Of a DNA stretch of 64,000 bases, positions 1 through 64,000 are shown in pieces; position 1 is the stretch's first letter; every line of letters starts with the position of its first letter. The notes beneath the pieces were generated by a model. The model was not told the origin of the DNA and ran no database searches. It saw nothing but the letters and a program-made list of their open reading frames with translations. The stretch comes from Halocatena salina (GTDB lineage: Archaea; Halobacteriota; Halobacteria; Halobacteriales; Haloarculaceae): NCBI RefSeq assembly GCF_023115355.1, contig NZ_CP096023.1, positions 1-64,000 on the forward strand. The letters are read 5' to 3'. The translations under genes and the position numbers were made by a program.

Positions 1-77
1 GTCGGGGGAATCAGGATGTTCTGTATGGTCCGGAGCAATTGGCCTGCTTAGTCTGTGGAAACGATAATAGCGGTGAT

Positions 78-249
78 TGTAGCTATTGGGACTGTATAGC
101 TGCCAGCTATCGCTATGTGATATGAGCATACACCATAGTTGTAGAGTATCGCTGGAGGGTATAGTTGAAGAGTATAGCTATATCTTATAGGTAAATGTAG
201 CAGCGATATCGTCTACCTTAGATTTATGCTTGTTGCCTTCAACTATACC
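78..249. repeat. Repeat-rich leader of the parA operon (possible centromere or operator)
   Basis: The leader in front of parA is AT-rich and carries the short motif TATAGCT or TATAGTT and close variants several times (around 95-101, 105-110, 133-139, 159-166, 173-180). A 13-base perfect inverted repeat has GGTATAGTTGAAG at 158-170 and its complement at 237-249, ending five bases before the likely parA start at 254. Iterated motifs and inverted repeats beside parA are typical of partition centromeres or ParA operator sites. That role is inferred; the repeats themselves are visible. Confidence 0.5.
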
Positions 250-253
250 ACTA

Positions 254-1111
254 ATGCTCACTTACACCCCAGTTTCAGAGGCTGGTGGAGTTGGCAAAAC
301 GACTACTGCAGCCACTCTCGCCGTCAGTCACGCGCGTTCAGGACATAACGTCCTCACGATCGACATGGACACACAGAACGGGAGCCTCACATACTTTTTC
401 GGTCCCGACTATGATCGAGGCGATCCAAACATAGACAATCTTGTTCGTCATCTGGTGGGACGACCAAAAGGTGATTTCTACAATCTCACTCACGAGGTCG
501 AAGCAGGGGTTGATTTGATTCCATCGCATAATATGCTCGAAGATCTCGAAGAGTTCCTTCTTAACGAGAAGGATCAAGCCGAGAATTTTGGAGAATCCTA
601 CAGCATGTATCATCAGCTTCATCGGATTCTCCGTGAGGCCGATATCCGTGAAGAGTATGATGTGGTTATTGTCGATACTGCTGGGAAGGCAGGTCCGATT
701 TTGTACAATACACTCGTGGCTGTTAGGAACGTCGTGATCCCGTTTGAGGTGACTGCAAAAGGGGAAGAGTCGATTGATGGACTTGATGATCTCGTTGACG
801 GATTAGAACAGAACATCAATATCGATGTGGGAGTACTCGCAATCGTTCCGATCGGATACAAAGAGACTCGTGATCGACAAGAGATTCTTAAAAAAGTACA
901 GAACGATGGATTTCCGGTACCTATCGTGATCGGTCAACGTGGCTCATTGATCGAGGGATGTTGGAAACAGCAGTGCAGCCCCTACAAATACATCGAAGAG
1001 TACCGCAATCGACAGCGGGACTATGAGCTTACTACGCTTAACAAATTTGATGAACTATCTCGATACCTTGAGCGAGAAGCAGATATTGGATCTCCGGAGG
1101 TGACTGTGTAA
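254..1111 (+). CDS. parA: ParA-family partition ATPase
   Basis: This is a 285-residue ATPase of the ParA/MinD (SIMIBI) class, which moves plasmid DNA by ATP-driven binding to the nucleoid. The P-loop is AGGVGKTTTA at residues 10-19, followed by the D36/D38 segment (LTIDMDTQ) and a Walker B strand DVVIVDTAG near 136-144. The usual first lysine of the deviant P-loop (KGGVGKT) is alanine here. The frame opens at 230, but the ATG at 254 puts the first beta strand directly before the P-loop, as in the family, so I prefer it. The stop overlaps the next start by one base (TAATG), so the two form an operon. A solo plasmid or virus ParA not tied to segregation cannot be excluded. Confidence 0.85.
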   Translation: MLTYTPVSEAGGVGKTTTAATLAVSHARSGHNVLTIDMDTQNGSLTYFFGPDYDRGDPNIDNLVRHLVGRPKGDFYNLTHEVEAGVDLIPSHNMLEDLEEFLLNEKDQAENFGESYSMYHQLHRILREADIREEYDVVIVDTAGKAGPILYNTLVAVRNVVIPFEVTAKGEESIDGLDDLVDGLEQNINIDVGVLAIVPIGYKETRDRQEILKKVQNDGFPVPIVIGQRGSLIEGCWKQQCSPYKYIEEYRNRQRDYELTTLNKFDELSRYLEREADIGSPEVTV

Positions 1112-1548
1112 TGGGCTTGAAATCTGGCTCCCGAAATGCCGGCCTCGATGACTCGGAAGATAGTAACAAACAGTCCACTGACCAAGAGGTCGATATATCT
1201 ACCTCCGAAGCAACTGAGTCACGTGAAACGCGATCCGACACAGCAACCGATACGACTTCAGAGTCTATCGGCGAGTCTAAAACAGGTTCTCGACGACCGA
1301 CGATCGAGTCACTCCCATATAAACTCCGGCGAGAAAAAGTGAATGAAGGCCGCGAGCAGGTCCCATACTTTCTTCGAAAAGATGTCATTGAATCTGAATC
1401 TGAACTCCAAGAGACACTCGAAGAGCAACTTGGTGAGGATGTTTATAAGTCGGATTATCGAGAAGCCGCAATGGTTGTGGCTCAGCGCAACCCTGAACTA
1501 GTCGCTGAGGTGCTCCGTGAGTGGGGTTATGATCTTAATAGTGCATAA
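1111..1548 (+). CDS. Probable ParA partner protein, disordered N-terminus
   Basis: The product has 145 residues and no domain I recognise. Residues 1 to about 62 are rich in Ser, Thr, Asp and Glu and look disordered. Residues 63-145 look helical, starting at SLPYKLRREKVNEGREQVPY and ending in EVLREWGYDL. The start overlaps the parA stop by one base and is preceded by GGAGGTGA at 1096-1103, a good ribosome-binding site, so co-translation with parA is likely. By position it would be the DNA-binding or adaptor partner of ParA, replacing ParB. This rests on context, not on a recognised ParB or ribbon-helix-helix motif. Confidence 0.65.
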   Translation: MGLKSGSRNAGLDDSEDSNKQSTDQEVDISTSEATESRETRSDTATDTTSESIGESKTGSRRPTIESLPYKLRREKVNEGREQVPYFLRKDVIESESELQETLEEQLGEDVYKSDYREAAMVVAQRNPELVAEVLREWGYDLNSA

Positions 1549-1611
1549 TCGTGAAGGGTGTTACGCCAAACGGAACGGTCGCCGGAACCATGACCATCGA
1601 CAACAATCGCG

Positions 1612-1766
1612 CTACTGCACCGTCTTCCGACCATTTTCTGTGCTCGACGTTCGGTGTCGTCGAGGAGATTCTGCACCTCCTCATCGAGCACGTCATAGAG
1701 ATCCGACGCCACATCTATTTCCCCGAGCGCGTCCTTGACGGCGGCTTTGACGATCACATTTGTCAT
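1612..1766 (-). pseudogene. Dead copy of a DUF1931 histone-fold protein
   Basis: The minus strand starts MTNVIVKAAVKDALGEID and continues VASDLYDVLDEEVQNLLDD. This closely matches the small haloarchaeal histone-fold family DUF1931 (about 54 residues). After the residues RRAQ the match continues in another frame as NGRKTVQ, then meets TAG (complement of 1612-1614), then RD. The family normally ends in NGRKTVQPRDL, so a one-base deletion near 1640 plus a nonsense change have destroyed the end. The open frame runs on to 1527 with an unrelated tail. The family match is from memory. Confidence 0.6.
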
Positions 1767-1929
1767 ACCGCTCGTTCTTCCAGCAAGATGATTGAATCTT
1801 GACGATTAATTTGCGTCGATAAATCATACCAATCGGACCGACTAAGCTGGTGAGGTCCACGCAAGACCATCGATTTCGATCCAGACAGTCCGTCTATCGC
1901 TCGTCCGGATCACCGTCCGTTAGTGGTGG

Positions 1930-2307
1930 TCACGGAGCCGCAGCCGCGTGGTTCGATTCTGATGCGAACGGAACGCGCATCACGGGTTCGTCGAACCAGA
2001 CGACGGGACATTTCGCCTGTCCCTCCTCTGCGAAATAGATCACACCGAGGTTTTCCAGCCGAACTAATTGCTCGTGGACGTTCTTCACATCCCGGTCGAC
2101 TGCCCGAGCTGCTTCGTTCATGCTTGTCGGTTCCTCCTGTCGGATGGTTTCGATGAGCTTGAGGGTCGTCGCAGTGAACGTTTTCAGCAGCTCCTCATAG
2201 CTGGTGAGCGACAGCGTTAGTGATTCACCCACACTGTCATTCGCGGCCAGCGTCTCAATCGCGTCCGTTACGTTGTCATGGAACCGTTTGGAGCATTCCA
2301 CAGTCAC
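1930..2307 (-). CDS. Winged-helix regulator (HVO_A0114-like), 5' end cut by IS
   Basis: The C-terminal half carries a winged helix-turn-helix: helix MNEAARAVDRDVKNVHEQL, then LENLGVIYF and a wing ending PVVWFDE. This matches the haloarchaeal HVO_A0114-type DNA-binding family. The only in-frame start left is GTG at 2307. The frame stays open and protein-like upstream (EREYLNAAPTLVVTVE) as far as 2361, then hits a stop at 2362-2364 that lies inside the neighbouring insertion sequence. The native start codon is therefore probably lost and the gene may be silent. Its target is unknown. It points away from the par operon. Confidence 0.6.
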   Translation of the reverse strand: MTVECSKRFHDNVTDAIETLAANDSVGESLTLSLTSYEELLKTFTATTLKLIETIRQEEPTSMNEAARAVDRDVKNVHEQLVRLENLGVIYFAEEGQAKCPVVWFDEPVMRVPFASESNHAAAAP

Positions 2308-2424
2308 AACGAGTGTCGGTGCAGCGTTCAGGTATTCGCGTTCTTTAGCTGAATTGAGGCGCTAAGCCCCCTTCCTCAGCGAGCGCCGACCGAACGGGAG
2401 GCGCGAGCAGGGAGGGGATACAGC

Positions 2425-2479
2425 GTTCACAAGAGCTGAAGCTCTTGTGGGCTAACGAGACGCGAAGCGTCTCGTGAAC
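2425..2479 (+). repeat. Double hairpin in the left end of the IS605-type element
   Basis: The outer arms GTTCAC (2425-2430) and GTGAAC (2474-2479) can pair. Inside are two perfect hairpins: CACAAGAGC/GCTCTTGTG (2428-2436 with 2441-2449, loop TGAA) and ACGAGACGC/GCGTCTCGT (2455-2463 with 2467-2475, loop GAA). The outer arms and the inner stems share a few bases, so they are alternative or partly competing pairings. Y1 transposases recognise sub-terminal hairpins on single-stranded DNA, so this is a likely TnpA site. A second role as a transcription barrier is possible. Confidence 0.65.
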
Positions 2480-2575
2480 GCCGCACGGTTCTCATACACG
2501 ATTCGGTGGCAGGCTCACAGACCCACGCAATTACAATGTTTTTACAGTAGAGTAGCACAGTATTGACCGAACCCA

Positions 2576-2980
2576 ATGGAGTACGACCTCAACTCGGGAG
2601 CGCACTCGACGTATTCCCTGCACTACCACCTGATACTCACCACGAAGTATCAGCGCGGAGTGCTAACCGAGGAGCGAACCCAATTCATTCACGAGGTCAT
2701 CAGCGAGTTCACGGACAACTACGGTGTCGAACTGACGAACCTCGACGGCGAGGACGACCACGTTCACATCCTCTTCCGAGCGAAGCCAACCACAGACCTC
2801 GTGAAGTTCATCAACACGGCCAAGGGCGCGACTGCCCGCCGTATCCGCGACGAGTACGCGGACGAACTCAAGACCGAACTGTGGGGCGATTCGTTCTGGA
2901 ACGACTCGTACTGCCTCATCTCGACGGGGCAGGTATCGCTGGATGTGCTAAAACAGTACGTAGAGGACCAACGCGAGTAG
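2576..2980 (+). CDS. tnpA: IS200/IS605 family transposase TnpA (Y1 HUH)
   Basis: This 134-residue protein has the usual length of TnpA from IS200/IS605, the enzyme that cuts and joins single-stranded DNA through a tyrosine. The HUH metal site is H62-V-H64 (DDHVHILF), and the catalytic tyrosine is likely Y128 in LKQYVEDQ. The N-terminus (STYSLHYHLILTTKYQRGVL) is typical of the family. The frame is intact. One base separates its stop from the tnpB start at 2982, so the two are co-transcribed. Confidence 0.95.
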   Translation: MEYDLNSGAHSTYSLHYHLILTTKYQRGVLTEERTQFIHEVISEFTDNYGVELTNLDGEDDHVHILFRAKPTTDLVKFINTAKGATARRIRDEYADELKTELWGDSFWNDSYCLISTGQVSLDVLKQYVEDQRE

Positions 2981-2981
2981 A

Positions 2982-4220
2982 ATGTACTACGCCTACAAGT
3001 TCCGTCTCAAGCCGTCCGACGCCCACCGTGAGGAGTTGGACCGCCACCGAGACATTTGTAGGCAACTGTACAACCACACGCTCTACCGTCTCAACGAGTA
3101 CCAAGACGAACACGGTGAACTGCCGTCCATGACCGCCCTGCGGTCGGAACTCCCCGACCTCAAGAAGTGGTGGGACGGCCTCTCCGACGTGTACTCGAAG
3201 GTTCTCCAAACCGTCGTAGAACGCCTGTTCGATAACCTCAAAGGACTCTCGGCGCTCAAGAAGAACGGCTACGGCGTCGGTCAACTCAAGTGGAAGCCGC
3301 CGGGAGTTCCGCAGTTTTACCTACAGTCAATCTGGCTTCAAGCTCGACAAGAAGGGCGGTCAGACTGTGCTGTCACTCTCGAAACTCGCGGACATACCGA
3401 TTCGGCTCCACCGCGCCATCCCCAACGACGCGAAGCTCAAACAGGTCACGGTCAAGAAGGAACCGACGGGTGAGTGGTTCGCCATGTTCGGCGTCCAAAT
3501 GGACCGTGAGCCGCCCGAACCGCCTGAGAATCCCGAGAAGTGCGTCGGCATCGACGTGGGATTCTCAAGTACGCCCACGATACCGACGGAACCGCCGTCG
3601 GGTCGCTCGACCTCTCCGACGAGCGCGAACGCTTGGAGCGTGAGCAACGGAAACTCTCGCGGAAGCAACACGGGTCGAACAACTATGAGACGCAACGACG
3701 GCGCGTAGCGGAGTGTCACGCCGACCTCCGACGGAAGCGCCGCGACTTCTTGCACAAACTCTCGAACTACTACGCTCGGGAGTACGACCTCATGGCGGTC
3801 GAAGACCTGAACGTGAAGGGGATGATGGAGTCGCCGTCGAACAGCCGCAACACGGCGTCTGCCGCGTGGCGGACGTTCCTCTCGTTGCTCGATTACAAGT
3901 GTGAGCGCGAGGGGACGCACTTCGTCGCGGTCAATCCGAGAGGAACGACCAAGGAGTGCGCGTCGTGCGGCGTTTCGACCGACAAGCCGTTGTGGGTCCG
4001 TGAACACTCCTGTCCTGCCTGCGGGTTTGAGGCGGACAGGGACGCGAACGCGGCGTGGAACATCCTTTCTCGCGGCCTCGAAGATGTAGGGGTGGGATAC
4101 TCCGAATCAACGCCTGGGGAGACTGCGCTCCCTGTGGATACGTCCGTATCTGCAAAGCGCGTCGTGGAAACAGGAAGCCCCACCCTCAAGGAGCGAACGG
4201 CGTCAGCCGTGAGCGAGTAG
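2982..4220 (+). pseudogene. tnpB: TnpB (RNA-guided nuclease of IS605 elements), two frameshifts
   Basis: TnpB is the RuvC-like RNA-guided nuclease of these elements. The protein is spread over three segments: 2982 to about 3300, about 3301-3561, and about 3562-4220. At 3300 one base is missing (PP then REFRS expected), and at 3562 one base is missing in VGIDVG-ILKYAHD. All functional parts survive as sequence: RuvC Asp in GIDVG, Glu in VEDLN, Asp in ADRDANAA, and the zinc finger CASCG...CPACG. Both deletions are one base long, so no full-length product is made unless by double frameshifting. The middle of the second shift falls right at the first catalytic Asp. Confidence 0.9.
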
Positions 4221-4236
4221 GGTAGGGTAGTTCACG
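4080..4236 (+). ncRNA. Possible omega RNA / sense-overlapping RNA at the tnpB 3' end
   Basis: In TnpB elements the guide RNA comes from the last part of tnpB and the right end, and overlapping sense RNAs of this kind are known from haloarchaeal IS1341-type genes. The 3' segment here keeps a family-like sequence past the zinc finger through the stop and the GTAGTTCAC right end. No structure was calculated; the interval is approximate and rests on the family alone. Confidence 0.35.
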
Positions 4237-4841
4237 GTGGATGATTTCTCTTAAGATGCTCAGTCAGTCACGGCACGTCAATCTCCTCTTTCGGAACTTC
4301 CGATCAGGACTAGTCCCACAGTTCGACCATACCGGGAATTCGATGATCATCGGTCCCGGATCGGGTGCGACATGTAGTTTCGTTTCCATTACGGATATTC
4401 CACTTCTATCTGTGACTCAAATTGCTTGAAATATAGGTGACGGTTATCCTAAAAGTTTCTCGGACCCGATTGCACTGAGTAAAACTCCTCGAGGAAAGTA
4501 GGTACATACTGTTTGAAGAACTCGCGTTGCCTATCTCATTCTTCTAACATGAGATCTTTGGAGATCGATATATGGCACCAATCATAAGTACTATAATAAT
4601 TATATAGATTGGATATAAGTCTTATACAGATGTACGGTAACATAGGGCTAAAAACTATATACTGGGATCAATATGAAGAACAAACGGTACTTCAAACGGA
4701 TCGTGTCGACTACTCAGTAAGTGAATATCAATTGAAGGAAGGAATAGAGAGTCAACTGAACACAGTCAACACTCACCGCTCGGGCCGTGTCTCTCTGTCA
4801 AGACAGCTGGTAACAGAGTGGTGGTCGCCTATACTTGTTTC
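4237..4841. other. AT-rich gap between the IS element and the ABC exporter gene
   Basis: No gene is supported here. A 42-codon minus-strand frame (start near 4392) is too short to call. The stretch around 4580-4612 is very AT-rich and contains TATA-like sequences that could serve the exporter gene. A plus-strand frame at 4609-4845 has no haloarchaeal codon pattern. Confidence 0.5.
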
Positions 4842-6776
4842 ATGACGGCTGACAACACTGATGCAGACGCCGACGATGAATCGCTCCTGTTCGAACAACA
4901 GCAAGACACGACGGACTGGCCGATTCCCCGACTGTTTTGGGAGTACGGTCATGACTATAGACCGCTCATTGCGGTCGCACTGCTGGCATCAGTCCTCTCG
5001 CCAGTCGTGAGCCTGGTTCCAACCTATCTCTTGAAGGTTGTAATCGATGGGGTATTTCTCAACACGACGCCCTTTTCGCTTCCTCTTATACCGGGAGGGT
5101 GGCTTCCAGCGGAGCCCCAAGCCCAGTTGGCACTGTCGGTCGGGCTCATCGTTGGAGCGGCAGTGACGAGCACTGGGCTCGGCTGGGTGAGCAGTTGGAC
5201 GTGGGGTCGGTTCGCCCAAACCGTACAACACGTCGTGCGGACGGATGCCTACGAGAAGATCCAGCGGCTCAGCATCGCCTTTTTCGACGACCAACAGACC
5301 GGTCAGATCCTCAGCATTCTCAACGACGACGTGAACGAGCTCAATCGCCTGCTCCAACGATTTCTGGACGATCTGCTCCGGATCGGAGCCCAATTCATCG
5401 GCATCGCCGTGTTTTTGATGTATCTCCACTGGCAACTCGCGCTCATCGCGTTACTACCAGTGCCAATACTGGCTGTGATGAGTCGATGGTTTGTCACCCG
5501 TATTCGCCCGATGTACGACGATGTCCGCCAGCGGGTGGGCGTGCTCAGCGCGCGCATCGAAAACAGTCTCAGCGGCATCAAGGTGGTGAAAGCCTATACT
5601 GCGGAGCCATTCGAGGCTGGCCGTGTTGACAGGGCCTCTCGTGATCTTTTCGACATTCGGTGGGACGTGATCACCGCACGCATCAGCTTCTTTCCCGCAA
5701 TGAATGTCGTCAACTGGCTCAGCTTCGGCGTTCTGGTGATTATTGGCGGCCTGTGGATTCTTGACGGCCCGCCGTTGTTCTTCACCAAACCGTTGTCGGT
5801 CGGAACGCTCGTCGCGTTTCTCACCTACAATCGTCAGTTCACAGGCCCGCTGATCCAAGCCGGGCACTTAGTCGATCTGTACCATGACGCTCGGGCCTCA
5901 GTGGTTCGTATCTTCGCCCTCAACGACTACGAGATCGAGATCAATGACGACGAGAACGCTCTCTCACTCGTCGATGTCGACGGTCACATCAAGTATGAGG
6001 ACGTGACCTTCCGCTATGTGTCCGCTGATGAGCCAGCGATCGAGGAGATCAGTTTCGAGGTCGAACCAGGGGCGTTCGTCGGCCTCGTTGGCCCGACCGG
6101 CTCAGGGAAAACCACACTGACAAAGCTGCTTCCTCGGTTTTACGACCCGACTGGGGGAACGATTCGTCTCGATGGCCACGATCTGCGTTCGGTCGCACTC
6201 GATGATCTCCGGACGGCGATTGGCTACGTCTCTCAGGAACCGTTCCTCTTTTCCGGCACAGTTAGTGAAAACATCGCCTACAGCACCCCAGACGTTGCTC
6301 AGGCGGAGATCGAGCGCGCGGCGCAGATGGCTGGTGCCCACGACTTCATTGCGGAACTAGCGGATGGCTACGAGACCGAGGTCGGTGAACGGGGGGTGAA
6401 ACTGTCGGGCGGCCAGCGCCAACGCATCGCTATCGCCCGTGCAATCATTACCGATCCGGAGCTGTTGATTCTGGACGAAGCGACCTCCCACGTCGATAAC
6501 GAAACGGAAGTGTTGATCCAGACGGCCCTGCGGGAGTTCAGTGCTGATCGCACCACGTTCGCCATCGCTCACCGGCTTTCGACAGTGCGCCACGCCGATA
6601 CGATCCTCGTTCTCGATGATGGGTCGATCGTCGAACGGGGGACACACGAGGAACTACTCGCACAGGACGGCCTGTATGCGAACCTCTGGCGGGTCCAAGT
6701 CGGAGAGCTGGATGAGTTGCCCGAGGCGTTCCTCGAACAAACTATTGACACCGATACGACACTCTCCGGTCGGTAA
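4842..6776 (+). CDS. ABC exporter, fused permease and ATPase (MsbA/LmrA type)
   Basis: This 644-residue half-transporter has a membrane domain of about six helices (roughly residues 40-320) followed by a nucleotide-binding domain. The Walker A is GPTGSGKTT near 417-425, the signature LSGGQRQRIAIARAI near 521, the Walker B LLILDEATS near 541 and the switch His in AIAHRLS. It would act as a homodimer in the cell membrane and export a drug, lipid or peptide; the substrate cannot be read from the sequence. The frame opens at 4818, but the ATG at 4842 (MTADNTDADADDESLL) fits the family better. The gene is alone: IS debris lies upstream and a convergent Nudix gene lies 20 bases downstream. Confidence 0.92.
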   Translation: MTADNTDADADDESLLFEQQQDTTDWPIPRLFWEYGHDYRPLIAVALLASVLSPVVSLVPTYLLKVVIDGVFLNTTPFSLPLIPGGWLPAEPQAQLALSVGLIVGAAVTSTGLGWVSSWTWGRFAQTVQHVVRTDAYEKIQRLSIAFFDDQQTGQILSILNDDVNELNRLLQRFLDDLLRIGAQFIGIAVFLMYLHWQLALIALLPVPILAVMSRWFVTRIRPMYDDVRQRVGVLSARIENSLSGIKVVKAYTAEPFEAGRVDRASRDLFDIRWDVITARISFFPAMNVVNWLSFGVLVIIGGLWILDGPPLFFTKPLSVGTLVAFLTYNRQFTGPLIQAGHLVDLYHDARASVVRIFALNDYEIEINDDENALSLVDVDGHIKYEDVTFRYVSADEPAIEEISFEVEPGAFVGLVGPTGSGKTTLTKLLPRFYDPTGGTIRLDGHDLRSVALDDLRTAIGYVSQEPFLFSGTVSENIAYSTPDVAQAEIERAAQMAGAHDFIAELADGYETEVGERGVKLSGGQRQRIAIARAIITDPELLILDEATSHVDNETEVLIQTALREFSADRTTFAIAHRLSTVRHADTILVLDDGSIVERGTHEELLAQDGLYANLWRVQVGELDELPEAFLEQTIDTDTTLSGR

Positions 6777-6795
6777 CAGTACGCCGTGTGGCGTA

Positions 6796-7323
6796 CTACA
6801 ATGAGGTGGCCTCAGGGTCTCGAAGCGTAGCAAGTTGTTCGAGGACAGTCTCACGACTCACGTCGGTGGCTGCGTATGGATTCGTAACGGCCGCAAACGG
6901 TGGAGAGCCGTCGAAGGCCGCTGCTCGTTCGACGGCCCGACCGAGCCGGACAACTGATTCGGCTAGTCGTGCCGCTGCTGTCTCCGGTGGGAGCCACTCG
7001 TATGCGTCGTGTTCGTCATTCAGGGAGATGGTTCGCTCGTCAGTCTCACAGCGATAGACGAGTGTCACCATCGGCGCACCCGTCGCATCATCAATCCAGC
7101 CGCCGTACAATGCTTCAACGAGTGGCCCAACACGACTCTCGATGGACAACTCCTCGCGGAGTTCTCGACGAAGGCCACCGACGAGCGTTTCTCCGTACTC
7201 GAACGTCCCGCCGGGTGGTTCCCAGTGATCATCACATATCGTAAGCAACACCTGGTCGTCCGGGCCGAACAGGATTGCCTTTTGGGTGAGTTTGCCAACG
7301 TAGTGGTTGGATGGCTCCGACAT
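6796..7323 (-). CDS. Nudix hydrolase
   Basis: A 175-residue Nudix protein that would hydrolyse a nucleoside diphosphate linked to another group. The Nudix box runs from G39 to about I61 (GTFEYGETLVGGLRRELREE), with the RELREE metal-binding core intact. The frame is open to 7797, but the region before MSEPSNHYVGKL has no protein-like pattern, so the ATG at 7323 is the sensible start. It converges with the ABC exporter. The substrate is unknown. The domain is complete, with a short C-terminal helix after it. Confidence 0.88.
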   Translation of the reverse strand: MSEPSNHYVGKLTQKAILFGPDDQVLLTICDDHWEPPGGTFEYGETLVGGLRRELREELSIESRVGPLVEALYGGWIDDATGAPMVTLVYRCETDERTISLNDEHDAYEWLPPETAAARLAESVVRLGRAVERAAAFDGSPPFAAVTNPYAATDVSRETVLEQLATLRDPEATSL

Positions 7324-7490
7324 CGTCACGTTGACAGTGTTGAGACGGAGAGACAATATCAGTCGTGGGCTAGCCATCCACGGGCCGGCCGGAGAGTGGC
7401 TCTCCAAGCAGTCCATGTGAGCGTGTTCCCCCTCCGAAACGGATGTGTGATAGTATTTATGACATGAACGGGCCGTCGGTAACGACAAAG

Positions 7491-7500
7491 CCCATATAAC
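7491..7500 (+). promoter_or_regulatory. TATA-like box of the padR gene
   Basis: CCATATAACG lies about 25-30 bases before the ATG at 7525. This is the distance expected for an archaeal TATA box serving a transcript with little or no leader, common in haloarchaea. No Shine-Dalgarno sequence is seen before this ATG, which agrees. Confidence 0.4.
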
Positions 7501-7524
7501 GCACTCCCAAAGCGCTGAATAGAT

Positions 7525-7818
7525 ATGTATGATGTGACTGGTTTTCAGCGTGATCTTCTCTACATCATTGCAGGGGGCGATGAACCACATGGGCTGGCGA
7601 TCAAAGACGAGCTTGAGGATTACTACGAGACAGAGATCCACGCCGGTCGGCTGTATCCGAACCTCGACACGCTCGTCGAGAAGGGACTCGTTGAGAAAGG
7701 CCAACAGGACCGCCGGACGAACGCCTACTCGGTAACACGGCGAGGGCACCGCGAGATCGATGCCCGCACCGAGTGGGAAGCGCAGTACGTCGATCACTCG
7801 GTCTCTGTGAACGCGTAG
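7525..7818 (+). CDS. PadR-family transcriptional regulator
   Basis: A 97-residue winged helix-turn-helix protein of the haloarchaeal PadR type. It begins MYDVTGFQRDLLYIIAG, then PHGLAIKDELEDYYETEI, then the recognition and wing part GRLYPNLDTLVEKGLVEKG and NAYSVTRRG. PadR proteins act as dimers that repress nearby genes. This one lacks the long C-terminal helix pair of larger PadR proteins, as do many haloarchaeal members. The target is unknown. It is transcribed away from the Nudix gene and could control either that gene or itself. Confidence 0.88.
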   Translation: MYDVTGFQRDLLYIIAGGDEPHGLAIKDELEDYYETEIHAGRLYPNLDTLVEKGLVEKGQQDRRTNAYSVTRRGHREIDARTEWEAQYVDHSVSVNA

Positions 7819-7909
7819 GGACTTCCGTTGTGTCTGTTGCTATTACAGAACAATACCGGCGGCTGTCTTCATCCACATCACCACCCTTTGCCTCGCATCA
7901 GTTCGTGGC

Positions 7910-8185
7910 TCAGTATGGGAGCAACTCGCAGGCCTGTCCGTTGCCATCGGCGTCGAGGCGATGAGGATCGTTCGCGGGGTCGTGGGTCTCGAAGAATTGC
8001 TGTGCCTCTGCTCGCGTCTCGAAGTCAGAACAGTCACGATCGGCGCCGGTAGTCGGTGTCGGTACTGGTGTTGCTGGTGCTCGGTCGAATGCCCAGACAC
8101 CTCGCCTTTCGGCCTGTGCGGTTTGCTCGGCACTGCCGAACTGCTTACGATATGAAGATAAGTCTCTATTGAAAGCTCTTCTCAA
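7910..8185 (-). pseudogene. 3' fragment of a thermonuclease gene with Excalibur domain
   Basis: The readable part begins at [20 protein letters not shown], which matches the end of the staphylococcal-nuclease domain (compare FYAAESDAQAAERGLWQC in the intact paralogue at 9330-10220). It continues into an Excalibur calcium-binding domain, [16 protein letters not shown]...[10 protein letters not shown]. Everything before this, including the catalytic residues, is missing; the first dozen codons are unrelated. Together with the fragment at 8594-8847 it looks like one ruined gene, or two. No function is expected. Confidence 0.6.
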
Positions 8186-8292
8186 AAGATTTATTTCGTG
8201 AAAAGAATCCCTACTCTATGTGGAATTGGTTATGTCCGTCTGGTGAAGTCAATGTAGAAACTACTTTTGCGTCTCAATTTGATGCTTAGTTT

Positions 8293-8550
8293 ATGGCTGC
8301 TGAATCTGGTCCCACTGCGATAGATTTCCGAGAATTACTCAGAGATGGCTGGAAAATAGCGGCAATCCTTCTCTTCTGGGGAGCGCTTGCCCTAATTGGG
8401 TTCGCTGGAGTCACAAACATCGGATTCTACAGACCTGGCAGCTTCTTCTGGTGGATCGGGAATATGCTTGGATGGACATTCGTAGTAACAGGGGTTGGTA
8501 ACATACTCATCTACACCATCGCTCGTGGTATCCACCTTTCCCGTCAATAA
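8293..8550 (+). CDS. Small two-helix membrane protein
   Basis: An 85-residue protein with two clear membrane segments, about 23-42 (IAAILLFWGALALIGFAGV) and about 52-77 (FFWWIGNMLGWTFVVTGVGN onward). A short acidic and amphipathic N-terminus precedes them. No family is recognised. The gene lies between the two fragments of a decayed minus-strand nuclease gene, so it may have arrived with the event that broke that gene. Its composition and strong hydrophobic pattern make a chance frame unlikely. Confidence 0.7.
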   Translation: MAAESGPTAIDFRELLRDGWKIAAILLFWGALALIGFAGVTNIGFYRPGSFFWWIGNMLGWTFVVTGVGNILIYTIARGIHLSRQ

Positions 8551-8593
8551 CTGATGTAACTGAGAGAGGTTCTGAACTGAGCGAAGCGTAGCC

Positions 8594-8847
8594 CTAGTTC
8601 AACAGCCAGTCGCGGTCCTCAACTGTTTTTGGAACAGTAAACTCCGGTGGGCCTTCGTTCGCGGGATTTGTTTCGGTCGTCCTGTTCGTAGACTGCACCT
8701 CGATCGTGTCGCTGTCCACCACGCGTGTAACTGTCACCGTTTGCGTCTCACCTCCCGTTGGTGGTGCCTCTGCCGATGGATCAGGATCCCTGCATCGCCG
8801 GCCAACAGCAGTAGCGGTAGTAGGAGCACAAGACAGTTCCAGTGCAT
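8594..8847 (-). pseudogene. 5' fragment of a thermonuclease lipoprotein gene
   Basis: The frame starts MHWNCLVLLLPLLLLAG, a signal peptide. A shift of frame near 8794 then gives a cysteine at the lipobox position followed by DPDPSAEAPPTGGETQTVTV and TRVVDSDTIEV, the N-terminal motif of thermonucleases (compare TEVVDGDTVDIEY in the intact gene nearby). The next part (GPPEFTVPKTVEDRDWL) resembles the later segment EFEGVPDTSAGEQCL, but the block with the first catalytic residues (VRLLGIDTPE) is missing. A stop follows at 8594-8596. The gene is dead by frameshift and deletions. Confidence 0.55.
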
Positions 8848-8864
8848 CGTGATAAGATACCTAA

Positions 8865-9134
8865 ATGGAGACAATCCTACAGTCATTCGTGACCTCTTCC
8901 AACGCTTCGACGGTGTTCGATTACACTCGATCGGATGGCCGCACCGCTACTCAGGAGCCCCAGTGTCCCCATTGTGAGACGAGGTTTCACAGCGAGCACA
9001 GAGACAGCGAATCCGTCATCGATCGCCACGGGGAGTCATATCCCAGCATCGACGCCCCTGCTCACGACGGGCCGTTTTTCTGTCCGCCATGCTGGGCGGA
9101 TTTGGAAACGAATCGGCTGGCCCAAGATATCTGA
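8865..9134 (+). CDS. Small zinc-binding protein with two CxxC knuckles
   Basis: An 89-residue frame with CPHCETRFHSEHRDSES in the middle and FFCPPCWADLETNR near the end. The two CxxC pairs about 37 residues apart would bind one zinc ion. Haloarchaea encode many such small CPxCG-type proteins, mostly of unknown function. The start at 8865 is the first ATG; the first 25 residues look less conserved in character and the true start could be later. No operon partner is evident. Confidence 0.55.
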   Translation: METILQSFVTSSNASTVFDYTRSDGRTATQEPQCPHCETRFHSEHRDSESVIDRHGESYPSIDAPAHDGPFFCPPCWADLETNRLAQDI

Positions 9135-9329
9135 GAGTCGTAGCACACGCAGGTGACTGCGCACAATACCGACGGGCACGTGGCCTGTGCTGTGGGACGG
9201 AACTGCTTCGTCAGAGCCCGCTTGGCAGACAGCGGAATAGCCGTCGAGAGTGTGTCCGATGGGCAGGTCTGTCAGTGTAGTTCTATATACATTTTGTAAC
9301 CAATGTTAATATATTATTATCTAAAAGGT

Positions 9330-10220
9330 ATGGGCGTGATACGAACATCGCATATAGTAGTGGTGATGGCAGTGTTGTCCGTTGCGATTCCAGCGGGCGT
9401 CGTGGGCAGTCCTTCGACGACAAGTGACACGCTGAGTGGGACGGTCACCGAGGTCGTTGACGGCGATACAGTCGATATCGAATACGCAAACGGGACGACC
9501 GACACCGTGCGACTGTTGGGTATCGATACGCCGGAAATCTACGGTGAAAACGACCCGACGGAGTTCGAAGGCGTGCCGGATACGAGCGCGGGCGAACAGT
9601 GTCTCGCTGATGCAGGAGATGCTGCGAGTGCCTACACGAAGGATGTGCTTCAGCCGGGTGAACAGGTGACGCTTGAGCTCGACGCGGCAAGCGATGGGCG
9701 AGGAGACTACGGGCGCTTATTAGCGTACATTCACGACGATGGCCAGAACCTCAACTACGACCTCATCCAGACTGGCCATGCGCGCGTGTATGACTCAGAG
9801 TTTTCCCAGTCTGACCGGTTTTATGCCGCTGAATCGGATGCACAGGCGGCCGAACGCGGCCTGTGGCAGTGTCGGAACGCAGGGAGTGAGAGCAGCCTTT
9901 CTATCACAGAGATCCACGCCGACGCGGCTGGGAACGACAACGATAATTTAAATGATGAATACGTGGTGTTCGAGAATACAGGTACTGACACGCTTGATCT
10001 CTCGGGCTGGTCGGTATCAGACGACGCGGGCCACACCTACATGTTCCCGAGTGGGGCGTCGCTCGCGGCTGGTGGGACCGTCACGCTCCACACGGGCAGC
10101 GGCTCGGACACGGCCAGTGATCGCTACTGGGGATCCTCAAGTGCGATCTGGAATAACGGCGGTGATACCGTGACGGTCACAGACAGTGCTGGGACCGTCA
10201 TGACGAGCCAATCTTACTGA
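9330..10220 (+). CDS. Secreted thermonuclease (SNase) with lamin-tail domain
   Basis: A 296-residue exported nuclease. Residues 1-27 form a Sec signal peptide (hydrophobic stretch SHIVVVMAVLSVAIPAGVVG). The staphylococcal-nuclease domain follows: VTEVVDGDTVDIEY, DTVRLLGIDTPE (catalytic Arg and Asp), and DYGRLLAYI with the second catalytic Arg. After a cysteine-containing end of the domain (GLWQC), residues about 190-296 form a lamin-tail (LTD) beta-sandwich: ITEIHADAAGNDNDNLNDEY, LSGWSVSDDAG, FPSGASLAAGGTVTLHTGSG. The frame opens at 9303, but the ATG at 9330 gives a normal signal peptide. It would degrade DNA outside the cell for nutrition or as a barrier to uptake. Confidence 0.9.
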   Translation: MGVIRTSHIVVVMAVLSVAIPAGVVGSPSTTSDTLSGTVTEVVDGDTVDIEYANGTTDTVRLLGIDTPEIYGENDPTEFEGVPDTSAGEQCLADAGDAASAYTKDVLQPGEQVTLELDAASDGRGDYGRLLAYIHDDGQNLNYDLIQTGHARVYDSEFSQSDRFYAAESDAQAAERGLWQCRNAGSESSLSITEIHADAAGNDNDNLNDEYVVFENTGTDTLDLSGWSVSDDAGHTYMFPSGASLAAGGTVTLHTGSGSDTASDRYWGSSSAIWNNGGDTVTVTDSAGTVMTSQSY

Positions 10221-10362
10221 CGACGGCTCAACAGCAAATCCGTAGGTGTAATCATGGTTCCCCGGATGAGTTCTCATGTTGCAGATTGGGTGTCGCTGTT
10301 CTAGTTGGTCGGTTGTCAACTTCTCAAAAATTCTAGAAACAGCAGTGAGACGTGCTATTCAC

Positions 10363-10893
10363 TTAGAGTTCTTCAAAGTCGTCGAATGTTAGTTGGCACT
10401 CGTCCTGGTGTCCGCTGTCAATCTGTGGGTGGGGGAGATGATCAGTTGTAGACCATTCGTCGAAGGTTCCCTGATCCTCATCGGCTTTAGGGCGCGAGTG
10501 CTCACGCCTGTGCCTTGCGCGACTATCACAGGGAAGGAGATTTTCGGGGCGGTTATCCCACTTGTGGGTGTTTTTGTGATGAACTACTGCCTCGGCTACA
10601 GCGTCAATCCCATATTCAGCTACCGCTACGAGCCTGTGTACGAGGATAGTGTGCCCATCAACGAGCCAACAGTCATATCCATCGGGTCTTGTGGTATAGT
10701 AGGCGGGGGAGTCAAGTGGGTCAAGAATGCCAAACCGTCGTAGGTAGTTCCTCACGGTGGTCTCAGAACAGTCCAATTCCTCGGCGATATCTGGGATAGT
10801 TTTCTCTTGTGTCTCATACAGGTCATAAAGCAGCATTCGGTCTCGATAGGGTTCGGTGAGATCTCCTGCCAGCGTTGTCTGCTGGTTCTCCAT
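10363..10893 (-). CDS. Helix-turn-helix protein with HNH endonuclease domain
   Basis: A 176-residue protein. Residues about 20-55 form a helix-turn-helix (TIPDIAEELDCSETTVRNYL). Residues about 70-135 form an HNH nuclease domain with HR at ILVHRLVAVAEYG, the centre VVHHKNTHKWDNRPENLLP and RHRREH at the end. The layout resembles phage and plasmid HNH proteins and free-standing homing endonucleases. The C-terminal 40 residues are acidic and probably disordered. It is divergent from the next gene across an AT-rich 116-base spacer that should hold both promoters. Confidence 0.8.
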   Translation of the reverse strand: MENQQTTLAGDLTEPYRDRMLLYDLYETQEKTIPDIAEELDCSETTVRNYLRRFGILDPLDSPAYYTTRPDGYDCWLVDGHTILVHRLVAVAEYGIDAVAEAVVHHKNTHKWDNRPENLLPCDSRARHRREHSRPKADEDQGTFDEWSTTDHLPHPQIDSGHQDECQLTFDDFEEL

Positions 10894-11009
10894 CTACTAT
10901 TTTTATTTATTATGCTGATATAGAATAAATATTTTGTATATGTGGATGATCGAATCTCGACGGAAGTACTGGCCAGTATATGGTGGTGGGGAGAATATGT
11001 AGAGATGGA

Positions 11010-11438
11010 ATGAGTAGTTTACCAGCGGACGACCGAGAGGACGAATTGAACGACGAGGACATCCCAACGGTGGTAATTCCTGGGTTTGATCCCGAGGATG
11101 AAGCCGATACCGACACACTGTTCGAAGGCCATCCGTTCCTTGAGCTTCTCACGCCGAACTCAAGAGCTAAAATACTCTTGGCGATGCTCCGTGTACGAGG
11201 CGATAAACTCCGAGAAGCCGATATTTGCGACGCAGCGCGGATTAGTCACGACACGTGGAACAACCACAAGGACATTTTAGCTGACAAATATGGGGTTATC
11301 GAACATGTTGTGAATATTGAAAATTCGCCGCTGTACACCATCCCGGAAGACAGCGAACTTGCTGATCTCCTTGAAAAAGTCATTGGAACTGCTGCTCAGG
11401 AGGAACGCGAGTGGCTCATTGAGCAACGCGACAAGTAG
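11010..11438 (+). CDS. Winged-helix DNA-binding protein of replicon type
   Basis: A 142-residue protein with an acidic N-terminus (about 1-45) and a helix-turn-helix core: SRAKILLAMLRVRGDKLREA, DICDAARISHDTWNNHKDIL, YGVIEHV and PLYTIPEDSELADLLEKVIG. Such proteins are common on haloarchaeal plasmids and proviruses. Whether it controls copy number, the divergent HNH gene or something else cannot be said. The frame opens at 10980, but MSSLPADDREDEL at 11010 is the better start. IS6-type debris begins 14 bases after its stop. Confidence 0.7.
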   Translation: MSSLPADDREDELNDEDIPTVVIPGFDPEDEADTDTLFEGHPFLELLTPNSRAKILLAMLRVRGDKLREADICDAARISHDTWNNHKDILADKYGVIEHVVNIENSPLYTIPEDSELADLLEKVIGTAAQEEREWLIEQRDK

Positions 11439-11451
11439 CCCAATCTGGAAC

Positions 11452-11637
11452 TGTCTAGATAATTTCCTAGGTCGGTGTTCGTCTATCAAGCGCTTGATGT
11501 GGTCGTTGAAATTGTAGTAATCAACGAACAGCGCAAGCCACTGGCGGACGCTCAGCCGACTCCCCACCCACGAATTGTGAAAGCGGTTGATGTGCATTGG
11601 GAGGGTGTAAAACCACTTCTCGATTAGGTTTCGATCG
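11452..11637 (+). repeat. Direct repeat, copy 1 (IS6-type transposase 3' part)
   Basis: This 186-base stretch recurs at 20100-20285 in the same orientation. Both copies begin TGTCTAGATAA and end TTTCGATCG. The last 73 bases are identical by eye and the outer 40 bases are more diverged. The shared segment encodes the transposase C-terminus on the minus strand. Confidence 0.9.
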
Positions 11638-12112
11638 GCGTAGCCAACCCGACCGCACAATCTTCATCGAGCGAGGGCAGTCCAATAACCGAACTGATCG
11701 ACCAGAAACACTGTGTCTTCGCAGTCGTGTTTTTCGACAACTCTGTGAAGGAACGTAACCGCCGAACCGGTTCGTGTCGCTCAAACAGTTGTCCGTCGAG
11801 GAGCAACTTTGTGTTGATATCTACTGCAGCGTCCAACTAAGACCATTTACCATTGATTTTGACAGCACTTTTGTCGACGGCGGCCCGCAACGGCTGCGCT
11901 GCGGCGGATTCGAAACGCTATCAGTCAGTCGATGTACTCACTGGAAAATCGTCTGATGAGGGCGTTCAACACCTAATTCAGCGAGAGTCGAAGCTGTTTA
12001 GCTAAGTGAACAGTCGGTCGCGTAAAGGTGGACGGCAAACGCTCCCAACATTCTTCTAAATCTATTGCAAAGCACTCGCTGAGCAGGTCTGCGAGCGTTC
12101 TAACCACATCAC
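11452..12112 (-). pseudogene. Decayed IS6-family transposase
   Basis: Read in shifting frames on the minus strand, the segment gives the whole order of a haloarchaeal IS6-type DDE transposase: LADLLSECFAIDLEECWE near 12110, AVDKSAVKINGKWS with the first Asp near 11870, AVTFLHRVVEKHDCEDTVFL near 11730, and DRNLIEKWFYTLPMHINRFH followed by NSWVGSRLSVRQWLALFVDY near 11640-11530. At least three frame changes and several stops separate these parts, so it is dead. A related 186-base piece occurs at 20100-20285. Confidence 0.75.
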
Positions 12113-12129
12113 TCAACGACCTATTCACT

Positions 12130-12522
12130 TCTCAAACTGATCCAACTGGGCGGTGCCAACGCCACTATTATTCTTGAAGTGCGAAAAGCTATGAGAACCG
12201 CGTGGCTGCCACCGCATCAACCGAGCTATGCACTGACTCCAAAGGTATGAGCATCAACTCTCGTGATCCGCCCTACTTGTCTTCATACCATCTTGTTTTA
12301 AGAGGGACAGTCACCGCGTCCCTGTATCTTATTATTCTTGAAATAGACATCATGTTCACCATCGTCTTGACACTATGGCGTTCTGTGAGTTAGCACCAGT
12401 CGTCTCACTCATCTGCTTGCGTTCGGCACGGGATTACCGGATCCACAACCTATCAGCACCTGATTGATCCAAAGAGCTCGACTCACGATGCCACATAAAT
12501 AGTGCATTCATCGTTGGGCCTA
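12130..12522. other. Gap without a supported gene beside IS debris
   Basis: This stretch follows the 5' end of the decayed IS6-type transposase. No frame longer than about 60 codons reads like protein. It may hold the lost outer end of the IS and older fragments, none recognised. Confidence 0.4.
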
Positions 12523-13179
12523 CTAGACACTATCGAGAAGTTCGCCCATCGCTTCTGCATCGAGTTCAGCCTGTGATAACCATTGTTCTAGATCTGTGCG
12601 GTTGTAGAGCGTAACATTCGAATTTTCGGCGGCCTCTTTTGCGCCTTCAGTATACCGAGATGTTGTAACGACTGCAGGGATATCGATCGCAAATTCTGAT
12701 TGTCGAACGACCGATCCCGTATGAATCTCCTGCACAGCACTGTTTCCAACTGGATTATTGATGTTGTATGCCTTCGCTTGGATCCCAACAGTGGTGGCTT
12801 CACGAACCCACACAACGTCGACCCCTTGGTCCCCGGAACCTTCTGTAACTGTGGCATCACCCTCCACTCGGCGGAGAATCTCAGCAAGAATATGCTCAAA
12901 TTCATAGCCAGATACCAACTCGAGGTCGTTGAGATCCACGTATCGGGGGGCTCGCGACGTTTCGGAGAATGAAACGCTCTGATACTCAGCTAGTCGCTCG
13001 CGCTCACGTCGAAGTATTTTGAGAACCCTGTCCTGCGGGATCTCCCGCTCCCAGACCTGTTCAAGTAACTGCGACGCTTGGACATGTTCGGGAATATCAT
13101 GGCTTTCTGCTCTTTCAATAAACTCAGCGAGCGAATCAGCGTCTTCCGCCCATGTCTGAACGTCTGTGTGTCTACTCAT
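12523..13179 (-). CDS. Mrr-like restriction endonuclease (PD-(D/E)XK)
   Basis: The product has 218 residues. Residues about 88-200 form an Mrr-type catalytic domain: GYEFEHILAEILRR with the conserved Glu, then EGSGDQGVDVVW with D121 and VGIQAKAYN with Q134 and K136 as the active-site D...QxK. Residues 1-80 are helical and not recognised; they could bind DNA or a partner. Mrr enzymes cut modified or foreign DNA. The start overlaps the stop of the upstream Cys-rich gene by four bases (ATGA), so it is the last gene of the helicase / Cys-repeat / endonuclease operon and is probably translated by coupling. Confidence 0.88.
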   Translation of the reverse strand: MSRHTDVQTWAEDADSLAEFIERAESHDIPEHVQASQLLEQVWEREIPQDRVLKILRRERERLAEYQSVSFSETSRAPRYVDLNDLELVSGYEFEHILAEILRRVEGDATVTEGSGDQGVDVVWVREATTVGIQAKAYNINNPVGNSAVQEIHTGSVVRQSEFAIDIPAVVTTSRYTEGAKEAAENSNVTLYNRTDLEQWLSQAELDAEAMGELLDSV

Positions 13180-15206
13180 TTGTACGTCCCCATGAGCTGT
13201 TTCAGCATCCCCGCACTATATCGATCAACTTCTTGTTCTGCTTGCACATCATATATGACGACCTTGTTACGTCCCAGCAATTTCTTGCCAAGGATTACCA
13301 TATACGCATCATTACTACCGGCCTCCACGGAGCGGAAGTCCGATGCGATTTCAGTCGGTATCTGGGTTTGGGCAACGTCACCGAGTGATCGGCATGCTGT
13401 GCATTGACCGTCGTTCAACACGGGTGTACTGTATATAATCTCGCAGGTGTCACACGTGTCATGGTGATTCTGACACAGATGTCCAGTGCCAAGTGGTCTG
13501 GAGACACGGTGGTTGGAGCACACGGTCTCTTCGCCGACCGAACACTGGGTTGCATGAGTCTGACAGAACGTTTTCTCCTCACTGTCTTGTCCCTCAGCAC
13601 ATGTCACGCAGACCTCGGTATGTTCTTCACAGAGCGTCTCGCCACACATGGTGCAGATAGTACTGTGGTCGGAACAAATCAGGTCATCACAGGCTGAACA
13701 CCGCTCAATATCTGTTTCACATCGAGGTGATTCACAAACGCTACATCGCCGTGTATGCGCATCACAGTGGTGATCATCACAGTCTGAGCAGTGCGTGAGA
13801 TGAGAATCACAATGGAACGTACCGCCTGTAGCGCACTCTTCACCACAGAGATGACAGGTTATTGATTCACAACTATCGCAGAACTCGCTGTGATCAGCGC
13901 AGACTGCTGTTCCACATGAGGCACACGTCTGTAGACACTCCTGACACACATCCTCCCAACAGACCACACACGGTGTACAGTGTTCAGTTCCATCACAGTC
14001 TTCACAGTACGTCAACCCACAGCTCCGGCAACTTGTAGCACACGGATCGCCGATCAAGTGTCCATTTGTACACAGCTTTGGAAGAACCCCTTCAGTTAGA
14101 TCTTGCGAACAGACGCTACAATCCAAGCCTCGGAAGGCATCTGTAGCTGGGAGGTAGGAGAGTTCAACGGTCGCAGCAGTATGGTTGGAGCTGAGTTCCA
14201 ATGTCAGGATTCCCCGAACGTACGCTACCTCTGTCACACCTATGAGTGATACATCAACATCAATCTCGTTCCTATCGATAACCTCATCAATTTCTGTCCT
14301 CTCTTCGGCATTCAGTTCTTCTTTCTTTTCTTCTATCTTTCTCTGCAGTTGGGTCAATTCCTGCTCTGCCTCTCTTCGGTTTGTGATGTATTTGCGGCGG
14401 GTGCTGTCCTTACGGGCTTTACGACGCTTGTTCTCCCATTTGTGGATCTCTTGGCGCTGTTCCGTTAGTTGCTGATCGAGTTCGCTTCGACGCTGATCAT
14501 ACCAATCTGTAATTTCCTGAATCCGTTCACTGGCGCTATCATCTGCTTCCTCTTTCAACTCAGAGATAATTGGGCGAGACCGATCGATCACAGTTTGCTG
14601 GGCTTCTTCGAAGGCCTGTTGTACCTGTGTGTCCGAAACGTTGCGGGGTGGATGCTCGTTATTTTGTTGAAGAAGCTGTGGGAGATGAGATACAAGCCGT
14701 TTCGTTAATTCTGGCAGTCTCGCCTGTGTTACTGGATCAACAGTTACGGAAAACATCTCCTCATTGTGGAACGACGAGGGGGTTTCGAATTGTACCCAAA
14801 AATGAAATGCCAGAGCAACGTCGGATGTGCGTTCGCTGAAGTCAGTAATCTCCACCGTCAGATCTGACTCCTGAAGCACGGTGGGCGGATTTACTTGGAG
14901 AGTGTCCTCTGTTAATCGAAGTCGACCGATACTCCCCGGTTGCTGTACAAGATTTAGTAGGGTAGAGAATACTGTTGTTCCCGGCTGGACAAGAAGGTCA
15001 CCAGATCCCAGTTCACGATCAGCAGCATCAAATACCAACGTTCCGTGGTCACGATCAAGTTGTCGCGAGAGTTCGCCTGGGAAAGTGACCTCCCACTTAG
15101 CACTATTTGACCGATCGATCTCGGCTCCGTATTCCTCCAGGACAGATTTGGTGAAGCGCTTGATGTTAACGCTGTTTAGAATGGAGGTGTCAACTTCAGA
15201 TTCCAT
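13176..15206 (-). CDS. Coiled-coil protein with tandem 15-residue Cys/His zinc repeats
   Basis: A 676-residue protein not recognised as any named family. Residues 1-185 look like a beta-rich domain; 195-310 form a long charged coiled coil (for example SELDQQLTEQRQEIHKWENK); 315-360 are beta-like. Residues 363-605 hold 44 cysteines in tandem repeats of the form C-x2-C-x4-C-x2-H-x4, period 15, such as CSACDDLICSDHSTI and CTMCGETLCEEHTEV. The end (about 612-676) is again beta-like. The repeats recall B-box or treble-clef zinc fingers and would make a zinc-laced rod. The gene lies 57 bases after the helicase gene and overlaps the endonuclease gene, so it is the central part of a three-gene system. 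Role unknown; an adaptor or sensor joining helicase and nuclease is my guess. Confidence 0.9.
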   Translation of the reverse strand: MESEVDTSILNSVNIKRFTKSVLEEYGAEIDRSNSAKWEVTFPGELSRQLDRDHGTLVFDAADRELGSGDLLVQPGTTVFSTLLNLVQQPGSIGRLRLTEDTLQVNPPTVLQESDLTVEITDFSERTSDVALAFHFWVQFETPSSFHNEEMFSVTVDPVTQARLPELTKRLVSHLPQLLQQNNEHPPRNVSDTQVQQAFEEAQQTVIDRSRPIISELKEEADDSASERIQEITDWYDQRRSELDQQLTEQRQEIHKWENKRRKARKDSTRRKYITNRREAEQELTQLQRKIEEKKEELNAEERTEIDEVIDRNEIDVDVSLIGVTEVAYVRGILTLELSSNHTAATVELSYLPATDAFRGLDCSVCSQDLTEGVLPKLCTNGHLIGDPCATSCRSCGLTYCEDCDGTEHCTPCVVCWEDVCQECLQTCASCGTAVCADHSEFCDSCESITCHLCGEECATGGTFHCDSHLTHCSDCDDHHCDAHTRRCSVCESPRCETDIERCSACDDLICSDHSTICTMCGETLCEEHTEVCVTCAEGQDSEEKTFCQTHATQCSVGEETVCSNHRVSRPLGTGHLCQNHHDTCDTCEIIYSTPVLNDGQCTACRSLGDVAQTQIPTEIASDFRSVEAGSNDAYMVILGKKLLGRNKVVIYDVQAEQEVDRYSAGMLKQLMGTYK

Positions 15207-15263
15207 GGTGACCTATACAGTATAGCTGTCTATGATATGCCGTGTTACTATTCTGAGTCGGAT

Positions 15264-17051
15264 TCATGCTTGGCCTTCTCCAGTCTCGAAGCCCTCAAAG
15301 ACTTCCTCATTGAACCGCTGTGCTTTCTTTGCAGATCTCATATCTCCTTCCAGATCAACAGACATCTCCTCAAAATTGTTCTCTAATTCCCGTTCAGAAT
15401 CCGCCTCTATCATCTGTTGGAGCACCTCCTGTTCGAACTGGCCGGTCGACTGCTCTCGCTCCGAAAGAATTTCCTTCAGTCCACCGACGGTCTGATGGAA
15501 GACATCGATCTTCCCATACAACTTCTCAAGGACATAGTCTTCAATCGTTCCTTCCAGCGCTAGATTGTATACGTAAACGTCGCGGTCTTGACCGATCCTG
15601 TCGATTCGACCGATGCGCTGTTCGACGCTCATCGGATTCCACGGGAGGTCATAGTTCACGATTACATTACAAAACTGGATGTTTCTTCCCTCACTAATTG
15701 AGTCGGTGGTGACGAGGACCCCGCCCCGCTCTCTGAAATGCTGGATTTGTTGGTCTTTGTCCGCGCTCGAAAGCGATCCGCTGACCGTATGAATCGGGAT
15801 CTCGTCTTGTCGATCGTCGGCCCGTAGTGCGTCCACGATCGCATCTTGGGTGGCGTGGAATTGCGTGAAGACGATCGCCCGGCCAGTCTCCATCCGTTCA
15901 TTGACGCCTTCAATGATATTCAGGAGCTTTTCCTGCTTTGTCGTTCGGCCGATTGCTCTCGCCTGTTTTGCGACTTTGAGAAGTTCTTCACGCTCTTGCC
16001 CAACAACATCACGCCCGTCACCGTTGAGCCATTTCTCGACGGTACTGAGGACAGCCCACGGTGAACTCACCACTTCTTTTTGGAGCATTAACATGACGAG
16101 GTGTCGTCCATCCTGCATCGAATAATGGCTCTTAACGTACTCTGTGACGGCTTCGTACAGCTTTTGCTCTTGAGTATTTGGCTCGAATGTTTTTGTCCTA
16201 ACCTGTCGGTCAGTGAAGTCGATCGCGGTGTCTCCACGTTTGTGACGGATCATTACTGACCGAAGTTGCCGATTCAGCTCATCAGCGTTTAGTACTCCAC
16301 TATCATCGTGATCAGGGACATAGCGCCGTTCAAATTCAGATTCCGTTCCAAAGAGCCCTGGACGGATAAGATTGATAATATTGTATAGATCCGTGACGTC
16401 GTTTTGAACAGGTGTGGCTGTCGCAAAGAAGGCGTATTGATAGTCGATATCTGCGACGAAGTCGTATCGATTAGTCCCGCTGTTCCGTAGATAATGGGCT
16501 TCGTCGACAATTAGGGCGTCCCAGTCACGTGCGTAGATTTCCTCGGCATATCGATCTCGTTTGGCCGTATCAATACTGGCAATGATTTTGTCGTAGGCAT
16601 CGAAGCCAGCAAAGGTATCATCATAATTGCAGGCAAAGTCCAGACCGAACTTGTCGGCCATCTCCTTCTGCCATTGGGTAGCTAGCTGTGCCGGAGTCAG
16701 GATTAAGAACGTATCATGGGCATCCCGAAAGACCATCTCTTTGAGGACCATTCCCACTTCGATCGTCTTTCCAAGTCCGACCTCATCAGCAAACAACGCT
16801 TTTCCGTCCATCTGAAAGAGCGCCCGATGCGCCGCATCCAACTGATGCTCTAATAGTTGGATCGTATCCGTTATCTCTTCGATGGATTGGAGTTCTTGTT
16901 GGCTTTGGGCGATCGACAGCCGGTTTGCTTCGATATTGAGGAGATGTTGGGATAGATCCGACCCTTCCCTGGTTGTAATTTCATCAAGCAGAGGCGGGGA
17001 ATCTTCCAACTCGAAATGAACATCAACAAGTGATTCATCCTCTGTCGACAT
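15264..17051 (-). CDS. SNF2/RapA-type superfamily 2 helicase
   Basis: The product has 595 residues and both helicase lobes. Motif I is DEVGLGKTIE at 89-98, motif II DEAH at 183-186, motif III ATATP near 210, motif V TTDSISEGRNIQ and motif VI QRIGRIDRIGQ. The DEVGLGKT and RIGRIDRIGQ forms are those of SNF2/RapA-type ATPases that move along double-stranded DNA. Residues 1-60 are acidic and precede motif Q. The C-terminus (about 535-595) is helical and charged. It is the first gene of a three-gene operon with a Cys-repeat protein and an Mrr-like nuclease, which suggests that it moves or loads the nuclease. DISARM and BREX also use helicases of this type but with different partners. Confidence 0.9.
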   Translation of the reverse strand: MSTEDESLVDVHFELEDSPPLLDEITTREGSDLSQHLLNIEANRLSIAQSQQELQSIEEITDTIQLLEHQLDAAHRALFQMDGKALFADEVGLGKTIEVGMVLKEMVFRDAHDTFLILTPAQLATQWQKEMADKFGLDFACNYDDTFAGFDAYDKIIASIDTAKRDRYAEEIYARDWDALIVDEAHYLRNSGTNRYDFVADIDYQYAFFATATPVQNDVTDLYNIINLIRPGLFGTESEFERRYVPDHDDSGVLNADELNRQLRSVMIRHKRGDTAIDFTDRQVRTKTFEPNTQEQKLYEAVTEYVKSHYSMQDGRHLVMLMLQKEVVSSPWAVLSTVEKWLNGDGRDVVGQEREELLKVAKQARAIGRTTKQEKLLNIIEGVNERMETGRAIVFTQFHATQDAIVDALRADDRQDEIPIHTVSGSLSSADKDQQIQHFRERGGVLVTTDSISEGRNIQFCNVIVNYDLPWNPMSVEQRIGRIDRIGQDRDVYVYNLALEGTIEDYVLEKLYGKIDVFHQTVGGLKEILSEREQSTGQFEQEVLQQMIEADSERELENNFEEMSVDLEGDMRSAKKAQRFNEEVFEGFETGEGQA

Positions 17052-17306
17052 TTGAGTACGGATTTAACCCAGTAATTAGGTATATGCTTTTGGGTTCCAC
17101 ATGGGTAGCACCATGTTGATACCACAGTCTATAGCTGCAGAGGAGATCAATGAGTATGTCCAAAACGGAGGATAGCCATTCGCTTCGAATGGCTTACGAG
17201 ATAGTATGGTTGTGATCGTTGGTAGTAGTAGCTGATGGTGGGGTGTGTTGAGTGTCGGATCATCCCTAACAGGCATTTATCATATTTCCATGATGTACCA
17301 ACAACT

Positions 17307-17564
17307 ATGTATGGGATCCTTACGAGCGATCCAGCGCTAGTTCGAGAAGACACTGGCAGTGTCACGTACTGCAGTGCCGAGGAAGGAAGTGGTCGCCGTC
17401 GCGATCCGATTGAGGGGGTAATCAACTCCGTTGTGTGCTGGGGAGATACGGCAGCTGTTCGGGATGATCCCTCTCGGGACACACTCTCTGCAGACGGTAC
17501 CTGTGCATGTCCAGAGGCCGACGGGCATCGCTATCATTGGGAGGTGCCTCCGTGTACGCTATAG
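17307..17564 (+). CDS. Hypothetical small Cys-containing protein
   Basis: A possible 85-residue protein starting MYGILTSDPALVREDTGSV and ending ADGHRYHWEVPPCTL, with cysteines in VTYCS, VVCWG and TCACPEAD. Composition is acidic and haloarchaeal, and the frame is open from 17235. No family is recognised. It lies alone between the helicase operon and the orc gene, both transcribed in the opposite direction. It could be a chance frame. Confidence 0.35.
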   Translation: MYGILTSDPALVREDTGSVTYCSAEEGSGRRRDPIEGVINSVVCWGDTAAVRDDPSRDTLSADGTCACPEADGHRYHWEVPPCTL

Positions 17565-17904
17565 CCGACAACCAACATTCATTCACTTGCTCGGCTGAAC
17601 AGGATGTTTCTCGGCTATCCAGAACACGATATCAAGCAGTATTTTTTGACTGAACTGCCTACACTGAGTCAAAAGATCTCTTCGCAAGAAAGTTTTCGCC
17701 TCCCATATAATATATGTACTTCAGCGGAACGAGAAACGGCGTCGACGACAATACCGGCGTCTGCTCTCTGGTTGCTGCTTCAAGCTCAACCGAATCGAGA
17801 TCATCTTGAGTACTGACTGAGAGAACTGAGAAAGAGCCCTGTGACCTGTCGCGATAAGTGGTTATCCGGGTCGTCCGTCGCACGACAGTTTACGAACGAG
17901 CCGG
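17565..17904. other. Gap between small frame and orc1/cdc6
   Basis: No gene is supported. A 70-codon plus-strand frame at 17604-17816 has no protein-like pattern. The region would contain the end of the orc transcript, which is read on the minus strand. Confidence 0.4.
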
Positions 17905-19302
17905 TTAGGCGAAGCGTTTCAGCGAGGCTTTGGAGATGGCTCTGAACCGAGTATCCTCCACCACAATATCAAGTATCACTTCAGGATTGTGGAGTAATCG
18001 ATGAGAATTATGGCGGCCGCCGCCTTTTCCCATATTTACCTCTTTAGTTTCGATGACCTGACTGAGCTGCATCTCATCGAGAATATCCCGGAACCGCCGT
18101 ATCCCGATCGTGTCCATATCTACTGCGTTAGTGATCTGCTGGTACGCATCGTAGAGTTCGCCTGTGATGATGTAATCGTCGCGCGAGTAGAGTGACTTAG
18201 CTGCGATCGAGAGACATGCCGCTTTCATCTGCGTCGGGGTTCCCTGAAGGAAGTCGCGGAATCGATCCTTCTCAAGTGTGTCTTGAGATCGTCGCACGTG
18301 GTGTTCCTCGACTACGCCCGATCCTTCACGATCAGCAAGCTCTCCTGCTGTCCTGAACAATCGCATTGCCTTTCGTGCGTCTCCGTGCTCCTGGGCAGAG
18401 AACGCCGCGACGAGTGGAATAACGTCATCTGTGAGAACCCCATCGCGGAACGCGTCCTCCCGCCCTCGAAGAATATCTTGGATTTGAGTCGCGTTGTATG
18501 GGTCGAAGTTGAGTTCTACGGCTTGGAAGGCACTTTTGGTTCGAGGGTTCAGCTCGTCGAAATAGTTGATCTGATTGCTTATTGCGATGATACCAATTTG
18601 GCATGACGTATCATTCGACTCGACGGCCTTCGCGAGACTCATCAGAACGTGGTCACTTCTGAGAAGGTCGACTTCGTCAAGGATGATGATAACTGAATCG
18701 TAGTGAGCAAGGATCTGCCAGAGCCGCTTATAGAACTTGTCTGTCGGAAGCCCAGTATCGGGCATTTTCACGATGTCTTCAGCTTCGTCATAGATACTTT
18801 CGTCGTTCAGCTGTTGCCCAATTGTCGAGATGACTTGGACTTCGGTTGAGGACTTTGAGCAGTCAAGATACGTATGACCCATTCGGACATCATCGACTGA
18901 CGCATTGACAGCTCGGCGGGTAACGTATCGGGAAACGAGCGATTTTCCCGTTCCTGTCTTACCGGTAATTGAGATGTGGTTTGGTGCGCCACCATAGACT
19001 GCATCGTTCAGACAGCTACTGATAGTTGAGATGTAATCATCTCGTCCGACAATTCGATTGCCATCGGGTACCCAACCGACGCGGACCATCTCCTTATTCC
19101 GGAAAATCCCCGTCCGTTGGGAGAAGAGTGGGTCGTCAACCTCGAATTGCTGGCCATTCTCGTCGCTTGATTGTGATTTTTCGGTCTCATCCAGACTCCC
19201 CTTCGGTTCCGACGTTTGACCACGAAATTGTGCGTTTTGACCGTCTGAAGCACGAAAATCCTGATCTCGACTTTCATCGGAAGTCGAGGTGCTGTCTGAC
19301 AT
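17905..19302 (-). CDS. cdc6: Orc1/Cdc6-family replication initiator
   Basis: A 465-residue AAA+ initiator that binds origin recognition boxes and loads the replicative helicase. The first 60 residues are polar and disordered. The P-loop is GKTGTGKS at 114-121, Walker B IIILDEVDLL around 205-214, sensor 1 IGIIAISNQ and sensor 2 region GDARKAMRL. The last 80 residues form the winged helix that grips the origin (YDAYQQITNAVDMDTIGIRR, VNMGKGGGRH). A repeat-rich AT-rich region lies directly upstream, the usual gene-origin arrangement in haloarchaea. It is likely the initiator of this replicon. Confidence 0.95.
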   Translation of the reverse strand: MSDSTSTSDESRDQDFRASDGQNAQFRGQTSEPKGSLDETEKSQSSDENGQQFEVDDPLFSQRTGIFRNKEMVRVGWVPDGNRIVGRDDYISTISSCLNDAVYGGAPNHISITGKTGTGKSLVSRYVTRRAVNASVDDVRMGHTYLDCSKSSTEVQVISTIGQQLNDESIYDEAEDIVKMPDTGLPTDKFYKRLWQILAHYDSVIIILDEVDLLRSDHVLMSLAKAVESNDTSCQIGIIAISNQINYFDELNPRTKSAFQAVELNFDPYNATQIQDILRGREDAFRDGVLTDDVIPLVAAFSAQEHGDARKAMRLFRTAGELADREGSGVVEEHHVRRSQDTLEKDRFRDFLQGTPTQMKAACLSIAAKSLYSRDDYIITGELYDAYQQITNAVDMDTIGIRRFRDILDEMQLSQVIETKEVNMGKGGGRHNSHRLLHNPEVILDIVVEDTRFRAISKASLKRFA

Positions 19303-19428
19303 AACGATATCGACGAAACCTGATTACTTAAAAGTATTCCCACCACGACTTCCGACGTAAATCTACTACGAACGACGGTCCACTGAGGATAACACCTTAA
19401 TTTCTGAACAATTGTGAGTTCCAACACA

Positions 19429-19452
19429 CCCACCCCTTCGGTTCCGTCGTTA
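19429..19452 (-). repeat. ORB-like origin box 1 (inverted partner of box 3)
   Basis: A 24-base sequence containing CACCCCTTCGGTTCCGTCGT. Its exact reverse complement lies at 19808-19831, giving a perfect 24-base inverted repeat with about 355 bases between. The G-rich core (GGAAC...GGGG on the other strand) matches the haloarchaeal ORB style. Confidence 0.8.
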
Positions 19453-19744
19453 CTGATGGACGGGTTTCCTCCACTGGAAAGATAGGACGAAACACGATTC
19501 TAGGGGGAACGCTGTTCTAGGCAGTATTTAGCTGTGTTATCTAGTTGGTAGGTTTCATCTAGAATATAGAGATCGCTTTGCTTCTTTTCTCTAGAGTTTT
19601 GTCCTGCGGAGTTGTTACAACGCCACCGTAATAAAGACATGGGTATACTAACGTAATTCTAATAACTTCTTATTGTGATGCAGAATACGGATGACTAACA
19701 GTACTCCCAGTACAATTATACTAATTTCCTCCCTTCTTAGTCGC

Positions 19745-19768
19745 TAACGTCGGAACTGGTGGGGTGTG
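19745..19768 (+). repeat. ORB-like origin box 2
   Basis: TAACGTCGGAACTGGTGGGG belongs to the same repeat family as box 3 (TAACGACGGAACCGAAGGGG), with four differences in the first 20 bases. It lies at the right edge of the AT-rich core and has the same orientation as boxes 3 and 4. Confidence 0.7.
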
Positions 19769-19807
19769 CTTAGTCATCGTGATCTTAAGATAGGTGACCC
19801 ACACATC

Positions 19808-19831
19808 TAACGACGGAACCGAAGGGGTGGG
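19808..19831 (+). repeat. ORB-like origin box 3
   Basis: TAACGACGGAACCGAAGGGG plus four more bases is the exact reverse complement of box 1 at 19429-19452. It is a probable Orc1/Cdc6 binding site. Confidence 0.8.
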
Positions 19832-19979
19832 GGCCAGACACCGAGCAGGGACGGATTACTTCCTCGGCTCCAATGTTCGCCTCTGCCCTTTGAACGCTAA
19901 ATTCCTCGCTATCGACGGAGCTGATAGGGTACTCCCTCCTCGTTACCATCGGAGGTCGTAGGGTAGTTCATCTGTCTCA

Positions 19980-20003
19980 CCCAACGCCGGAACTGGTGGG
20001 GCG
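19980..20003 (+). repeat. ORB-like origin box 4
   Basis: CAACGCCGGAACTGGTGGGG is a further member of the repeat family, in the same orientation as boxes 2 and 3 and about 170 bases beyond box 3. Confidence 0.7.
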
Positions 20004-20099
20004 TCCCTTCTATGGAAACGCCGTAGGAAGAGCCCCCCGACTGATGACTACAGTGACCACATGAACGGCATCCTCCCGACAGAATTGCTATGATGGGAT

Positions 20100-20285
20100 T
20101 GTCTAGATAACCTCCTGAACCAGTGTTAGTCCATCAAGCGCTTGATGTGGTCATTGAAATTGTAGCAATGAACGAACAGCGCAAGCCACTGGCGGACGCT
20201 CAGCCGACTCCTCACCCACGAATTGTGAAAGCGGTTGATGTGCATTGGGAGGGTGTAAAACCACTTCTCGATTAGGTTTCGATCG
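20100..20285 (+). repeat. Direct repeat, copy 2 (IS6-type transposase 3' fragment)
   Basis: This is the second copy of the 186-base segment at 11452-11637, same orientation and same length. On the minus strand it encodes only the transposase C-terminus, and unlike copy 1 it ends in a normal stop after HIKRLMD. The sequence beyond 20285 does not match the first copy. It is an isolated IS end fragment. Confidence 0.9.
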
Positions 20286-20536
20286 ATACCGAGATTTCAG
20301 TGCCCATCTCCACTTCTAGATCTGCTTTGATGTCGAGACCGTGCTGGGGTTTACCGTGGGTAGCCACGGAACATCAACTCTGGAGCATGAAACGCCACGA
20401 TTCCTGTGTATCAGTCTGATCGACCAGTTGTCGTCTTATGATCTGCTCTCAATCTAGTAGTACCTTTATCATAGATACCAGCAAGAATAACATTTATGAG
20501 AACTTATTAGTTATTGTAGATTATCACATTGAACTG

Positions 20537-20644
20537 ATGCCAGGTAGAGGTTCAACGTACAAATGTCAGAGTTGCAATTATAGTACTGGGAAAAAGAAGT
20601 CTAAGTGTCCTGAATGTGGCGGAACAATACAGAAGAACATCTAA
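20537..20644 (+). CDS. Zinc-ribbon microprotein, 35 residues
   Basis: The product starts MPGRGSTYKCQSCNYSTGKK and ends KSKCPECGGTIQKNI, with two CxxC knuckles 14 residues apart. This is one of the short rubredoxin-like zinc proteins found widely in haloarchaea, most without a known task. The frame opens at 20438, but the first 33 codons are AT-rich and unlike protein, so the ATG at 20537 is preferred. It is transcribed towards the convergent metG gene. Confidence 0.7.
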   Translation: MPGRGSTYKCQSCNYSTGKKKSKCPECGGTIQKNI

Positions 20645-20742
20645 TACATAGAATAGAAACTGTGCGGTTAATGTACGGACACCAGTTACCGTATTTTCGA
20701 TAATCAAGTAGATCTGGTAATCTTTTCCAGATAGTACTGAGA

Positions 20743-22815
20743 TTAACGGATCTTTGTTCCAGGCTGGGTGTCTTCAGTTGTGGTGAGGAGATCGGCCTGT
20801 TCGCCCGCCGCGAGCAACATCCCATTGGATTCATGGTCCATAATTGTGGCCGGTTCGAGGTTGGCGACAATCACGACCTGAGTGCCAGGGAGTGCTTCTA
20901 TGTCGTGGCTTTGTTTGATCCCGGCCACGATCTGGCGTGTCTCGTGTCCAATATCGACCATCAACTTCACTAGGTGGTCCGATTCGGCAATCGGATCGGC
21001 AGATTGTACTTCTCCGGTTCTGAGGTCGATAGTCTCGAACGTCTCCATACTCACGCGTTCGTCTGTAAGCGGTTCGACCTCGGCTAGTTCGTTTCCGTTA
21101 GCTTCAGAGGAAGCAGCAGCGTCTCCACTGACTTCTTGAACCCGCTTGTCGAGTTTGGCATTCAACTGCTCGACTCGCTCGTCTTCGAGTGTCTCGAAGA
21201 GTTCCGTGGGGGCGTCGAACTCCCGGGAGGGAGGATCAAGCGCTGCCTGCACCGTCTGATCGTGAACCGATCCATCCTCGTTCAGTTGCTTCCAGAGCGC
21301 TTGGCTTTTCTCGGGTGCGACGGGTTCAAGGAGTACCGCGATCGCTTTGACGAGCTGCACACAGTCGCGGATGACTTGGGCCGCGCGCTCTGGGTCGGAG
21401 TCGGTCAACGCCCACGGCTCATTGTTCTGAATGTACTCGTTGCCAAAGCGCGCTAGTGTCACCGCTATCGTGCCGATCTCCCGCACAGTGTACTCGTTGA
21501 CGGCCGTGTTGAACGCCTCGATAGCGTCTTCAATCCGAGCCGTTACTGTTTCGGAAGGATCGGCCTTGGGTGTGCCGCCGAAGTTTCGGTGGGCAAACAG
21601 TAGCGAGCGATAGAGGAAGTTCCCCAGGGTCCCCACGAGATCGTTGTTCACCTTCTCGCTGAACTTCTCCCACGAGAAGTCCACGTCCTGCTGGAATCCC
21701 CCTGTCGTCATGAGGTAGTAGCGAAGAAGATCCGGATGGAACCCTTCATCGAGATACTCACGGGCCCAGATTGCCCGGCCACGGGACTTCGAGAACCCCT
21801 TGCCGTCGAGCGTCATGAAGCCACTCGCTAGCACTGCACGCGGCTCGTTGTAGTCCGTTGCGTGGAGTACTGAGGGCCAGAAAACGGTGTGGTGTTGGAT
21901 GATGTCGCGACCAATGATGTGGATAATCTCGCCGTCGTCCTTCCACGCTGACTTCCAGTCGTACTCAGCAGCCCCAGCGCGTTCTGTATACTGCTTAGTC
22001 GCCGAGATGTATTCGATGTGAGCATCAACCCACACGTATAGAACGAGCCTATCCTGACCGTCTGGCAACTCTCCAGGGTAGTCGACGCCCCAATCGATAT
22101 CCCGGGTGATACACCAATCTTCCAGTTCACCGAAAATCCATTCACGGGGTTGGTGCTTCGCGTTGTCGGTACCTTCGAGCCGCTCGATAAATGCCTGGAG
22201 GTACTCCTGCAGATCAGACAGTCGGAAGAACTTGTGTGTCTGTTCGCGGTACTCCGCTTCGTTGCCCGTGATTGTGGAGACCGGATTTTCAATCTCACCG
22301 GGTTCAAGGTGCCGGCCACACCCCTCATCACACTCATCACCGCGAGCTTTGCTGCCACAGTAGGGACATGTGCCCTCGACGTATCGATCGGGGAGCGTTT
22401 GATCTGCCTCTGGATCGTACGCAACCGTTGCCTCTCGTTCGTCGATGTAGCCCCGCTCTTCGAGCGTCTGCACGATTTGCGTGGTAATTTCGATGTTCGT
22501 CGGTTGGCGCGTATGGCCGTATTCGTCAAATTCGACGTTAAATTCCGGAAACAGTGCTTTGTGCTCACGATAATAGTCGAGTGCGAGGGTTTCCGGGTCC
22601 TCATCGTTTTGCTTTGCATCCACTGCGACGGGCGTTCCGTGCATGTCCGAGCCACAGACGAAGGCAGTCTGCTGACCGAGCGTTTCGAGCGCGCGGGCGT
22701 ACACGTCACCGCCGACGTAGGTCCGGAAGTGACCGATATGGAGATCACCATTCGCATACGGCAGCCCGCACGTTACGACAGCCGGTTCGTCAGTTGGGTA
22801 TGTATCATGTGTCAT
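20743..22815 (-). CDS. metG: Methionyl-tRNA synthetase
   Basis: A full-length 690-residue class I enzyme that charges tRNA-Met. HIGH is intact at residues 26-29 (GDLHIGHF), the zinc knuckles follow (CPYCGSKARGDECDEGCG), and the KMSKS loop appears as KGFSKSRG near 338. An anticodon-binding helical domain comes next, and a C-terminal tRNA-binding OB fold (MVDIGHETRQIVAGIKQSHD, VVIVANLEPATIMDHESNGM) ends the protein. The frame extends to 22944, but MTHDTYPTDEPAVVTCGLPY at 22815 is the right start. It is an unusual passenger beside a replicon origin and IS fragments. It may be a second copy or the only one. Confidence 0.96.
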   Translation of the reverse strand: MTHDTYPTDEPAVVTCGLPYANGDLHIGHFRTYVGGDVYARALETLGQQTAFVCGSDMHGTPVAVDAKQNDEDPETLALDYYREHKALFPEFNVEFDEYGHTRQPTNIEITTQIVQTLEERGYIDEREATVAYDPEADQTLPDRYVEGTCPYCGSKARGDECDEGCGRHLEPGEIENPVSTITGNEAEYREQTHKFFRLSDLQEYLQAFIERLEGTDNAKHQPREWIFGELEDWCITRDIDWGVDYPGELPDGQDRLVLYVWVDAHIEYISATKQYTERAGAAEYDWKSAWKDDGEIIHIIGRDIIQHHTVFWPSVLHATDYNEPRAVLASGFMTLDGKGFSKSRGRAIWAREYLDEGFHPDLLRYYLMTTGGFQQDVDFSWEKFSEKVNNDLVGTLGNFLYRSLLFAHRNFGGTPKADPSETVTARIEDAIEAFNTAVNEYTVREIGTIAVTLARFGNEYIQNNEPWALTDSDPERAAQVIRDCVQLVKAIAVLLEPVAPEKSQALWKQLNEDGSVHDQTVQAALDPPSREFDAPTELFETLEDERVEQLNAKLDKRVQEVSGDAAASSEANGNELAEVEPLTDERVSMETFETIDLRTGEVQSADPIAESDHLVKLMVDIGHETRQIVAGIKQSHDIEALPGTQVVIVANLEPATIMDHESNGMLLAAGEQADLLTTTEDTQPGTKIR

Positions 22816-23054
22816 GAGTGGGTGGCTATCAGTCAGTAGTGAGGGAAACCGACGCTGCACCGATATCCCCTCGTCCTGTAAGTAGGTACATAGATGTATT
22901 CCATCCCTGTAAAACATCCGAGATTGTCCGACAATACGGCACAAATCATCCTATTGATCGCTGGAGGGAAGGTGGTAAGTTGGTAACTACATTGGTGACA
23001 GTACGATCATACTCTCTATTATTATCAACTTTATGAATTATGAATGAATATTAG

Positions 23055-23519
23055 TGTCTCATCGAACACGCTGCGGACTTCGATCGGATGACGACCCACG
23101 AGCAGACGATCGAACTACTCGACGCAGACATCGACAGCTGGGCAAAGGCGATCTAAGCCAGTCCTCGATCGACATGCTTTGGTACTACTTGGAGATAGGT
23201 GCGAATCGACTGTTTACTCAACGCTGCTGAAGATCTTCTCACACCGACTGCCCGCGACGGTGATGTTCCAGCGTACGACGCGGCCGGTGGCAGTGGGCAG
23301 CCATTCGATACGCTTGCTGATGAACTCGCGCTGCGAACGATGCGTCGGCTCCACGAGGCCACTGATGGCTGATACGCGCATCTAGTCCGTCGTAAACAGG
23401 CTGTGGTCAATCTCGTCTTTAAGCTTGAGGACGAATACCGCTGGAGTCGTCGCAGTGACGCAGCCAATTCTACTCTACTTCACCACCAAATGTATATAGA
23501 TAGAATAAAAATACTTTGA
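23055..23519 (+). pseudogene. Decayed gene or genes of unknown identity
   Basis: Two protein-like stretches lie in the same frame. The first, 23055-23156, ends in DADIDSWAKAI and a stop. The second, 23199-23519, reads AAEDLLTPTARDGDVPAYDA, then PFDTLADELALRTMRRLHEA, a TGA at 23370-23372, then HLVRRKQAVVNLVFKLEDEY, and stops at 23517. The codon pattern is haloarchaeal on both sides of the stop. No family is recognised. Either one gene has collected several stops or two remnants have been joined. Confidence 0.45.
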
Positions 23520-23522
23520 GTA

Positions 23523-23759
23523 ATGGTTGGTATCGAAATATCAGGAGAACTCGCTCTTCTTATTGGTCTCCTTGGTGCTGTTTGGATCTATTATGACGGT
23601 CAGAGTCACAACATGCAAACAGCCGATATGTGGGCTGTTGGGTTCTTTCTAGGCATGTTTATTCCACCTATCATCGGTGCAGTAATCGTCATGGTATTGT
23701 ACCTCCAAAAACGGAATCGTCGTAGGCGGGGGAAGGTCAATCAATTTGACCACTACTAA
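23523..23759 (+). CDS. Small two-helix membrane protein
   Basis: A 78-residue protein with membrane segments at about 7-24 (GELALLIGLLGAVWIYYDGQ) and about 39-62 (WAVGFFLGMFIPPIIGAVIV onward), then a basic tail KRNRRRRGK that should stay in the cytoplasm. No family is recognised. The frame begins three bases after the stop of the decayed gene upstream. Confidence 0.7.
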   Translation: MVGIEISGELALLIGLLGAVWIYYDGQSHNMQTADMWAVGFFLGMFIPPIIGAVIVMVLYLQKRNRRRRGKVNQFDHY

Positions 23760-24432
23760 CCACTATGGCTTCATACTGTAGTAGACGAACGTGACCTATC
23801 TGTTCTCGTTCTGAGACTGCGTAACTATGAAGCTCTCGGCGTCTGAAGCCACGATTGAGCGGCTTGTCGATGTGACCCGTCAGATCGATCCAGTGAAGCC
23901 GTCCAAGCCCCGGTCGATTCTGCTCCCTCTGGCTCGTGTTCCAGTGGACCTGCTGTCACAGAGCAACGTTTATACCGTAGATCTGTCACTGTGTGTCCAT
24001 GCCGTCGAATCGGCTCCGTAGCTGTCCATATTCCGTTTGGCAGCGTCGGTATCGGTGCGTTCCGATCGACCGATGCAGACACCCCAGATTGCAAGTGAAA
24101 AACCACGTGACGAGCTGGGGATCACACACCACCATTTCCAGTGTTTCCTGATCGTGCGCCACCTGATCAGTTGCGCTCGGGACACACCATCTGCAATATG
24201 AAGAACGTCCCGATGGAGCCGTTTGTGAGGCCTCTCTCATTCCCTCTCGGCTCGGTGTTGCCGTCTCTACGCGCAAGGATGAATGTATCCGACGTTTATA
24301 TCATACTGATAGTCACTATACTGGTAATACATACTATCATAGGTGAATATACTTCTATACCGACTGAGAAGAGGCGATATGACCGTCAGTTCGTCCCTTG
24401 GTTAGCTGGTGTAGAATGATACAGTACTTTGG
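23760..24432. other. Gap between membrane protein and ADP-ribosylglycohydrolase genes
   Basis: No gene is supported. A 64-codon plus-strand frame at 23827-24021 (MKLSASEATIERLVDVTRQI) has a protein-like start but fades into an ordinary sequence. The rest shows no consistent coding pattern. IS debris is possible but not recognised. Confidence 0.4.
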
Positions 24433-25338
24433 TTACAGTTTCATGAGCTGTGCTGCCAGCGTTCGCAGTTCGGTCTCCGCGTTGATCGCTGCCAGCCAGC
24501 GGTCGGGAAGCGCAGTTGCCCCGAAGCGGGCTCCGGCGATGGCTCCGGTGACAGCACCGATGGTATCCGTATCACCACCACGATTCACACTTCGGACGAT
24601 TGCCGTCTCAACATCTCCTGTATGGAGGCCGTCGTAGAGTGCCGTCTGGAGGGTATGAATCACGTAGCCTGACGTCGGCAGGGACGCTCGCTCATCTCCG
24701 CGAGCAATGGGTTCGAGTGCCGTAAGGAGTTCCTCAGGCGCCTCGGGTTCGACGTAGTTTAGGGCTGTCCTGAGTGGTTCTGCATCGCCTCGCATCACCG
24801 CTGCAATGGTGAGGTTCACCACTGCACATCCATAGGTACAGCGTGGATCAGCGTGTGTGATCTCAGATGACTGCCGACTCACCTGACCGAGCATGGATGG
24901 ATCATCCGGATACGCGACTGCAAGCGGTGGGCAGCGCATCACGCTCCCATTGCCAGCATTGCTTCCTTCAGCACTGGCCTCCCACACGTCACGGCCAGCC
25001 GTTTCCCATGTCACGCCTTGTTTTAGCTTCTGCAGCGAACGGCGTGTCATGATCCCGATGTCAAACGGCTCCGTGTCATACCACTCGACGAAGCGATCTG
25101 CGATGTCTGCGGGATCGAACTCCGAACGATCAGCTACACTCCGAGCGAGACAGCGCGCCTGAGCCGTGTCGTCTGTGACTGTCCCGGCTGGCTGTCTCCA
25201 CGTCCCGTGGCCGACCATCTCCCGGAGGGTGCCGTGCTCTGCTTCGATCTCGGCGGCTGATTTGAACTCAACGGGCCGCCCGAGGGCGTCACCACACGCG
25301 AGCCCGAGGAGGACGCCCTCGGCATGATCTGTGTCCAT
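24433..25338 (-). CDS. ADP-ribosylglycohydrolase (DraG/ARH type)
   Basis: A 301-residue hydrolase that removes ADP-ribose from proteins, nucleic acids or small molecules. The metal-binding motifs are present: TVTDDTAQA near the N-terminus, SNAGNGSVMRCPPLA in the middle, and NRGGDTDTIGAVTGAIAG near the end. The glycine-rich start GVLLGLACGDALGRPVEF is typical. MDTDHAEG at 25338 is preferred over the ATG at 25350. It stands downstream of mcrBC on the same strand but 277 bases past the last remnant. A role in reversing ADP-ribosylation, perhaps by a phage or an abortive system, is possible but unproven. Confidence 0.9.
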   Translation of the reverse strand: MDTDHAEGVLLGLACGDALGRPVEFKSAAEIEAEHGTLREMVGHGTWRQPAGTVTDDTAQARCLARSVADRSEFDPADIADRFVEWYDTEPFDIGIMTRRSLQKLKQGVTWETAGRDVWEASAEGSNAGNGSVMRCPPLAVAYPDDPSMLGQVSRQSSEITHADPRCTYGCAVVNLTIAAVMRGDAEPLRTALNYVEPEAPEELLTALEPIARGDERASLPTSGYVIHTLQTALYDGLHTGDVETAIVRSVNRGGDTDTIGAVTGAIAGARFGATALPDRWLAAINAETELRTLAAQLMKL

Positions 25339-25615
25339 ACATCGCTGCACACTGCTATGTGTGAAAAAGATTAGTTAATATGCATTAGATATAATGGATT
25401 GGGATACGAGATAAGAATAGATTCAGATTGGCACCGTGTGCTTCATGGGGACGTTCTCGTTTACCATTTCGAACATCAAATACCTCTGTAAGCCGCTTCA
25501 ATTACCGGTATCGGTCGCTATTCAACATGGTAACTGGTGTGATTGCTGTACCTGACGTTATCTAGGGATTCAATATAGTTGTGTGGAGGACAGCTCTTTT
25601 CCGCTCCCTAGAGTT

Positions 25616-25783
25616 TCACCCGTCGTCTGGATCGTAGATCTTGTTAATCCACGATCCTTGAGCGAGTTTTAACTGGATTTCTTCGCTGTCGTCCCAGTAG
25701 TTGTCGAAGCCGCCAAAGTTGTATCCGCACCCTTCATCGAGATCAAGGCACGTAATTAAGCCCCCGTCAATCCGTGGTACTGC
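25616..25783 (-). pseudogene. 55-codon protein-like extension in frame after the mcrC stop
   Basis: Directly after the mcrC TGA, in the same frame, the sequence reads AVPRIDGGLITCLDLDEGCG then YNFGGFDNYWDDSEEIQLKL and AQGSWINKIYDPDDG before TGA at 25616. It contains no ATG, GTG or TTG in frame. The composition is fully protein-like and haloarchaeal. It is either the C-terminal remnant of another gene, or a former part of the mcrC product cut off by a nonsense change. No family is recognised. Confidence 0.5.
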
Positions 25784-27055
25784 TCAACAGAGCTGTCGAA
25801 TCCGGTGGTTGAGGCAACGCTCCAGACGGGTCCCTAGCGCCTCAGCGGTTGCGGCTGGTTTCCGAGTCGGCAATTCGACGACAGCTAGTTCTCCTGCGTT
25901 CTGAACGGCATAGTTAGTTGTAAGGGATCCTTCTTGACTGGGATATATAAGCAATCCGGATACATCATCCGTGAGTTGATACGCGACCATCTGATAGATG
26001 TCTGCGTTGTCGACTGACTCCGGTGTCTTCCACTTTGCGTCTGCAACAAACTGAACGGTCTCATACTGGTCACGAACGAGGATGTCTGGCCGCATCGTAA
26101 TCGATGGCGATCCACCAGTGACGAGTCCCCGTCTCGTTGCCTGTGGTTCGATGGACCAATCGGTACGTGACTCCAATGCTCCGCGAACTGCCCGTTCTAC
26201 AACGTCTTCGAAGACACGATTCATGTCTATTAATAGTGAATATGAGTCCCGGTTGCCGCGCTCTAATCGATCGACGTGAGCGTTATCGAGAAGTAGCTCA
26301 GTGAGTCGCAAGATAGCTGTATAGTGCTCACTGAGGCGAGTGAGTTCGATGTCGCGTACCTCTTGGACACGAACCGATCGAAGCGTCACACGACGGCGAA
26401 TGCGCGTCTGATATCGCTGTAGTGACTGGCCGAGGTCTTCGTCGCTGACGAGCCCCAAGAGAACGGATACCGTATACAGAATTGCCTGATTTGCTGGCGT
26501 TTCATACGTGAGTTCATCATACGAACATTCAAACGTCGTTGCACAGGGACCCTGTCGCTGTAGCTGCTGTTGCAGATCGAGACGCCCGCGGAGATAGTCC
26601 TCGGTATTGCTGGAGCGTCGATACGCTTGTTGGAGGCCACGCTTGATGAGCTGCTCCAGCTCGGCGAGGTAGAGTGCAGCGAGGATGTCGATGAATGTGG
26701 CTCCGGTTTGGATCGATGTTTCCTGTTTGATCGTCGTTGCTTCGGTTCCGTGCGCATACTGAAGGAGTGACAGCAGATTGTCTCCTGCTGCTTTGGGACG
26801 GATCTGAATCGTCGGCCCATCTGGCAGTGAGACAATGCCAACGTACTGTGAGGTACGAAGCATCGGTTGCCTCTCGTGGTCAAAGCTCACTGTCATTTGT
26901 TGCGATGACAGTGTCTGTTCGATGAATTCCCGGTCTCGCTCTGACAATTGAGTATCCAACTGTGTTTCGTCGTGTTCTGTGAGCGTGATGGTCGGGACTG
27001 GTGCGGACGGCGACTGGGAACGACCTACTGTCTGTTCGTGCAATGCCATACTCAC
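25784..27055 (-). CDS. mcrC: McrC-family nuclease subunit
   Basis: A 423-residue protein with the two-part build of McrC: an N-terminal beta-rich region (TSQYVGIVSLPDGPTIQIRP) that contacts the McrB ring, and a C-terminal PD-(D/E)XK nuclease with ITMRPDILVRD and VQFVADAKWK supplying the active D...DxK. McrBC cuts DNA between modified cytosines. The gene overlaps the mcrB stop by four bases (ATGA). A protein-like segment follows its stop in the same frame. Confidence 0.93.
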   Translation of the reverse strand: MSMALHEQTVGRSQSPSAPVPTITLTEHDETQLDTQLSERDREFIEQTLSSQQMTVSFDHERQPMLRTSQYVGIVSLPDGPTIQIRPKAAGDNLLSLLQYAHGTEATTIKQETSIQTGATFIDILAALYLAELEQLIKRGLQQAYRRSSNTEDYLRGRLDLQQQLQRQGPCATTFECSYDELTYETPANQAILYTVSVLLGLVSDEDLGQSLQRYQTRIRRRVTLRSVRVQEVRDIELTRLSEHYTAILRLTELLLDNAHVDRLERGNRDSYSLLIDMNRVFEDVVERAVRGALESRTDWSIEPQATRRGLVTGGSPSITMRPDILVRDQYETVQFVADAKWKTPESVDNADIYQMVAYQLTDDVSGLLIYPSQEGSLTTNYAVQNAGELAVVELPTRKPAATAEALGTRLERCLNHRIRQLC

Positions 27056-29178
27056 TCCGTAGATACGGACCGATCAGTGCCAGCAACACCGTTGTCGCGG
27101 AGTTGGTAGAGGTTTCGGTCATTGAATTGCGGATGGCACCAGTGGTCTGGTTGTCCGACAGTGGTCTCGTCTCCGTTCGTTAGTTCATCGAAAATCTGTT
27201 GTGCCGCCCCCGATAGCGAATATAAGTCGCCATCATTTAGCCATCGAATGTCGCCCGACTCAGCGGTGGCATCGATTACCTCACTCTGCCAAAACGCAGC
27301 ATCACGCTCAGCCACTGCTCGCTCTATGTCTGTATCTGAGACCGTTGTCCCGTTCCGCAGCTGTTCACGGTTAAATTCGAGGATATCTCCTGCTTCGAGG
27401 ACACCATTTTCAGACAGGATATCTACTGTCTGTCGTGATGTCGTCTCTGGTTCAATATTGAGGAGTGATGCGAGAGCTGTGTGAAGATCATCTGCGGTGA
27501 AGTCTTTGATCTGCTTGGTACGCCAATCGACGAGGCGATCATCAGTCCCTGCGAGGAGATCCTGTTCGATACGCTCGAATTGTCCGAAGTAATATTCCTC
27601 TAGGAGGGGGAGGATTTCGTACTTCCAGGTATCGACAAGCGCATCTTCGTCGATCTGTCCATCATCCCGTGTGCACCCAAAGAGATACGAATGCCCGATC
27701 TGCTTTCCCTTGCCAAGGTCCGGCAGGCTCCGAATCCGCTCGTTGAGTTCCTCAAGAGCAAGGAGTGAGAGGGCGAGCAGCGCACGCAGAGACGCACCTG
27801 ACTCAGCTGTGGCGTGCACATCGCGTTTGTGATCAAAGTTGTACTCTTCATAGAGTGCGTCGTAGTCCGGTGGGAAATTGATGAATCGGAACCGGCGACG
27901 AAGAGCTGCGTCAACGAGTGCGATAGAGCGATCTGCAGTATTCATCGTGCCGATGACGAAGAGATTCGGCGGCACGACGAACGACTCTCCCGAATGAGCA
28001 AGCTGTACCTGAACTTCGTTTGCTTCATCACGACGTTTATCGGCTTCTAGTTGTGTAATGGTTTCACCGAAGATTTGCGCCAGATTGCCTCGATTAATCT
28101 CATCGATAATCAGCACGAATCGCGGCGGGGTCTCTTTTTTGGAGACCATCTCGTAGGCTTCTTGTGCAGCTTCACAGACACGCTTGAACCGCCCTGGGCT
28201 GATGTCGTAGTTGACGGTGCCGCTGTCAGTGGCCTCAGCGGACAGTCCTTCGACGAAATCTTCATAGGAGAATGAAGGATGGAATGTGACGATATGGACC
28301 TGTGACATTGATGTTGTGACTGGAGGACCTTCACTCACCCACCACTCAGCGAATTGGTTCGCTGAATACGTTTTTCCGGTTCCTGGTGGGCCATAGAACA
28401 CGACCTGCTTTGTCGTTTCAAGCTGTCGTGCGATGTCGTCTGCTCGTTCAGGCTTTTCACTGGACTCCTCTGAGCCCCGTGTAAGGTCCCCAGTCTCAGC
28501 GTATCGAATCACACACTCAGGTACATCATCACGGGCAAATCCGAGAAGTGGAAAGAGTACATCGGCAAACGTTTCGGCTATAATATCGATAAATGACGTG
28601 TTAAAGATTCCATCGGCTTCGCGATAGCGTCGTTTTGCGGCAAACCGCGTGATACCGTTGGCAGCCAACCGGTCTATATCATCTCCAGTAAACTCGTCTA
28701 CTGGCATCGAGTAGCTGTTTCCATATTTCGGCTGATAACTGACGGTAGCATCGTCGAACTGTGAAAGAATCGTGAGAAAGGTCTCTGATTGTTCACCAAT
28801 ATTCGTTTTTAGCGTCTCACGTTGGTCAGCTACCGGGGTCGCATCACCCGCCGTGCCTGCATTGAAACGCACATCAACAAAGGGTCCGTCATCGTCTTCC
28901 CCAATAAGGAATTCTGGATGAACGAGTTCGTGTGGGCCTCGATCATCACCTGCTCGACCGTACATCGTCCACATGTACTCGCGATAGTCTTTTTCCGTGT
29001 GTTGTGGCCGGATGCGTGATGCTGTTGGGTCACTACTGATGTTTTGGAACTGTTTTGGTGCCCGATTATATACGTCTTCGCCGATTTGCTGTAGATGACG
29101 CCGTATCGACTGTAAATTCGATTTTGTCGTTCCGAGCTGCTCGAAATCATCACGTGTAAAATGTGTTGTGTCTGCCAT
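27052..29178 (-). CDS. mcrB: McrB-family GTPase/AAA+ restriction subunit
   Basis: A 708-residue protein. The C-terminal AAA+ motor has Walker A GPPGTGKTYSA, Walker B FVLIIDEINRGN and the family mark IGTMNTADRS, all diagnostic of McrB. The N-terminal 280 residues should read modified DNA. They are not like the DUF3578 domain of E. coli McrB that I know, so the modification recognised may differ. The frame opens at 29337, but MADTTHFTRDDFEQL at 29178 is the likely start. The hexamer moves DNA to McrC for cutting. The frame of mcrC begins inside its stop. Confidence 0.93.
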   Translation of the reverse strand: MADTTHFTRDDFEQLGTTKSNLQSIRRHLQQIGEDVYNRAPKQFQNISSDPTASRIRPQHTEKDYREYMWTMYGRAGDDRGPHELVHPEFLIGEDDDGPFVDVRFNAGTAGDATPVADQRETLKTNIGEQSETFLTILSQFDDATVSYQPKYGNSYSMPVDEFTGDDIDRLAANGITRFAAKRRYREADGIFNTSFIDIIAETFADVLFPLLGFARDDVPECVIRYAETGDLTRGSEESSEKPERADDIARQLETTKQVVFYGPPGTGKTYSANQFAEWWVSEGPPVTTSMSQVHIVTFHPSFSYEDFVEGLSAEATDSGTVNYDISPGRFKRVCEAAQEAYEMVSKKETPPRFVLIIDEINRGNLAQIFGETITQLEADKRRDEANEVQVQLAHSGESFVVPPNLFVIGTMNTADRSIALVDAALRRRFRFINFPPDYDALYEEYNFDHKRDVHATAESGASLRALLALSLLALEELNERIRSLPDLGKGKQIGHSYLFGCTRDDGQIDEDALVDTWKYEILPLLEEYYFGQFERIEQDLLAGTDDRLVDWRTKQIKDFTADDLHTALASLLNIEPETTSRQTVDILSENGVLEAGDILEFNREQLRNGTTVSDTDIERAVAERDAAFWQSEVIDATAESGDIRWLNDGDLYSLSGAAQQIFDELTNGDETTVGQPDHWCHPQFNDRNLYQLRDNGVAGTDRSVSTE

Positions 29179-29789
29179 ACATCTGAGTTCGGCCATTTCT
29201 ATTAGAATGTTTGGGTATCTGAGCCCGTTGTGATCTATTCTCTCCTCCCGATAGGCATCGTTATTTTTGTAGTGGGGAAATTCCATCCCTGTGTAAAGTT
29301 TCCATCTATCAGACGGTGAGTAGCGTCGCCAGATCACATCCGGTCAGTTCCGAGAGTATGGTTTTGTATATTGGCTCATACTTTGTAGGCGTTGGATGCA
29401 GAGTGTTCGACTTTACCGTTTCACCCCGTTAGCTATGCATTTGCGCATAGGTATGGTCTAGCTCAACTGTTTGTAGAGAGAACAGGTCGCCTACAGAAAG
29501 GTATGATATCATGTCGAGCAATCGTGTGCTCACGTAATACACTACTAAAGATCTATCACAATTCAAGCACAGCATTAATATGAGCCATCGGGTTCTGTTC
29601 TTGGCAGCAGTCGATCTATCAGCTGGACTTTCGCTATCATCCTGATCTCCTCTAACCAATAATATATTACTTAATATATAAATATAGTGTATAGAGTGTG
29701 TCTTGTACTTCCGACCACAGTGTTCCAGATAGTCTGATAAGAGGACTCACTGTCTGCAATATAAGAAATAATCGATTTCAACGACCACG
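29179..29789. other. Gap upstream of mcrB and downstream of addA
   Basis: No gene is supported. The stretch 29640-29790 is AT-rich and lies after the addA stop; the part nearest 29179 should contain the mcrB promoter. A 63-codon frame at 29392 is not protein-like. Confidence 0.45.
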
Positions 29790-32700
29790 TTAGGTGCGTT
29801 CGTCCACTATTGTACGGAGTTCGGCCTTAATCTCGTCCAGTTCTTCTGGGTTCCACTCGAAGCGTTCTTCGACGCCGATATCGGTAAACCGGAGTGACGC
29901 GCGAACACATCGATCGGAATCGTGCTGAAGGAGCGCAAGGGCATACGAGAGCATCTGCGGCCGATAGTGCTCTGCTAGCTCCTCGGTCATCGTTGTCGAG
30001 AGGTCATTGGTCTTGTAATCGATGATGTGGTACCCATCGGGTGTAACGAGCAGGCGATCGATATCCCCGACGATTCGCGTGCCATCGATGCGTGCCACCA
30101 CAGAGTACTCGTCGTGAGTGGCTTCGAGGGCGACCGACGACTCGACATCGTCAACAAACGCAATCGCGTCTTCTGCGTGGGTGACCGCCTCACGGAGAGC
30201 ATCCGGTGTCGGCTCCTCTCCTGCTATCTGACTCACTCGATGGATGAACGTCTCCCAGTCGTCTCTCGGTGGTTGAAGCTCGGTAAGACGATGAACCACG
30301 GTGCCGAACGTGGTCGGGCTGAGTCCGACTGATTCCGTTCTATCTGCAGAGCTGTGCTCGCCACCGGAGTGGTCTGTAACGTTATTTACAAGGGTCGTCG
30401 CTGCCACTCGTCTTCCGACATCGCGTTCAGATGGGGATGGAATCGATATCTCGGGCATCACGGCATCGGTTTCCGTAGCAGAGCGCCAGTTTATCGGCCG
30501 TGGCGGTGTGCGAACGGTGTATTCAGCATTACCGAGGTGGCCAGACGCGGGTCCGTTCCGGACCGCCTCGGTAAGGAGTTCGGTATCGTCAAGAAGGACG
30601 GGCTGGAGCCAGTCTCGCCAACGATTGGCTTCATCGAACGGCTCGGTCTCGCCAAGGTCAAGCGCTCCAGACGCGTCCACGTCGATCTCGTGTGTGCCAC
30701 ACAGGAGCAGATGATCGCGTACTCTCGTGCATGCAACGTAGAGCAGACGCTTTGCTTCCGCGCGTTCCTGTAGACGTGCGAGCCGATCGGCGTACGCATG
30801 GACCGCCGTCTCCTCTATCGAGAACGCGTCGTGTGGATCGGGGCCACCAACAGCAGGAAGCGGTGGCGCGTCATCAGTCCCCTCCACGAGCTGAACGTAG
30901 CCATAATCGTCGACGCTGCGCCCAAAGTTCAAACTGCTTCCAAGGTCAGGAATCATGACAATGGGGAATTCCAATCCTTTCGAGGCGTGGATCGTCATGA
31001 TGCGGACGCCCTCGGCGTCCCCTGGGATGTCTGCGTCTCCCTCACGTGATTCGATGTTGGCTTGCCGGTCGATCCGATGTAGGAGTCCAGCAGCCGTGTG
31101 AACTCCACTCTCGCTCCACGTCCGTACCTGGTCGCGGAACTTCTCGACGTTCGCGACGGCCTGCTGGCCCCGTTCGTCCGCACTGACGCTCGCCAGAAAG
31201 CCCGTCTCGTCGATGACACGTGTGAGGACACGATCCCACGAGAGCATGCCTTCCTCGTCAGGGGACGTACACCCACTGCGCGTTCGCCACGTCGTTAGCA
31301 GCTCGAACGCGTCAGTGAGGTGTGGATCGTCGGACTGTTCGAGTGCGTGCCAGATGGAGTCCGCGTCGGCAACTGCCGGCGCGAGCCGGTCGTCGGTGAA
31401 CCCAAACAGCGGGGAACGAAGCACACCGTACAACGAGACGTCGTCCGTTGGGTCACCAAGTACACGAAGGAGATTCGTCAACGCTTGGATTTCGGGAGTC
31501 TCATAGAATCCGACACCCCCGATGACTGTGTACGGAATATCGTGCGCCGCAAGTGCGCGCTGGTATCGATGGAGGTGTGTTCTCCGGCGGAGCAAGATCG
31601 CTACATCATCCGGCGTTGCCGCACGATGGTCACCAGTCTCTGGGTCTTGGATCGTCGGTGGCTCGTTGAAGAGATGGGTCAATCGGGCAGCAAGCCCCTG
31701 CGCTTCCGCCTCGGTCGTATGCTCTACTGCCCCCTCTGCAACGGGATGATCGTCGCCGAACAGCGTGGTTGCTGTCTCGGCGTCGTTCGGAACGACGAGG
31801 TATTCGACACTTCCCTCTAACCCCTCGACGTCTTCGACCTGATTCCGTCGTGCAGTGAGCGATTGAGGTCTCGCTTCGAACGGCCTATGTTTGTCGCCCT
31901 CCGGGTGGAACAACTGCTCGAAGAGTTCGTTCAGAAACACAAGCGGTTCTTCAAGCGTTCGGAAGTTCCCGGAGAGTTCGAGTGACGTTGGTCGCTTTGC
32001 CTCGCTGTCTGGCACGTGGTCGATGTCGAAGGTCGCGTTGACGGAGTGCAGTTCGGCCCGTGCAGTGGCGAAGGTCGTGACATCGGCTCCACGGAAGGCG
32101 TAGATGCTCTGTTTCTCGTCGCCGACGAGAAATACGTTCGTTGCTGTTCCTTCCATTCCCCCCGTGAGGAGCTTCACGAGTTCCCATTGCCGGTCGTCAG
32201 TATCTTGGAACTCATCGACCATGACGGCCGCAAACTGGTCCTGGAGACGGGTGCGAACCTCATCGTTGCGACGGAGAAAGGAGATCGTCGTCTCGATCAC
32301 GTCTGGGAAATCGAGGGCGTCTCGCCGGTCTTTCTCGGCGTCGTACTGCTCTCGGACTTCATCGAAGACACGCATCAGTGCCAACGCGTAGTGTGCACTG
32401 TTTTCTTCGAGCTCTCCGGGCGTCGTATCGACAGCCTCCTCGTGTGGTCCGATCGCGTCGATGACCACATCGATGGCATCCTTCAGATCATCGTAGACGT
32501 CGCCGTCTTCGTTCCAGTCGTCCCGGTCACCGATGACGTAGCCAGCACTGCTGTAGAGTCCACCGCTTTTCTTCTCACACACTGTATAGAGTTCGAGAAT
32601 TGCCCGTTGACACGTTCGGGGAGTACTTGCTTCAGGATCGTCGGGGAGCAGGTCAGCAATGGTTTCGAACGTTTGGTAGGCCTGCAGCCCATCGTCATCT

Positions 32701-33431
32701 TGGATCTCGGCTTCGACCGTCACTCGTCCCGCCAAGTCCCGCAAGTGGGTCAGTACACCGGTCGTGTAGAGCGTTTCGCGAGCCTCGTCGGCATCCACAT
32801 CGCAGACGACCTTCCATAGAAGGTCGACATACTCATCGACATCAGCGTCTCGCCAGCGGTCGAGGACCGCTTCACTCTGTGGACGCGCATCAAGCAACCC
32901 GGTCAAGATGGTGAGAAGCTGCGGTCGCCCCCAGAGGTGGGCGAGGAGCGCCACGTCTTCGTCGCTCTGGTGTCGTTCGAGGAACTCGGTAACGACCGCA
33001 CGCTGGAGTGAGGCTGCACCATCCTCGTCGAGCACGTCGAATCCGAGCGAGACCGGGGCTTCGATCGCCCGCTCTCGCAACAGGCGGGTACAGAAGGCAT
33101 GTATCGTGTGGACGTATCCATCCTCAAGGTCGTCGAGTACTGCTCGCCACCGCTGATACGCCGCTTGCGAGTCCACGGCTGCAAGTCGGTCGTAGATCTC
33201 CGCTCGGACACGCTCGGTCAACTCTGCAGCGGCCTTTCGTGTGAAGGTGATCGTGACGATGTTCTCGGGTGTGAGTGTCGGGTTCTCTTCCAGCACCGTC
33301 ACGTACCGTTCGGTCAGCGTCGTCGTTTTGCCGGTGCCGGCACCGGCGGTGATGGCGACGTTTCGGTCCTGCACGAGCGCGTCTTCCTGTTCGGTGGTCA
33401 GTTGGATCGCGTTATCGTCGTTATCAGTCAT
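29790..33431 (-). CDS. addA: AddA-like UvrD-family helicase with RecB-type nuclease
   Basis: A 1213-residue helicase-nuclease. Helicase motifs are AGAGTGKTT at 29-37, VDEFQDTDDRQ, GDEKQSIYAFRGAD, TIHASKGLEFP and LLYVACTRVRDHLLL. The C-terminal PD-(D/E)XK nuclease has RIVGDIDRLL and YHIIDYKTND. In bacteria AddA pairs with AddB to degrade and process broken ends until a Chi site; few archaea have the pair. It overlaps the end of the addB-like gene by eight bases, so both are made together. The duplex-end processing role is from the family. A defence role is suggested by its place between mcrBC and BREX. Confidence 0.92.
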   Translation of the reverse strand: MTDNDDNAIQLTTEQEDALVQDRNVAITAGAGTGKTTTLTERYVTVLEENPTLTPENIVTITFTRKAAAELTERVRAEIYDRLAAVDSQAAYQRWRAVLDDLEDGYVHTIHAFCTRLLRERAIEAPVSLGFDVLDEDGAASLQRAVVTEFLERHQSDEDVALLAHLWGRPQLLTILTGLLDARPQSEAVLDRWRDADVDEYVDLLWKVVCDVDADEARETLYTTGVLTHLRDLAGRVTVEAEIQDDDGLQAYQTFETIADLLPDDPEASTPRTCQRAILELYTVCEKKSGGLYSSAGYVIGDRDDWNEDGDVYDDLKDAIDVVIDAIGPHEEAVDTTPGELEENSAHYALALMRVFDEVREQYDAEKDRRDALDFPDVIETTISFLRRNDEVRTRLQDQFAAVMVDEFQDTDDRQWELVKLLTGGMEGTATNVFLVGDEKQSIYAFRGADVTTFATARAELHSVNATFDIDHVPDSEAKRPTSLELSGNFRTLEEPLVFLNELFEQLFHPEGDKHRPFEARPQSLTARRNQVEDVEGLEGSVEYLVVPNDAETATTLFGDDHPVAEGAVEHTTEAEAQGLAARLTHLFNEPPTIQDPETGDHRAATPDDVAILLRRRTHLHRYQRALAAHDIPYTVIGGVGFYETPEIQALTNLLRVLGDPTDDVSLYGVLRSPLFGFTDDRLAPAVADADSIWHALEQSDDPHLTDAFELLTTWRTRSGCTSPDEEGMLSWDRVLTRVIDETGFLASVSADERGQQAVANVEKFRDQVRTWSESGVHTAAGLLHRIDRQANIESREGDADIPGDAEGVRIMTIHASKGLEFPIVMIPDLGSSLNFGRSVDDYGYVQLVEGTDDAPPLPAVGGPDPHDAFSIEETAVHAYADRLARLQERAEAKRLLYVACTRVRDHLLLCGTHEIDVDASGALDLGETEPFDEANRWRDWLQPVLLDDTELLTEAVRNGPASGHLGNAEYTVRTPPRPINWRSATETDAVMPEISIPSPSERDVGRRVAATTLVNNVTDHSGGEHSSADRTESVGLSPTTFGTVVHRLTELQPPRDDWETFIHRVSQIAGEEPTPDALREAVTHAEDAIAFVDDVESSVALEATHDEYSVVARIDGTRIVGDIDRLLVTPDGYHIIDYKTNDLSTTMTEELAEHYRPQMLSYALALLQHDSDRCVRASLRFTDIGVEERFEWNPEELDEIKAELRTIVDERT

Positions 33432-36400
33432 CGCTCATCACCGCCGTGAGATCCGCCTCATCTTGCACACGCAACGGGACGTACGACGCATCGTCCGCTT
33501 GTGCCTGTTCGACTCGCTGTCGCTTTTGATGGTGTCGGACATCGCAGGCGCGTCGATACTCACAGTAGTTACAGTTCGCACTGCGAGCCGACAACAGCGA
33601 CGTATGGAACCGTCCGTTCGCGATTGCATCGTCGATATTCCCGAGCCACTCCGGCACAACGTTGTTCAGAAACCGTCGCAATGCTGCCTGTGACTCGAAC
33701 TTCGATTCCACCCCTCGCCGGACCGTGACGTCGTTGGGTGGATGGACCTGGTAGTACGTCGCAGAAAGCGCTGCGTCGGCAGTCAGGTTTTCATCCACAA
33801 CTGTGTCTGCAGCGAGGAGATAGATCGGGAGCTGGAACTTCGTTCCACCCGTCGTTTTGGTCATATACGGAGTCCGCCCGGTCTTGTAATCGTAGAGCGC
33901 CAGCTCCGCGTGCTCCCCATTCCCGTTCACGTCGATGCGATCGATGTACCCACGGATGGAGACCGTCGATCCATCAGAACGCTCAACATCGAACCGTCCG
34001 CTTTCCGAATCAGGGAGGCCCGCACCGAACGGCGCTTCGAACCACTGTCGCTTGGCAGGGTCCCGTGAGCGTTCCTCCGTGAGGAACGTCGCGAACAGCC
34101 CCTCCGCAGGCGCAGTGTGTGGCCGGTCACTGTTGGAATAGGGGTTCGTCTCTGGCTTGCCCAGTCCCGCGAATAATTCTGTCAGCCATCGCTCGTAGAA
34201 CAGCCCCTCATACTCGAAATCAGCCTGCTCCAGTTCATCGAGGGCAACGTCGAGGAGGTGCTGTTCTAGGTCGGCTTTGTCATACGCCATGAACTCAATG
34301 TCGTCGTCGGACTCTCCCAGCAGATCCACATAGAAGCGTTCGAGGACATCATGCACGTAGCTGCCAGCCTCAAGCGGTGTCGGCCTTACCTCGATCTCGT
34401 CGTGATCTTCGATTCCGATGACGTTCTCGGCGTAGAATTTGAACCCACATTCGACGTACCGTTCGATCCGACTGGCGCTGTATGGCGCTCGATCAGTGGG
34501 TGGATACACCGTATCGACGGTGTCTGCATCGAGGATGCCATCGTGTGGGGTGAGCTCCGCAGTGCTTCGATTAGCGGCGCACACGAGACCACGGTCGGTT
34601 CGCTTCGTTTGTTCGGGCGAGAGATCGCCCTGTTTGCCAGCGTGGTCAACAGCCGCTCGCCGGTCAGGGTGAGCGGCGAGGTGTCGCTGGAGGTCCTCAC
34701 GCGAGCCGACGCGATCATCGACACCGGTTTCTGGTTCGATTCCCGTTACCCGCTGGAGTTCATCGAGCACCGGCGATCGAACGACTGCTGCTTCACCGTC
34801 GCCAGTGTCGGGAGTCGTGAGGGTTACCTCCTCACTGTTCGCCAGCAGTGTTGCGAAGAGATACCGTCCCCGACGGCGTCCATCACCCGTGTCGAATCGA
34901 GGATGGGCATCGGTCATCGCGTCGAAGAAGGCCGGGCGCTCCGGCGAGGCCGGGAAATGCTCGGTCGTGAGTCCGACGACGAAGACGTGCTCGAACGATC
35001 GCATTCGGGCGTCGAGCATCCCCATGACCTCGACGTGGCCTCCTGTGATGCTTTGTGGGACGCGAACGGATACGCTGTCGAACGCACGGGCGAGTAATGC
35101 CAGCGGAGGGTAGTCATTCGATATTGCTTGCAACTCTTCGAACGAACTGAGGATGTCATCGACGACAGAATATGCCTGCTGCTCACGTGCCTGTGGTGTG
35201 CTACCGGCGTAGTTCTTGACGGCGGTGTCTAGTTCGATGTCCTCGGCTAGCACCCGCCGAAGGACGTCGAGCGCCGTTCCAATGTCCCCTGTTCGGAGTG
35301 GCTTGAGTGACGCCACTAGCTCCTTCACGAAGGCCGTAGCATCACCGTCAATGGTTTCTAGCAGTGGGGCAAGGGCGACTGTGTCGCGGCGTCGAGCTGC
35401 TCTCGTGATCGCATCGACCTGTTCTTGTGGGAAGATATCAACGAGGGAGTTCGCCAATAACGATGTCAGATTTTCAGCGTAAGGGTCTGCTTCGGCCAGC
35501 TTGAGTAGATCATGGACAACACTCCCAACAAAGGTCTCATCCAACTGGGTTGCTGCGGTCGTGACGTGTGGGATCTCATAGATGTCGAAGATGTCTTCAA
35601 CGTATCCAGCATACGATTCGGTCCCTGGGATCACGACTGCTAGATCGTCTGGATTTCGACCGGCTGCGAGTTCCATCCGAAGTTCGCGAGCAACGAATCG
35701 GATCTCCCGTTCTGGCGTCGGTAGCTCCCGCCAATAGAGCGTGCTGGGGTGGGATACTGTTTCTAGATCGTGACGATACAGGGCGTTCGTGACGGCTGCG
35801 ATTGCCCTAGCTGTTTCCTGCTGGGGTTCGATCACTTCCCGGTTGAATCCCAACGTCTCATACACCGCGAGGCCGTCGTGGGTGACCGCGTCTACGCCAC
35901 CGTCACCGTGTTGGTGAAGCGGGAGGATCGCAATTGTATCGAACGCGTCGACGATTCGAGCGAGCACGGCCCGTTCGACAGGTCGAAACTCGTGATAGCC
36001 CGAGATGATGACGGTATCGAGATCGGGTGAAAGTTCGGAGAGAGACACCTCAGTCGTCGCGACGGTCTGAAAGAGCTCACCGCGGGTAGCGGTCCACTCG
36101 TCGCCAGCGGTTTGATGCAGCTCTCGGTAACACTGGTAGATGTCGACGGTCGCTGTTGCGATGCGTTCGTCAAGTATAGACTCATCGAACGCAGTCGCCA
36201 ACGCATCAGGGGTGGTTACGCCGGCATCATCGAACAGTGAGAAGCGATGACTGAACGCATCTACAAGTGACCCAGAGGCTGGCTCGCCGGCAAATATACT
36301 TTCGTCACCCGCCGTCGCACGATCAAGGGCGTACTCCGTAAGGCGACGGTTTACCTGGCTGGACAGCCTTGCAACTGGGCCTTCGAGTGCTTCGTACCAC

Positions 36401-36609
36401 TCACGGACGACGGCGTCAAGCGTCTCAGCGCGGAGCCGCAGTGGGCGATGCGCCTCTGCCCACGCATCTTCGACGTGCGATCGACGAGCGTCGTTTCGCG
36501 TGATATAGAGGATACTTCCTAGCGAATCATCGGCGAGGGCATCGGCTTGCTGGAATGCTTGTTGTTCCAGCCGTGCATGTTGTGGACCAGTTAGCAGCGT
36601 GGCATTCAT
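33424..36609 (-). CDS. addB: AddB-like nuclease with probable iron-sulphur staple
   Basis: A 1061-residue partner of the AddA-like protein. The N-terminal helicase half has lost its P-loop (LLTGPQHARLEQQ in its place), so it should not hydrolyse ATP. The C-terminal half holds a PD-(D/E)XK nuclease (ELALYDYKTGR) framed by cysteines: one in YVECGFKF near 721 and three in CNYCEYRRAC near 1012. This is the pattern that binds a 4Fe-4S cluster in AddB. The first ATG at 36609 is a good start. The gene diverges from brxA, the spacing being 144 bases. Confidence 0.88.
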   Translation of the reverse strand: MNATLLTGPQHARLEQQAFQQADALADDSLGSILYITRNDARRSHVEDAWAEAHRPLRLRAETLDAVVREWYEALEGPVARLSSQVNRRLTEYALDRATAGDESIFAGEPASGSLVDAFSHRFSLFDDAGVTTPDALATAFDESILDERIATATVDIYQCYRELHQTAGDEWTATRGELFQTVATTEVSLSELSPDLDTVIISGYHEFRPVERAVLARIVDAFDTIAILPLHQHGDGGVDAVTHDGLAVYETLGFNREVIEPQQETARAIAAVTNALYRHDLETVSHPSTLYWRELPTPEREIRFVARELRMELAAGRNPDDLAVVIPGTESYAGYVEDIFDIYEIPHVTTAATQLDETFVGSVVHDLLKLAEADPYAENLTSLLANSLVDIFPQEQVDAITRAARRRDTVALAPLLETIDGDATAFVKELVASLKPLRTGDIGTALDVLRRVLAEDIELDTAVKNYAGSTPQAREQQAYSVVDDILSSFEELQAISNDYPPLALLARAFDSVSVRVPQSITGGHVEVMGMLDARMRSFEHVFVVGLTTEHFPASPERPAFFDAMTDAHPRFDTGDGRRRGRYLFATLLANSEEVTLTTPDTGDGEAAVVRSPVLDELQRVTGIEPETGVDDRVGSREDLQRHLAAHPDRRAAVDHAGKQGDLSPEQTKRTDRGLVCAANRSTAELTPHDGILDADTVDTVYPPTDRAPYSASRIERYVECGFKFYAENVIGIEDHDEIEVRPTPLEAGSYVHDVLERFYVDLLGESDDDIEFMAYDKADLEQHLLDVALDELEQADFEYEGLFYERWLTELFAGLGKPETNPYSNSDRPHTAPAEGLFATFLTEERSRDPAKRQWFEAPFGAGLPDSESGRFDVERSDGSTVSIRGYIDRIDVNGNGEHAELALYDYKTGRTPYMTKTTGGTKFQLPIYLLAADTVVDENLTADAALSATYYQVHPPNDVTVRRGVESKFESQAALRRFLNNVVPEWLGNIDDAIANGRFHTSLLSARSANCNYCEYRRACDVRHHQKRQRVEQAQADDASYVPLRVQDEADLTAVMSDD

Positions 36610-36715
36610 CGAACAGATTTGCTATTACTGGATTATACTTCAATCTTTATAATAATTTGACGTAGAAAACGTCCTAAGAGATTGAGTGCATCAGGAGATT
36701 CATATCACATCACGA

Positions 36716-36724
36716 GTTTTATTC
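36716..36724 (+). promoter_or_regulatory. TATA-like box of the BREX operon
   Basis: AGTTTTATT lies about 30 bases before the ATG at 36754, the usual distance for a leaderless haloarchaeal transcript. A second AT-rich run (TTTATAATAATTTG at about 36646-36659) could serve the divergent addB-like gene. Assigned by eye. Confidence 0.4.
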
Positions 36725-36753
36725 ATTCTAGATTCCTTTCCAGTTCGTAGATC

Positions 36754-37722
36754 ATGAGTACGACGATGTCATATACGAAGCCGAGGGGCTGTTCACATAG
36801 GTGTGAAGTCAAGCATCGAGACAGTGGCGCGGGCCATTATCCCTATCACATAAGTGGCGTCGATGGTTCGATTCGTACTATGAGTCTTCGTACCGATGGA
36901 AACGGCACCTCTCTGCTGTCGCTTGATATGCGACCTTCACAAGAAGAGGTTTCTATGGATCTCACGAGATGTGGTCTCCTCATCGAGAGAGCAGAGACAC
37001 TCGCCCGTCTCTACGCGAATCATCGGGATTGGACGGTTGTCGAGGAGAAATGGCTCGACGAGCGATTCGACGAGCGCAGTACTCGGCGCAGCTCCAAAGG
37101 CATCTATCGCGTTCTCAGCTCGCGGTTCAAGACTGCCAGCGCGAATCTGCCCGCGATAGTCCGCCTTCCATCCATATTCGAGCAGTGTGAGACTGCACGT
37201 GACAAGGCACAGATTCTCTATCTCTATCTGCTGGAAGACGATCCGCTCGTGAAATACGCGGTCCATCAGTATGTTCAGCGGCTACAACGATCAGGCATCG
37301 ACGAACTCGATTTCGACCAAGACACTGTGGAACGCCTCCTAAGCGAATTTCACTACGCTGATGGAAGTGCATTCGAGTACGCGGAGTCGACGACACGTCG
37401 GTGGGGGGATGGACTCCGATCGGTGATGCGAGAGATCGGCGTTCTCGAGACCCAACAGTCGCTCACCGGGCAGCTTCCGAAGATCGGTACCATTCCACTG
37501 CTCGTCGCATCCGGCTATTCGTGGGAGAAAGCGGAGACAGATTGGCTTTCTCGGCCCGCCGGCTGGCTCTATCTCTTCCAGCCCGAACAGTCCTGGGACT
37601 CACTGGCCGAGCGTGTGAGCGACCATCCGAGTTGGGAGGCGAGCGGGATTCACGGGGAACTACGACTCCAACCGACCGAAGAAACGTACGGGTGGGCAGA
37701 ATCGATGGGGGGTGATGAATGA
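36754..37722 (+). CDS. brxA: BREX protein BrxA (DUF1819)
   Basis: The 322-residue frame contains the BrxA fold from about residue 66: LTRCGLLIERAETLARLYAN, then SSKGIYRVLSSRFKTASANL, then QILYLYLLEDDPLVKYAVHQ. BrxA is a small DNA-binding winged-helix protein of BREX. Family members are about 200 residues; this one is longer at both ends. The first 42 residues look less protein-like, so starts at 36880 (MSLRTDGNG) or 36955 (MDLTRCG) are possible; 36754 is kept because a TATA-like box sits 30 bases before it. The stop overlaps brxC1 by four bases. Confidence 0.85.
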   Translation: MSTTMSYTKPRGCSHRCEVKHRDSGAGHYPYHISGVDGSIRTMSLRTDGNGTSLLSLDMRPSQEEVSMDLTRCGLLIERAETLARLYANHRDWTVVEEKWLDERFDERSTRRSSKGIYRVLSSRFKTASANLPAIVRLPSIFEQCETARDKAQILYLYLLEDDPLVKYAVHQYVQRLQRSGIDELDFDQDTVERLLSEFHYADGSAFEYAESTTRRWGDGLRSVMREIGVLETQQSLTGQLPKIGTIPLLVASGYSWEKAETDWLSRPAGWLYLFQPEQSWDSLAERVSDHPSWEASGIHGELRLQPTEETYGWAESMGGDE

Positions 37723-40700
37723 CTCGCGAAGAGTGGTTCACTGCCAATGTCGGCGCAGATTTCGAGGAGTCCGTCCGCATCGATCGCCAGGACGACGGAC
37801 GCGATCATCGACTGGCGTCTATCGACACCTACCACGTCACCGACGAAGCCGAGAACTTCATGCACGACTTCTTCGCGCGGCTGCTTGGCCGTTCAGAGGA
37901 CATGCGTTCCGGCGCCAATTACTGGCTCTACGGCTACTATGGAAGCGGGAAGAGCCACCTTCTTAGTGTCCTTCGTGGTTTGATGGACAGCGAGTGGCTC
38001 TCCCAGCGAGATACCACCTGGGCACAGCTAACCGATGGGCGGGAGTTGCCGTCACTGAAAACGACGTGGGAGTCGATCCACAACGAGTACGAGGTCATTC
38101 CGATCTCGGTGAATCTCCTCACGTATCAGGGCCAGAAAGAGCGGAGCTTCAGCGAGATCGTTCTTCGATCCGCACATACGACCGAACGACTCACTGGCGT
38201 TGAAGGCGGCTTCTCTTCACAGCTCGACGTTGCGTACTTCGAGGACTGGTATCGCACGACCGATGCATGGCCCGAGCGGACGACACGTGCCCGGTCGGCA
38301 CTCGAAGGCACCGTCGACGATCCCACCACGTACGACTGGGAGAAGATCCAGCAGTACAACGCTCTCGCCAAAGTGGTGTTGCCGGAGCTTTTCGAGGAAC
38401 AGACTGGGACATCCGACGGATTGGCCGATCTGAGGCCATCTGACCTCGATCCTGAGGCGATGGTTACACGGCTCGAGGCGTTACGAAACCAACGCGAGGA
38501 GGACCTCGACCGTCCGGTTAAACTCATCTTGTTACTGGACGAAGTGAGTCTCTTCATTGGAACTGACTTCGACCGTCTCACTGAACTGCAAACGCTCGCC
38601 GAGAGTGTCGACGAAATCGGCGACGGGAATATCCAGTTAGTGGCCACCGCACAGGCTAAAATCGAGGATGTCCAGCCCCAATTCGCGGCTCGGGGGGCCG
38701 ACTTCAGCATCGTCAAGGATCGCTTTCCCCACCGATTCGGCCTCCCGAGCAGACACGTCGGGGAGATCTCTACCCAGCGCTTGTTGCAGAAGACGGCGTC
38801 CGGCAGACGAGAGGTGGAACGCGTTCTCGCACACACGAGCAACGATCCCGAGACGCTGCTCGTATATTCGGAAATCGAAGGCAATACCGAACCACAACTC
38901 GACGCCATTGATCACGAGCGTCTCATCGACTTCTATCCGTTTCTCCCCTATCAACCGTCGCTGTTCCTCGAGATCCTCTCGAACCTTCGGCAAGAAGCAC
39001 GTGATCCAGCCAAGTCGATCTTCTCTGGGACGGCCCGAGCGATTCTCGCGCTCGTCCATGGGCTGTTACAGGAATGGGCCGACGATGGTGAGGAGACGCA
39101 CGTCATCTCGCTGGTCGACTTTTACGATCTCATCGAGCCTGAACTCGATGATATCACACCGCGGGATGTGGAAGTCATCGACGAGATCGAGGAGCAGCAC
39201 GAAGCGGGACAGGTAGAGCACATCGATGTCGACGTCGCAAAGGCAGTGTTGCTGCTTCAGCACGTCCCCGAGACGATCCCGATGTCGGAGCGCAATCTTG
39301 CTGTTGCCGTATTAAGCGACCTCAACGGTCCGACACAATTCCAGATGGAAAACCGGGTCGAGGAATCGCTCCAGCGACTTCGGAAGTTCATTCGCCCGAC
39401 GCACGACGAAGTCGGACCGAAGTACGAATTTGCCACCCAGGAAGAGCGGGAAATCATCGAGGCGGCGGAAACGAATCTCGACGCCCCGGACTGGGATGCT
39501 ATTATCGAGGCCGTCGACCGCCATCTCTGGGCAGACATCGTTCGTGATCTCTCGCTCCCGTCATCGGCAGAGTACGGCGACACTAGTGAACAATATCCCG
39601 TCCGCTATGAGTTCACCGTCGATGGCATTGCTCTCAATACGACAGTCGACGCAGAGGACGCGCTCGATGTCGAGGTGGCCATCGAGGGACTGGCACTGGA
39701 GGCAACAGAGGCCGACTACGATGGAAATCCGCTTGAATGGACTGTCGGTGGAAACGGGATGAACGACCTCCGCGACACTCTCATCGAGTGGTGGTCGCTC
39801 AGAACCGCCGTCGGCGACCACACTCTTCCACAGTCAATAGAGCGCGATCTCTCGGATCGAGCAACCCGCGTGCGGAGCAAGGTCGTCGAGGCGCTCAAGA
39901 GTGGCACGTTCACCGTCAAGGATCGAACGGACATCCGCGGCCTGACTTCGGCAGTTGACACATTCGTTGCGGTACGCTATCCCGACGACTTCCACCCGAC
40001 GATGCTGCAGGTCGGTGAAGAACACCTTCGGGAGCTTCAGAGTCTCACAGCGCAAGACCTGCTCCCCACCTGGGCGCAGCAGATCGAGGTCGCCACCGAG
40101 GATCCAGGAACACACGGCGGTTCGATTCAGAACAACGTTCGAGCGTTCACGGGCAGACAACTGAAACGGAGTGATGGGAGCCTTGCGATGGCGACGATTC
40201 TCGATGGAATCATCGCCGAGAAGCCGATCTACGAGGAGGCACAACCCGCATTGTGCGCCATCATCTGGGGGCTCTGCCGCAAGGGTGACTTCCTCCCGGT
40301 GGACGAAACGGGCGACTCTCTTGAATTAGATACCGTCCTCGATCTGGGCAGCTTGACAACAACGCGCCTCAAGATAGCCGAGGGAACTGGTGTTCGCGAA
40401 GCGCTCGAAGACGGTGGATTCCTCGAATCCACGGAAACGGTTCCCGACGGCATCGTTCGGGTACAGAACGCCAACGAATCGCTCGCCGGGCGACTCGGCA
40501 GTCTCATCGAGGATGTTAAGTTGGTCGCACAAAGCGATATCCAGACACGGATCGTCTGTGACCTGCTTGACTCGTTCGTCGATGCTCTCGAGAACCAGAA
40601 GCAGAAGGCCGTCGAGCGACACGAGGCTGTAAAGTCCGGCGACACCGACTGGCGGCGGACAGTCGAGGACACCAACGATGCTGAAGAATGGTACGAGGAT

Positions 40701-41396
40701 GTCACGGAAGTGTGGAGCCTGCGTCGCTCCGCTCTGACGCAACTTGACGCTCAGTTCGTGCTGGCACAGCAGTCCTTCGACTGGCTGACTGACGACTGTG
40801 AAACGGCCAGTCAGCAGCTCCACGAAAGGATCGACGACTACGGCGGCAAGTGGTGGACGCACGACGGCTGGGATCGGTTCAACGACACCAGAACCGTCTC
40901 GCCACCCTTGGACGACGCTATCGAGGATGCATGGGCCACCTATCGGCAATCAACCGGCTTGGATGAACTCGTCGCCGAGTTCGAGGAGCACCCGTGGATC
41001 CAACCAGCGAGCGACTTCACGTCGGCCGTCCGACCCGCGTTCGAGAGTGAATATATCATGCAGCTCCGGCGAGCCGCCGCGTGGTACGACGATGTCTCTG
41101 GGGTCGTGACCACCGTCGTTGGAGGGACGACGAGTACGGAGACCGACGACTTCATTCGAGCGGTGAACACGCTACTCGACACTGAACCCCTTCGTGTCAC
41201 CGCCGGCGAAGTGACCGAGTTACAGGCGACATTTGACGAGCTCAAGAGTATCGTCGGCGATCGATCCCCGTCCGACGTCACGGCGATCGGCGTCGTTCCA
41301 TCGGATCACGAATCACTCGATAGCGAACTTGAGCGGCTTGCGGGACGGTACGATCTCAGTATCGAGCGGACGGAAACGGGGGTGATCGTTCGATGA
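37719..41396 (+). CDS. brxC: BREX protein BrxC, first copy (large P-loop ATPase)
   Basis: A 1225-residue ATPase of the BrxC/PglY group. The P-loop YYGSGKSHLLS lies at about residues 73-83, and a Walker B-like LILLLDEVSLFIG follows near 270. The rest is helical with no further recognised domain. BrxC is essential in BREX and forms large ATP-dependent assemblies. It is tied to brxA upstream and brxB downstream by four-base ATGA overlaps. A second, different BrxC follows, so the locus has the duplicated form known in the archaeal BREX type. Confidence 0.9.
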   Translation: MTREEWFTANVGADFEESVRIDRQDDGRDHRLASIDTYHVTDEAENFMHDFFARLLGRSEDMRSGANYWLYGYYGSGKSHLLSVLRGLMDSEWLSQRDTTWAQLTDGRELPSLKTTWESIHNEYEVIPISVNLLTYQGQKERSFSEIVLRSAHTTERLTGVEGGFSSQLDVAYFEDWYRTTDAWPERTTRARSALEGTVDDPTTYDWEKIQQYNALAKVVLPELFEEQTGTSDGLADLRPSDLDPEAMVTRLEALRNQREEDLDRPVKLILLLDEVSLFIGTDFDRLTELQTLAESVDEIGDGNIQLVATAQAKIEDVQPQFAARGADFSIVKDRFPHRFGLPSRHVGEISTQRLLQKTASGRREVERVLAHTSNDPETLLVYSEIEGNTEPQLDAIDHERLIDFYPFLPYQPSLFLEILSNLRQEARDPAKSIFSGTARAILALVHGLLQEWADDGEETHVISLVDFYDLIEPELDDITPRDVEVIDEIEEQHEAGQVEHIDVDVAKAVLLLQHVPETIPMSERNLAVAVLSDLNGPTQFQMENRVEESLQRLRKFIRPTHDEVGPKYEFATQEEREIIEAAETNLDAPDWDAIIEAVDRHLWADIVRDLSLPSSAEYGDTSEQYPVRYEFTVDGIALNTTVDAEDALDVEVAIEGLALEATEADYDGNPLEWTVGGNGMNDLRDTLIEWWSLRTAVGDHTLPQSIERDLSDRATRVRSKVVEALKSGTFTVKDRTDIRGLTSAVDTFVAVRYPDDFHPTMLQVGEEHLRELQSLTAQDLLPTWAQQIEVATEDPGTHGGSIQNNVRAFTGRQLKRSDGSLAMATILDGIIAEKPIYEEAQPALCAIIWGLCRKGDFLPVDETGDSLELDTVLDLGSLTTTRLKIAEGTGVREALEDGGFLESTETVPDGIVRVQNANESLAGRLGSLIEDVKLVAQSDIQTRIVCDLLDSFVDALENQKQKAVERHEAVKSGDTDWRRTVEDTNDAEEWYEDVTEVWSLRRSALTQLDAQFVLAQQSFDWLTDDCETASQQLHERIDDYGGKWWTHDGWDRFNDTRTVSPPLDDAIEDAWATYRQSTGLDELVAEFEEHPWIQPASDFTSAVRPAFESEYIMQLRRAAAWYDDVSGVVTTVVGGTTSTETDDFIRAVNTLLDTEPLRVTAGEVTELQATFDELKSIVGDRSPSDVTAIGVVPSDHESLDSELERLAGRYDLSIERTETGVIVR

Positions 41397-41974
41397 CGAG
41401 TAATCGACCCCTCCACGACTTCATTGAGCGACTCGCCGACTTCGCGGACGGGCGTCGCGGCATTCGGAATCCGTTCGTGATCGTGCCCGTTCAGCCGACG
41501 TACGAACGACGTGTCGCCGATCGGCTCACCGCGTGGGCAAGGAATCCCCACGAAACGGAGGGCTTCCCAGAGGACGGAACTGTGCAAGTCCTCCAGCTCG
41601 ATAAACTGTTCATCCAAACCAACGTGTTCGACCTCGCGGTCGATCTCGGTGAGCAGGCCGACCCGGCGACGATCACGGACACGATGCAAGACCGGCTCGC
41701 CAAAGAACTCATCACGGACATGACCGAAGAGATCGATGCTCCAGATCACCAACGACATGTAGTGATCCTAACCCACCTCGGAAGCCTCTACCCGTTCACA
41801 CGGGCTTCAGAACTCCTCGACGAACTCGACCGTCGTAACGTCCAATCGACGATCGGCATTCCCTTCCCAGGTGACATCGTCGGTGGAAAGTTGAACTTCT
41901 TCAGCAAGGAATCGCGCAACTACTACCCGGCACATCAGATCGACGGACGGATCGAAGGGGTGCATCTCCAATGA
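41393..41974 (+). CDS. brxB: BREX protein BrxB (DUF1788)
   Basis: A 193-residue BrxB protein of normal length. Typical stretches are RNPFVIVPVQPTYERRVADR near the start, HVVILTHLGSLYPFTRASEL in the middle, and FPGDIVGGKLNFFSKESRNYY-like sequence near the end (IPFPGDIVGGKLNFF). BrxB is required for BREX, but its activity is not known; it is thought to bridge other Brx proteins. Four-base overlaps join it to both brxC genes. Confidence 0.92.
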   Translation: MTSNRPLHDFIERLADFADGRRGIRNPFVIVPVQPTYERRVADRLTAWARNPHETEGFPEDGTVQVLQLDKLFIQTNVFDLAVDLGEQADPATITDTMQDRLAKELITDMTEEIDAPDHQRHVVILTHLGSLYPFTRASELLDELDRRNVQSTIGIPFPGDIVGGKLNFFSKESRNYYPAHQIDGRIEGVHLQ

Positions 41975-44900
41975 GTGACACACAGATCCACGATATTTTC
42001 CACCAGTCACCGACTCGTGAGCTCAAGGAAGTCCAGAAGGTTAACGCCAGAGAGCGGGCCGAGAACGATATCCGTGAGTTCTACGAGACCGACAGTGCCC
42101 GGAACGTCCTCACCACGCTCGGGACCCTTATCGACAAGTATCCGCACGAAGAGTCGCGGTTCCTCTACATTTCGGCGACCTTCGGGTCGGGCAAGACACA
42201 CCTGCTGAAGCTCGCAGGCTTCGCCGCCGACACTGAATCGGAGTATGCGGATCTCGGAGAGGAACTGTCAAACCGATGGGCGGGCTTTCGGTCGTTCCGT
42301 CAACACATTGTTGACTCCCACGTCGACCGCCTGAAGCCGGTGTTCCTCAATCTCCTCAACCGTGACGCGTCACAAGAGCCGCCACTTCCATACCTCATCT
42401 ACGAGGCGGTCGGGCGGGAACTCGGCTATCCGACCGATCCAAACTGGCTGCTGGAGTGGGCGTGGCAACTCGACATGAACCACGGCGATTACTGGACGCA
42501 GCTGCAGGAAATCGAGCATGATGGAAAGACGTTCGACGAGGTATACGAAGAACGGGCATCGCTGCGGAGCTGGCTCTACGAAGCCGTTCCGATGCTCGAT
42601 GACTCGCCGTTTGGCTCCTCTGAAGAGGTGAAACACTCCATTGACACGGCTATCGCGGAGGTTGCTCCCGACGAGTTTGATCCGGACGAACTCGTTGCCC
42701 GGATCGAAGAGGCCCAAGACGACCTGAGCACCCCTGATACGAAGACGGAATTACTGATCGGCCTCGACGAGGTGGCGTTATTCATCGGCGATGGTCGGAA
42801 CCGCTACGGGGAGTTCCAAGAGACGATGGAGGCGCTGACGAAGCTGGGCATCGGGCCAAATCCCCCGATCGTCGGAACAGGGCAATACCCGATCAAAAAG
42901 ATCCATGGCGAGTTTGAGGATACTGATGTCACCAACCAGCCGTGGTACGGAGAACAGGAACAGCTTGAAGGAGCCGACACGGAGATTATCGTCCGCAAAC
43001 GCTGGCTGCAGAAGGACGACACCGGTCAGCAAACTGTCGCGTCGACCATCGATGACGCGCCCGACCTGACGCTTGACTCATATGAAGCCATCGCCAGCAC
43101 TGATCCCAACCCGATCGAATCGTACCCATTCCGTGAGTACGATCTTGGCTTGTTGCGCACAGTAATCCAGCAGTTGATGCCGGGCGGCCACATGACTAAA
43201 GAGGAGTACGTACAGGGGCGGACCTTGCTCATCCTCGTCCGATCGCTGTTCACTCGGTTCGAATGGGGGGACAAGTCCGTCGGTGCGTTCGTCACATGGG
43301 ACGAACTATACGATTTGCTGGTCGCAGAGACGACCTACGTACCACTGTGGGTGCGGGAGATGATCGACAATAAGCTCATTCCATCCGCCGGCGGCGATGA
43401 CGATGCGCTCTCGGTGCGGGTCGCAAAGGCGCTCTACCTCCTGAATCAGGTGCGGGCGGACGTACCTTCGACGCCGAAGAACCTCGCTCGGCTGATGGTT
43501 GGATCGATAGATGCGTCCTTGGAATCGACGCTCGATGACGTCGAGACGGCGTTGGCCGAACTCGTCGAGGACAGGAAGGTATTGACCGAGACAAATGATC
43601 GTGGCGACGAGGAGTACTTGCTAGTCTCCGAACAGCAGGAAGACATTCTGACGCGAGCGAAGACGCATGCCCATGAAATTCAATCACATCGGGTCTCGGC
43701 CAAACTAGAGACATACTTACAGGACGGAAGCGCTCACTTGCTCTCGGAGGGAAGCAGACATGAGGTGGACGTCGCTGGCGAGCGTAGCGTCCCCCTCCGA
43801 TTCGAATACTCTGTGCTCGAGCAAATCGAGCGGGCACCCACACCGGAGTTCGATGCCGTTCAAGTGCGACTCGTTGCACACTATCCCGACACACTGTCTG
43901 AACAAGTCGACACGTGGCAGTCAGCTAATCAGGGACGTGATGGGGGTGAACACGTCCTTATTGCCGTACCGATTCCTAAGCCGATGGAGGAACGGCTACA
44001 GGAAGTCATGGGGATGCAGGAAGTGCTCTCCAAGGAGTCAGAGACGTACCCGGACTTGCAAGCTGACAATCGTGCCGACCAACGGGCGCTCGAATCGGCG
44101 GTGCGCGAGCAACTCGATGCGGCCGATGTCTATGTGTTGACTGGCAGTTCGCGAGGCCGCTACGAGACTGTGTTCGAGCAGGTTGTGACGGAGCAGGTGC
44201 GATCGGTGTTCGGCCTAACGCGACACGTTTTGACGAACGGAATCACGGAGGTCGACGACGCAGAACAAATGGCGCAGTTCTTCCGTGGGGTCGGCGACTG
44301 GCCCCTGTCGAACGAGGATGCCATCACACTCGGCGTCGACACGGAGCGAGGCGAACTCGCTGACGGCTGGTGTCGGAATTTCCTTGACGAGTACGAGGCT
44401 CAGCAATCGGTGCGTGGCGAGGATCTCCTCGCGGAGACGGTCCAACGCGGCGGCACATACCGCGGGACGCCCCGGGAATCGATCTCGGCACTGCTGATCA
44501 CGCTTGCCGCAGCCAACGACATCGCGCTTCGGCGCAACGACGAGTATATTACCGATCCGGCAGCAATCGGCCGCGCGGTCAGAAACAAGACGAATCTGGC
44601 CGATGTACAGGTTCGGTTCGAGTCAGTCGGCGACCCCGAACAGATTCGACGCATCACGGAAGCGATCATCGGCGACCCTGTCTCCGGACGTGATCCGGAT
44701 GCGTGGCTCTCGGAGTTGGAAGCGTGGGTCGACGAGAACAGCGTGCTGGTGAAACGCATTCTTCGCGACGTTAGCAGGGCATTCGGTGATAGCGCCACGC
44801 TTGATGATGTAGCGGAGGCACTTGATCCGGCGCTCGGTGGCGGGTCGCTTGAAACGGATGACTTCGCAACTGACGAGATCGAGACACAGGCCAACCGGTT

Positions 44901-45807
44901 CGATCGTGCTAAAGGGCTCTTCCAGACAGTAGAGGACGGAGAGACGCTCTGGGAACGCTTCACCGACCAGGCGAGCGAAATGCAGCGGCTGCATCCCGGC
45001 GCAACCGTCACGGCTGAGATGCAGAGGATCGTTGATGGCGACGACATTCCCGCCGTCGACCGACTGCGAGCAGTACTCGATGATGCCGAGACACACAAGC
45101 GACAGGTCGTCCACGAGCAGTATGAACGCATTACTGGCGAGACGCCAGCGGACGATGAGCCGAACAGCATCGTCTCCAGCCTCACCACGTGGCTCTACGC
45201 TCACGATGGAACGAGCAAGGAGACAGCCGACCGCGTCGTTGTCGAGTTCGAGGGAGTGACCATCGACGACCTGTACGACCTCTTCGAGCAAGCGTGGAAC
45301 GGCGATACGTTTTCCGAGGCAGCCCTCGTCGATCCATCGGTCATCCAACAAGCGAAGCGATACGCGAGAGCGCGCCGACTCCTCGATAACGCAGGGCAGG
45401 GTGTGAGTCTCTGGTCACAGCTCCGAGACGCGTCGAGGCGGCTTGAAACCGAGTACCCGAACCATCCGATAACGAACGACGTGACGGGAATGCTCGATCA
45501 GTCACAGCCACCGACCGTTGAGGAGGTGAAACGGCTTCTCGACGAAACTGAGAATCCATTTGAGCTCAACGAGCGACTGGCAGAACTCGCCACGGAACTA
45601 CAGGCCGAGTATCCTGACCACGAAACGACGGCAGCGGTTGTCGATGCCATCGAACGAAGTAGTCCTCCGAGTAACGAACGTGTGAGCGAATTAATCGAGG
45701 AGGGCAACCGATTACGCGAAGGGGTGGACGAGCAGCTGCGACGGATACAGGAAACAATAGACGATCTCGAGAGCGGTTCCGTTGTCCTCGTTGAATCGCC
45801 TGAATAG
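41971..45807 (+). CDS. brxC: BREX protein BrxC, second copy (large P-loop ATPase)
   Basis: A 1278-residue ATPase. The P-loop TFGSGKTHLLK lies at about residues 70-80 and the Walker B-like LLIGLDEVALFIG near 260. The last 300 residues contain repeated charged segments such as ARRLLDNAGQGVSLWSQLRD and AKGLFQTVEDGETLWERF, which look like two copies of one helical unit. It differs clearly from the first BrxC and is nearer the PglY style. It overlaps brxB by four bases. The operon pauses after it with a 73-base gap. Confidence 0.88.
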   Translation: MSDTQIHDIFHQSPTRELKEVQKVNARERAENDIREFYETDSARNVLTTLGTLIDKYPHEESRFLYISATFGSGKTHLLKLAGFAADTESEYADLGEELSNRWAGFRSFRQHIVDSHVDRLKPVFLNLLNRDASQEPPLPYLIYEAVGRELGYPTDPNWLLEWAWQLDMNHGDYWTQLQEIEHDGKTFDEVYEERASLRSWLYEAVPMLDDSPFGSSEEVKHSIDTAIAEVAPDEFDPDELVARIEEAQDDLSTPDTKTELLIGLDEVALFIGDGRNRYGEFQETMEALTKLGIGPNPPIVGTGQYPIKKIHGEFEDTDVTNQPWYGEQEQLEGADTEIIVRKRWLQKDDTGQQTVASTIDDAPDLTLDSYEAIASTDPNPIESYPFREYDLGLLRTVIQQLMPGGHMTKEEYVQGRTLLILVRSLFTRFEWGDKSVGAFVTWDELYDLLVAETTYVPLWVREMIDNKLIPSAGGDDDALSVRVAKALYLLNQVRADVPSTPKNLARLMVGSIDASLESTLDDVETALAELVEDRKVLTETNDRGDEEYLLVSEQQEDILTRAKTHAHEIQSHRVSAKLETYLQDGSAHLLSEGSRHEVDVAGERSVPLRFEYSVLEQIERAPTPEFDAVQVRLVAHYPDTLSEQVDTWQSANQGRDGGEHVLIAVPIPKPMEERLQEVMGMQEVLSKESETYPDLQADNRADQRALESAVREQLDAADVYVLTGSSRGRYETVFEQVVTEQVRSVFGLTRHVLTNGITEVDDAEQMAQFFRGVGDWPLSNEDAITLGVDTERGELADGWCRNFLDEYEAQQSVRGEDLLAETVQRGGTYRGTPRESISALLITLAAANDIALRRNDEYITDPAAIGRAVRNKTNLADVQVRFESVGDPEQIRRITEAIIGDPVSGRDPDAWLSELEAWVDENSVLVKRILRDVSRAFGDSATLDDVAEALDPALGGGSLETDDFATDEIETQANRFDRAKGLFQTVEDGETLWERFTDQASEMQRLHPGATVTAEMQRIVDGDDIPAVDRLRAVLDDAETHKRQVVHEQYERITGETPADDEPNSIVSSLTTWLYAHDGTSKETADRVVVEFEGVTIDDLYDLFEQAWNGDTFSEAALVDPSVIQQAKRYARARRLLDNAGQGVSLWSQLRDASRRLETEYPNHPITNDVTGMLDQSQPPTVEEVKRLLDETENPFELNERLAELATELQAEYPDHETTAAVVDAIERSSPPSNERVSELIEEGNRLREGVDEQLRRIQETIDDLESGSVVLVESPE

Positions 45808-45851
45808 CGGAGCTTCGTTGTGGAAGTACGATCCTACTGATTTGTTGAACA

Positions 45852-45860
45852 TTTTTATTG
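45852..45860 (+). promoter_or_regulatory. TATA-like box before the PD-(D/E)XK gene
   Basis: TTTTTATTG lies about 25 bases before the ATG at 45881. It suggests a separate promoter for the gene in the middle of the BREX set. Confidence 0.35.
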
Positions 45861-45880
45861 TCTGTATGTCTGTCTTCAGT

Positions 45881-46525
45881 ATGGTCGATATCGAATGGGC
45901 ACTGAAACAGCTTGATCAGGTCTACCACTCAGAGGATCATTTTAAGCTCTCTCTCGCTGCCGAACTCGCGCAGATGTACGGTGACGAGCGCGTTCGATTG
46001 GAGTGGAAGCCAGAGACACAAGCACAGGTCGACATCGGGATCCGTCGTGAAGACGTGACGATTCCAGTCGAACTCAAGTACAAAACAGACGGAGCAACCG
46101 TTGAAGACGATACCTTTGACGAATCGTTCGAACTCGCTTCACAAGGGGCTCAGTCAGACGCCCACTATCGAATTTTCAGGGATATCCGACGAATCGAGGA
46201 GATTGTCACCGAGCAAGGTCGGTACGGGTATGTTGTGTTACTAACTAACGACGCGAATTACTGGTCACCGCCAACGCACACCTCAGAGTCACTCCACGAT
46301 GCGTTTCGGATTCACGAAGGACGGACTGTGGAGGGACCGCTAGCGTGGCGAGAAATCAGAGGGTGGATTCGAAATCAAGGTATGTCCGATCCGATCGACC
46401 TGAAGGGACGATACCAGATGGAGTGGTCAGGCTACAGTTATCGAGACGAGATCCGTGTGTCAGACAACTCGGCGTTTCGGTCTCTCGTTCTCCGTGCCGA
46501 CGTGGCAGATTTGGATGATGACTAG
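45881..46525 (+). CDS. PD-(D/E)XK nuclease-like protein inside the BREX locus
   Basis: A 214-residue protein with a nuclease-like core: helix LAAELAQMYG with E28, then QAQVDIGIRRED with D51 and IPVELKYKTD with E64 and K66, the classic D...ExK triad. The second half (IRRIEEIVTEQGRYGYVVLL, WREIRGWI) continues the fold. No named BREX component matches. The frame opens at 45782, but MVDIEWALKQLDQVYH at 45881 is preceded by a TATA-like box. It may be a cargo nuclease, a restriction arm added to the PglX marking system, or an inactive structural protein. Confidence 0.75.
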   Translation: MVDIEWALKQLDQVYHSEDHFKLSLAAELAQMYGDERVRLEWKPETQAQVDIGIRREDVTIPVELKYKTDGATVEDDTFDESFELASQGAQSDAHYRIFRDIRRIEEIVTEQGRYGYVVLLTNDANYWSPPTHTSESLHDAFRIHEGRTVEGPLAWREIRGWIRNQGMSDPIDLKGRYQMEWSGYSYRDEIRVSDNSAFRSLVLRADVADLDDD

Positions 46526-46617
46526 AGAACAACTCTGTGTTCGTGACTATCTCCGCCTCCGTATGAACAATTTCAAGACACCTCACTGATTCTGTTTGAA
46601 ACATCAACTAGCTCTCT

Positions 46618-49600
46618 ATGCAAGGGAATTCTCCGCAGCAACGAAAGGCCCAACTCGATAAGGAAGAGCGCGAGCATCTCGAGGATATCGTCACCGAAAT
46701 GCGCGAGCGCGTGGAGGCGAACGTCCGCTATCAGCTCGAAGAATACGATCTCGAAGATGAGCCTGCCGAGGACGCGTCCCTGCGTGACGAGCAGGAAGAC
46801 CTCGTCGAAGCGATCGAACTCGAAATTGTCGATGGGGACGAGTGGGCGGATGGATACGAGCAGTACATTACGGGCGTTGGCTACACGATCGTCAATCGGT
46901 TGGCTGCGCTGCGGTGTATGGAAGTTCGTGGCTTCATTGACGACGAGGTCACGGCCTTCCGCGAGGACGGGCTTACGCCAGCAGCCGACCGGCTGGTTAC
47001 AGAGGAGTTTATGCTTGAGGAAGAGGCCGTCCTCGAAGCCTACCGAAACGTGTGCGACGACCTCACCGAGGAGATCGAGATTCTCTTCGATCGTTCGACT
47101 GTCTACAGCCTGGTTGACCCCGATGACGACACGTTCGAGGAACTCTGCGGGATGCTAGATGATGTGCCGGATGCGGTCTGGCGGGCTGACGACGTGCTGG
47201 GCTGGGTCTATGAATACTATAACCGCCCCGTGGTTGAGGCACTTGACGCGAAGAACACTCTTGAACCTGAGGATGTGGGTCCGGCGAACCAGTTCTACAC
47301 GCCCCATTGGGTTGTTCGAATGCTCACTGATAATAGTCTCGGCAAGCTCTATCTCGAATCAACCGGAAACGAATCGACTGTCCCTGCCCCCGAGGACCTT
47401 TCACCGGAAGAACGAAAAGAACGCCTCGTTACCCCAGAGGATGCGCCAGACATTCCTAGTCTCTGTACGTATCTCATTCCCGATAACGAGAATCAGGAGG
47501 CTCCGTCGTTCGACCATCCCTCGGAGCTTCGTGTGATCGATCCAGCGTGTGGGAGCGGCCACTTTTTACTTTACGCCTTCGATGTCCTCGAACGCATCTG
47601 GTGGACCGAAACCGATCTCGATCGTGGTGAGATTCCGGCGAAGATCCTTGAACACAACCTCTACGGCGTCGACATTGATCTGCGATCCTGTCAACTATCT
47701 GCATTCAATCTCTATCTGAAGGCCCGAACCCGCGCCGAACAGGAGGGTAACGACAGGTTCGAGATACCTACCGTCGGCATCGTCTGCGCTGACGCTCGGG
47801 TTGCCGAGGTTGAGACGGCCGTCGATGTGCTTGACGAGATTACGGGAGAGGGAACCGACGTTCGGGAGGCGCTTGAGGAGATCATTGAGGAGTTCCAGAC
47901 GACGGAAGCACTCGGGAGCCTGCTTGACGTGCAGAGTGTGTTGGCCGAGGAGTTCGTGAAGGACCAGACAGACGTCATGGAGTGGAGTGGGGAAGGTCCA
48001 CACACGCTGAACGGATTTCTAAAACGGCTCAGGACGGCCGTCGAGAAACGAACGTCAGACTCGTTCGGCGAACAGAATTTGCGGAGCTTACTGCATCTAC
48101 TGGTGGTGTTGACACAGGACTACGACGTGGCGCTGATGAATCCGCCGTATGGGATGCGTGGGCGGATGCCCGAGGATGTGAAAAGCTATGTCGAACAACA
48201 GTACCAACACTATCCCGACTATTATATCAACTTTTTCGAGGTCTGTGAGCGTCTCTCGAAAGAACATGGTCGTGTCGGGATGCTTATCCCGTGGTCGTTC
48301 ATGTTCCGGAAGGTCTTCGAAAGCTTCCGAGTTGATTTTGTCGGCGAAGATCGACGTTTCGACTTTCTCGCTGAGTTCGGTTATGATATCCTTGACAACG
48401 CGACTGTCGGAACAGTGGGAACAGTCGTCCGGGTTGGCACTGCTGGGAATGGCAAGGGGACTTTTATTCGTCTGCATGATGTTCCGAAAGCGGATAAGGA
48501 AAGTAGACTCCTTAACGCTGCTTTCGTTAATGCGTATGACGGGGACGTACAGCGGCGGTTCACGCGTGACACGTCTGAGTTCTCCATGGTCCCTGGAGCC
48601 TCCATCTCTTATTGGGTACCGAAGGATCTCAGAGAACTCTATAAGGCTGAGACAGTCTTGGATGCAGATAATGCAGACTTACCTACAAGAGAGGGGATAG
48701 GTGTTGTCAAGCAAGGATTGGCGACAGGTAACGATGACCGTTTCTTCCGTTATTTCTGGGAGGTAGAATGCTGCGAAAATAACTTTGCACCTATCTCAAA
48801 AGGGGGAGAAGATGCCTGGCTACTTCCGAGAATAAGCAAAGCGGTACACTGGGAAGAGAATGGGAAAGAGGTCCGTAGATACCCTGGCTCCTATCCCCGG
48901 AATACGAATCTTTACTTCACGGAAGGCGTATCATTTAATAGCAGGAAGCGTAGTGGACGGAATTTCGGTTACATGCATCGACAGTCGGTTTTCTCTCATG
49001 TTGGGACTGCAATTTTCCCAGATAAGATGGATGCTTGGCCACTTATCGCATACCTCAATAGTCGGCTCGTTACGTACCTCAAATTTGCTCAAACGTTCGA
49101 GCGAAAGTGGGAGGTGAGTACAGTCGCACGGCTACCCGTAATTGATGCCGTTTTTGATCATGAAGAGGAATTAGCAAATGCAGCCAAAGAACAGGTAGCC
49201 AATGTGGTTTCTAAGCGAAGCGTTGAGTTTACTTCCCCCCATTTCTCAGGCTGTCTGATCGCTCAAATGATTGGATATGAACTAACAAGGTCTTCTAATC
49301 ATCCTCATCGAACCATATTGGATGATGTTCCATGGACATCTCCACCCCAGGTCGACTCTGATACGACGTTCGAAGAAATGAGCAAGTTAGCGAATCAACA
49401 TCTCTTAGAGATCGACGAGGACCTTGAACGAGTTGCACAGGAAACTGATAATATACTCTTCAATTATGTGGGAATCACCGATGAGCAAAGAGAAAATATT
49501 CTTCGGGAGGTTGGTTTGCGAACGATCGACGATCCTCTCGACAATAAAAAGAAGGACAACCTCCAAACGATACCGTCAGAGGAACAAGCGATCGAAACTG

Positions 49601-50832
49601 AGCACTTGCTCAAAGACTTCCTGCTTCAGTTGAGTATGGATCTCTTATCCGAGGATAGCGACGGGATCATTCCAGTCTCAGATATTACGGAGAAAGATAA
49701 TTTACTCTCCCGCATCGAAGGCGAGTTTGAGCGGCTCTTCGGTGAGCATGCTGACGATCGCCTCGCAGAGGTCGATCAGCTCCTTGGTACCGAGCCACCG
49801 GCCGAAGAGGCCTACCCGAACCTGCGAACGTGGCTCGAAGACGATCTCTTCGAGTATCACATCTCGACGTTCGACCGAACGCCGATCCTCTGGCAGTTAA
49901 CGACCGAGCAGCTCGTTTCCGACCCGGAGGGCGAAGGGTTCGTCTGTCTCGTCGACTACCATCAACTCGACGCGAACGTCTTCGACCAGCTCCAAAACCG
50001 CTACCTCGAACCCCGGAAAGCATATCTCCGGGAACAACGGAGCGCGGCCAACCGACGCCGGAGCGACGACTCGCTCTCGACTACCGAGCAGGCAGCAGCC
50101 GTCACGGAGTACGAACGATGTGAGAGCGGCCTCGAACAGATCAGTGCATTCGAAGACCGGATGGCTGAACTCGCACAGACCACTCCTCGCGCATGGTCAG
50201 AAGCAAATCAGGAACTCGCCGCGGCGACGGCCAAACGGGTCATGGAGTTCCGCGAACGAACGGCCACCCGACTGGAGACGCTTGAGCAACTCGCTGATCT
50301 TGACGATGTCGACATGGGTGAGCTGTTTAGCCCAACGTTCTACGAAACCGTCCAAGAGAACCGCGAGGAGTGGCTCGATGCGCTCAACGACCTCGAAACC
50401 GCATTCGAAGCCTATGCGAAAGATGGTTCCGAGCCGGTCGAGGCCCACCTGTACGACCTCTTCGAGTACTACCATGACCTTGTGGGATCGTCCCACTACG
50501 CGAGCAATGGCATCCTCTTTATGACCTACTACTTCGACAAGTTCGACGATGCTGGCCAGACACAGATCGGCGACGGGGGCGTCTCCGAACGCCAGCGTCT
50601 CCTCTCCGAACTGGCGAATGACCTCGGGGACTACCAGGCACTCGCAGACGAGATCGCAGGCGCCTGCGAGGAAATCGCAGCCGACATCTCCTCCGACTGG
50701 TCAGACCGGGCCCTGTCAGAAATCACGACCGCTGGCTACCAACCCAACCAAAAGCACGGCGTGGCGATCAACATCACACCCCTCGCGGAGAAGAATATCG
50801 TCCCAGTGATTGTCGAAGATAAAATGCTGTAG
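46618..50832 (+). CDS. pglX: BREX DNA methyltransferase PglX
   Basis: A 1404-residue adenine-N6 methyltransferase. The AdoMet motif I is DPACGSGHF at about 308-316 and the catalytic motif IV NPPYG at about 508-512. Long helical regions precede and follow them, the latter including the target-recognition part (about 620-900). PglX marks host DNA and is needed for phage exclusion. The last third (about 990-1404) is highly charged and helical. Base composition between about 48600 and 49700 is clearly more AT-rich than the rest of the gene, which hints that the recognition segment was exchanged. The gene ends four bases from the convergent OLD gene. Confidence 0.93.
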   Translation: MQGNSPQQRKAQLDKEEREHLEDIVTEMRERVEANVRYQLEEYDLEDEPAEDASLRDEQEDLVEAIELEIVDGDEWADGYEQYITGVGYTIVNRLAALRCMEVRGFIDDEVTAFREDGLTPAADRLVTEEFMLEEEAVLEAYRNVCDDLTEEIEILFDRSTVYSLVDPDDDTFEELCGMLDDVPDAVWRADDVLGWVYEYYNRPVVEALDAKNTLEPEDVGPANQFYTPHWVVRMLTDNSLGKLYLESTGNESTVPAPEDLSPEERKERLVTPEDAPDIPSLCTYLIPDNENQEAPSFDHPSELRVIDPACGSGHFLLYAFDVLERIWWTETDLDRGEIPAKILEHNLYGVDIDLRSCQLSAFNLYLKARTRAEQEGNDRFEIPTVGIVCADARVAEVETAVDVLDEITGEGTDVREALEEIIEEFQTTEALGSLLDVQSVLAEEFVKDQTDVMEWSGEGPHTLNGFLKRLRTAVEKRTSDSFGEQNLRSLLHLLVVLTQDYDVALMNPPYGMRGRMPEDVKSYVEQQYQHYPDYYINFFEVCERLSKEHGRVGMLIPWSFMFRKVFESFRVDFVGEDRRFDFLAEFGYDILDNATVGTVGTVVRVGTAGNGKGTFIRLHDVPKADKESRLLNAAFVNAYDGDVQRRFTRDTSEFSMVPGASISYWVPKDLRELYKAETVLDADNADLPTREGIGVVKQGLATGNDDRFFRYFWEVECCENNFAPISKGGEDAWLLPRISKAVHWEENGKEVRRYPGSYPRNTNLYFTEGVSFNSRKRSGRNFGYMHRQSVFSHVGTAIFPDKMDAWPLIAYLNSRLVTYLKFAQTFERKWEVSTVARLPVIDAVFDHEEELANAAKEQVANVVSKRSVEFTSPHFSGCLIAQMIGYELTRSSNHPHRTILDDVPWTSPPQVDSDTTFEEMSKLANQHLLEIDEDLERVAQETDNILFNYVGITDEQRENILREVGLRTIDDPLDNKKKDNLQTIPSEEQAIETEHLLKDFLLQLSMDLLSEDSDGIIPVSDITEKDNLLSRIEGEFERLFGEHADDRLAEVDQLLGTEPPAEEAYPNLRTWLEDDLFEYHISTFDRTPILWQLTTEQLVSDPEGEGFVCLVDYHQLDANVFDQLQNRYLEPRKAYLREQRSAANRRRSDDSLSTTEQAAAVTEYERCESGLEQISAFEDRMAELAQTTPRAWSEANQELAAATAKRVMEFRERTATRLETLEQLADLDDVDMGELFSPTFYETVQENREEWLDALNDLETAFEAYAKDGSEPVEAHLYDLFEYYHDLVGSSHYASNGILFMTYYFDKFDDAGQTQIGDGGVSERQRLLSELANDLGDYQALADEIAGACEEIAADISSDWSDRALSEITTAGYQPNQKHGVAINITPLAEKNIVPVIVEDKML

Positions 50833-50836
50833 GCGA

Positions 50837-52516
50837 CTATGCGTTCGCCTGTTCTACACAAGAATCGAGGAACCCTTCAATCTCCTCGATCGATTTTCCG
50901 TTCTCATACATCCACTCGATTATCTGCTTTCCGTGTTCTATCTTCTTGTAACAGCCTGAATTCTCGACCCCGGGAGGCATATTCTGCTCCGCCACCATCT
51001 GGTTAACCTTCCCCTCAACGTCACAGAATTCAGTAATGTCGTCTCTAGAAACAGAAATGGATAACACTTCGCCGATCCCGTCAGGATAGAAGTAGTTCTC
51101 TATCTCTCTGTGTTCCAGAACATGACAGTCAATCCCAGCGCTTTCAGCATGCTCTCTCAATTGCGCCACTTTTGGCTTAAGTTCATCTTCTCTGTCTTTC
51201 CTGTCACTATCCAACAGGAACGCGAAGTGGCGGTTTATCTTCTTTAATTTTCTTGGCTTACAATGACTGATATTACCTGTTCCACCGAGATGTTGGATGG
51301 TGATGTTATGTTCTTGCCAGTTATCGTAATACGAATCGGCAATTGTTTCGAGGATCTTTACGTCGGATGGGCCCTCTACGTAGATTACGAAGTCACTCTG
51401 GAGGATGTCGCTGTTCCGTGCCCCGATCTCATCGACTGCTTTGAAGGCATCCTCCTCAATACGCTCGAAGGTCGTGATACCGGAATCACGACGGGTGATG
51501 TACATCTCTGCGGCCGTTCGGTTATCGATAAACACCTGTGAGTGCGTGGTTATTACTACCTGGCCACCGCTATCAGCGATACTTCGCAATGCGTCCAGCA
51601 TCTTCCGTTCGGCTGCTGGATGGAGAAAGTTACCTGGCTCCTCGAAAAGCAGCATATACCCCTCACCTACTTGAAGGTCGACATAGGCTTGCATCATTGA
51701 TAGAAGAAGGAGACTTCCCACACCTGACCCACGCTCATGGACGTCTATACTCTCGGAGAGATGCTTGTCCTCGAGATGAATTTTCGGAGAGATTGCCTTG
51801 CTGATTTGGATACTTCCCGGCCTCATATTCACCTTTTCAACGTCGGCTAGATGTGCCTGCATGTACTCGGTCAACCGCTCCCCAATACCTTCTGAAGTCT
51901 CTTCGAGTGAATGTTTAAGCTCCTCGATTTGTTGATCAATTTCGTCGTGGAGTCCACCGCCTTTTAGAACTGGCATGAGGAGCTTGTTCAGAAAAGTACC
52001 ACCCTTCAGCTTTGTCTCCTCGTTCACATCACGTTCAGCGAAAATCGGGAGTGGCTCTGGGAAATACTCCCAGATGAAGTTCCGTGATTTCGCTTTGTAG
52101 AGTTCTTCTCCATCAACGACGACTGCTCCCTTAGCCATTTTTTCGCCATTGACGTAGGTTTCGGCTTTAGGCGTCGTTCCATCCCGTCGCGTGAACTCCT
52201 TTTCAATTGTAAATGTCTCATTCACATCGGGGAGGTAATCTTCGGTCAGTACATCTTCAAGGTCTGTGGGGACTTCTGCAAGTTTCGCAATGAATGAAAT
52301 TGACTCAGCTTCGCACTTGTGGAAGTGTTCGTTCTCGGGTTTACCACCATCCAGGAAGATAGAAAGTGCCTCAAGGAAAGATGATTTGCCAGCATCGTTT
52401 TTCCCGATGAAAGTCGTTATATCACCGATGTTGATTGGGCCTGAATCCTGAATTGGTTTGTAATTTTTGACCTCGAATGTGTCAATCGTGATCATTGCCA
52501 TTTGGAATTTCGACAT
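50837..52516 (-). CDS. OLD-family ATPase with TOPRIM nuclease domain
   Basis: A 559-residue protein. The ABC/SMC-type ATPase has Walker A GKNDAGKSS at 38-46, a signature-like region (GSGVGSLLLLSMMQAY), Walker B LLFEEPGNFLHP and switch ITTHSQVF. The C-terminal TOPRIM domain has FVIYVEGPSDVKILE and FAFLLDSDRKD. This is the OLD layout, also used by GajA of Gabija and by retron and PARIS effectors. It is read antisense to BREX, tail-to-tail with pglX and divergent from pglZ, so it looks like a guest. No UvrD-type GajB partner is beside it. MITIDTFEVKNYKP at 52495 is another possible start. Confidence 0.88.
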   Translation of the reverse strand: MSKFQMAMITIDTFEVKNYKPIQDSGPINIGDITTFIGKNDAGKSSFLEALSIFLDGGKPENEHFHKCEAESISFIAKLAEVPTDLEDVLTEDYLPDVNETFTIEKEFTRRDGTTPKAETYVNGEKMAKGAVVVDGEELYKAKSRNFIWEYFPEPLPIFAERDVNEETKLKGGTFLNKLLMPVLKGGGLHDEIDQQIEELKHSLEETSEGIGERLTEYMQAHLADVEKVNMRPGSIQISKAISPKIHLEDKHLSESIDVHERGSGVGSLLLLSMMQAYVDLQVGEGYMLLFEEPGNFLHPAAERKMLDALRSIADSGGQVVITTHSQVFIDNRTAAEMYITRRDSGITTFERIEEDAFKAVDEIGARNSDILQSDFVIYVEGPSDVKILETIADSYYDNWQEHNITIQHLGGTGNISHCKPRKLKKINRHFAFLLDSDRKDREDELKPKVAQLREHAESAGIDCHVLEHREIENYFYPDGIGEVLSISVSRDDITEFCDVEGKVNQMVAEQNMPPGVENSGCYKKIEHGKQIIEWMYENGKSIEEIEGFLDSCVEQANA

Positions 52517-52844
52517 CTCATGATAGTACCATAAGTCTTCTGTAGGTAACGATCGGATGGATAGTTCAGAAGAGCCGAACCGATGGAGGCAGTCCCCCGA
52601 CTAACGTGCGCTATTCCAGATCGTATTCGAGTTGATCGCGGTTGTAGTTGTCGATACGAGCGATGAAATTATATCTTTCTATGATATAGAATCGGGTTAT
52701 TATTCTGATTAAATATTATGGTTCCCATAGATGTCGACAATTGCATGTGTTTGAACTCGGAATGTTGTAGCGAAATTAATAAATGTTGCCCCATCTCATT
52801 AATTCACAGACCGAACAAACTCATTTGTAATTCTTTAATCATTC
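52517..52844. other. Divergent spacer between OLD gene and pglZ
   Basis: A gene-free AT-rich stretch that must hold promoters for both neighbours. AAATATTATGG at about 52709-52719 and AATTAATAAATG around 52776-52787 are TATA-like. No frame reads as protein. Confidence 0.45.
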
Positions 52845-55037
52845 ATGCAAGCAACTCAGACCCTCCCCGACGCCGCGAAAGACACTATCCGGCGAGAGTT
52901 CGACCATGCCGAGTCGGACGAGCCGATCGTGCTCTGGTGGGATGATGGACACTACCTTGAAGACATCCTTCAGCAGGCCTGCGACGAACTCGACGTCCAC
53001 CTAAAGATTGCCGAGGAGACACCGTTGGACCTCCGCACTGATCCCGTCGATGGCGAGCAGGTTTGGTACGTCCCACACGTCAAAGACCCCGAAGACGTCG
53101 AGGGAGACTATGACTGGTTTCGCGACATCGAACACACGGGCAGCGAAGTAGCGTTGAGTATCGAAGACCTCACCGTCCGCGTCTTTGGGAGCGAACAGCT
53201 CCAGGCGTGGGAACTAAAAAACGCCACCGAAGCTGACAGCCACCAACAGCGACGGGAAATTGCACGGATCCTCCACGACCAACTGACTGGCGGTCAACTC
53301 CCGACGCTCGAACAACTCCGCACCCAGATCGTTACCGGCGGCTACACCGATCCTGTGGCGTTCATTCTGGAGAACGGCTGGGCCAACATCGACGACGACC
53401 GCCAGACCGTCGACCAGATGAAGGACTTGCTGACCAGCGAAGGCGTCGACGCGGTCGCCGGCGAAACTGAGCCGACAGATATTGTTACACAGACCCGTCG
53501 CTGGGCCGTCGCTGAGTGGCTCATTCACGCTGGAGCTGCTCCCGACCTGTTTCCCAGCGGGTTCCGCGCTGAGACGGCTGGGGCCCACGATCTCCCGGAA
53601 CTCAAGTCTGTACTGAACAACACAGCTACTTCCGGCGTTATCGCCGACCAATACCTCGGCGAAGAGCTGTGGCCCGACGTCGTTCGAGAGTTGGACAACC
53701 CGTGGCAGCTCGTAGATTGTCTCGTCGACGCCGCACTCGAACGACGACTCTGGGAGGAGTGGCATGCGTCCTTCGAGGCTGGCGAGTACGAACCGTGCCT
53801 TGACCGGGCTGACGAGCGATGCGAGGCACTTCGCGGGAGGGAGGGTTACCATAGCGAGTACCGGGGTGCATACGGCCCCGACAACGCGTGGACACAGACG
53901 TGGGAGCAGGCCACCGAGATTGCTCGCCTCGCCCACCGGTTCGACACGTGGAACGAGCGTGCAACCGACGACATCGTCTCCCTCTATGCCGACGAGGACG
54001 ATGGAACGTGGCAGATCGACAACGCTGTGCTCAATCTCGTCGTTTCCGGCGAACCCGAGACAAACCTTCCCGATGCCCACCCGGCGACAGAGACCCTCGC
54101 CGATCTCCGTACTCACCTTCAGTCGGAGTACGTCAAGTATCTCGAAGACCTCGGTGACCTCGTCGCCGAGACCGTTGAGGCTGGTGCTCCGTTTGTCAAC
54201 GAAGACCACACCTATCAGTTCTTCACCAAGGAATCCACTGGGCTCGAAAGCGGCCAGTCCGTTGCGCTGTTTGTCATCGACGCACTCCGATTCGATCTTG
54301 CTCGCCGACTCGTGGACCAACTGCGCGAACATATCGCAACCTTGCCAGCTGATGCGCCTGAGTTTGCAATCGAGGAGAGCGTCTGGCTCGGCACGCTCCC
54401 TTCGTCGACGAAATTCGGAAAGGCCGCACTCACGCCGGGCGAAGTCCAGATGTTCGATATCTCGCTCGTCAACGGTGACCTACAGCCGCTCCGGAACAAT
54501 CGTCACGTCACGTCGAATCGGCGTGGGTCGTTGCTGGATAGCGACGGCTGGACGGTTACCCGTGAGGAAGACGACGGTTGGCAGTCCCCCCGTGTGGCCT
54601 ACTACGAAAACGACATCGACGACATGGGGGAGAAGGGACTCAGCGACATCGAGGAATTGCTTGCTCGACGCGTCGAGAGCCTTGCCGACTTCATCGGGGA
54701 AAAACTCGAACAGGGCGAGTGGGATCAAGCGTACATCCTAACCGACCACGGGTTCGTCCTGCTGCCTCAGCAGTTCACGCCAGAGCGGATCGATCGACCG
54801 GCAGAAGCAACGGACTCGGGACGGCGATGGATTGCCGGCGAAGACATGGATGAGGACAATCCGGGGGTGTTACTCGATGCAAGCACTCGGCTTGGGTATC
54901 TGGACGCCAACGTCAGCATCCTTACTAGTCCGCTTAAGTACTTCAGAAAGCGCGGTCGCGATGATGCTCGCTTCTACCACAGCGGACTGTTACCACAAGA
55001 GTTCGTGCTGAACTTCATTAGCATTACGAAGGGCTGA
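52845..55037 (+). CDS. pglZ: BREX phosphatase-like protein PglZ
   Basis: A 730-residue protein of the alkaline-phosphatase superfamily. The metal-site motif is FVIDALRFDLA with D479, and the second is LTDHGFVLLP with D634 and H635. The N-terminal half (IVLWWDDGHYLEDILQQACD, VWYVPHVKD) is typical of PglZ. PglZ is shared by all BREX types and has metal-dependent nuclease activity in tested members. It is separated from pglX by the antisense OLD gene and has its own upstream spacer. Confidence 0.92.
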   Translation: MQATQTLPDAAKDTIRREFDHAESDEPIVLWWDDGHYLEDILQQACDELDVHLKIAEETPLDLRTDPVDGEQVWYVPHVKDPEDVEGDYDWFRDIEHTGSEVALSIEDLTVRVFGSEQLQAWELKNATEADSHQQRREIARILHDQLTGGQLPTLEQLRTQIVTGGYTDPVAFILENGWANIDDDRQTVDQMKDLLTSEGVDAVAGETEPTDIVTQTRRWAVAEWLIHAGAAPDLFPSGFRAETAGAHDLPELKSVLNNTATSGVIADQYLGEELWPDVVRELDNPWQLVDCLVDAALERRLWEEWHASFEAGEYEPCLDRADERCEALRGREGYHSEYRGAYGPDNAWTQTWEQATEIARLAHRFDTWNERATDDIVSLYADEDDGTWQIDNAVLNLVVSGEPETNLPDAHPATETLADLRTHLQSEYVKYLEDLGDLVAETVEAGAPFVNEDHTYQFFTKESTGLESGQSVALFVIDALRFDLARRLVDQLREHIATLPADAPEFAIEESVWLGTLPSSTKFGKAALTPGEVQMFDISLVNGDLQPLRNNRHVTSNRRGSLLDSDGWTVTREEDDGWQSPRVAYYENDIDDMGEKGLSDIEELLARRVESLADFIGEKLEQGEWDQAYILTDHGFVLLPQQFTPERIDRPAEATDSGRRWIAGEDMDEDNPGVLLDASTRLGYLDANVSILTSPLKYFRKRGRDDARFYHSGLLPQEFVLNFISITKG

Positions 55038-55119
55038 ACGCAGACTGGAAGATCAATCACCATATGGACAGACCAACAATATTGAAGAAGCCATCTCGCA
55101 TTGATAGATATATCGATCG

Positions 55120-58038
55120 ATGACGGATGCTACATGCTTTTCACCAGGCCAACGGGTAGTTCTCAACGGCGCGTCTGCAGAGGTTATCCGGACTCGGACT
55201 GTCGGCGATATCGAATATCTTCGTGCCTACATAGACGGAGAGGGCGTCAAAACGGTCTGTCTCGACGACGTTACCGTCGAACCACATCATAATCCGATCG
55301 AGAGATTATCGAATCAACAGCTCGATGGCCTTCATCCGAGACACGACGCTGTGTCGGCCCAGTGGTTCGATCTTCATACACAGGCTACAAAGCTCAAACT
55401 CGCCCACGAACAGGGCCAGCTGCTGAGCATCTCGAACTCGCTCGTTCGATTGGAGCCGTACCAGCTCGATTGTGTGAACTGGGTGATGCAGAAGCTCCGA
55501 CAACGCGCCCTCATCGGTGACGATGTGGGACTTGGGAAGACTATCGAGGCAGGCCTGATTCTCAAGGAACTCTCCGCGCGGAATCGCGCTGATCGCGTTC
55601 TCTTCGTCGTTCCCGCTCACCTGCAGAAGAAGTGGGTGCGAGACATGGATCGCTTCTTCGACGTCGATCTCACCGTCGCCGATCGGACGTGGGTCGAGGG
55701 TGAGCGCCGGCGGCTCGGCGAGGCGGGGAATATCTGGGATCAAGGCCAGCTACGATTGGTTACCAGCATGGCCTTCCTTCGGCAAGACGAGTTTCGACCC
55801 GCGCTCAGCGACGTGTTCTGGGATGTCGTTGTCGTTGATGAGGCTCACAAAGCAGCTAAACGTGGCGATTCGCCGAGCAAGACAGCACACACAGTCGAGA
55901 CCGTGGCTAACAATTCTGACTCTCTGCTGCTCCTCAGCGCGACGCCTCATGACGGAAAGGGCGAGGCGTTTCATTCACTCGTTGAATACATCGATCCGTT
56001 TCTCGTGGCCGAGAACCGCGACCTCACACGAGAGACGGTCGACCAGGTAATGATCAGACGGGGAAAAGAGGGGATCTACGACGATAACGGGGAACGAGTG
56101 TTCCCCGACCGGGAGGTCAACTCCGTGTCCGTCACGATGACACATGACGAGCGCCACTTCTATTCTGCCGTCACGGAGTACGTCAAGACCGTCTACAACC
56201 GGTCGGAGACGTTGAATGAGCCTGCGGTCGGCTTCGCAATGGCGCTCATGCAAAAGCGGCTGGTGAGTAGCGTCGGAGCGATCCACGCCACGCTTCGCCG
56301 CCGTCTGAATGAGCTGTTAGAGACCGAAACTGCGACGGATGAGCTCTCTCCGCAAGCAGAAGCGTATCTCGACGGTGAGGATCTCGATGAGGACACCAAG
56401 CAGGACGTAGAGGATGAGATTGCTGGACTGACCATTACAAGCGATGACGATGAGCTCCAAGAAGAGATCGAGACCCTCCATGATCTCGTTTCGCTTGCCG
56501 AGAATCTCCCCGTCGACTCGAAAGCCCAGAAGGTACGCCGGTTCATAACGGAACTTCTCGAAGAACAGCCGGGGGAGAAGCTTCTTCTCTTCACGGAGTA
56601 CCGAGACACGCTCGACTATCTCCTCGAGTTCGTACAGGACGAACCGTGGGCCGACGAAATCCTCGTGATCCACGGTGACATCGATACGGAAGAACGCGCC
56701 CGAATCGAGGAGGAGTTCAACCACGGCCAGTCCCGACTGCTGTTTGCGACTGATGCGGCCAGCGAGGGTATCGACCTCCAACACAGTTGCCACATCATGG
56801 CGAACTATGAGTTGCCGTGGAATCCGAACCGCCTCGAGCAGCGGATCGGACGGATCCACCGCTACGGACAAGACAAGGAGGTCAAGGTCTGGAATTTCCT
56901 GTTCGACGATACTCGTGAGAGCGAAATCTTCGAACTACTCCAGAACAAGGTCGAGGAGATTCGTTCGAAGCTTGGAAACACCGCCGACGTGCTGGGGATG
57001 CTCGACGATGTCGACGTGGACTCGCTTATTATGGAGTCGATCCAGAGTGACGAGCCACCAGGCGTGACCACGGAAGAACTTGAGGACCTGATCGACGAAC
57101 GCCAGCGCACGCTCGAAGAGTGGTACGAGCGCAGCCTCGTCGATACCAGTACCTTCGATGCTGAGAGCCGCCGCCAGATACAGGCTGTCGTCGACGACTC
57201 TGAAGATGTCTACGGAAGTGCGGGCGATATCCGGGAGTTCTTCGAACAGGCGGTTGAGGCCTTCGACGGCACGTTCGAGAAGCGGGGCACAAATCTCTAT
57301 CAGGCCGAGCTGCCGGAAGGACTCCGTCCGCCCGGTATTGACGCGTCGTTCGGCCCGTTCACGTTCGACCGACACTTCGCGATGGAGCACGAGGACATCA
57401 CGTACCTCGCTCCCGATACAGACGTTCTCCAGCGGCTCATGGTACGTGTGTTGGAGGACGAGCGTGGACAGGTCGGGCTCAAGCTACTTCCATTCATCAA
57501 CACGCCGGGCATCACCTACAACTATGGCGTCGTCTTCGAGGATGGAACTGGCGAAATAATCAGAGAAGAGATGATTCCTGTGTTCGTGGATGTCGAGCAA
57601 GAGGACGCCCAACAGTCCCTTGGTGAACGCGTCGTTGAGGGCGAAACGATCGCTGCAAAGCCCGATGTGGACCAGCTTCAGACCGTGCTTGATGCCGACG
57701 ATGACCTGCGAGCAATCGCTGATCGCTACGTGAGCGCCCGGGTGAACGAGATCAAAGCCGATCTTAGTGCCAAACGGTGCAAGGAAACTGCCCACGAACT
57801 TGAGAATATCGAGGAGTATGCGCAGGCCGAACGGGAGCGAATCGAGTCGTTCATCGAAGAATATGAGCGCAAGGCCGAGGCAGGCTCGGACATGGACATC
57901 GCGATCGAGGGCCAACGTGCTCGTCTCGAACAACTTGAAGAGCGAATCGAAACACGTAGAGACGAACTCAAACGACGCGAACGCGTTATCTCGCTTGCCC
58001 CGGAGGTCGAGAACTACTGTCTCAGCCTTCCACTGTAG
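55120..58038 (+). CDS. brxHII: BREX helicase BrxHII (SNF2-type)
   Basis: A 972-residue helicase. Motif I is DDVGLGKTIEAG near 133-144, motif II VVDEAHKAAKRG with D240, motif III LSATPHDGKGE, motif V ATDAASEGIDLQ and motif VI QRIGRIHRYGQ. The C-terminal 100 residues form a charged coiled coil (QARLEQLEERIET-like). BrxHII takes the place of the Lon-like protease in BREX types 3 and 5. It follows pglZ by 82 bases and closes the BREX set. Confidence 0.92.
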   Translation: MTDATCFSPGQRVVLNGASAEVIRTRTVGDIEYLRAYIDGEGVKTVCLDDVTVEPHHNPIERLSNQQLDGLHPRHDAVSAQWFDLHTQATKLKLAHEQGQLLSISNSLVRLEPYQLDCVNWVMQKLRQRALIGDDVGLGKTIEAGLILKELSARNRADRVLFVVPAHLQKKWVRDMDRFFDVDLTVADRTWVEGERRRLGEAGNIWDQGQLRLVTSMAFLRQDEFRPALSDVFWDVVVVDEAHKAAKRGDSPSKTAHTVETVANNSDSLLLLSATPHDGKGEAFHSLVEYIDPFLVAENRDLTRETVDQVMIRRGKEGIYDDNGERVFPDREVNSVSVTMTHDERHFYSAVTEYVKTVYNRSETLNEPAVGFAMALMQKRLVSSVGAIHATLRRRLNELLETETATDELSPQAEAYLDGEDLDEDTKQDVEDEIAGLTITSDDDELQEEIETLHDLVSLAENLPVDSKAQKVRRFITELLEEQPGEKLLLFTEYRDTLDYLLEFVQDEPWADEILVIHGDIDTEERARIEEEFNHGQSRLLFATDAASEGIDLQHSCHIMANYELPWNPNRLEQRIGRIHRYGQDKEVKVWNFLFDDTRESEIFELLQNKVEEIRSKLGNTADVLGMLDDVDVDSLIMESIQSDEPPGVTTEELEDLIDERQRTLEEWYERSLVDTSTFDAESRRQIQAVVDDSEDVYGSAGDIREFFEQAVEAFDGTFEKRGTNLYQAELPEGLRPPGIDASFGPFTFDRHFAMEHEDITYLAPDTDVLQRLMVRVLEDERGQVGLKLLPFINTPGITYNYGVVFEDGTGEIIREEMIPVFVDVEQEDAQQSLGERVVEGETIAAKPDVDQLQTVLDADDDLRAIADRYVSARVNEIKADLSAKRCKETAHELENIEEYAQAERERIESFIEEYERKAEAGSDMDIAIEGQRARLEQLEERIETRRDELKRRERVISLAPEVENYCLSLPL

Positions 58039-58721
58039 GGATATCTGATCCATCACGCTCGAAGTAGTCGTTCGTGGTGGTTACGTTGTACCGTCTCTCC
58101 TGCCAAGTGGAGATATCTCTTCGTGGTGCCATAGATACCGAAATGACTAGTGCGTCTGCTCTCCACGCTCGGTCGCTGAGACGTGGTAATATTTTGAATG
58201 CTTTTCCACGTCGATATACTTGTGACCAGGTCATACGTAGCGATCGATAATCTGTGTGTCCAACCGCTAGTATGCCCTCTGTGCGGATTCTGTACGGACG
58301 CATCGTTATTGTGTGCAATAAATGGGCGACTGTTCGTCGTACCGAGGTCGATGAGATCACGCTTTGTGATCAGCTTATTCTTGATGATGTACTCGAGAAC
58401 CGCATGTGCTGGCGTTCGAGAAGTATGATTGGATACTTCGAGAGCAGATCTACCTGATAACGTCCGCTGTGACTGGTTTGTCTTCGGCCCTGCGATGAAT
58501 CTGCCTAATGGCAGCTTCCTGGCTGAACTCATACCTCTCTACCTTCATCCCGCTTCCTTGCATGGAAATTATTCTATGACACCCCCTATCTCAAGAGGAA
58601 AATTGATACCTATCTTTCTTTGAATAATAACAATGATTATAAGGACGCTGACTGTCAAGGAATACATGATATTAGCATGGTTCTTTGTTCATCAATCAGT
58701 TCATTTCGGGGGATCTGAAAG
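58039..58721. other. Spacer between BREX and the TerB/BrxD/BrxHI operon
   Basis: No gene is supported; several frames of 60 to 160 codons on both strands lack protein-like character. The AT-rich part at 58600-58700 should contain the promoter of the next operon. Confidence 0.5.
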
Positions 58722-61175
58722 TTGACATCGAAATCGAAAACTGTCGCGGCCCTACTCGCAATTTTCCTGGGATCATTTGGAGCTCACCGCTTCTATCTCC
58801 GTTCGTATGGCCTAGGCATCATCTACCTCCTGTTCTGTTGGACATTGATCCCAGGGATTCTTGGTGTCATCGAAGGAATGAGATATCTTCTGATGGACGG
58901 GGATGACTTCTTCGAGAAATACACCCAAGAGCCAGTGTCCACTAATGATATCGATGTAAAGGACTCTTCAAGGTCATCAGAACATCAACAAAGAGGTAAA
59001 ACGAATCAACCAACAATGGAGCTTTCCGTCAGCATCGAGGGGGTTAACGGAGATTCTCAACTCAGCAACGAGGAGCTACACGAACAATCAACGAATGCTT
59101 GGGTTCCTCCTGGAAAAGAGGTCACGATTAACGGATACAACATCTCTGATGGGATGATCTATGTCGGAACGGATGTGAGAGCCATTGAAAAATATGATGG
59201 GGCTGATGCCTGTTTAATCAACCCATCTCTTAAGATTGATCCTACTCGCTCAGATCCTGATGGTGTCCGGATGTCGTATTGGCCGTCATATTCTGATATT
59301 GATTCGGGATGTCGAGCCACGTATCTTGAGTGGCTGGCAAGCGGCCGACGGGATCCCACCATTGATATCGGTTACGTGTTTCTCTTCTTCTATGGTATAG
59401 AACGACGGGTGCTCTTTGATGCTCAATATTCGAGTAAGGCTCGTTCCGAAATCCCGCATCTTCTCAATGAAGTTGAAGAACTACTCAAGGTATACGCTGA
59501 GGAAAGTTCTTTCCCAGGCTATGCAACTCGGTTTCTAGACGCAGTGCGTGCTCAATATGATCTTGACTCTCTTACATCAACGTCCCAAATAAGCCAACGA
59601 GGAGAGATTCCTCTGGGATTACGAGTAAAAATCGGTCGTCAAATAGCTAACAAGAACCTAATTGATTCCGAGTTAGCGTATGAGTGGCTTCGACAAGCTC
59701 CAGACACTCACTTTCGGACGCCAGCAAAACGCTGTGAGGACGAGTTTAAGGAGCTCTTTTTGACCCGATATGAAGAACGCTTCGAGGGCGGATTATCTAG
59801 GGAATCCAACCAGACCACGCTCACAGTTAGCTATGGACCTGCTAGCCGGTCATTACCCCAACAAGAAGAGATCGAAATCGACGACCTACCAGATATTTCA
59901 GCACTCTCAGCCCCTCAACGGAAGCTGCAAGAGTTAGCGACTGAATGTTGTGAAGAGTTAGACTCTTATTCCAGATTTGTTGGGAAATCCCACGATCGGG
60001 AGTCACTTGAGGCACTGTCTCTCCTCCCAAAGCCAGTCCTTGAACAACAACAAACCGATCGGTTGACCGAACTTCTCCAGACAGTCCAAAACGAACTAGA
60101 CACGTCAGATATGGCCAAAACAAAGCTTGATTCCCTTTTTGAGCATTGGTCTATAGAAGCGGGTCAGAAGGTTCGAAAACGTGACCTCCGTCGGCTCGCT
60201 AAATTACTTGGAAAGCTTGGATTTGGTATTGAACCCGACGTTCGATTTGGTGCACCTCCACGTGGTTGGGAAGATCCTGCAGTCTTGTATCATCTCTCCT
60301 CTAAAGCAAGTGCTGATGACTCTGGTGTTTCTGAGGGTATCAGATTAATCCAAAAACTCGCCGTCAAAATCGTCTTGGCTAACGATGAAGTGGCACCTGA
60401 GCAAACTGAGTATCTCGCAGAGAATCTCGGATCTTTTCTTGAACTTAACGAGGCCGGTCAAGCACGACTTGAAGCACACCGTCGATGGCTCCTCCTCGAT
60501 TCACCCACCCTGCACGGTGTTCGCCAACGGGCTGAAGATCTCCCGGACGATCAAAAACCCCAGATTGCTAACTTTCTAACGGCCTTAGCATGCTCTGACG
60601 GGAATATTGATGCGAAGGAAATACAGGAATTATCAAAAATCTATCCAATGCTAGGGTTAGACGAAAACATGGTTCACAAACATCTGCATCAGCTCCAAAC
60701 AACTTCTGATGATGAACCTGTGACAGTCCGAACATCGGAGCCCTCCACCGACGAATATGAGATTCCGGACCGCAGTACAACAGAGGAAATCCCGGTCTCA
60801 GACATAGAATTAGATCAGGAACAGGTGAACAGGACACTTAAGGAGAGTCAAGAGGTCAGTGAATTTCTCGAGGATATCTTCGAAGAGGAAGATGATGAAC
60901 AACCGAAATCACACGTACCGGACCCGACACCTGGTTCAGATCAAACCAAAACAGAGGGCTTGGATGAAGACCATCGGCAATTTCTCACCGAACTCTCACA
61001 GAAGCCTCACTGGGACCGAGAAGACGTTGAAGCATTGGCTCAAGAAAGAGGATTGTTCCCCGATGCCGCAATCGAAGTGATTAACGATTATGCATTCGAA
61101 CAGGTCGAAACCCCACTCATTGAAGGAACAGATGAAATGATAGTCAATCAAGAAGCATCCAGTAAGATCCTATAA
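58722..61175 (+). CDS. TM2 membrane domain fused to TerB-N / TerB / TerB-C
   Basis: An 817-residue protein. Residues 1-60 form a TM2 domain with two membrane helices (VAALLAIFLGSFGAHRFYLR). About 100-330 match a TerB-N module (WVPPGKEVTINGYNISDGMI, YVFLFFYGIERRVL). About 590-665 contain the acidic TerB-like core ALACSDGNIDAKEIQEL, and 740-817 resemble TerB-C (KPHWDREDVEALAQERGLFP). The start is TTG at 58722 with GGGGG nine bases before it. TerB-N/TerB-C proteins occur in predicted stress and defence operons with helicases and AAA ATPases, as here. TM2 would pin the complex to the membrane. The stop overlaps brxD by one base. Confidence 0.8.
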   Translation: MTSKSKTVAALLAIFLGSFGAHRFYLRSYGLGIIYLLFCWTLIPGILGVIEGMRYLLMDGDDFFEKYTQEPVSTNDIDVKDSSRSSEHQQRGKTNQPTMELSVSIEGVNGDSQLSNEELHEQSTNAWVPPGKEVTINGYNISDGMIYVGTDVRAIEKYDGADACLINPSLKIDPTRSDPDGVRMSYWPSYSDIDSGCRATYLEWLASGRRDPTIDIGYVFLFFYGIERRVLFDAQYSSKARSEIPHLLNEVEELLKVYAEESSFPGYATRFLDAVRAQYDLDSLTSTSQISQRGEIPLGLRVKIGRQIANKNLIDSELAYEWLRQAPDTHFRTPAKRCEDEFKELFLTRYEERFEGGLSRESNQTTLTVSYGPASRSLPQQEEIEIDDLPDISALSAPQRKLQELATECCEELDSYSRFVGKSHDRESLEALSLLPKPVLEQQQTDRLTELLQTVQNELDTSDMAKTKLDSLFEHWSIEAGQKVRKRDLRRLAKLLGKLGFGIEPDVRFGAPPRGWEDPAVLYHLSSKASADDSGVSEGIRLIQKLAVKIVLANDEVAPEQTEYLAENLGSFLELNEAGQARLEAHRRWLLLDSPTLHGVRQRAEDLPDDQKPQIANFLTALACSDGNIDAKEIQELSKIYPMLGLDENMVHKHLHQLQTTSDDEPVTVRTSEPSTDEYEIPDRSTTEEIPVSDIELDQEQVNRTLKESQEVSEFLEDIFEEEDDEQPKSHVPDPTPGSDQTKTEGLDEDHRQFLTELSQKPHWDREDVEALAQERGLFPDAAIEVINDYAFEQVETPLIEGTDEMIVNQEASSKIL

Positions 61176-62527
61176 TGAGTGAAAACAACAACTCAGCACC
61201 CACCATTGAGTCAACAACGATTCGCTCCCGAGACCGTGATCCAATTCTACAATCGCTCCAAGCTGGCCTCGTACCTCGTCGTGGGCTCCAACATATCCAA
61301 GTAGGCCGTGCCCACGAGACAAAGGCCATAACAGACGACATAGACCGAATTGCTGATGGGGGATCTGCGGTTCGCTTCATCATCGGAGAATACGGATCCG
61401 GCAAAACATTCTTTCTTAACCTTATGCGAACTATTGCTCTAGAAAAGCGACTTGTCACCGCCCACGCGGACCTGACGCCCGATCGTCGACTGCGCTCAAC
61501 CTCGGGGCATGGTCGTGCCCTCTACCAACAACTGGCCCGGAATCTGTCTACGCGTGCAACGCCCGATGGAGGAGCTCTCCGTAGTATCGTTGAGCGATTC
61601 ATTGCGGAGGCTAACCGTGAGGCCACCACCCAAGACATCCCCACAGAAGAGATTATCCGAGACCGTCTCCACGAACTATCCGAACTCGTAGCAGGCTATG
61701 CGTTCACAGATGTCATCGCACTGTATTGGGACGGGTATCAAAACAACGATGACGAACTTCAACACGCAGCTCTGCGATGGTTACGTGGGGAATACGGCAC
61801 GAAAACAGAAGCACGAAAGGAACTCGATACACGGGTCCCCATCATTGACGATTCGAACTGGTACGAAATGACGAAACTCATGGCTCGGTTCGTCACCTTG
61901 GCGGGCTACGAAGGACTCTTGGTTAATCTCGACGAGATGGTGAATCTCTACAAACTCTCTCATGGCGGTGCCCGCCAAAGCAACTATGAAAAGCTCCTGT
62001 CCATCGTGAATGATGGGTTGCAAGGCCAAACAGTCGGTTTGGGGTTTCTCTTTGCAGGAACGCCAAAGTTCCTCACTGATTCAAAACGAGGGCTGTACAG
62101 CTACGAAGCGTTGAAGTCCAGACTGTCTGAGAGCACCTTCGCCTCAGATGAACTTGTAGATATGAGTGGTCCAGTTATCCGTCTCTCCAGTCTAACACAG
62201 GAGGATATGTTTGTCCTTCTCCAGAAGCTTCGACACGTTCACGCTGGCGGAAACCCTGAGAACTATGTCGTCCCAGACGAAGCACTGGAAGCTTTCATGC
62301 GACATTGCAATGAACAGGTAGGTGCCGCGTATTTCCAAACTCCTCGAAACACAATCAAGGAATTCCTCGGTTTCCTTTCCATCCTTGAGCAGAATCCCCG
62401 TGTCTCCTGGGAAGAACTGATCGGAGACATCGACATTGCATCAGATGTTGGCCAAACCACCCAAAGCGAAGAAACCGAGTCCACTGGGAGCGATGAGGAG
62501 GATGATCTTGCCAACTTCGAACTGTAG
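61175..62527 (+). CDS. brxD: BrxD-like ATPase (DUF2791)
   Basis: A 450-residue P-loop protein. It begins with RDPILQSLQAGLVPRRGLQH, then Walker A GEYGSGKT at 71-78 and a Walker B-like LLVNLDEMVNLY near 250. Sensor-like ATPK-type segments (FLFAGTPKFL) follow. The family is the BrxD/DUF2791 ATPase found with BrxHI in type 2 BREX and in separate operons with TerB proteins. The C-terminus is an acidic tail. The start overlaps the TerB gene by one base and the end overlaps the helicase gene by about 35 bases, so the three are one transcript. Confidence 0.88.
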   Translation: MSENNNSAPTIESTTIRSRDRDPILQSLQAGLVPRRGLQHIQVGRAHETKAITDDIDRIADGGSAVRFIIGEYGSGKTFFLNLMRTIALEKRLVTAHADLTPDRRLRSTSGHGRALYQQLARNLSTRATPDGGALRSIVERFIAEANREATTQDIPTEEIIRDRLHELSELVAGYAFTDVIALYWDGYQNNDDELQHAALRWLRGEYGTKTEARKELDTRVPIIDDSNWYEMTKLMARFVTLAGYEGLLVNLDEMVNLYKLSHGGARQSNYEKLLSIVNDGLQGQTVGLGFLFAGTPKFLTDSKRGLYSYEALKSRLSESTFASDELVDMSGPVIRLSSLTQEDMFVLLQKLRHVHAGGNPENYVVPDEALEAFMRHCNEQVGAAYFQTPRNTIKEFLGFLSILEQNPRVSWEELIGDIDIASDVGQTTQSEETESTGSDEEDDLANFEL

Positions 62528-64000
62528 CGACGGTGAAGAGGCTGCTTCACGGACGGCATCCTTCGAACTTCTTCACGAGGACATTCAACGATGGGTTTGG
62601 AACCAAGAATGGGACACGCTCCGTTCGATTCAAGAGCAAGCTATTCCCACGGTTGTAGAAGGCGATTCGGATGTTATCCTTTCGGCACCCACGGCATCAG
62701 GAAAGACTGAGGCCGCCTTTCTTCCTATCCTCTCACGGATTACTGCCCAACGAGAAACATCTCACAGCCCTAGTTCTGGGTTTGACGTGGTGTATGTCTC
62801 TCCATTGAAGGCACTCATCAATGACCAATATGAGCGGCTTCAACACCTTTGTGACGCTTGCGATATACCGGTCCATCGACGGCACGGGGATGTTTCCTCA
62901 AGTAAGAAACGGAAGGCGCTCGATGATCCAGATGGCCTTCTTCTCATCACGCCCGAGTCTGTTGAGGCCTTGTTACTCCGTCGGCCAGCGATGTTCCATC
63001 AAGCCTTACAGAACGTCTCGTATATCGTTGTTGATGAAGTACATTCGTTCATTGGAACGCCTCGAGGCAAACAATTACAATCTCTTCTTCATCGCATGGA
63101 AAAGGCGAAAGACGAGCAGATTCCACGCATTGCACTTTCTGCAACGATAGGTGATCCTGATATGACCGCAGAGTTTCTGCGTCCTGGCTCTGGAGGTGAG
63201 GTTGAAATCATCGAATCAGACGACTCCCGTCAGGAGCTCAAACTCTTAGTGAAGGGATATGAGAATCGCAACGATAGAGATGAAGATGGAGACAGTGATG
63301 ACCCATCAGGAACAGTCGTTGATATTGCTGAACATATTTTTACACATCTTCGTGGACAGGACAACCTCGTTTTTGCGAATAGTCGAAGCAACGTTGAGCT
63401 CTATACGGATCTGTTGAAGCGACTTTCAGAGGAAAGAGGTGTCCCGAACGAGTTCCATGCTCACCATGGAAGTCTTTCTAAAGAGATTAGAGAGGCCAGC
63501 GAACGAACTCTGAAAACAGAAAGCTCACCCGCGACTGTTGTCTGCACGACTACGCTCGAATTAGGTATCGATATCGGCTGGATGGACAGTATTAGTCAAG
63601 TTGGCTCCCCACCATCGGTATCCAGTCTACGACAACGACTGGGCCGATCAGGGCGGAATGATGCCCCCGCGATCCTGCGTGTCTATATTCAAGAGCCAGA
63701 GATCGGTGAATCAACGTCTCTTCAGGACACGCTACGACCAGAGCTTGTTCAGACAATCGCGATGGTTGACTTATTGCTCGAAAACTGGTATGAGCCACCG
63801 AACCTTGATGCGCTTGAACTCTCGACATTGATTCAACAGCTCCTCTCTCTCATCGCTGAGTATGGCGGGATCAAAGCAGACACTGCCTACCACACTCTCT
63901 GCAAGAGAGGTCCCTTTGCCAACATTTCAACCACTCAGTTTACGTCTCTTTTGCAGGCACTCGGAAACGAGGAACTCATCAGCCAAGCGGGTGACGGGGA
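62493..64000 (+). CDS. brxHI: BrxHI / Lhr-like DEVH helicase, cut by the window edge
   Basis: The first 502 codons of a large superfamily 2 helicase; the frame is open to the end of the window. Motif I is SAPTASGKTEAA near 64-75, motif II VVDEVHSF with D181, motif Ia SPLKALINDQYERL, and motif VI LRQRLGRSGRNDAP near 380. This is the Lhr/BrxHI group. ATG at 62493 and 62502 are both possible starts, inside the end of brxD. Its usual partner BrxD is directly upstream, which supports the name. Confidence 0.88.
   Translation, partial: MRRMILPTSNCSDGEEAASRTASFELLHEDIQRWVWNQEWDTLRSIQEQAIPTVVEGDSDVILSAPTASGKTEAAFLPILSRITAQRETSHSPSSGFDVVYVSPLKALINDQYERLQHLCDACDIPVHRRHGDVSSSKKRKALDDPDGLLLITPESVEALLLRRPAMFHQALQNVSYIVVDEVHSFIGTPRGKQLQSLLHRMEKAKDEQIPRIALSATIGDPDMTAEFLRPGSGGEVEIIESDDSRQELKLLVKGYENRNDRDEDGDSDDPSGTVVDIAEHIFTHLRGQDNLVFANSRSNVELYTDLLKRLSEERGVPNEFHAHHGSLSKEIREASERTLKTESSPATVVCTTTLELGIDIGWMDSISQVGSPPSVSSLRQRLGRSGRNDAPAILRVYIQEPEIGESTSLQDTLRPELVQTIAMVDLLLENWYEPPNLDALELSTLIQQLLSLIAEYGGIKADTAYHTLCKRGPFANISTTQFTSLLQALGNEELISQAGDG

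Follow-up and report, generated by a model that had tools for sequence, protein, structure and literature searches.

The operon and its surroundings

The window examined here is a stretch of 64,000 nucleotides from the haloarchaeon Halocatena salina (NZ_CP096023.1, positions 1 to 64,000). It carries three minus-strand open reading frames, which lie exactly where the initial annotation had placed them. A gap of 57 bases separates the SNF2 gene from that of the middle protein (MID), and the latter overlaps the Mrr gene by four bases. The features of the locus are as follows.

15264-17051, minus strand: SNF2/Swi2 ATPase gene, 595 aa, with SNF2-rel_dom and Helicase_C (Pfam)
13176-15206, minus strand: MID gene, 676 aa, apparently a detached helicase C-terminal half, then a zinc-unit array, then a small beta domain
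12523-13179, minus strand: Mrr-type PD-(D/E)XK endonuclease gene, 218 aa, with Mrr_cat (Pfam)
17905-19302, minus strand: Orc1/Cdc6 replication initiator gene (TIGR02928, 360 bits), upstream of the operon and part of its setting only
about 11447-12158, strand not given: degraded IS6-family insertion sequence (blastn), downstream of the operon and not part of the module

The motifs DEVGLGKT, RIGRIDRIGQ, GVD and QAK reported for this locus were all found, and DEAH as well. In Pfam, the SNF2 protein matched SNF2-rel_dom at 4.1e-30 and Helicase_C at 2.7e-22, and its helicase motifs are invariant across 13 aligned homologues. The Mrr protein scored 68.8 bits against Mrr_cat (cut-off 21; 5.6e-19). 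Its active-site motif is intact, with GVD (D121) at 12817-12819 and QAK (residues 134-136) at 12772-12780, so that the protein has both the Mrr_cat domain and the D...(Q/E)xK motif by which we recognized Mrr-family PD-(D/E)XK nucleases.

The neighbourhood also agreed largely with the initial annotation. The suspected nearby origin is marked by the Orc1/Cdc6 gene, and McrBC is indeed encoded close by (25784-29337). Of the supposed position between IS fragments only the downstream half held: the IS6-family remnant was covered over 66% with 73% nucleotide identity to IS6 copies in haloarchaeal plasmids, but no IS-like match was found on the upstream flank. The window contains a dense defence island consisting of McrBC, a UvrD-helicase/PDDEXK pair, BREX with BrxHII, an OLD-family gene and a TerB/SngA-like gene. 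The BREX block (36754-58038) encodes BrxA, two BrxC, BrxB, PglX and BrxHII, and is interrupted by the OLD-family gene (50837-52516). At the edge of this island, positions 58722-61175 encode an 817-aa protein with TM2, TerB_N and TerB_C domains (PADLOC SngA, 305 bits). Beyond the IS6 remnant, at 9303-10220, a staphylococcal-nuclease-like domain is joined to a lamin-tail domain.

A helicase divided over two genes, judged from sequence profiles

MID had been described as a coiled-coil protein with tandem Cys/His repeats, and we did find a predicted coiled coil, 44 Cys residues and about 13 repeat units. Its parts, listed from the N-terminus, are:

14871-15206, minus strand: residues 1-112, alpha/beta region, located where BrxHII/RapA has its degenerate REase-like domain, behind the SNF2 core (hhalign, secondary structure)
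14142-14870, minus strand: residues 113-355, beta strands with an inserted long two-helix coiled coil, as described for the last BrxHII/RapA domain (PMC12839542)
14271-14633, minus strand: residues 192-312, predicted coiled coil
13389-14126, minus strand: residues 361-606, array of about 13 Cys/His units, putatively zinc-binding from the Cys/His pattern
13179-13376, minus strand: residues 611-676, conserved small beta domain (AF2 strands 626-664, alignment), which occurs only in array-bearing MIDs

No Pfam or NCBIfam family matched MID above its cut-off, and PADLOC gave no convincing match; weak PADLOC links to PbeC or DndD (E 0.005-0.007) were dismissed as coiled-coil similarity. In a PDB sequence search with the MID profile, the sole matches were to coiled coils and zinc fingers, none of them better than E 0.009.

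The relationship became visible when both proteins were compared with BrxHII. In BLASTP, SNF2 aligned to residues 85-625 of the window's own BrxHII (E=9e-45); its closest solved structures are those of RapA. A profile of MID residues 1-190, from which the coiled coil was left out, was run against 645 other open reading frames. The two BrxHII proteins of the genome ranked at the top, matched at their C-terminal region (45 bits for the second BrxHII and 33 for that of the window, with the best decoy at 23). Residues 1-190 were aligned by hhalign to BrxHII 699-843. In a profile-profile comparison, MID 1-360 matched BrxHII 699-921 with a score of 80.7 and 96% probability (reversed control, 29). 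These profiles, at about 16-19% identity, indicate homology between the N-terminal ~360 residues of MID and the C-terminal half of BrxHII/RapA-type helicases. Since SNF2 covers BrxHII 85-625 and the MID N-domain 699-921, the parts are collinear with one BrxHII; on this alignment, SNF2 and MID are one BrxHII/RapA-type helicase divided over two genes. The second BrxHII-like helicase, on another contig of the same genome (L116, 277430-280333), is 69% identical to the window BrxHII, and no other single sequence matches the MID N-domain better.

A 2026 survey (PMC12839542) divides the C-terminal region of BrxHII/RapA into a degenerate REase-like domain and, after it, an alpha+beta domain into which a long coiled coil is inserted. 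The AF2-predicted order of secondary structure in MID fits this description, at an only moderate model confidence (pLDDT 69 and 62); for residues 1-112 the predicted order is a-b-b-(a)-b-a-b, at low confidence. With these moderate-confidence models, neither Foldseek (run twice) nor VIA-align returned a RapA match, the lists being filled by coiled coils and other weak matches. The view that no named system has this middle protein was thus correct insofar as no Pfam, PADLOC or NCBIfam model covers MID, but its N-terminal half appears to be the detached C-terminal half of a BrxHII/RapA-type helicase. The literature searched, supplements and subscription papers being outside its scope, contained no account of a BrxHII-type helicase in split form and none of a haloarchaeal defence protein with a zinc array; the words 'split', 'haloarchaea' and 'Mrr' do not occur in the main text of PMC12839542.

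Distribution, subtypes and the zinc array

The sample comprised 292 haloarchaeal genomes, one per species, and four plasmid records added further loci. MID homologues were present in 54 of the 292 genomes, and in neither of the two congeners sampled. We compared 64 loci, namely 63 and the window; the Halorhabdus tiamatea locus is present twice and was counted once, one locus is truncated at a contig end, and in two the SNF2 gene is incomplete. In 64 of 64, the MID homologue directly follows or overlaps a SNF2 gene of one subfamily. A reverse search with SNF2 over the 292 genomes returned the same loci, with about 550-1320 bits for near-complete proteins; the next SNF2 family, fused proteins of 1021-1176 aa, reached only about 200 bits. 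The SNF2-MID pair is therefore obligate as far as sampled, and the arrangement is far beyond chance, as it recurs in every homologous locus. The earlier description of a coherent operon among defence genes is supported, and the operon is conserved.

Whole genomes covered the window's phylum, and bacteria were covered through plasmid and phage records. In the whole-phylum sample the pair is confined to haloarchaea; other classes of the phylum yielded only short Cys-rich matches in the array region and no MID N-domain. A viral origin was rejected, the MID alignment having no relatives in IMG/VR and none in phage records. In one plasmid, pSVX82-3 of Haloferax lucentense (NZ_CP104744.1; L031), a 1245-aa zinc-array gene at 9974-13711 is missing from the PLSDB gene table, which is incomplete and may differ from the original record; three 'hypothetical proteins' are called inside it on the opposite strand. 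The MID family is thus partly invisible in public annotation.

Clustering of neighbour genes gave three subtypes, S, A and B. In the 50 S loci, SNF2 is accompanied by a MID of about 385-450 aa that ends in one zinc ribbon and lacks the array. A DUF499 ATPase and/or a DUF1156 DNA methyltransferase is encoded within about 8 kb in 44 of the 50; for two of the remaining six, the stretch itself is truncated. S therefore resembles Hma or 'BREX-Related' systems, which combine a DUF499 ATPase, a DUF1156 N6-methyltransferase and a Swi2/Snf2 helicase (PMC8565338, PMC12839542). The S-locus proteins are distant from the curated models (136 of 1000 bits for DUF1156_antiphage, 64 of 1200 for DUF499_antiphage). 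MID can no longer be regarded as wholly new, its closest relatives occurring in these methyltransferase-bearing DUF499/DUF1156 (Hma-like, BREX-Related) loci. In one S-type locus (L059, 11256-12212), an Mrr gene with an intact GVD...QVK lies between the gene of the DUF1156 methyltransferase and that of SNF2; here Mrr and helicase were paired independently.

Subtype A consists of the window and three more loci in the sample, and was also seen in Halobellus rufus and as a decayed Haloquadratum copy; Haloarcula sebkhae is among the species with an A-type operon. It encodes a MID of 675-676 aa and an Mrr of about 218 aa, with no other conserved neighbour, and GVD...QAK is intact in every A copy examined. 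The reported lack of a methyltransferase was borne out: among A-locus neighbours, the motif [DNS]PP[YFW] was matched a single time, by SPPF in an ORF of the window. Genes beside other A copies include AbiE and candidates for defence functions. ADP-ribosylglycohydrolase genes were found near A-type loci in two genera (window, 24433-25350; L037, 1694-3532), and one is also present in a B locus (L031, 15743-16651). In the decayed locus, from a Haloquadratum walsbyi J07HQW1 MAG (L124, 9052-10537), a 181-aa array fragment is all that was called of MID; the 217-aa Mrr next to it is intact, and SNF2 was not found on this stretch.

In the 10 B loci, MID measures 1030-1245 aa (862 aa in the disrupted L046 copy). 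Downstream of MID, a 298-aa protein is encoded as well as an Mrr-like one, whose length is 310-385 aa (551 aa in L046); these two, a divergent PbeA-like helicase gene (150 bits) and a ~286-aa protein occur in 10/10. Two B-type proteins (L032, 7218-8066 and 14301-15197), present in 10/10 B loci, have no Pfam, PADLOC or NCBIfam match and seem to share a repeated beta-rich 'WP..Y.G' segment. None of the B copies matches GVD...QAK; the nine that were aligned retain the Asp and have lost QxK. From this motif loss, DNA cutting by the B-type Mrr-like protein is unlikely, and cleavage is not a constant trait of the lineage. The expectation that helicase and nuclease keep the middle protein company thus held throughout for the helicase, and for Mrr downstream of 14/14 array forms, but Mrr is as a rule absent from the 50 short forms. 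A and S occur in the same genome twice, one pair on the same contig, and B and S are found together in other genomes, which suggests that co-occurring subtypes are not redundant.

In the SNF2 tree, A (100/100) and B (100/99) are sisters (100/100) on a long branch. A+B is nested within S with a support of 89/92 that depends on long-branched outgroups; the methyltransferase-bearing S arrangement is therefore probably ancestral. Between the Halobellus and Haloarcula A copies, dN/dS values of 0.025 for SNF2, 0.12 for MID and 0.09 for Mrr show purifying selection on all three A genes; within MID, the ratio was higher in the array (0.16) than in the N-domain (0.08).

The array unit has the strict form C-x2-C-x4-C-x2-[HD]-x3, with a 15-residue period and about 13 units in A. 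Ligands and units were counted with regular expressions; by a relaxed count that allows overlaps, B arrays have about three times as many units as A. No Pfam repeat family matched the array, even in its 1000-residue forms. Because the short S forms also have the first CxxC (C363, C366) and C389, in their single ribbon, the array probably grew from the terminal zinc ribbon of an S-type MID. In one B copy (L043, 9615-10293), a five-copy 135-bp tandem repeat with 71% matches lies inside the array. Each copy encodes 45 residues, i.e., three units, a pattern that points to recent array growth by three-unit blocks. Between A copies of different genera (window pairs), identity at non-Cys/His positions was 41% in the array and 76% in the MID N-domain; among A copies, the array values span 41-49%. 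With its fixed ligands and free-running other positions, the array looks like a recognition surface; it could alternatively bind DNA or serve only as a scaffold.

Named systems and candidate explanations

Among named systems, the operon is closest in helicase class and domain order to BREX-Related/Hma, whose DUF499 and DUF1156 genes the S relatives keep. The BrxHII-like C-terminal domains typical of that helicase are present, spread over two polypeptides (HmaA, 175 bits), and in type-1 BR the helicase is likewise paired with a PD-(D/E)XK nuclease. Here, however, the helicase comprises two genes, a zinc array is added, and the nuclease is a separate Mrr. Membership in Hma was rejected, as neither the methyltransferase nor the DUF499 ATPase occurs in the window operon or, to a distance of about ±8 kb, in the remaining A loci. 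BrxHII/RapA share the SNF2 core followed by the region homologous to the MID N-domain with its coiled-coil insert, but are one polypeptide without a zinc array, and the BREX partner genes lie outside the window operon. The operon is not part of BREX either: it contains none of BrxA, BrxB, BrxC, PglX and PglZ, the window's BREX is a separate block, and elsewhere the A operon occurs without BREX.

ZorD of Zorya type I likewise combines an SNF2 helicase with an Mrr-like nuclease, and its model matches both SNF2 and Mrr. ZorD, however, is a single protein that works with ZorA, ZorB and ZorC, whereas two separate genes are present here. Zorya was rejected, as the ZorD equivalog scored 90.6 against a cut-off of 1500; neighbour clustering revealed no ZorA or ZorB among conserved neighbours of A loci. 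DrmD of DISARM is the best-scoring named helicase family for SNF2, but at 264.5 bits it stays below its cut-off of 610. DrmA, DrmB, DrmC and DrmM are absent from the operon, and no DISARM partner (DrmA, DrmB, DrmC or methyltransferase) is a conserved A neighbour besides the three genes. B shares a divergent PbeA-like helicase gene with PbeABCD. Its gene set (SNF2, array-MID, an Mrr-like protein without QxK and two novel proteins) nevertheless differs, with no PbeB, PbeC, PbeD or Dnd among conserved B neighbours. PbeABCD in haloarchaea was reported, from work with Natrinema sp. CJ7-F and virus SNJ1, to block viral replication without cutting DNA (PMC6459918), which a later analysis disputes (PMC10853773). 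Neither the split of the helicase nor the zinc array nor a lineage without methyltransferase appears to have been described in the literature searched.

We consider it fairly probable that the operon is a restriction-like antiviral module from the BREX-Related (DUF499/Hma) class, with a split translocase, an array that recognizes the invader and an Mrr that cuts; by analogy, it may work like the restriction arm of BREX-Related systems. A BrxHII/RapA-type DNA translocase would be reassembled from two polypeptides, in a complex of SNF2 with the MID N-terminal half. In S ancestors, the split helicase would act with the DUF499 ATPase and the DUF1156 methyltransferase. On the A+B branch, the single ribbon would have become a tandem zinc array, the Mrr gene would have joined, and the methyltransferase and ATPase would have been lost. 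In subtype A, the array would recognize a feature of the invader, either a viral protein or an unusual DNA state, and thereby license translocation by SNF2/MID. Mrr, the start of whose gene overlaps the end of that for MID, would be recruited through MID and cut the DNA.

Since A has no accompanying methyltransferase, discrimination in it must come from the array, from a preference of Mrr for modified DNA, or from the state of the DNA, e.g., stalled replication. Array-based recognition is the most likely of these, and its chief rival is a modification-dependent, type IV-like restriction in which helicase and Mrr attack foreign-modified DNA and the array is a mere scaffold. The intact motif of the Mrr-family nuclease, the lack of methyltransferases among A-type neighbours and the nearby McrBC are in line with this rival. 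However, Pfam recognized no modified-base reader domain (such as SRA or EVE) in the three proteins, and substitutions at the non-ligand positions of the array accumulate at about twice the rate seen in the rest of MID, for which a passive scaffold would have no need. We regard a type IV-like mode as unlikely.

A housekeeping role, in which SNF2 and MID recycle RNA polymerase or clear stalled complexes as RapA-like proteins while Mrr trims damaged DNA, would agree with the RapA structures closest to SNF2 and with the matching domain order of RapA (PMC12839542). We judge it improbable in view of the patchy distribution described above, the frequent location on plasmids or secondary replicons, the tie of S forms to DUF499/DUF1156 genes, and a RapA equivalog score of 170 against 576 bits, which also excluded SNF2 as RapA itself. 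Orc1/Cdc6 genes lie near 9 of the 64 loci, including the window, as one would expect of a replicon-competition or plasmid-maintenance module for an Orc1-bearing replicon. Most loci, however, have no origin gene nearby, and several S and B copies reside on chromosome-sized contigs of 2.9-4.0 Mb, making such a module quite improbable. Very improbable is a decaying, non-functional BREX-Related remnant: the Haloquadratum MAG with its broken MID beside an intact Mrr and the disrupted L046 copy show that decay occurs, but the three window ORFs are intact and dN/dS between genera is well below 1 for all three genes.

The fairly probable reading, an antiviral module of BREX-Related descent, can be extended tentatively. 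A and B may be a methyltransferase-free offshoot of BREX-Related systems in which self and non-self are told apart no longer by DNA methylation but by a fast-evolving array of variable length, made of 15-residue zinc units and grafted onto a detached helicase domain. This would be an expandable archaeal invader sensor with two output arms, Mrr cleavage in A and a non-cleaving or PbeA-like one in B.

The findings give a major defence helicase a defined split form, comprising three linked subtypes. They also assign a family to Cys-rich 'hypothetical proteins' of haloarchaeal defence islands, for some of which no gene is called at all. Should the array be a sensor, the lineage would show methylation-guided restriction changing to protein-based or structure-based recognition. 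As members of the series S, B and A are co-resident in some genomes, this change is testable in one host.

What the first reader, a model, noticed from the sequence alone, without database searches (positions are those of the whole stretch)
13389..14120. About ten tandem 15-residue Cys/His repeats in one protein
Residues 363-605 contain 44 cysteines. Five units fit exactly C-x2-C-x4-C-x2-[HDT]-x4 with period 15 (CASCGTAVCADHSEF, CSDCDDHHCDAHTRR, CSVCESPRCETDIER, CSACDDLICSDHSTI, CTMCGETLCEEHTEV), and the flanking units are looser. One unit has lost its His (CETD). This looks like an expanded B-box or treble-clef array, joined to a long coiled coil, and is unusual in archaea.
Basis: seen in the sequence. 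Interest (0 to 1): 0.7.

Follow-up and report, generated by a model that had tools for sequence, protein, structure and literature searches.

The report
Interlocked zinc-finger chain in defence operon
A protein from a salt-loving archaeon carries about a dozen (in relatives up to about 50) equal-length zinc-binding units that appear to interlock into one continuous chain, joining what looks like a split DNA motor to a DNA-cutting enzyme in an antiviral gene island; no such open-ended chain turned up in the databases or papers searched.

Summary
The 676-aa protein (13176-15206, minus) has all its 44 Cys in residues 363-605, with a 15-residue period (lag-15 z = 8.2). The gene is the middle of a SNF2 helicase - array protein - Mrr nuclease operon in a plasmid-like defence island that also holds a type-5-like BREX. 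Residues 10-303 are homologous to the C-terminal half of BrxHII/RapA-type helicases (hhalign E 1.7e-12; E 1.5e-9 without the coiled coil), so helicase and array protein look like a split BrxHII. Homologues lacking the array end in one zinc finger; medium forms have about 12 units, long forms 32-51. All 25 array loci have an Mrr gene next door; none of 20 array-less loci has one downstream. Methanogens fuse Mrr to the same repeat. Ligand losses covary only between CxxC of unit i and CxxH of unit i+1 (dereplicated p = 1e-10), implying interlocked, FYVE-like cross-brace sites; a moderate AlphaFold2 model (pLDDT 72) matches FYVE domains best. Most likely a length-variable zinc rod tethering nuclease to motor. 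Chain geometry is well supported by computation; function is inferred and untested.

The parts
15264..17051 (-). SNF2 (Swi2/Snf2) helicase, 595 aa, first gene of the operon; DrmD/BrxH/RapA-like motor
   Evidence: Pfam SNF2-rel_dom 4e-30, Helicase_C 3e-22; PADLOC DrmD 2e-74; DEVGLGKT and DEAH motifs seen in the sequence
13176..15206 (-). array protein, 676 aa
   Evidence: ORF; purifying selection vs 88% homologue, dN/dS 0.13-0.21 in all regions
14673..15179 (-). residues 10-178: inactive-REase-like and alpha+beta region homologous to the BrxHII C-terminal half
   Evidence: hhalign prob 96.3%, E 1.5e-9 to BrxHII 699-845; controls 0.1%
14271..14684 (-). coiled coil, residues about 175-312
   Evidence: helical in the (low-confidence) model; coiled-coil-only library hits; aligned to BrxHII coiled coil
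14031..14120 (-). array start, residues 363-392, RING-like spacing in long forms (C-x2-C-x12-C-x3-H-x2-C-x2-C)
   Evidence: alignment A1
13971..14030 (-). first unit, residues 393-412, with a 5-residue insert
13611..13970 (-). eight unbroken 15-residue units, residues 413-532
13455..13610 (-). degenerate units 533-554, 555-569, 570-584
13392..13454 (-). closing CxxC-x13-CxxC, residues 585-605
   Evidence: Cys invariant in all 16 aligned
13179..13391 (-). conserved, neutral C-terminal domain, residues 606-676
   Evidence: conserved in medium and long forms, absent from short forms; charge
12523..13179 (-). Mrr-type restriction endonuclease, 218 aa; overlaps the array gene by 4 nt
   Evidence: Pfam Mrr_cat 6e-19; PADLOC ZorD C-terminus 2e-19

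Best explanation
The operon encodes a split DNA-translocating restriction complex. A SNF2 motor (gene 1) works with the array protein (gene 2), whose N-terminal half is the detached C-terminal half of a BrxHII/RapA-type helicase, and with an Mrr nuclease (gene 3). The Cys/His array is one continuous zinc-bound rod: each zinc is held by the CxxC of unit i and the CxxH of unit i+1, so every site interlocks with the next as in a FYVE/PHD cross-brace, but open-ended. It arose by extending the single zinc finger that ends the array-less homologues, and it grows or shrinks by whole units. The rod most likely acts as a stiff spacer that places the nuclease, docked at the conserved C-terminal domain, at a distance from the motor. 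Shown by computation: operon, homology, array phasing, site-pairing covariation, array-Mrr co-occurrence. Inferred: zinc as the metal, rod shape, tethering, antiviral role.
For: Operon conserved: SNF2-array-Mrr in nearly all array loci. Homology to the BrxHII C-terminal half; PMC12839542 describes that half as inactive REase plus alpha+beta domain with a coiled-coil insert, with an extra C-terminal active REase in Type-1 BR helicases, i.e. the position where array and Mrr follow here. Array-less homologues end in one CxxC-x18-CxxC. Ligand loss in A_i and B_i+1: phi 0.44-0.46, dereplicated p 1.3e-10; all other offsets near zero or negative. Large gaps between relatives inside the array are mostly exact multiples of 15 (120, 60, 60, 15, 45). 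AlphaFold2 of four units, pLDDT 71.7; best PDB matches are FYVE, RIM and Slp zinc fingers, Z about 5, 48 of 60 residues; the alignment end-points fit the FYVE ligand pairing A_i-B_i+1 (mapping by me, using recalled Vps27 ligands). Mrr next to the array in 25 of 25 loci, downstream of 0 of 20 array-less ones. Independent fusion of Mrr_cat with the same repeat in methanogens. Array acidic with only 3-5% Lys/Arg. Defence island with BREX, McrBC, OLD and a UvrD/PD-DExK pair.
Against: No experiment on any member was found. The four-unit model is moderate (five models 46-72), made from seven rows of which two are register-shifted copies of the array itself and one a distant array; the full-length model failed (pLDDT 33). 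Z about 5 is weak. Array-plus-Mrr versus array-less is a split between clades, so the 25/25 vs 0/20 count is not 25 independent events. Some units lose A without losing the next B. Array length varies four-fold, which a precise ruler would not tolerate.
Confidence: 0.55

Rival explanations
1. The array is a nucleic-acid reader: each unit, or pair of units, contacts DNA or RNA, as tandem C2H2 fingers or the piggyBac cross-brace finger do.
For: Best sequence match in the PDB is the piggyBac cysteine-rich domain (E 0.004), a DNA-binding cross-brace finger (PMC8086355); partners act on DNA.
Against: Net charge -0.12 to -0.17 per residue with 3-5% basic residues, more acidic than the partner proteins; the variable positions show no obvious code.
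Confidence: 0.15
2. Beads on a string: separate zinc fingers, one per unit, or separate RING-like two-unit modules.
For: Simple repeats often are; period 15 fits one site per unit.
Against: Within-unit covariation is negative (k=0, phi -0.09 to -0.22) and A-A / B-B covariation at one unit is 0.10 / 0.01; four residues between the pairs of one unit is short.
Confidence: 0.12
3. A metal or redox switch or metal store: the array senses oxidants or metals released in infection and gates the nuclease.
For: Up to 152 Cys in one protein; Cys is only 0.5% of other large proteins in the window.
Against: Regular structural-site spacing and strict unit order rather than a cluster; no metal-homeostasis genes noted nearby.
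Confidence: 0.1
4. A protein-binding platform, decoy or RING-like ubiquitin-type ligase.
For: RING-like start of the array; FYVE/RING/PHD folds mostly bind proteins.
Against: No E1/E2-like genes recognised at the window locus; unit number varies freely.
Confidence: 0.08

Closest known systems
FYVE / PHD / RING binuclear cross-brace treble clefs (PMC4999995)
   Same: Interleaved half-sites; the FYVE spacing C-x2-C-x4-C-x2-C (own knowledge) is that of one unit; best structural matches
   Different: Known ones hold two zinc ions (a few three); here the interlocking appears to continue for about 12 to 50 units with a fixed 15-residue period
BrxHII / RapA-type SNF2 helicase of Type-3 BREX and BR systems (PMC12839542)
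   Different: Split into two genes and extended by the zinc array; no BrxC/DUF499 ATPase in the array loci as far as examined
Zorya ZorD and Type-1 BR helicase (SNF2 fused to Mrr/REase)
   Same: SNF2 motor and Mrr nuclease working together; Mrr matches the ZorD C-terminus
   Different: Three separate proteins; array between motor half and nuclease; no ZorA/B seen
Methanogen Mrr_cat protein with C-terminal array (about 550 aa)
   Same: Same repeat, joined to an Mrr nuclease
   Different: About six units, single protein, no SNF2 gene recognised nearby

Membership tests
FYVE-type cross-brace zinc finger | interleaved site pairing (pair 1 with 3, pair 2 with 4) | tested here: met
   A_i-B_i+1 covariation only; indirect, by covariation, not by structure
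FYVE-type cross-brace zinc finger | FYVE fold | tested here: inconclusive
   FYVE top of list but Z about 5 on a moderate model
FYVE-type cross-brace zinc finger | lipid-binding R(R/K)HHCR motif | tested here: not met
   motif absent from the sequence; no Pfam FYVE hit either
B-box | Pfam zf-B_box match | tested here: inconclusive
   no hit, but HMMER bias filters can hide Cys-rich hits
BrxHII/RapA-type helicase | SNF2 core | tested here: met
   gene 15264-17051
BrxHII/RapA-type helicase | C-terminal inactive REase plus alpha+beta half | tested here: met
   hhalign to array protein 10-303
BrxHII/RapA-type helicase | single polypeptide of about 970 aa | tested here: not met
   two genes in every array locus with an intact helicase gene
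BREX / DUF499 BR system | BrxC or DUF499 ATPase with the helicase | tested here: not met
   DUF499 ATPase in 14 of 20 short-form loci, in none of the array loci within the 5-9 kb examined; the BREX at 36754-58038 is a separate cluster with its own BrxHII
Mrr_cat endonuclease | Mrr_cat domain with D-x(n)-QxK | tested here: met
   Pfam 6e-19; GVDVVW...GIQAKAY in sequence
Antiviral defence system | protects against viruses | not testable with these tools
   location and relatives only

The most novel reading that the evidence does not exclude
The first open-ended cross-brace: a polymeric zinc-finger rod with up to about 50 interlocked sites in one chain, evolved from a single finger and used as an adjustable boom between a DNA motor and a nuclease.
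Probability: 0.4. Interest if true: 0.85.

Novelty: new variant of a known kind. Interest (0 to 1): 0.66.

Why it matters
Cross-brace fingers are treated as closed two-zinc domains; here the same geometry seems to run on without an end, giving a natural zinc rod whose length changes in whole units. It also gives SNF2-nuclease defence systems an apparently unrecognised three-gene form, and ties a repeat with no recognised database family to Mrr nucleases in two unrelated archaeal settings.

Tried and rejected
Full-length AlphaFold2 with four permitted rows failed (pLDDT 33). Virus and phage collections: no relative; of 16 viral contigs matching the corrected pattern only L089 is a real array, the rest are short-period or frame artefacts. 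A k=+3 covariation signal came from four-unit terminal runs and vanished when these were left out. Coiled-coil hits to DndD, PbeC, LmuB, RNase Y judged non-specific. B-box is not listed among structural matches, which proves nothing. Papers: no description of this family in those found; the most relevant earlier survey (Burroughs 2011, PMC5938088) is not held, so novelty of the repeat could not be checked against it.

Full report
OBSERVATION. The gene is ORF 13176-15206 on the minus strand, 676 aa. All 44 cysteines fall in residues 363-605. Cys autocorrelation in that stretch peaks at lag 15 (26 vs 7.4 expected, z 8.2) and 30 (z 8.7); five full units against 0.34 in shuffles, maximum 4. The unit is C1-x2-C4-x4-C9-x2-H12-x3, not x4. 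I call C1/C4 the A pair and C9/H12 the B pair. Units run unbroken over 413-532; the ends are degenerate. dN/dS against the 88% identical homologue is 0.13-0.21 in every region, so the gene is maintained.

SURROUNDINGS. Upstream lies an SNF2 helicase (15264-17051), downstream an Mrr-type endonuclease (12523-13179) overlapping by 4 nt. The contig is 172 kb and carries Orc1/Cdc6 and ParA-type genes, so it is plasmid-like. The window is a defence island: BrxA, BrxC (two), PglX, PglZ and BrxHII (36754-58038; gene content like type 5 BREX), an OLD-family ATPase inside it, McrBC-like genes, a UvrD/GajB-like helicase beside a PD-(D/E)XK protein, and TerB plus BrxC/BrxD-type genes.

FAMILY. In 391 Halobacteria genomes 75 have the N-terminal family. 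Three forms: short (about 390-450 aa, 5-9 Cys, ending in one CxxC-x18-CxxC), medium (675-676 aa, about 12 units, 44-45 Cys) and long (up to 1245 aa, 32-51 units; the highest count is 152 Cys in a 931-aa member that begins at the array). L051 and L057 have about 12 units but longer N-termini. Relatives differ in the array by whole units: L034 and L043 are 91% identical apart from one gap of exactly 120 residues. With an array-only profile, all 26 listed matches at E <= 1e-12 (16 genomes) lie in members of this family.

NEIGHBOURHOODS. All 25 array loci carry an Mrr gene beside the array gene; none of 20 short-form loci has one downstream (one, L073, has an Mrr gene on the other side of the helicase). 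These are clades, not independent events. Long-form loci also share a DEAD/ResIII helicase of about 970 aa (14 loci) and two proteins of about 280 and 298 aa with no Pfam family. Fourteen short-form loci carry a DUF499/HmaC-like ATPase, as in the DUF499-centred BR systems of PMC12839542.

HOMOLOGY OF THE N-TERMINAL HALF. No Pfam, NCBIfam, PADLOC or PDB family fits, but profile-profile comparison with about 20 BrxHII proteins aligns residues 10-303 to BrxHII 699-955 (prob 97.7%, E 1.7e-12). Without the coiled coil it is 96.3%, E 1.5e-9; helicase-core and reversed controls give 0.1%. [quoted passage not shown] So SNF2, array protein and Mrr correspond in order to one such helicase, cut in three, with the zinc array between the alpha+beta domain and the nuclease.

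SITE PAIRING. In 597 units of 24 unbroken runs (8 or more units), loss of the A pair in unit i goes with loss of the B pair in unit i+1 (phi 0.44; dereplicated at 50% identity 0.46, p 1.3e-10); the other offsets from -4 to +4 give values near zero or negative. Within-run permutation: 65 joint losses seen against 30 expected, maximum 41 in 2000 (all runs). Hence a site C-x2-C-x19-C-x2-H shared by neighbouring units, with consecutive sites interleaved. The start of long-form arrays, C-x2-C followed 19 residues later by C-x2-C, repeats the same spacing. PMC4999995 describes interleaved, cross-braced half-sites as the mark of RING, PHD and FYVE domains, for two zinc ions.

MODEL. AlphaFold2 of four units (7 permitted rows) gave pLDDT 71.7, with short strands repeating at unit positions 7-9 and 13-15. 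Top PDB matches are FYVE, RIM, Slp and rabphilin zinc fingers, then PHD (Z up to 5.4, rmsd 2.3-2.7 over 47-48 residues for most of the best). A profile search of PDB sequences gave piggyBac (E 0.004), Vps27 FYVE (0.15) and TRAF3 RING (0.16), all cross-brace, and a ribosomal protein, eL37 (0.017).

SECOND LINK TO MRR. In methanogens of the same phylum a protein of about 550 aa joins an Mrr_cat domain (8e-13, 2e-16) to about six units of the same repeat; no SNF2 gene was recognised within several kb.

FUNCTION. The array is acidic with 3-5% basic residues, which argues against DNA binding by the array, though all halophilic proteins are acidic. A spacer or boom joining motor and nuclease fits the position, the free length variation and the tie to Mrr, but is inference. 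Antiviral function rests on location and relatives.

Noticed in passing
window 36754-58038: BREX cluster with two BrxC, PglX, PglZ, BrxHII and an OLD-family ATPase gene (50837-52516) inserted on the opposite strand.
   Followed up: partly
window 29790-36609: UvrD/GajB-like helicase (1213 aa) beside a 1061-aa PD-(D/E)XK protein, possibly an AddAB-like or Gabija-like pair.
   Followed up: no
window 25784-29337: McrBC-like pair: McrBC-component protein and AAA_5 ATPase.
   Followed up: no
window 58722-62527: TerB_N/TerB_C/TM2 protein followed by a BrxC/BrxD-type ATPase.
   Followed up: no
L150, L152, L154, L155, L157; L163-L170: Proteins of about 550 aa outside Halobacteria: zinc ribbon, Mrr_cat, middle region, about six units of the same array.
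   Followed up: partly
L089:12542-13930: 462-aa protein with a 15-residue-period Cys/His array in an IMG/VR contig that also encodes a terminase-like protein; its N-terminal part resembles an E2/RWD-like segment to my eye only.
   Followed up: partly
L034:9974-13711: The 1245-aa array gene of Haloferax lucentense pSVX82-3 is missing from the gene table; three hypothetical proteins are listed on the opposite strand instead, which may be one reason the family was overlooked (the table is known to be incomplete).
   Followed up: partly
L003:8045-8740: Halocatena pleomorpha holds a second, truncated copy of the array (91% identical) beside the intact one in L001.
   Followed up: no
L035:14301-15197 and L035:7218-8066: Two protein families without Pfam match (298 and 282 aa) that share a WPSxYRG motif and accompany long-form loci.
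   Followed up: partly
L036:11131-11832, L063:8915-9616: Convergent 233-aa family of unknown kind next to five short-form genes.
   Followed up: no
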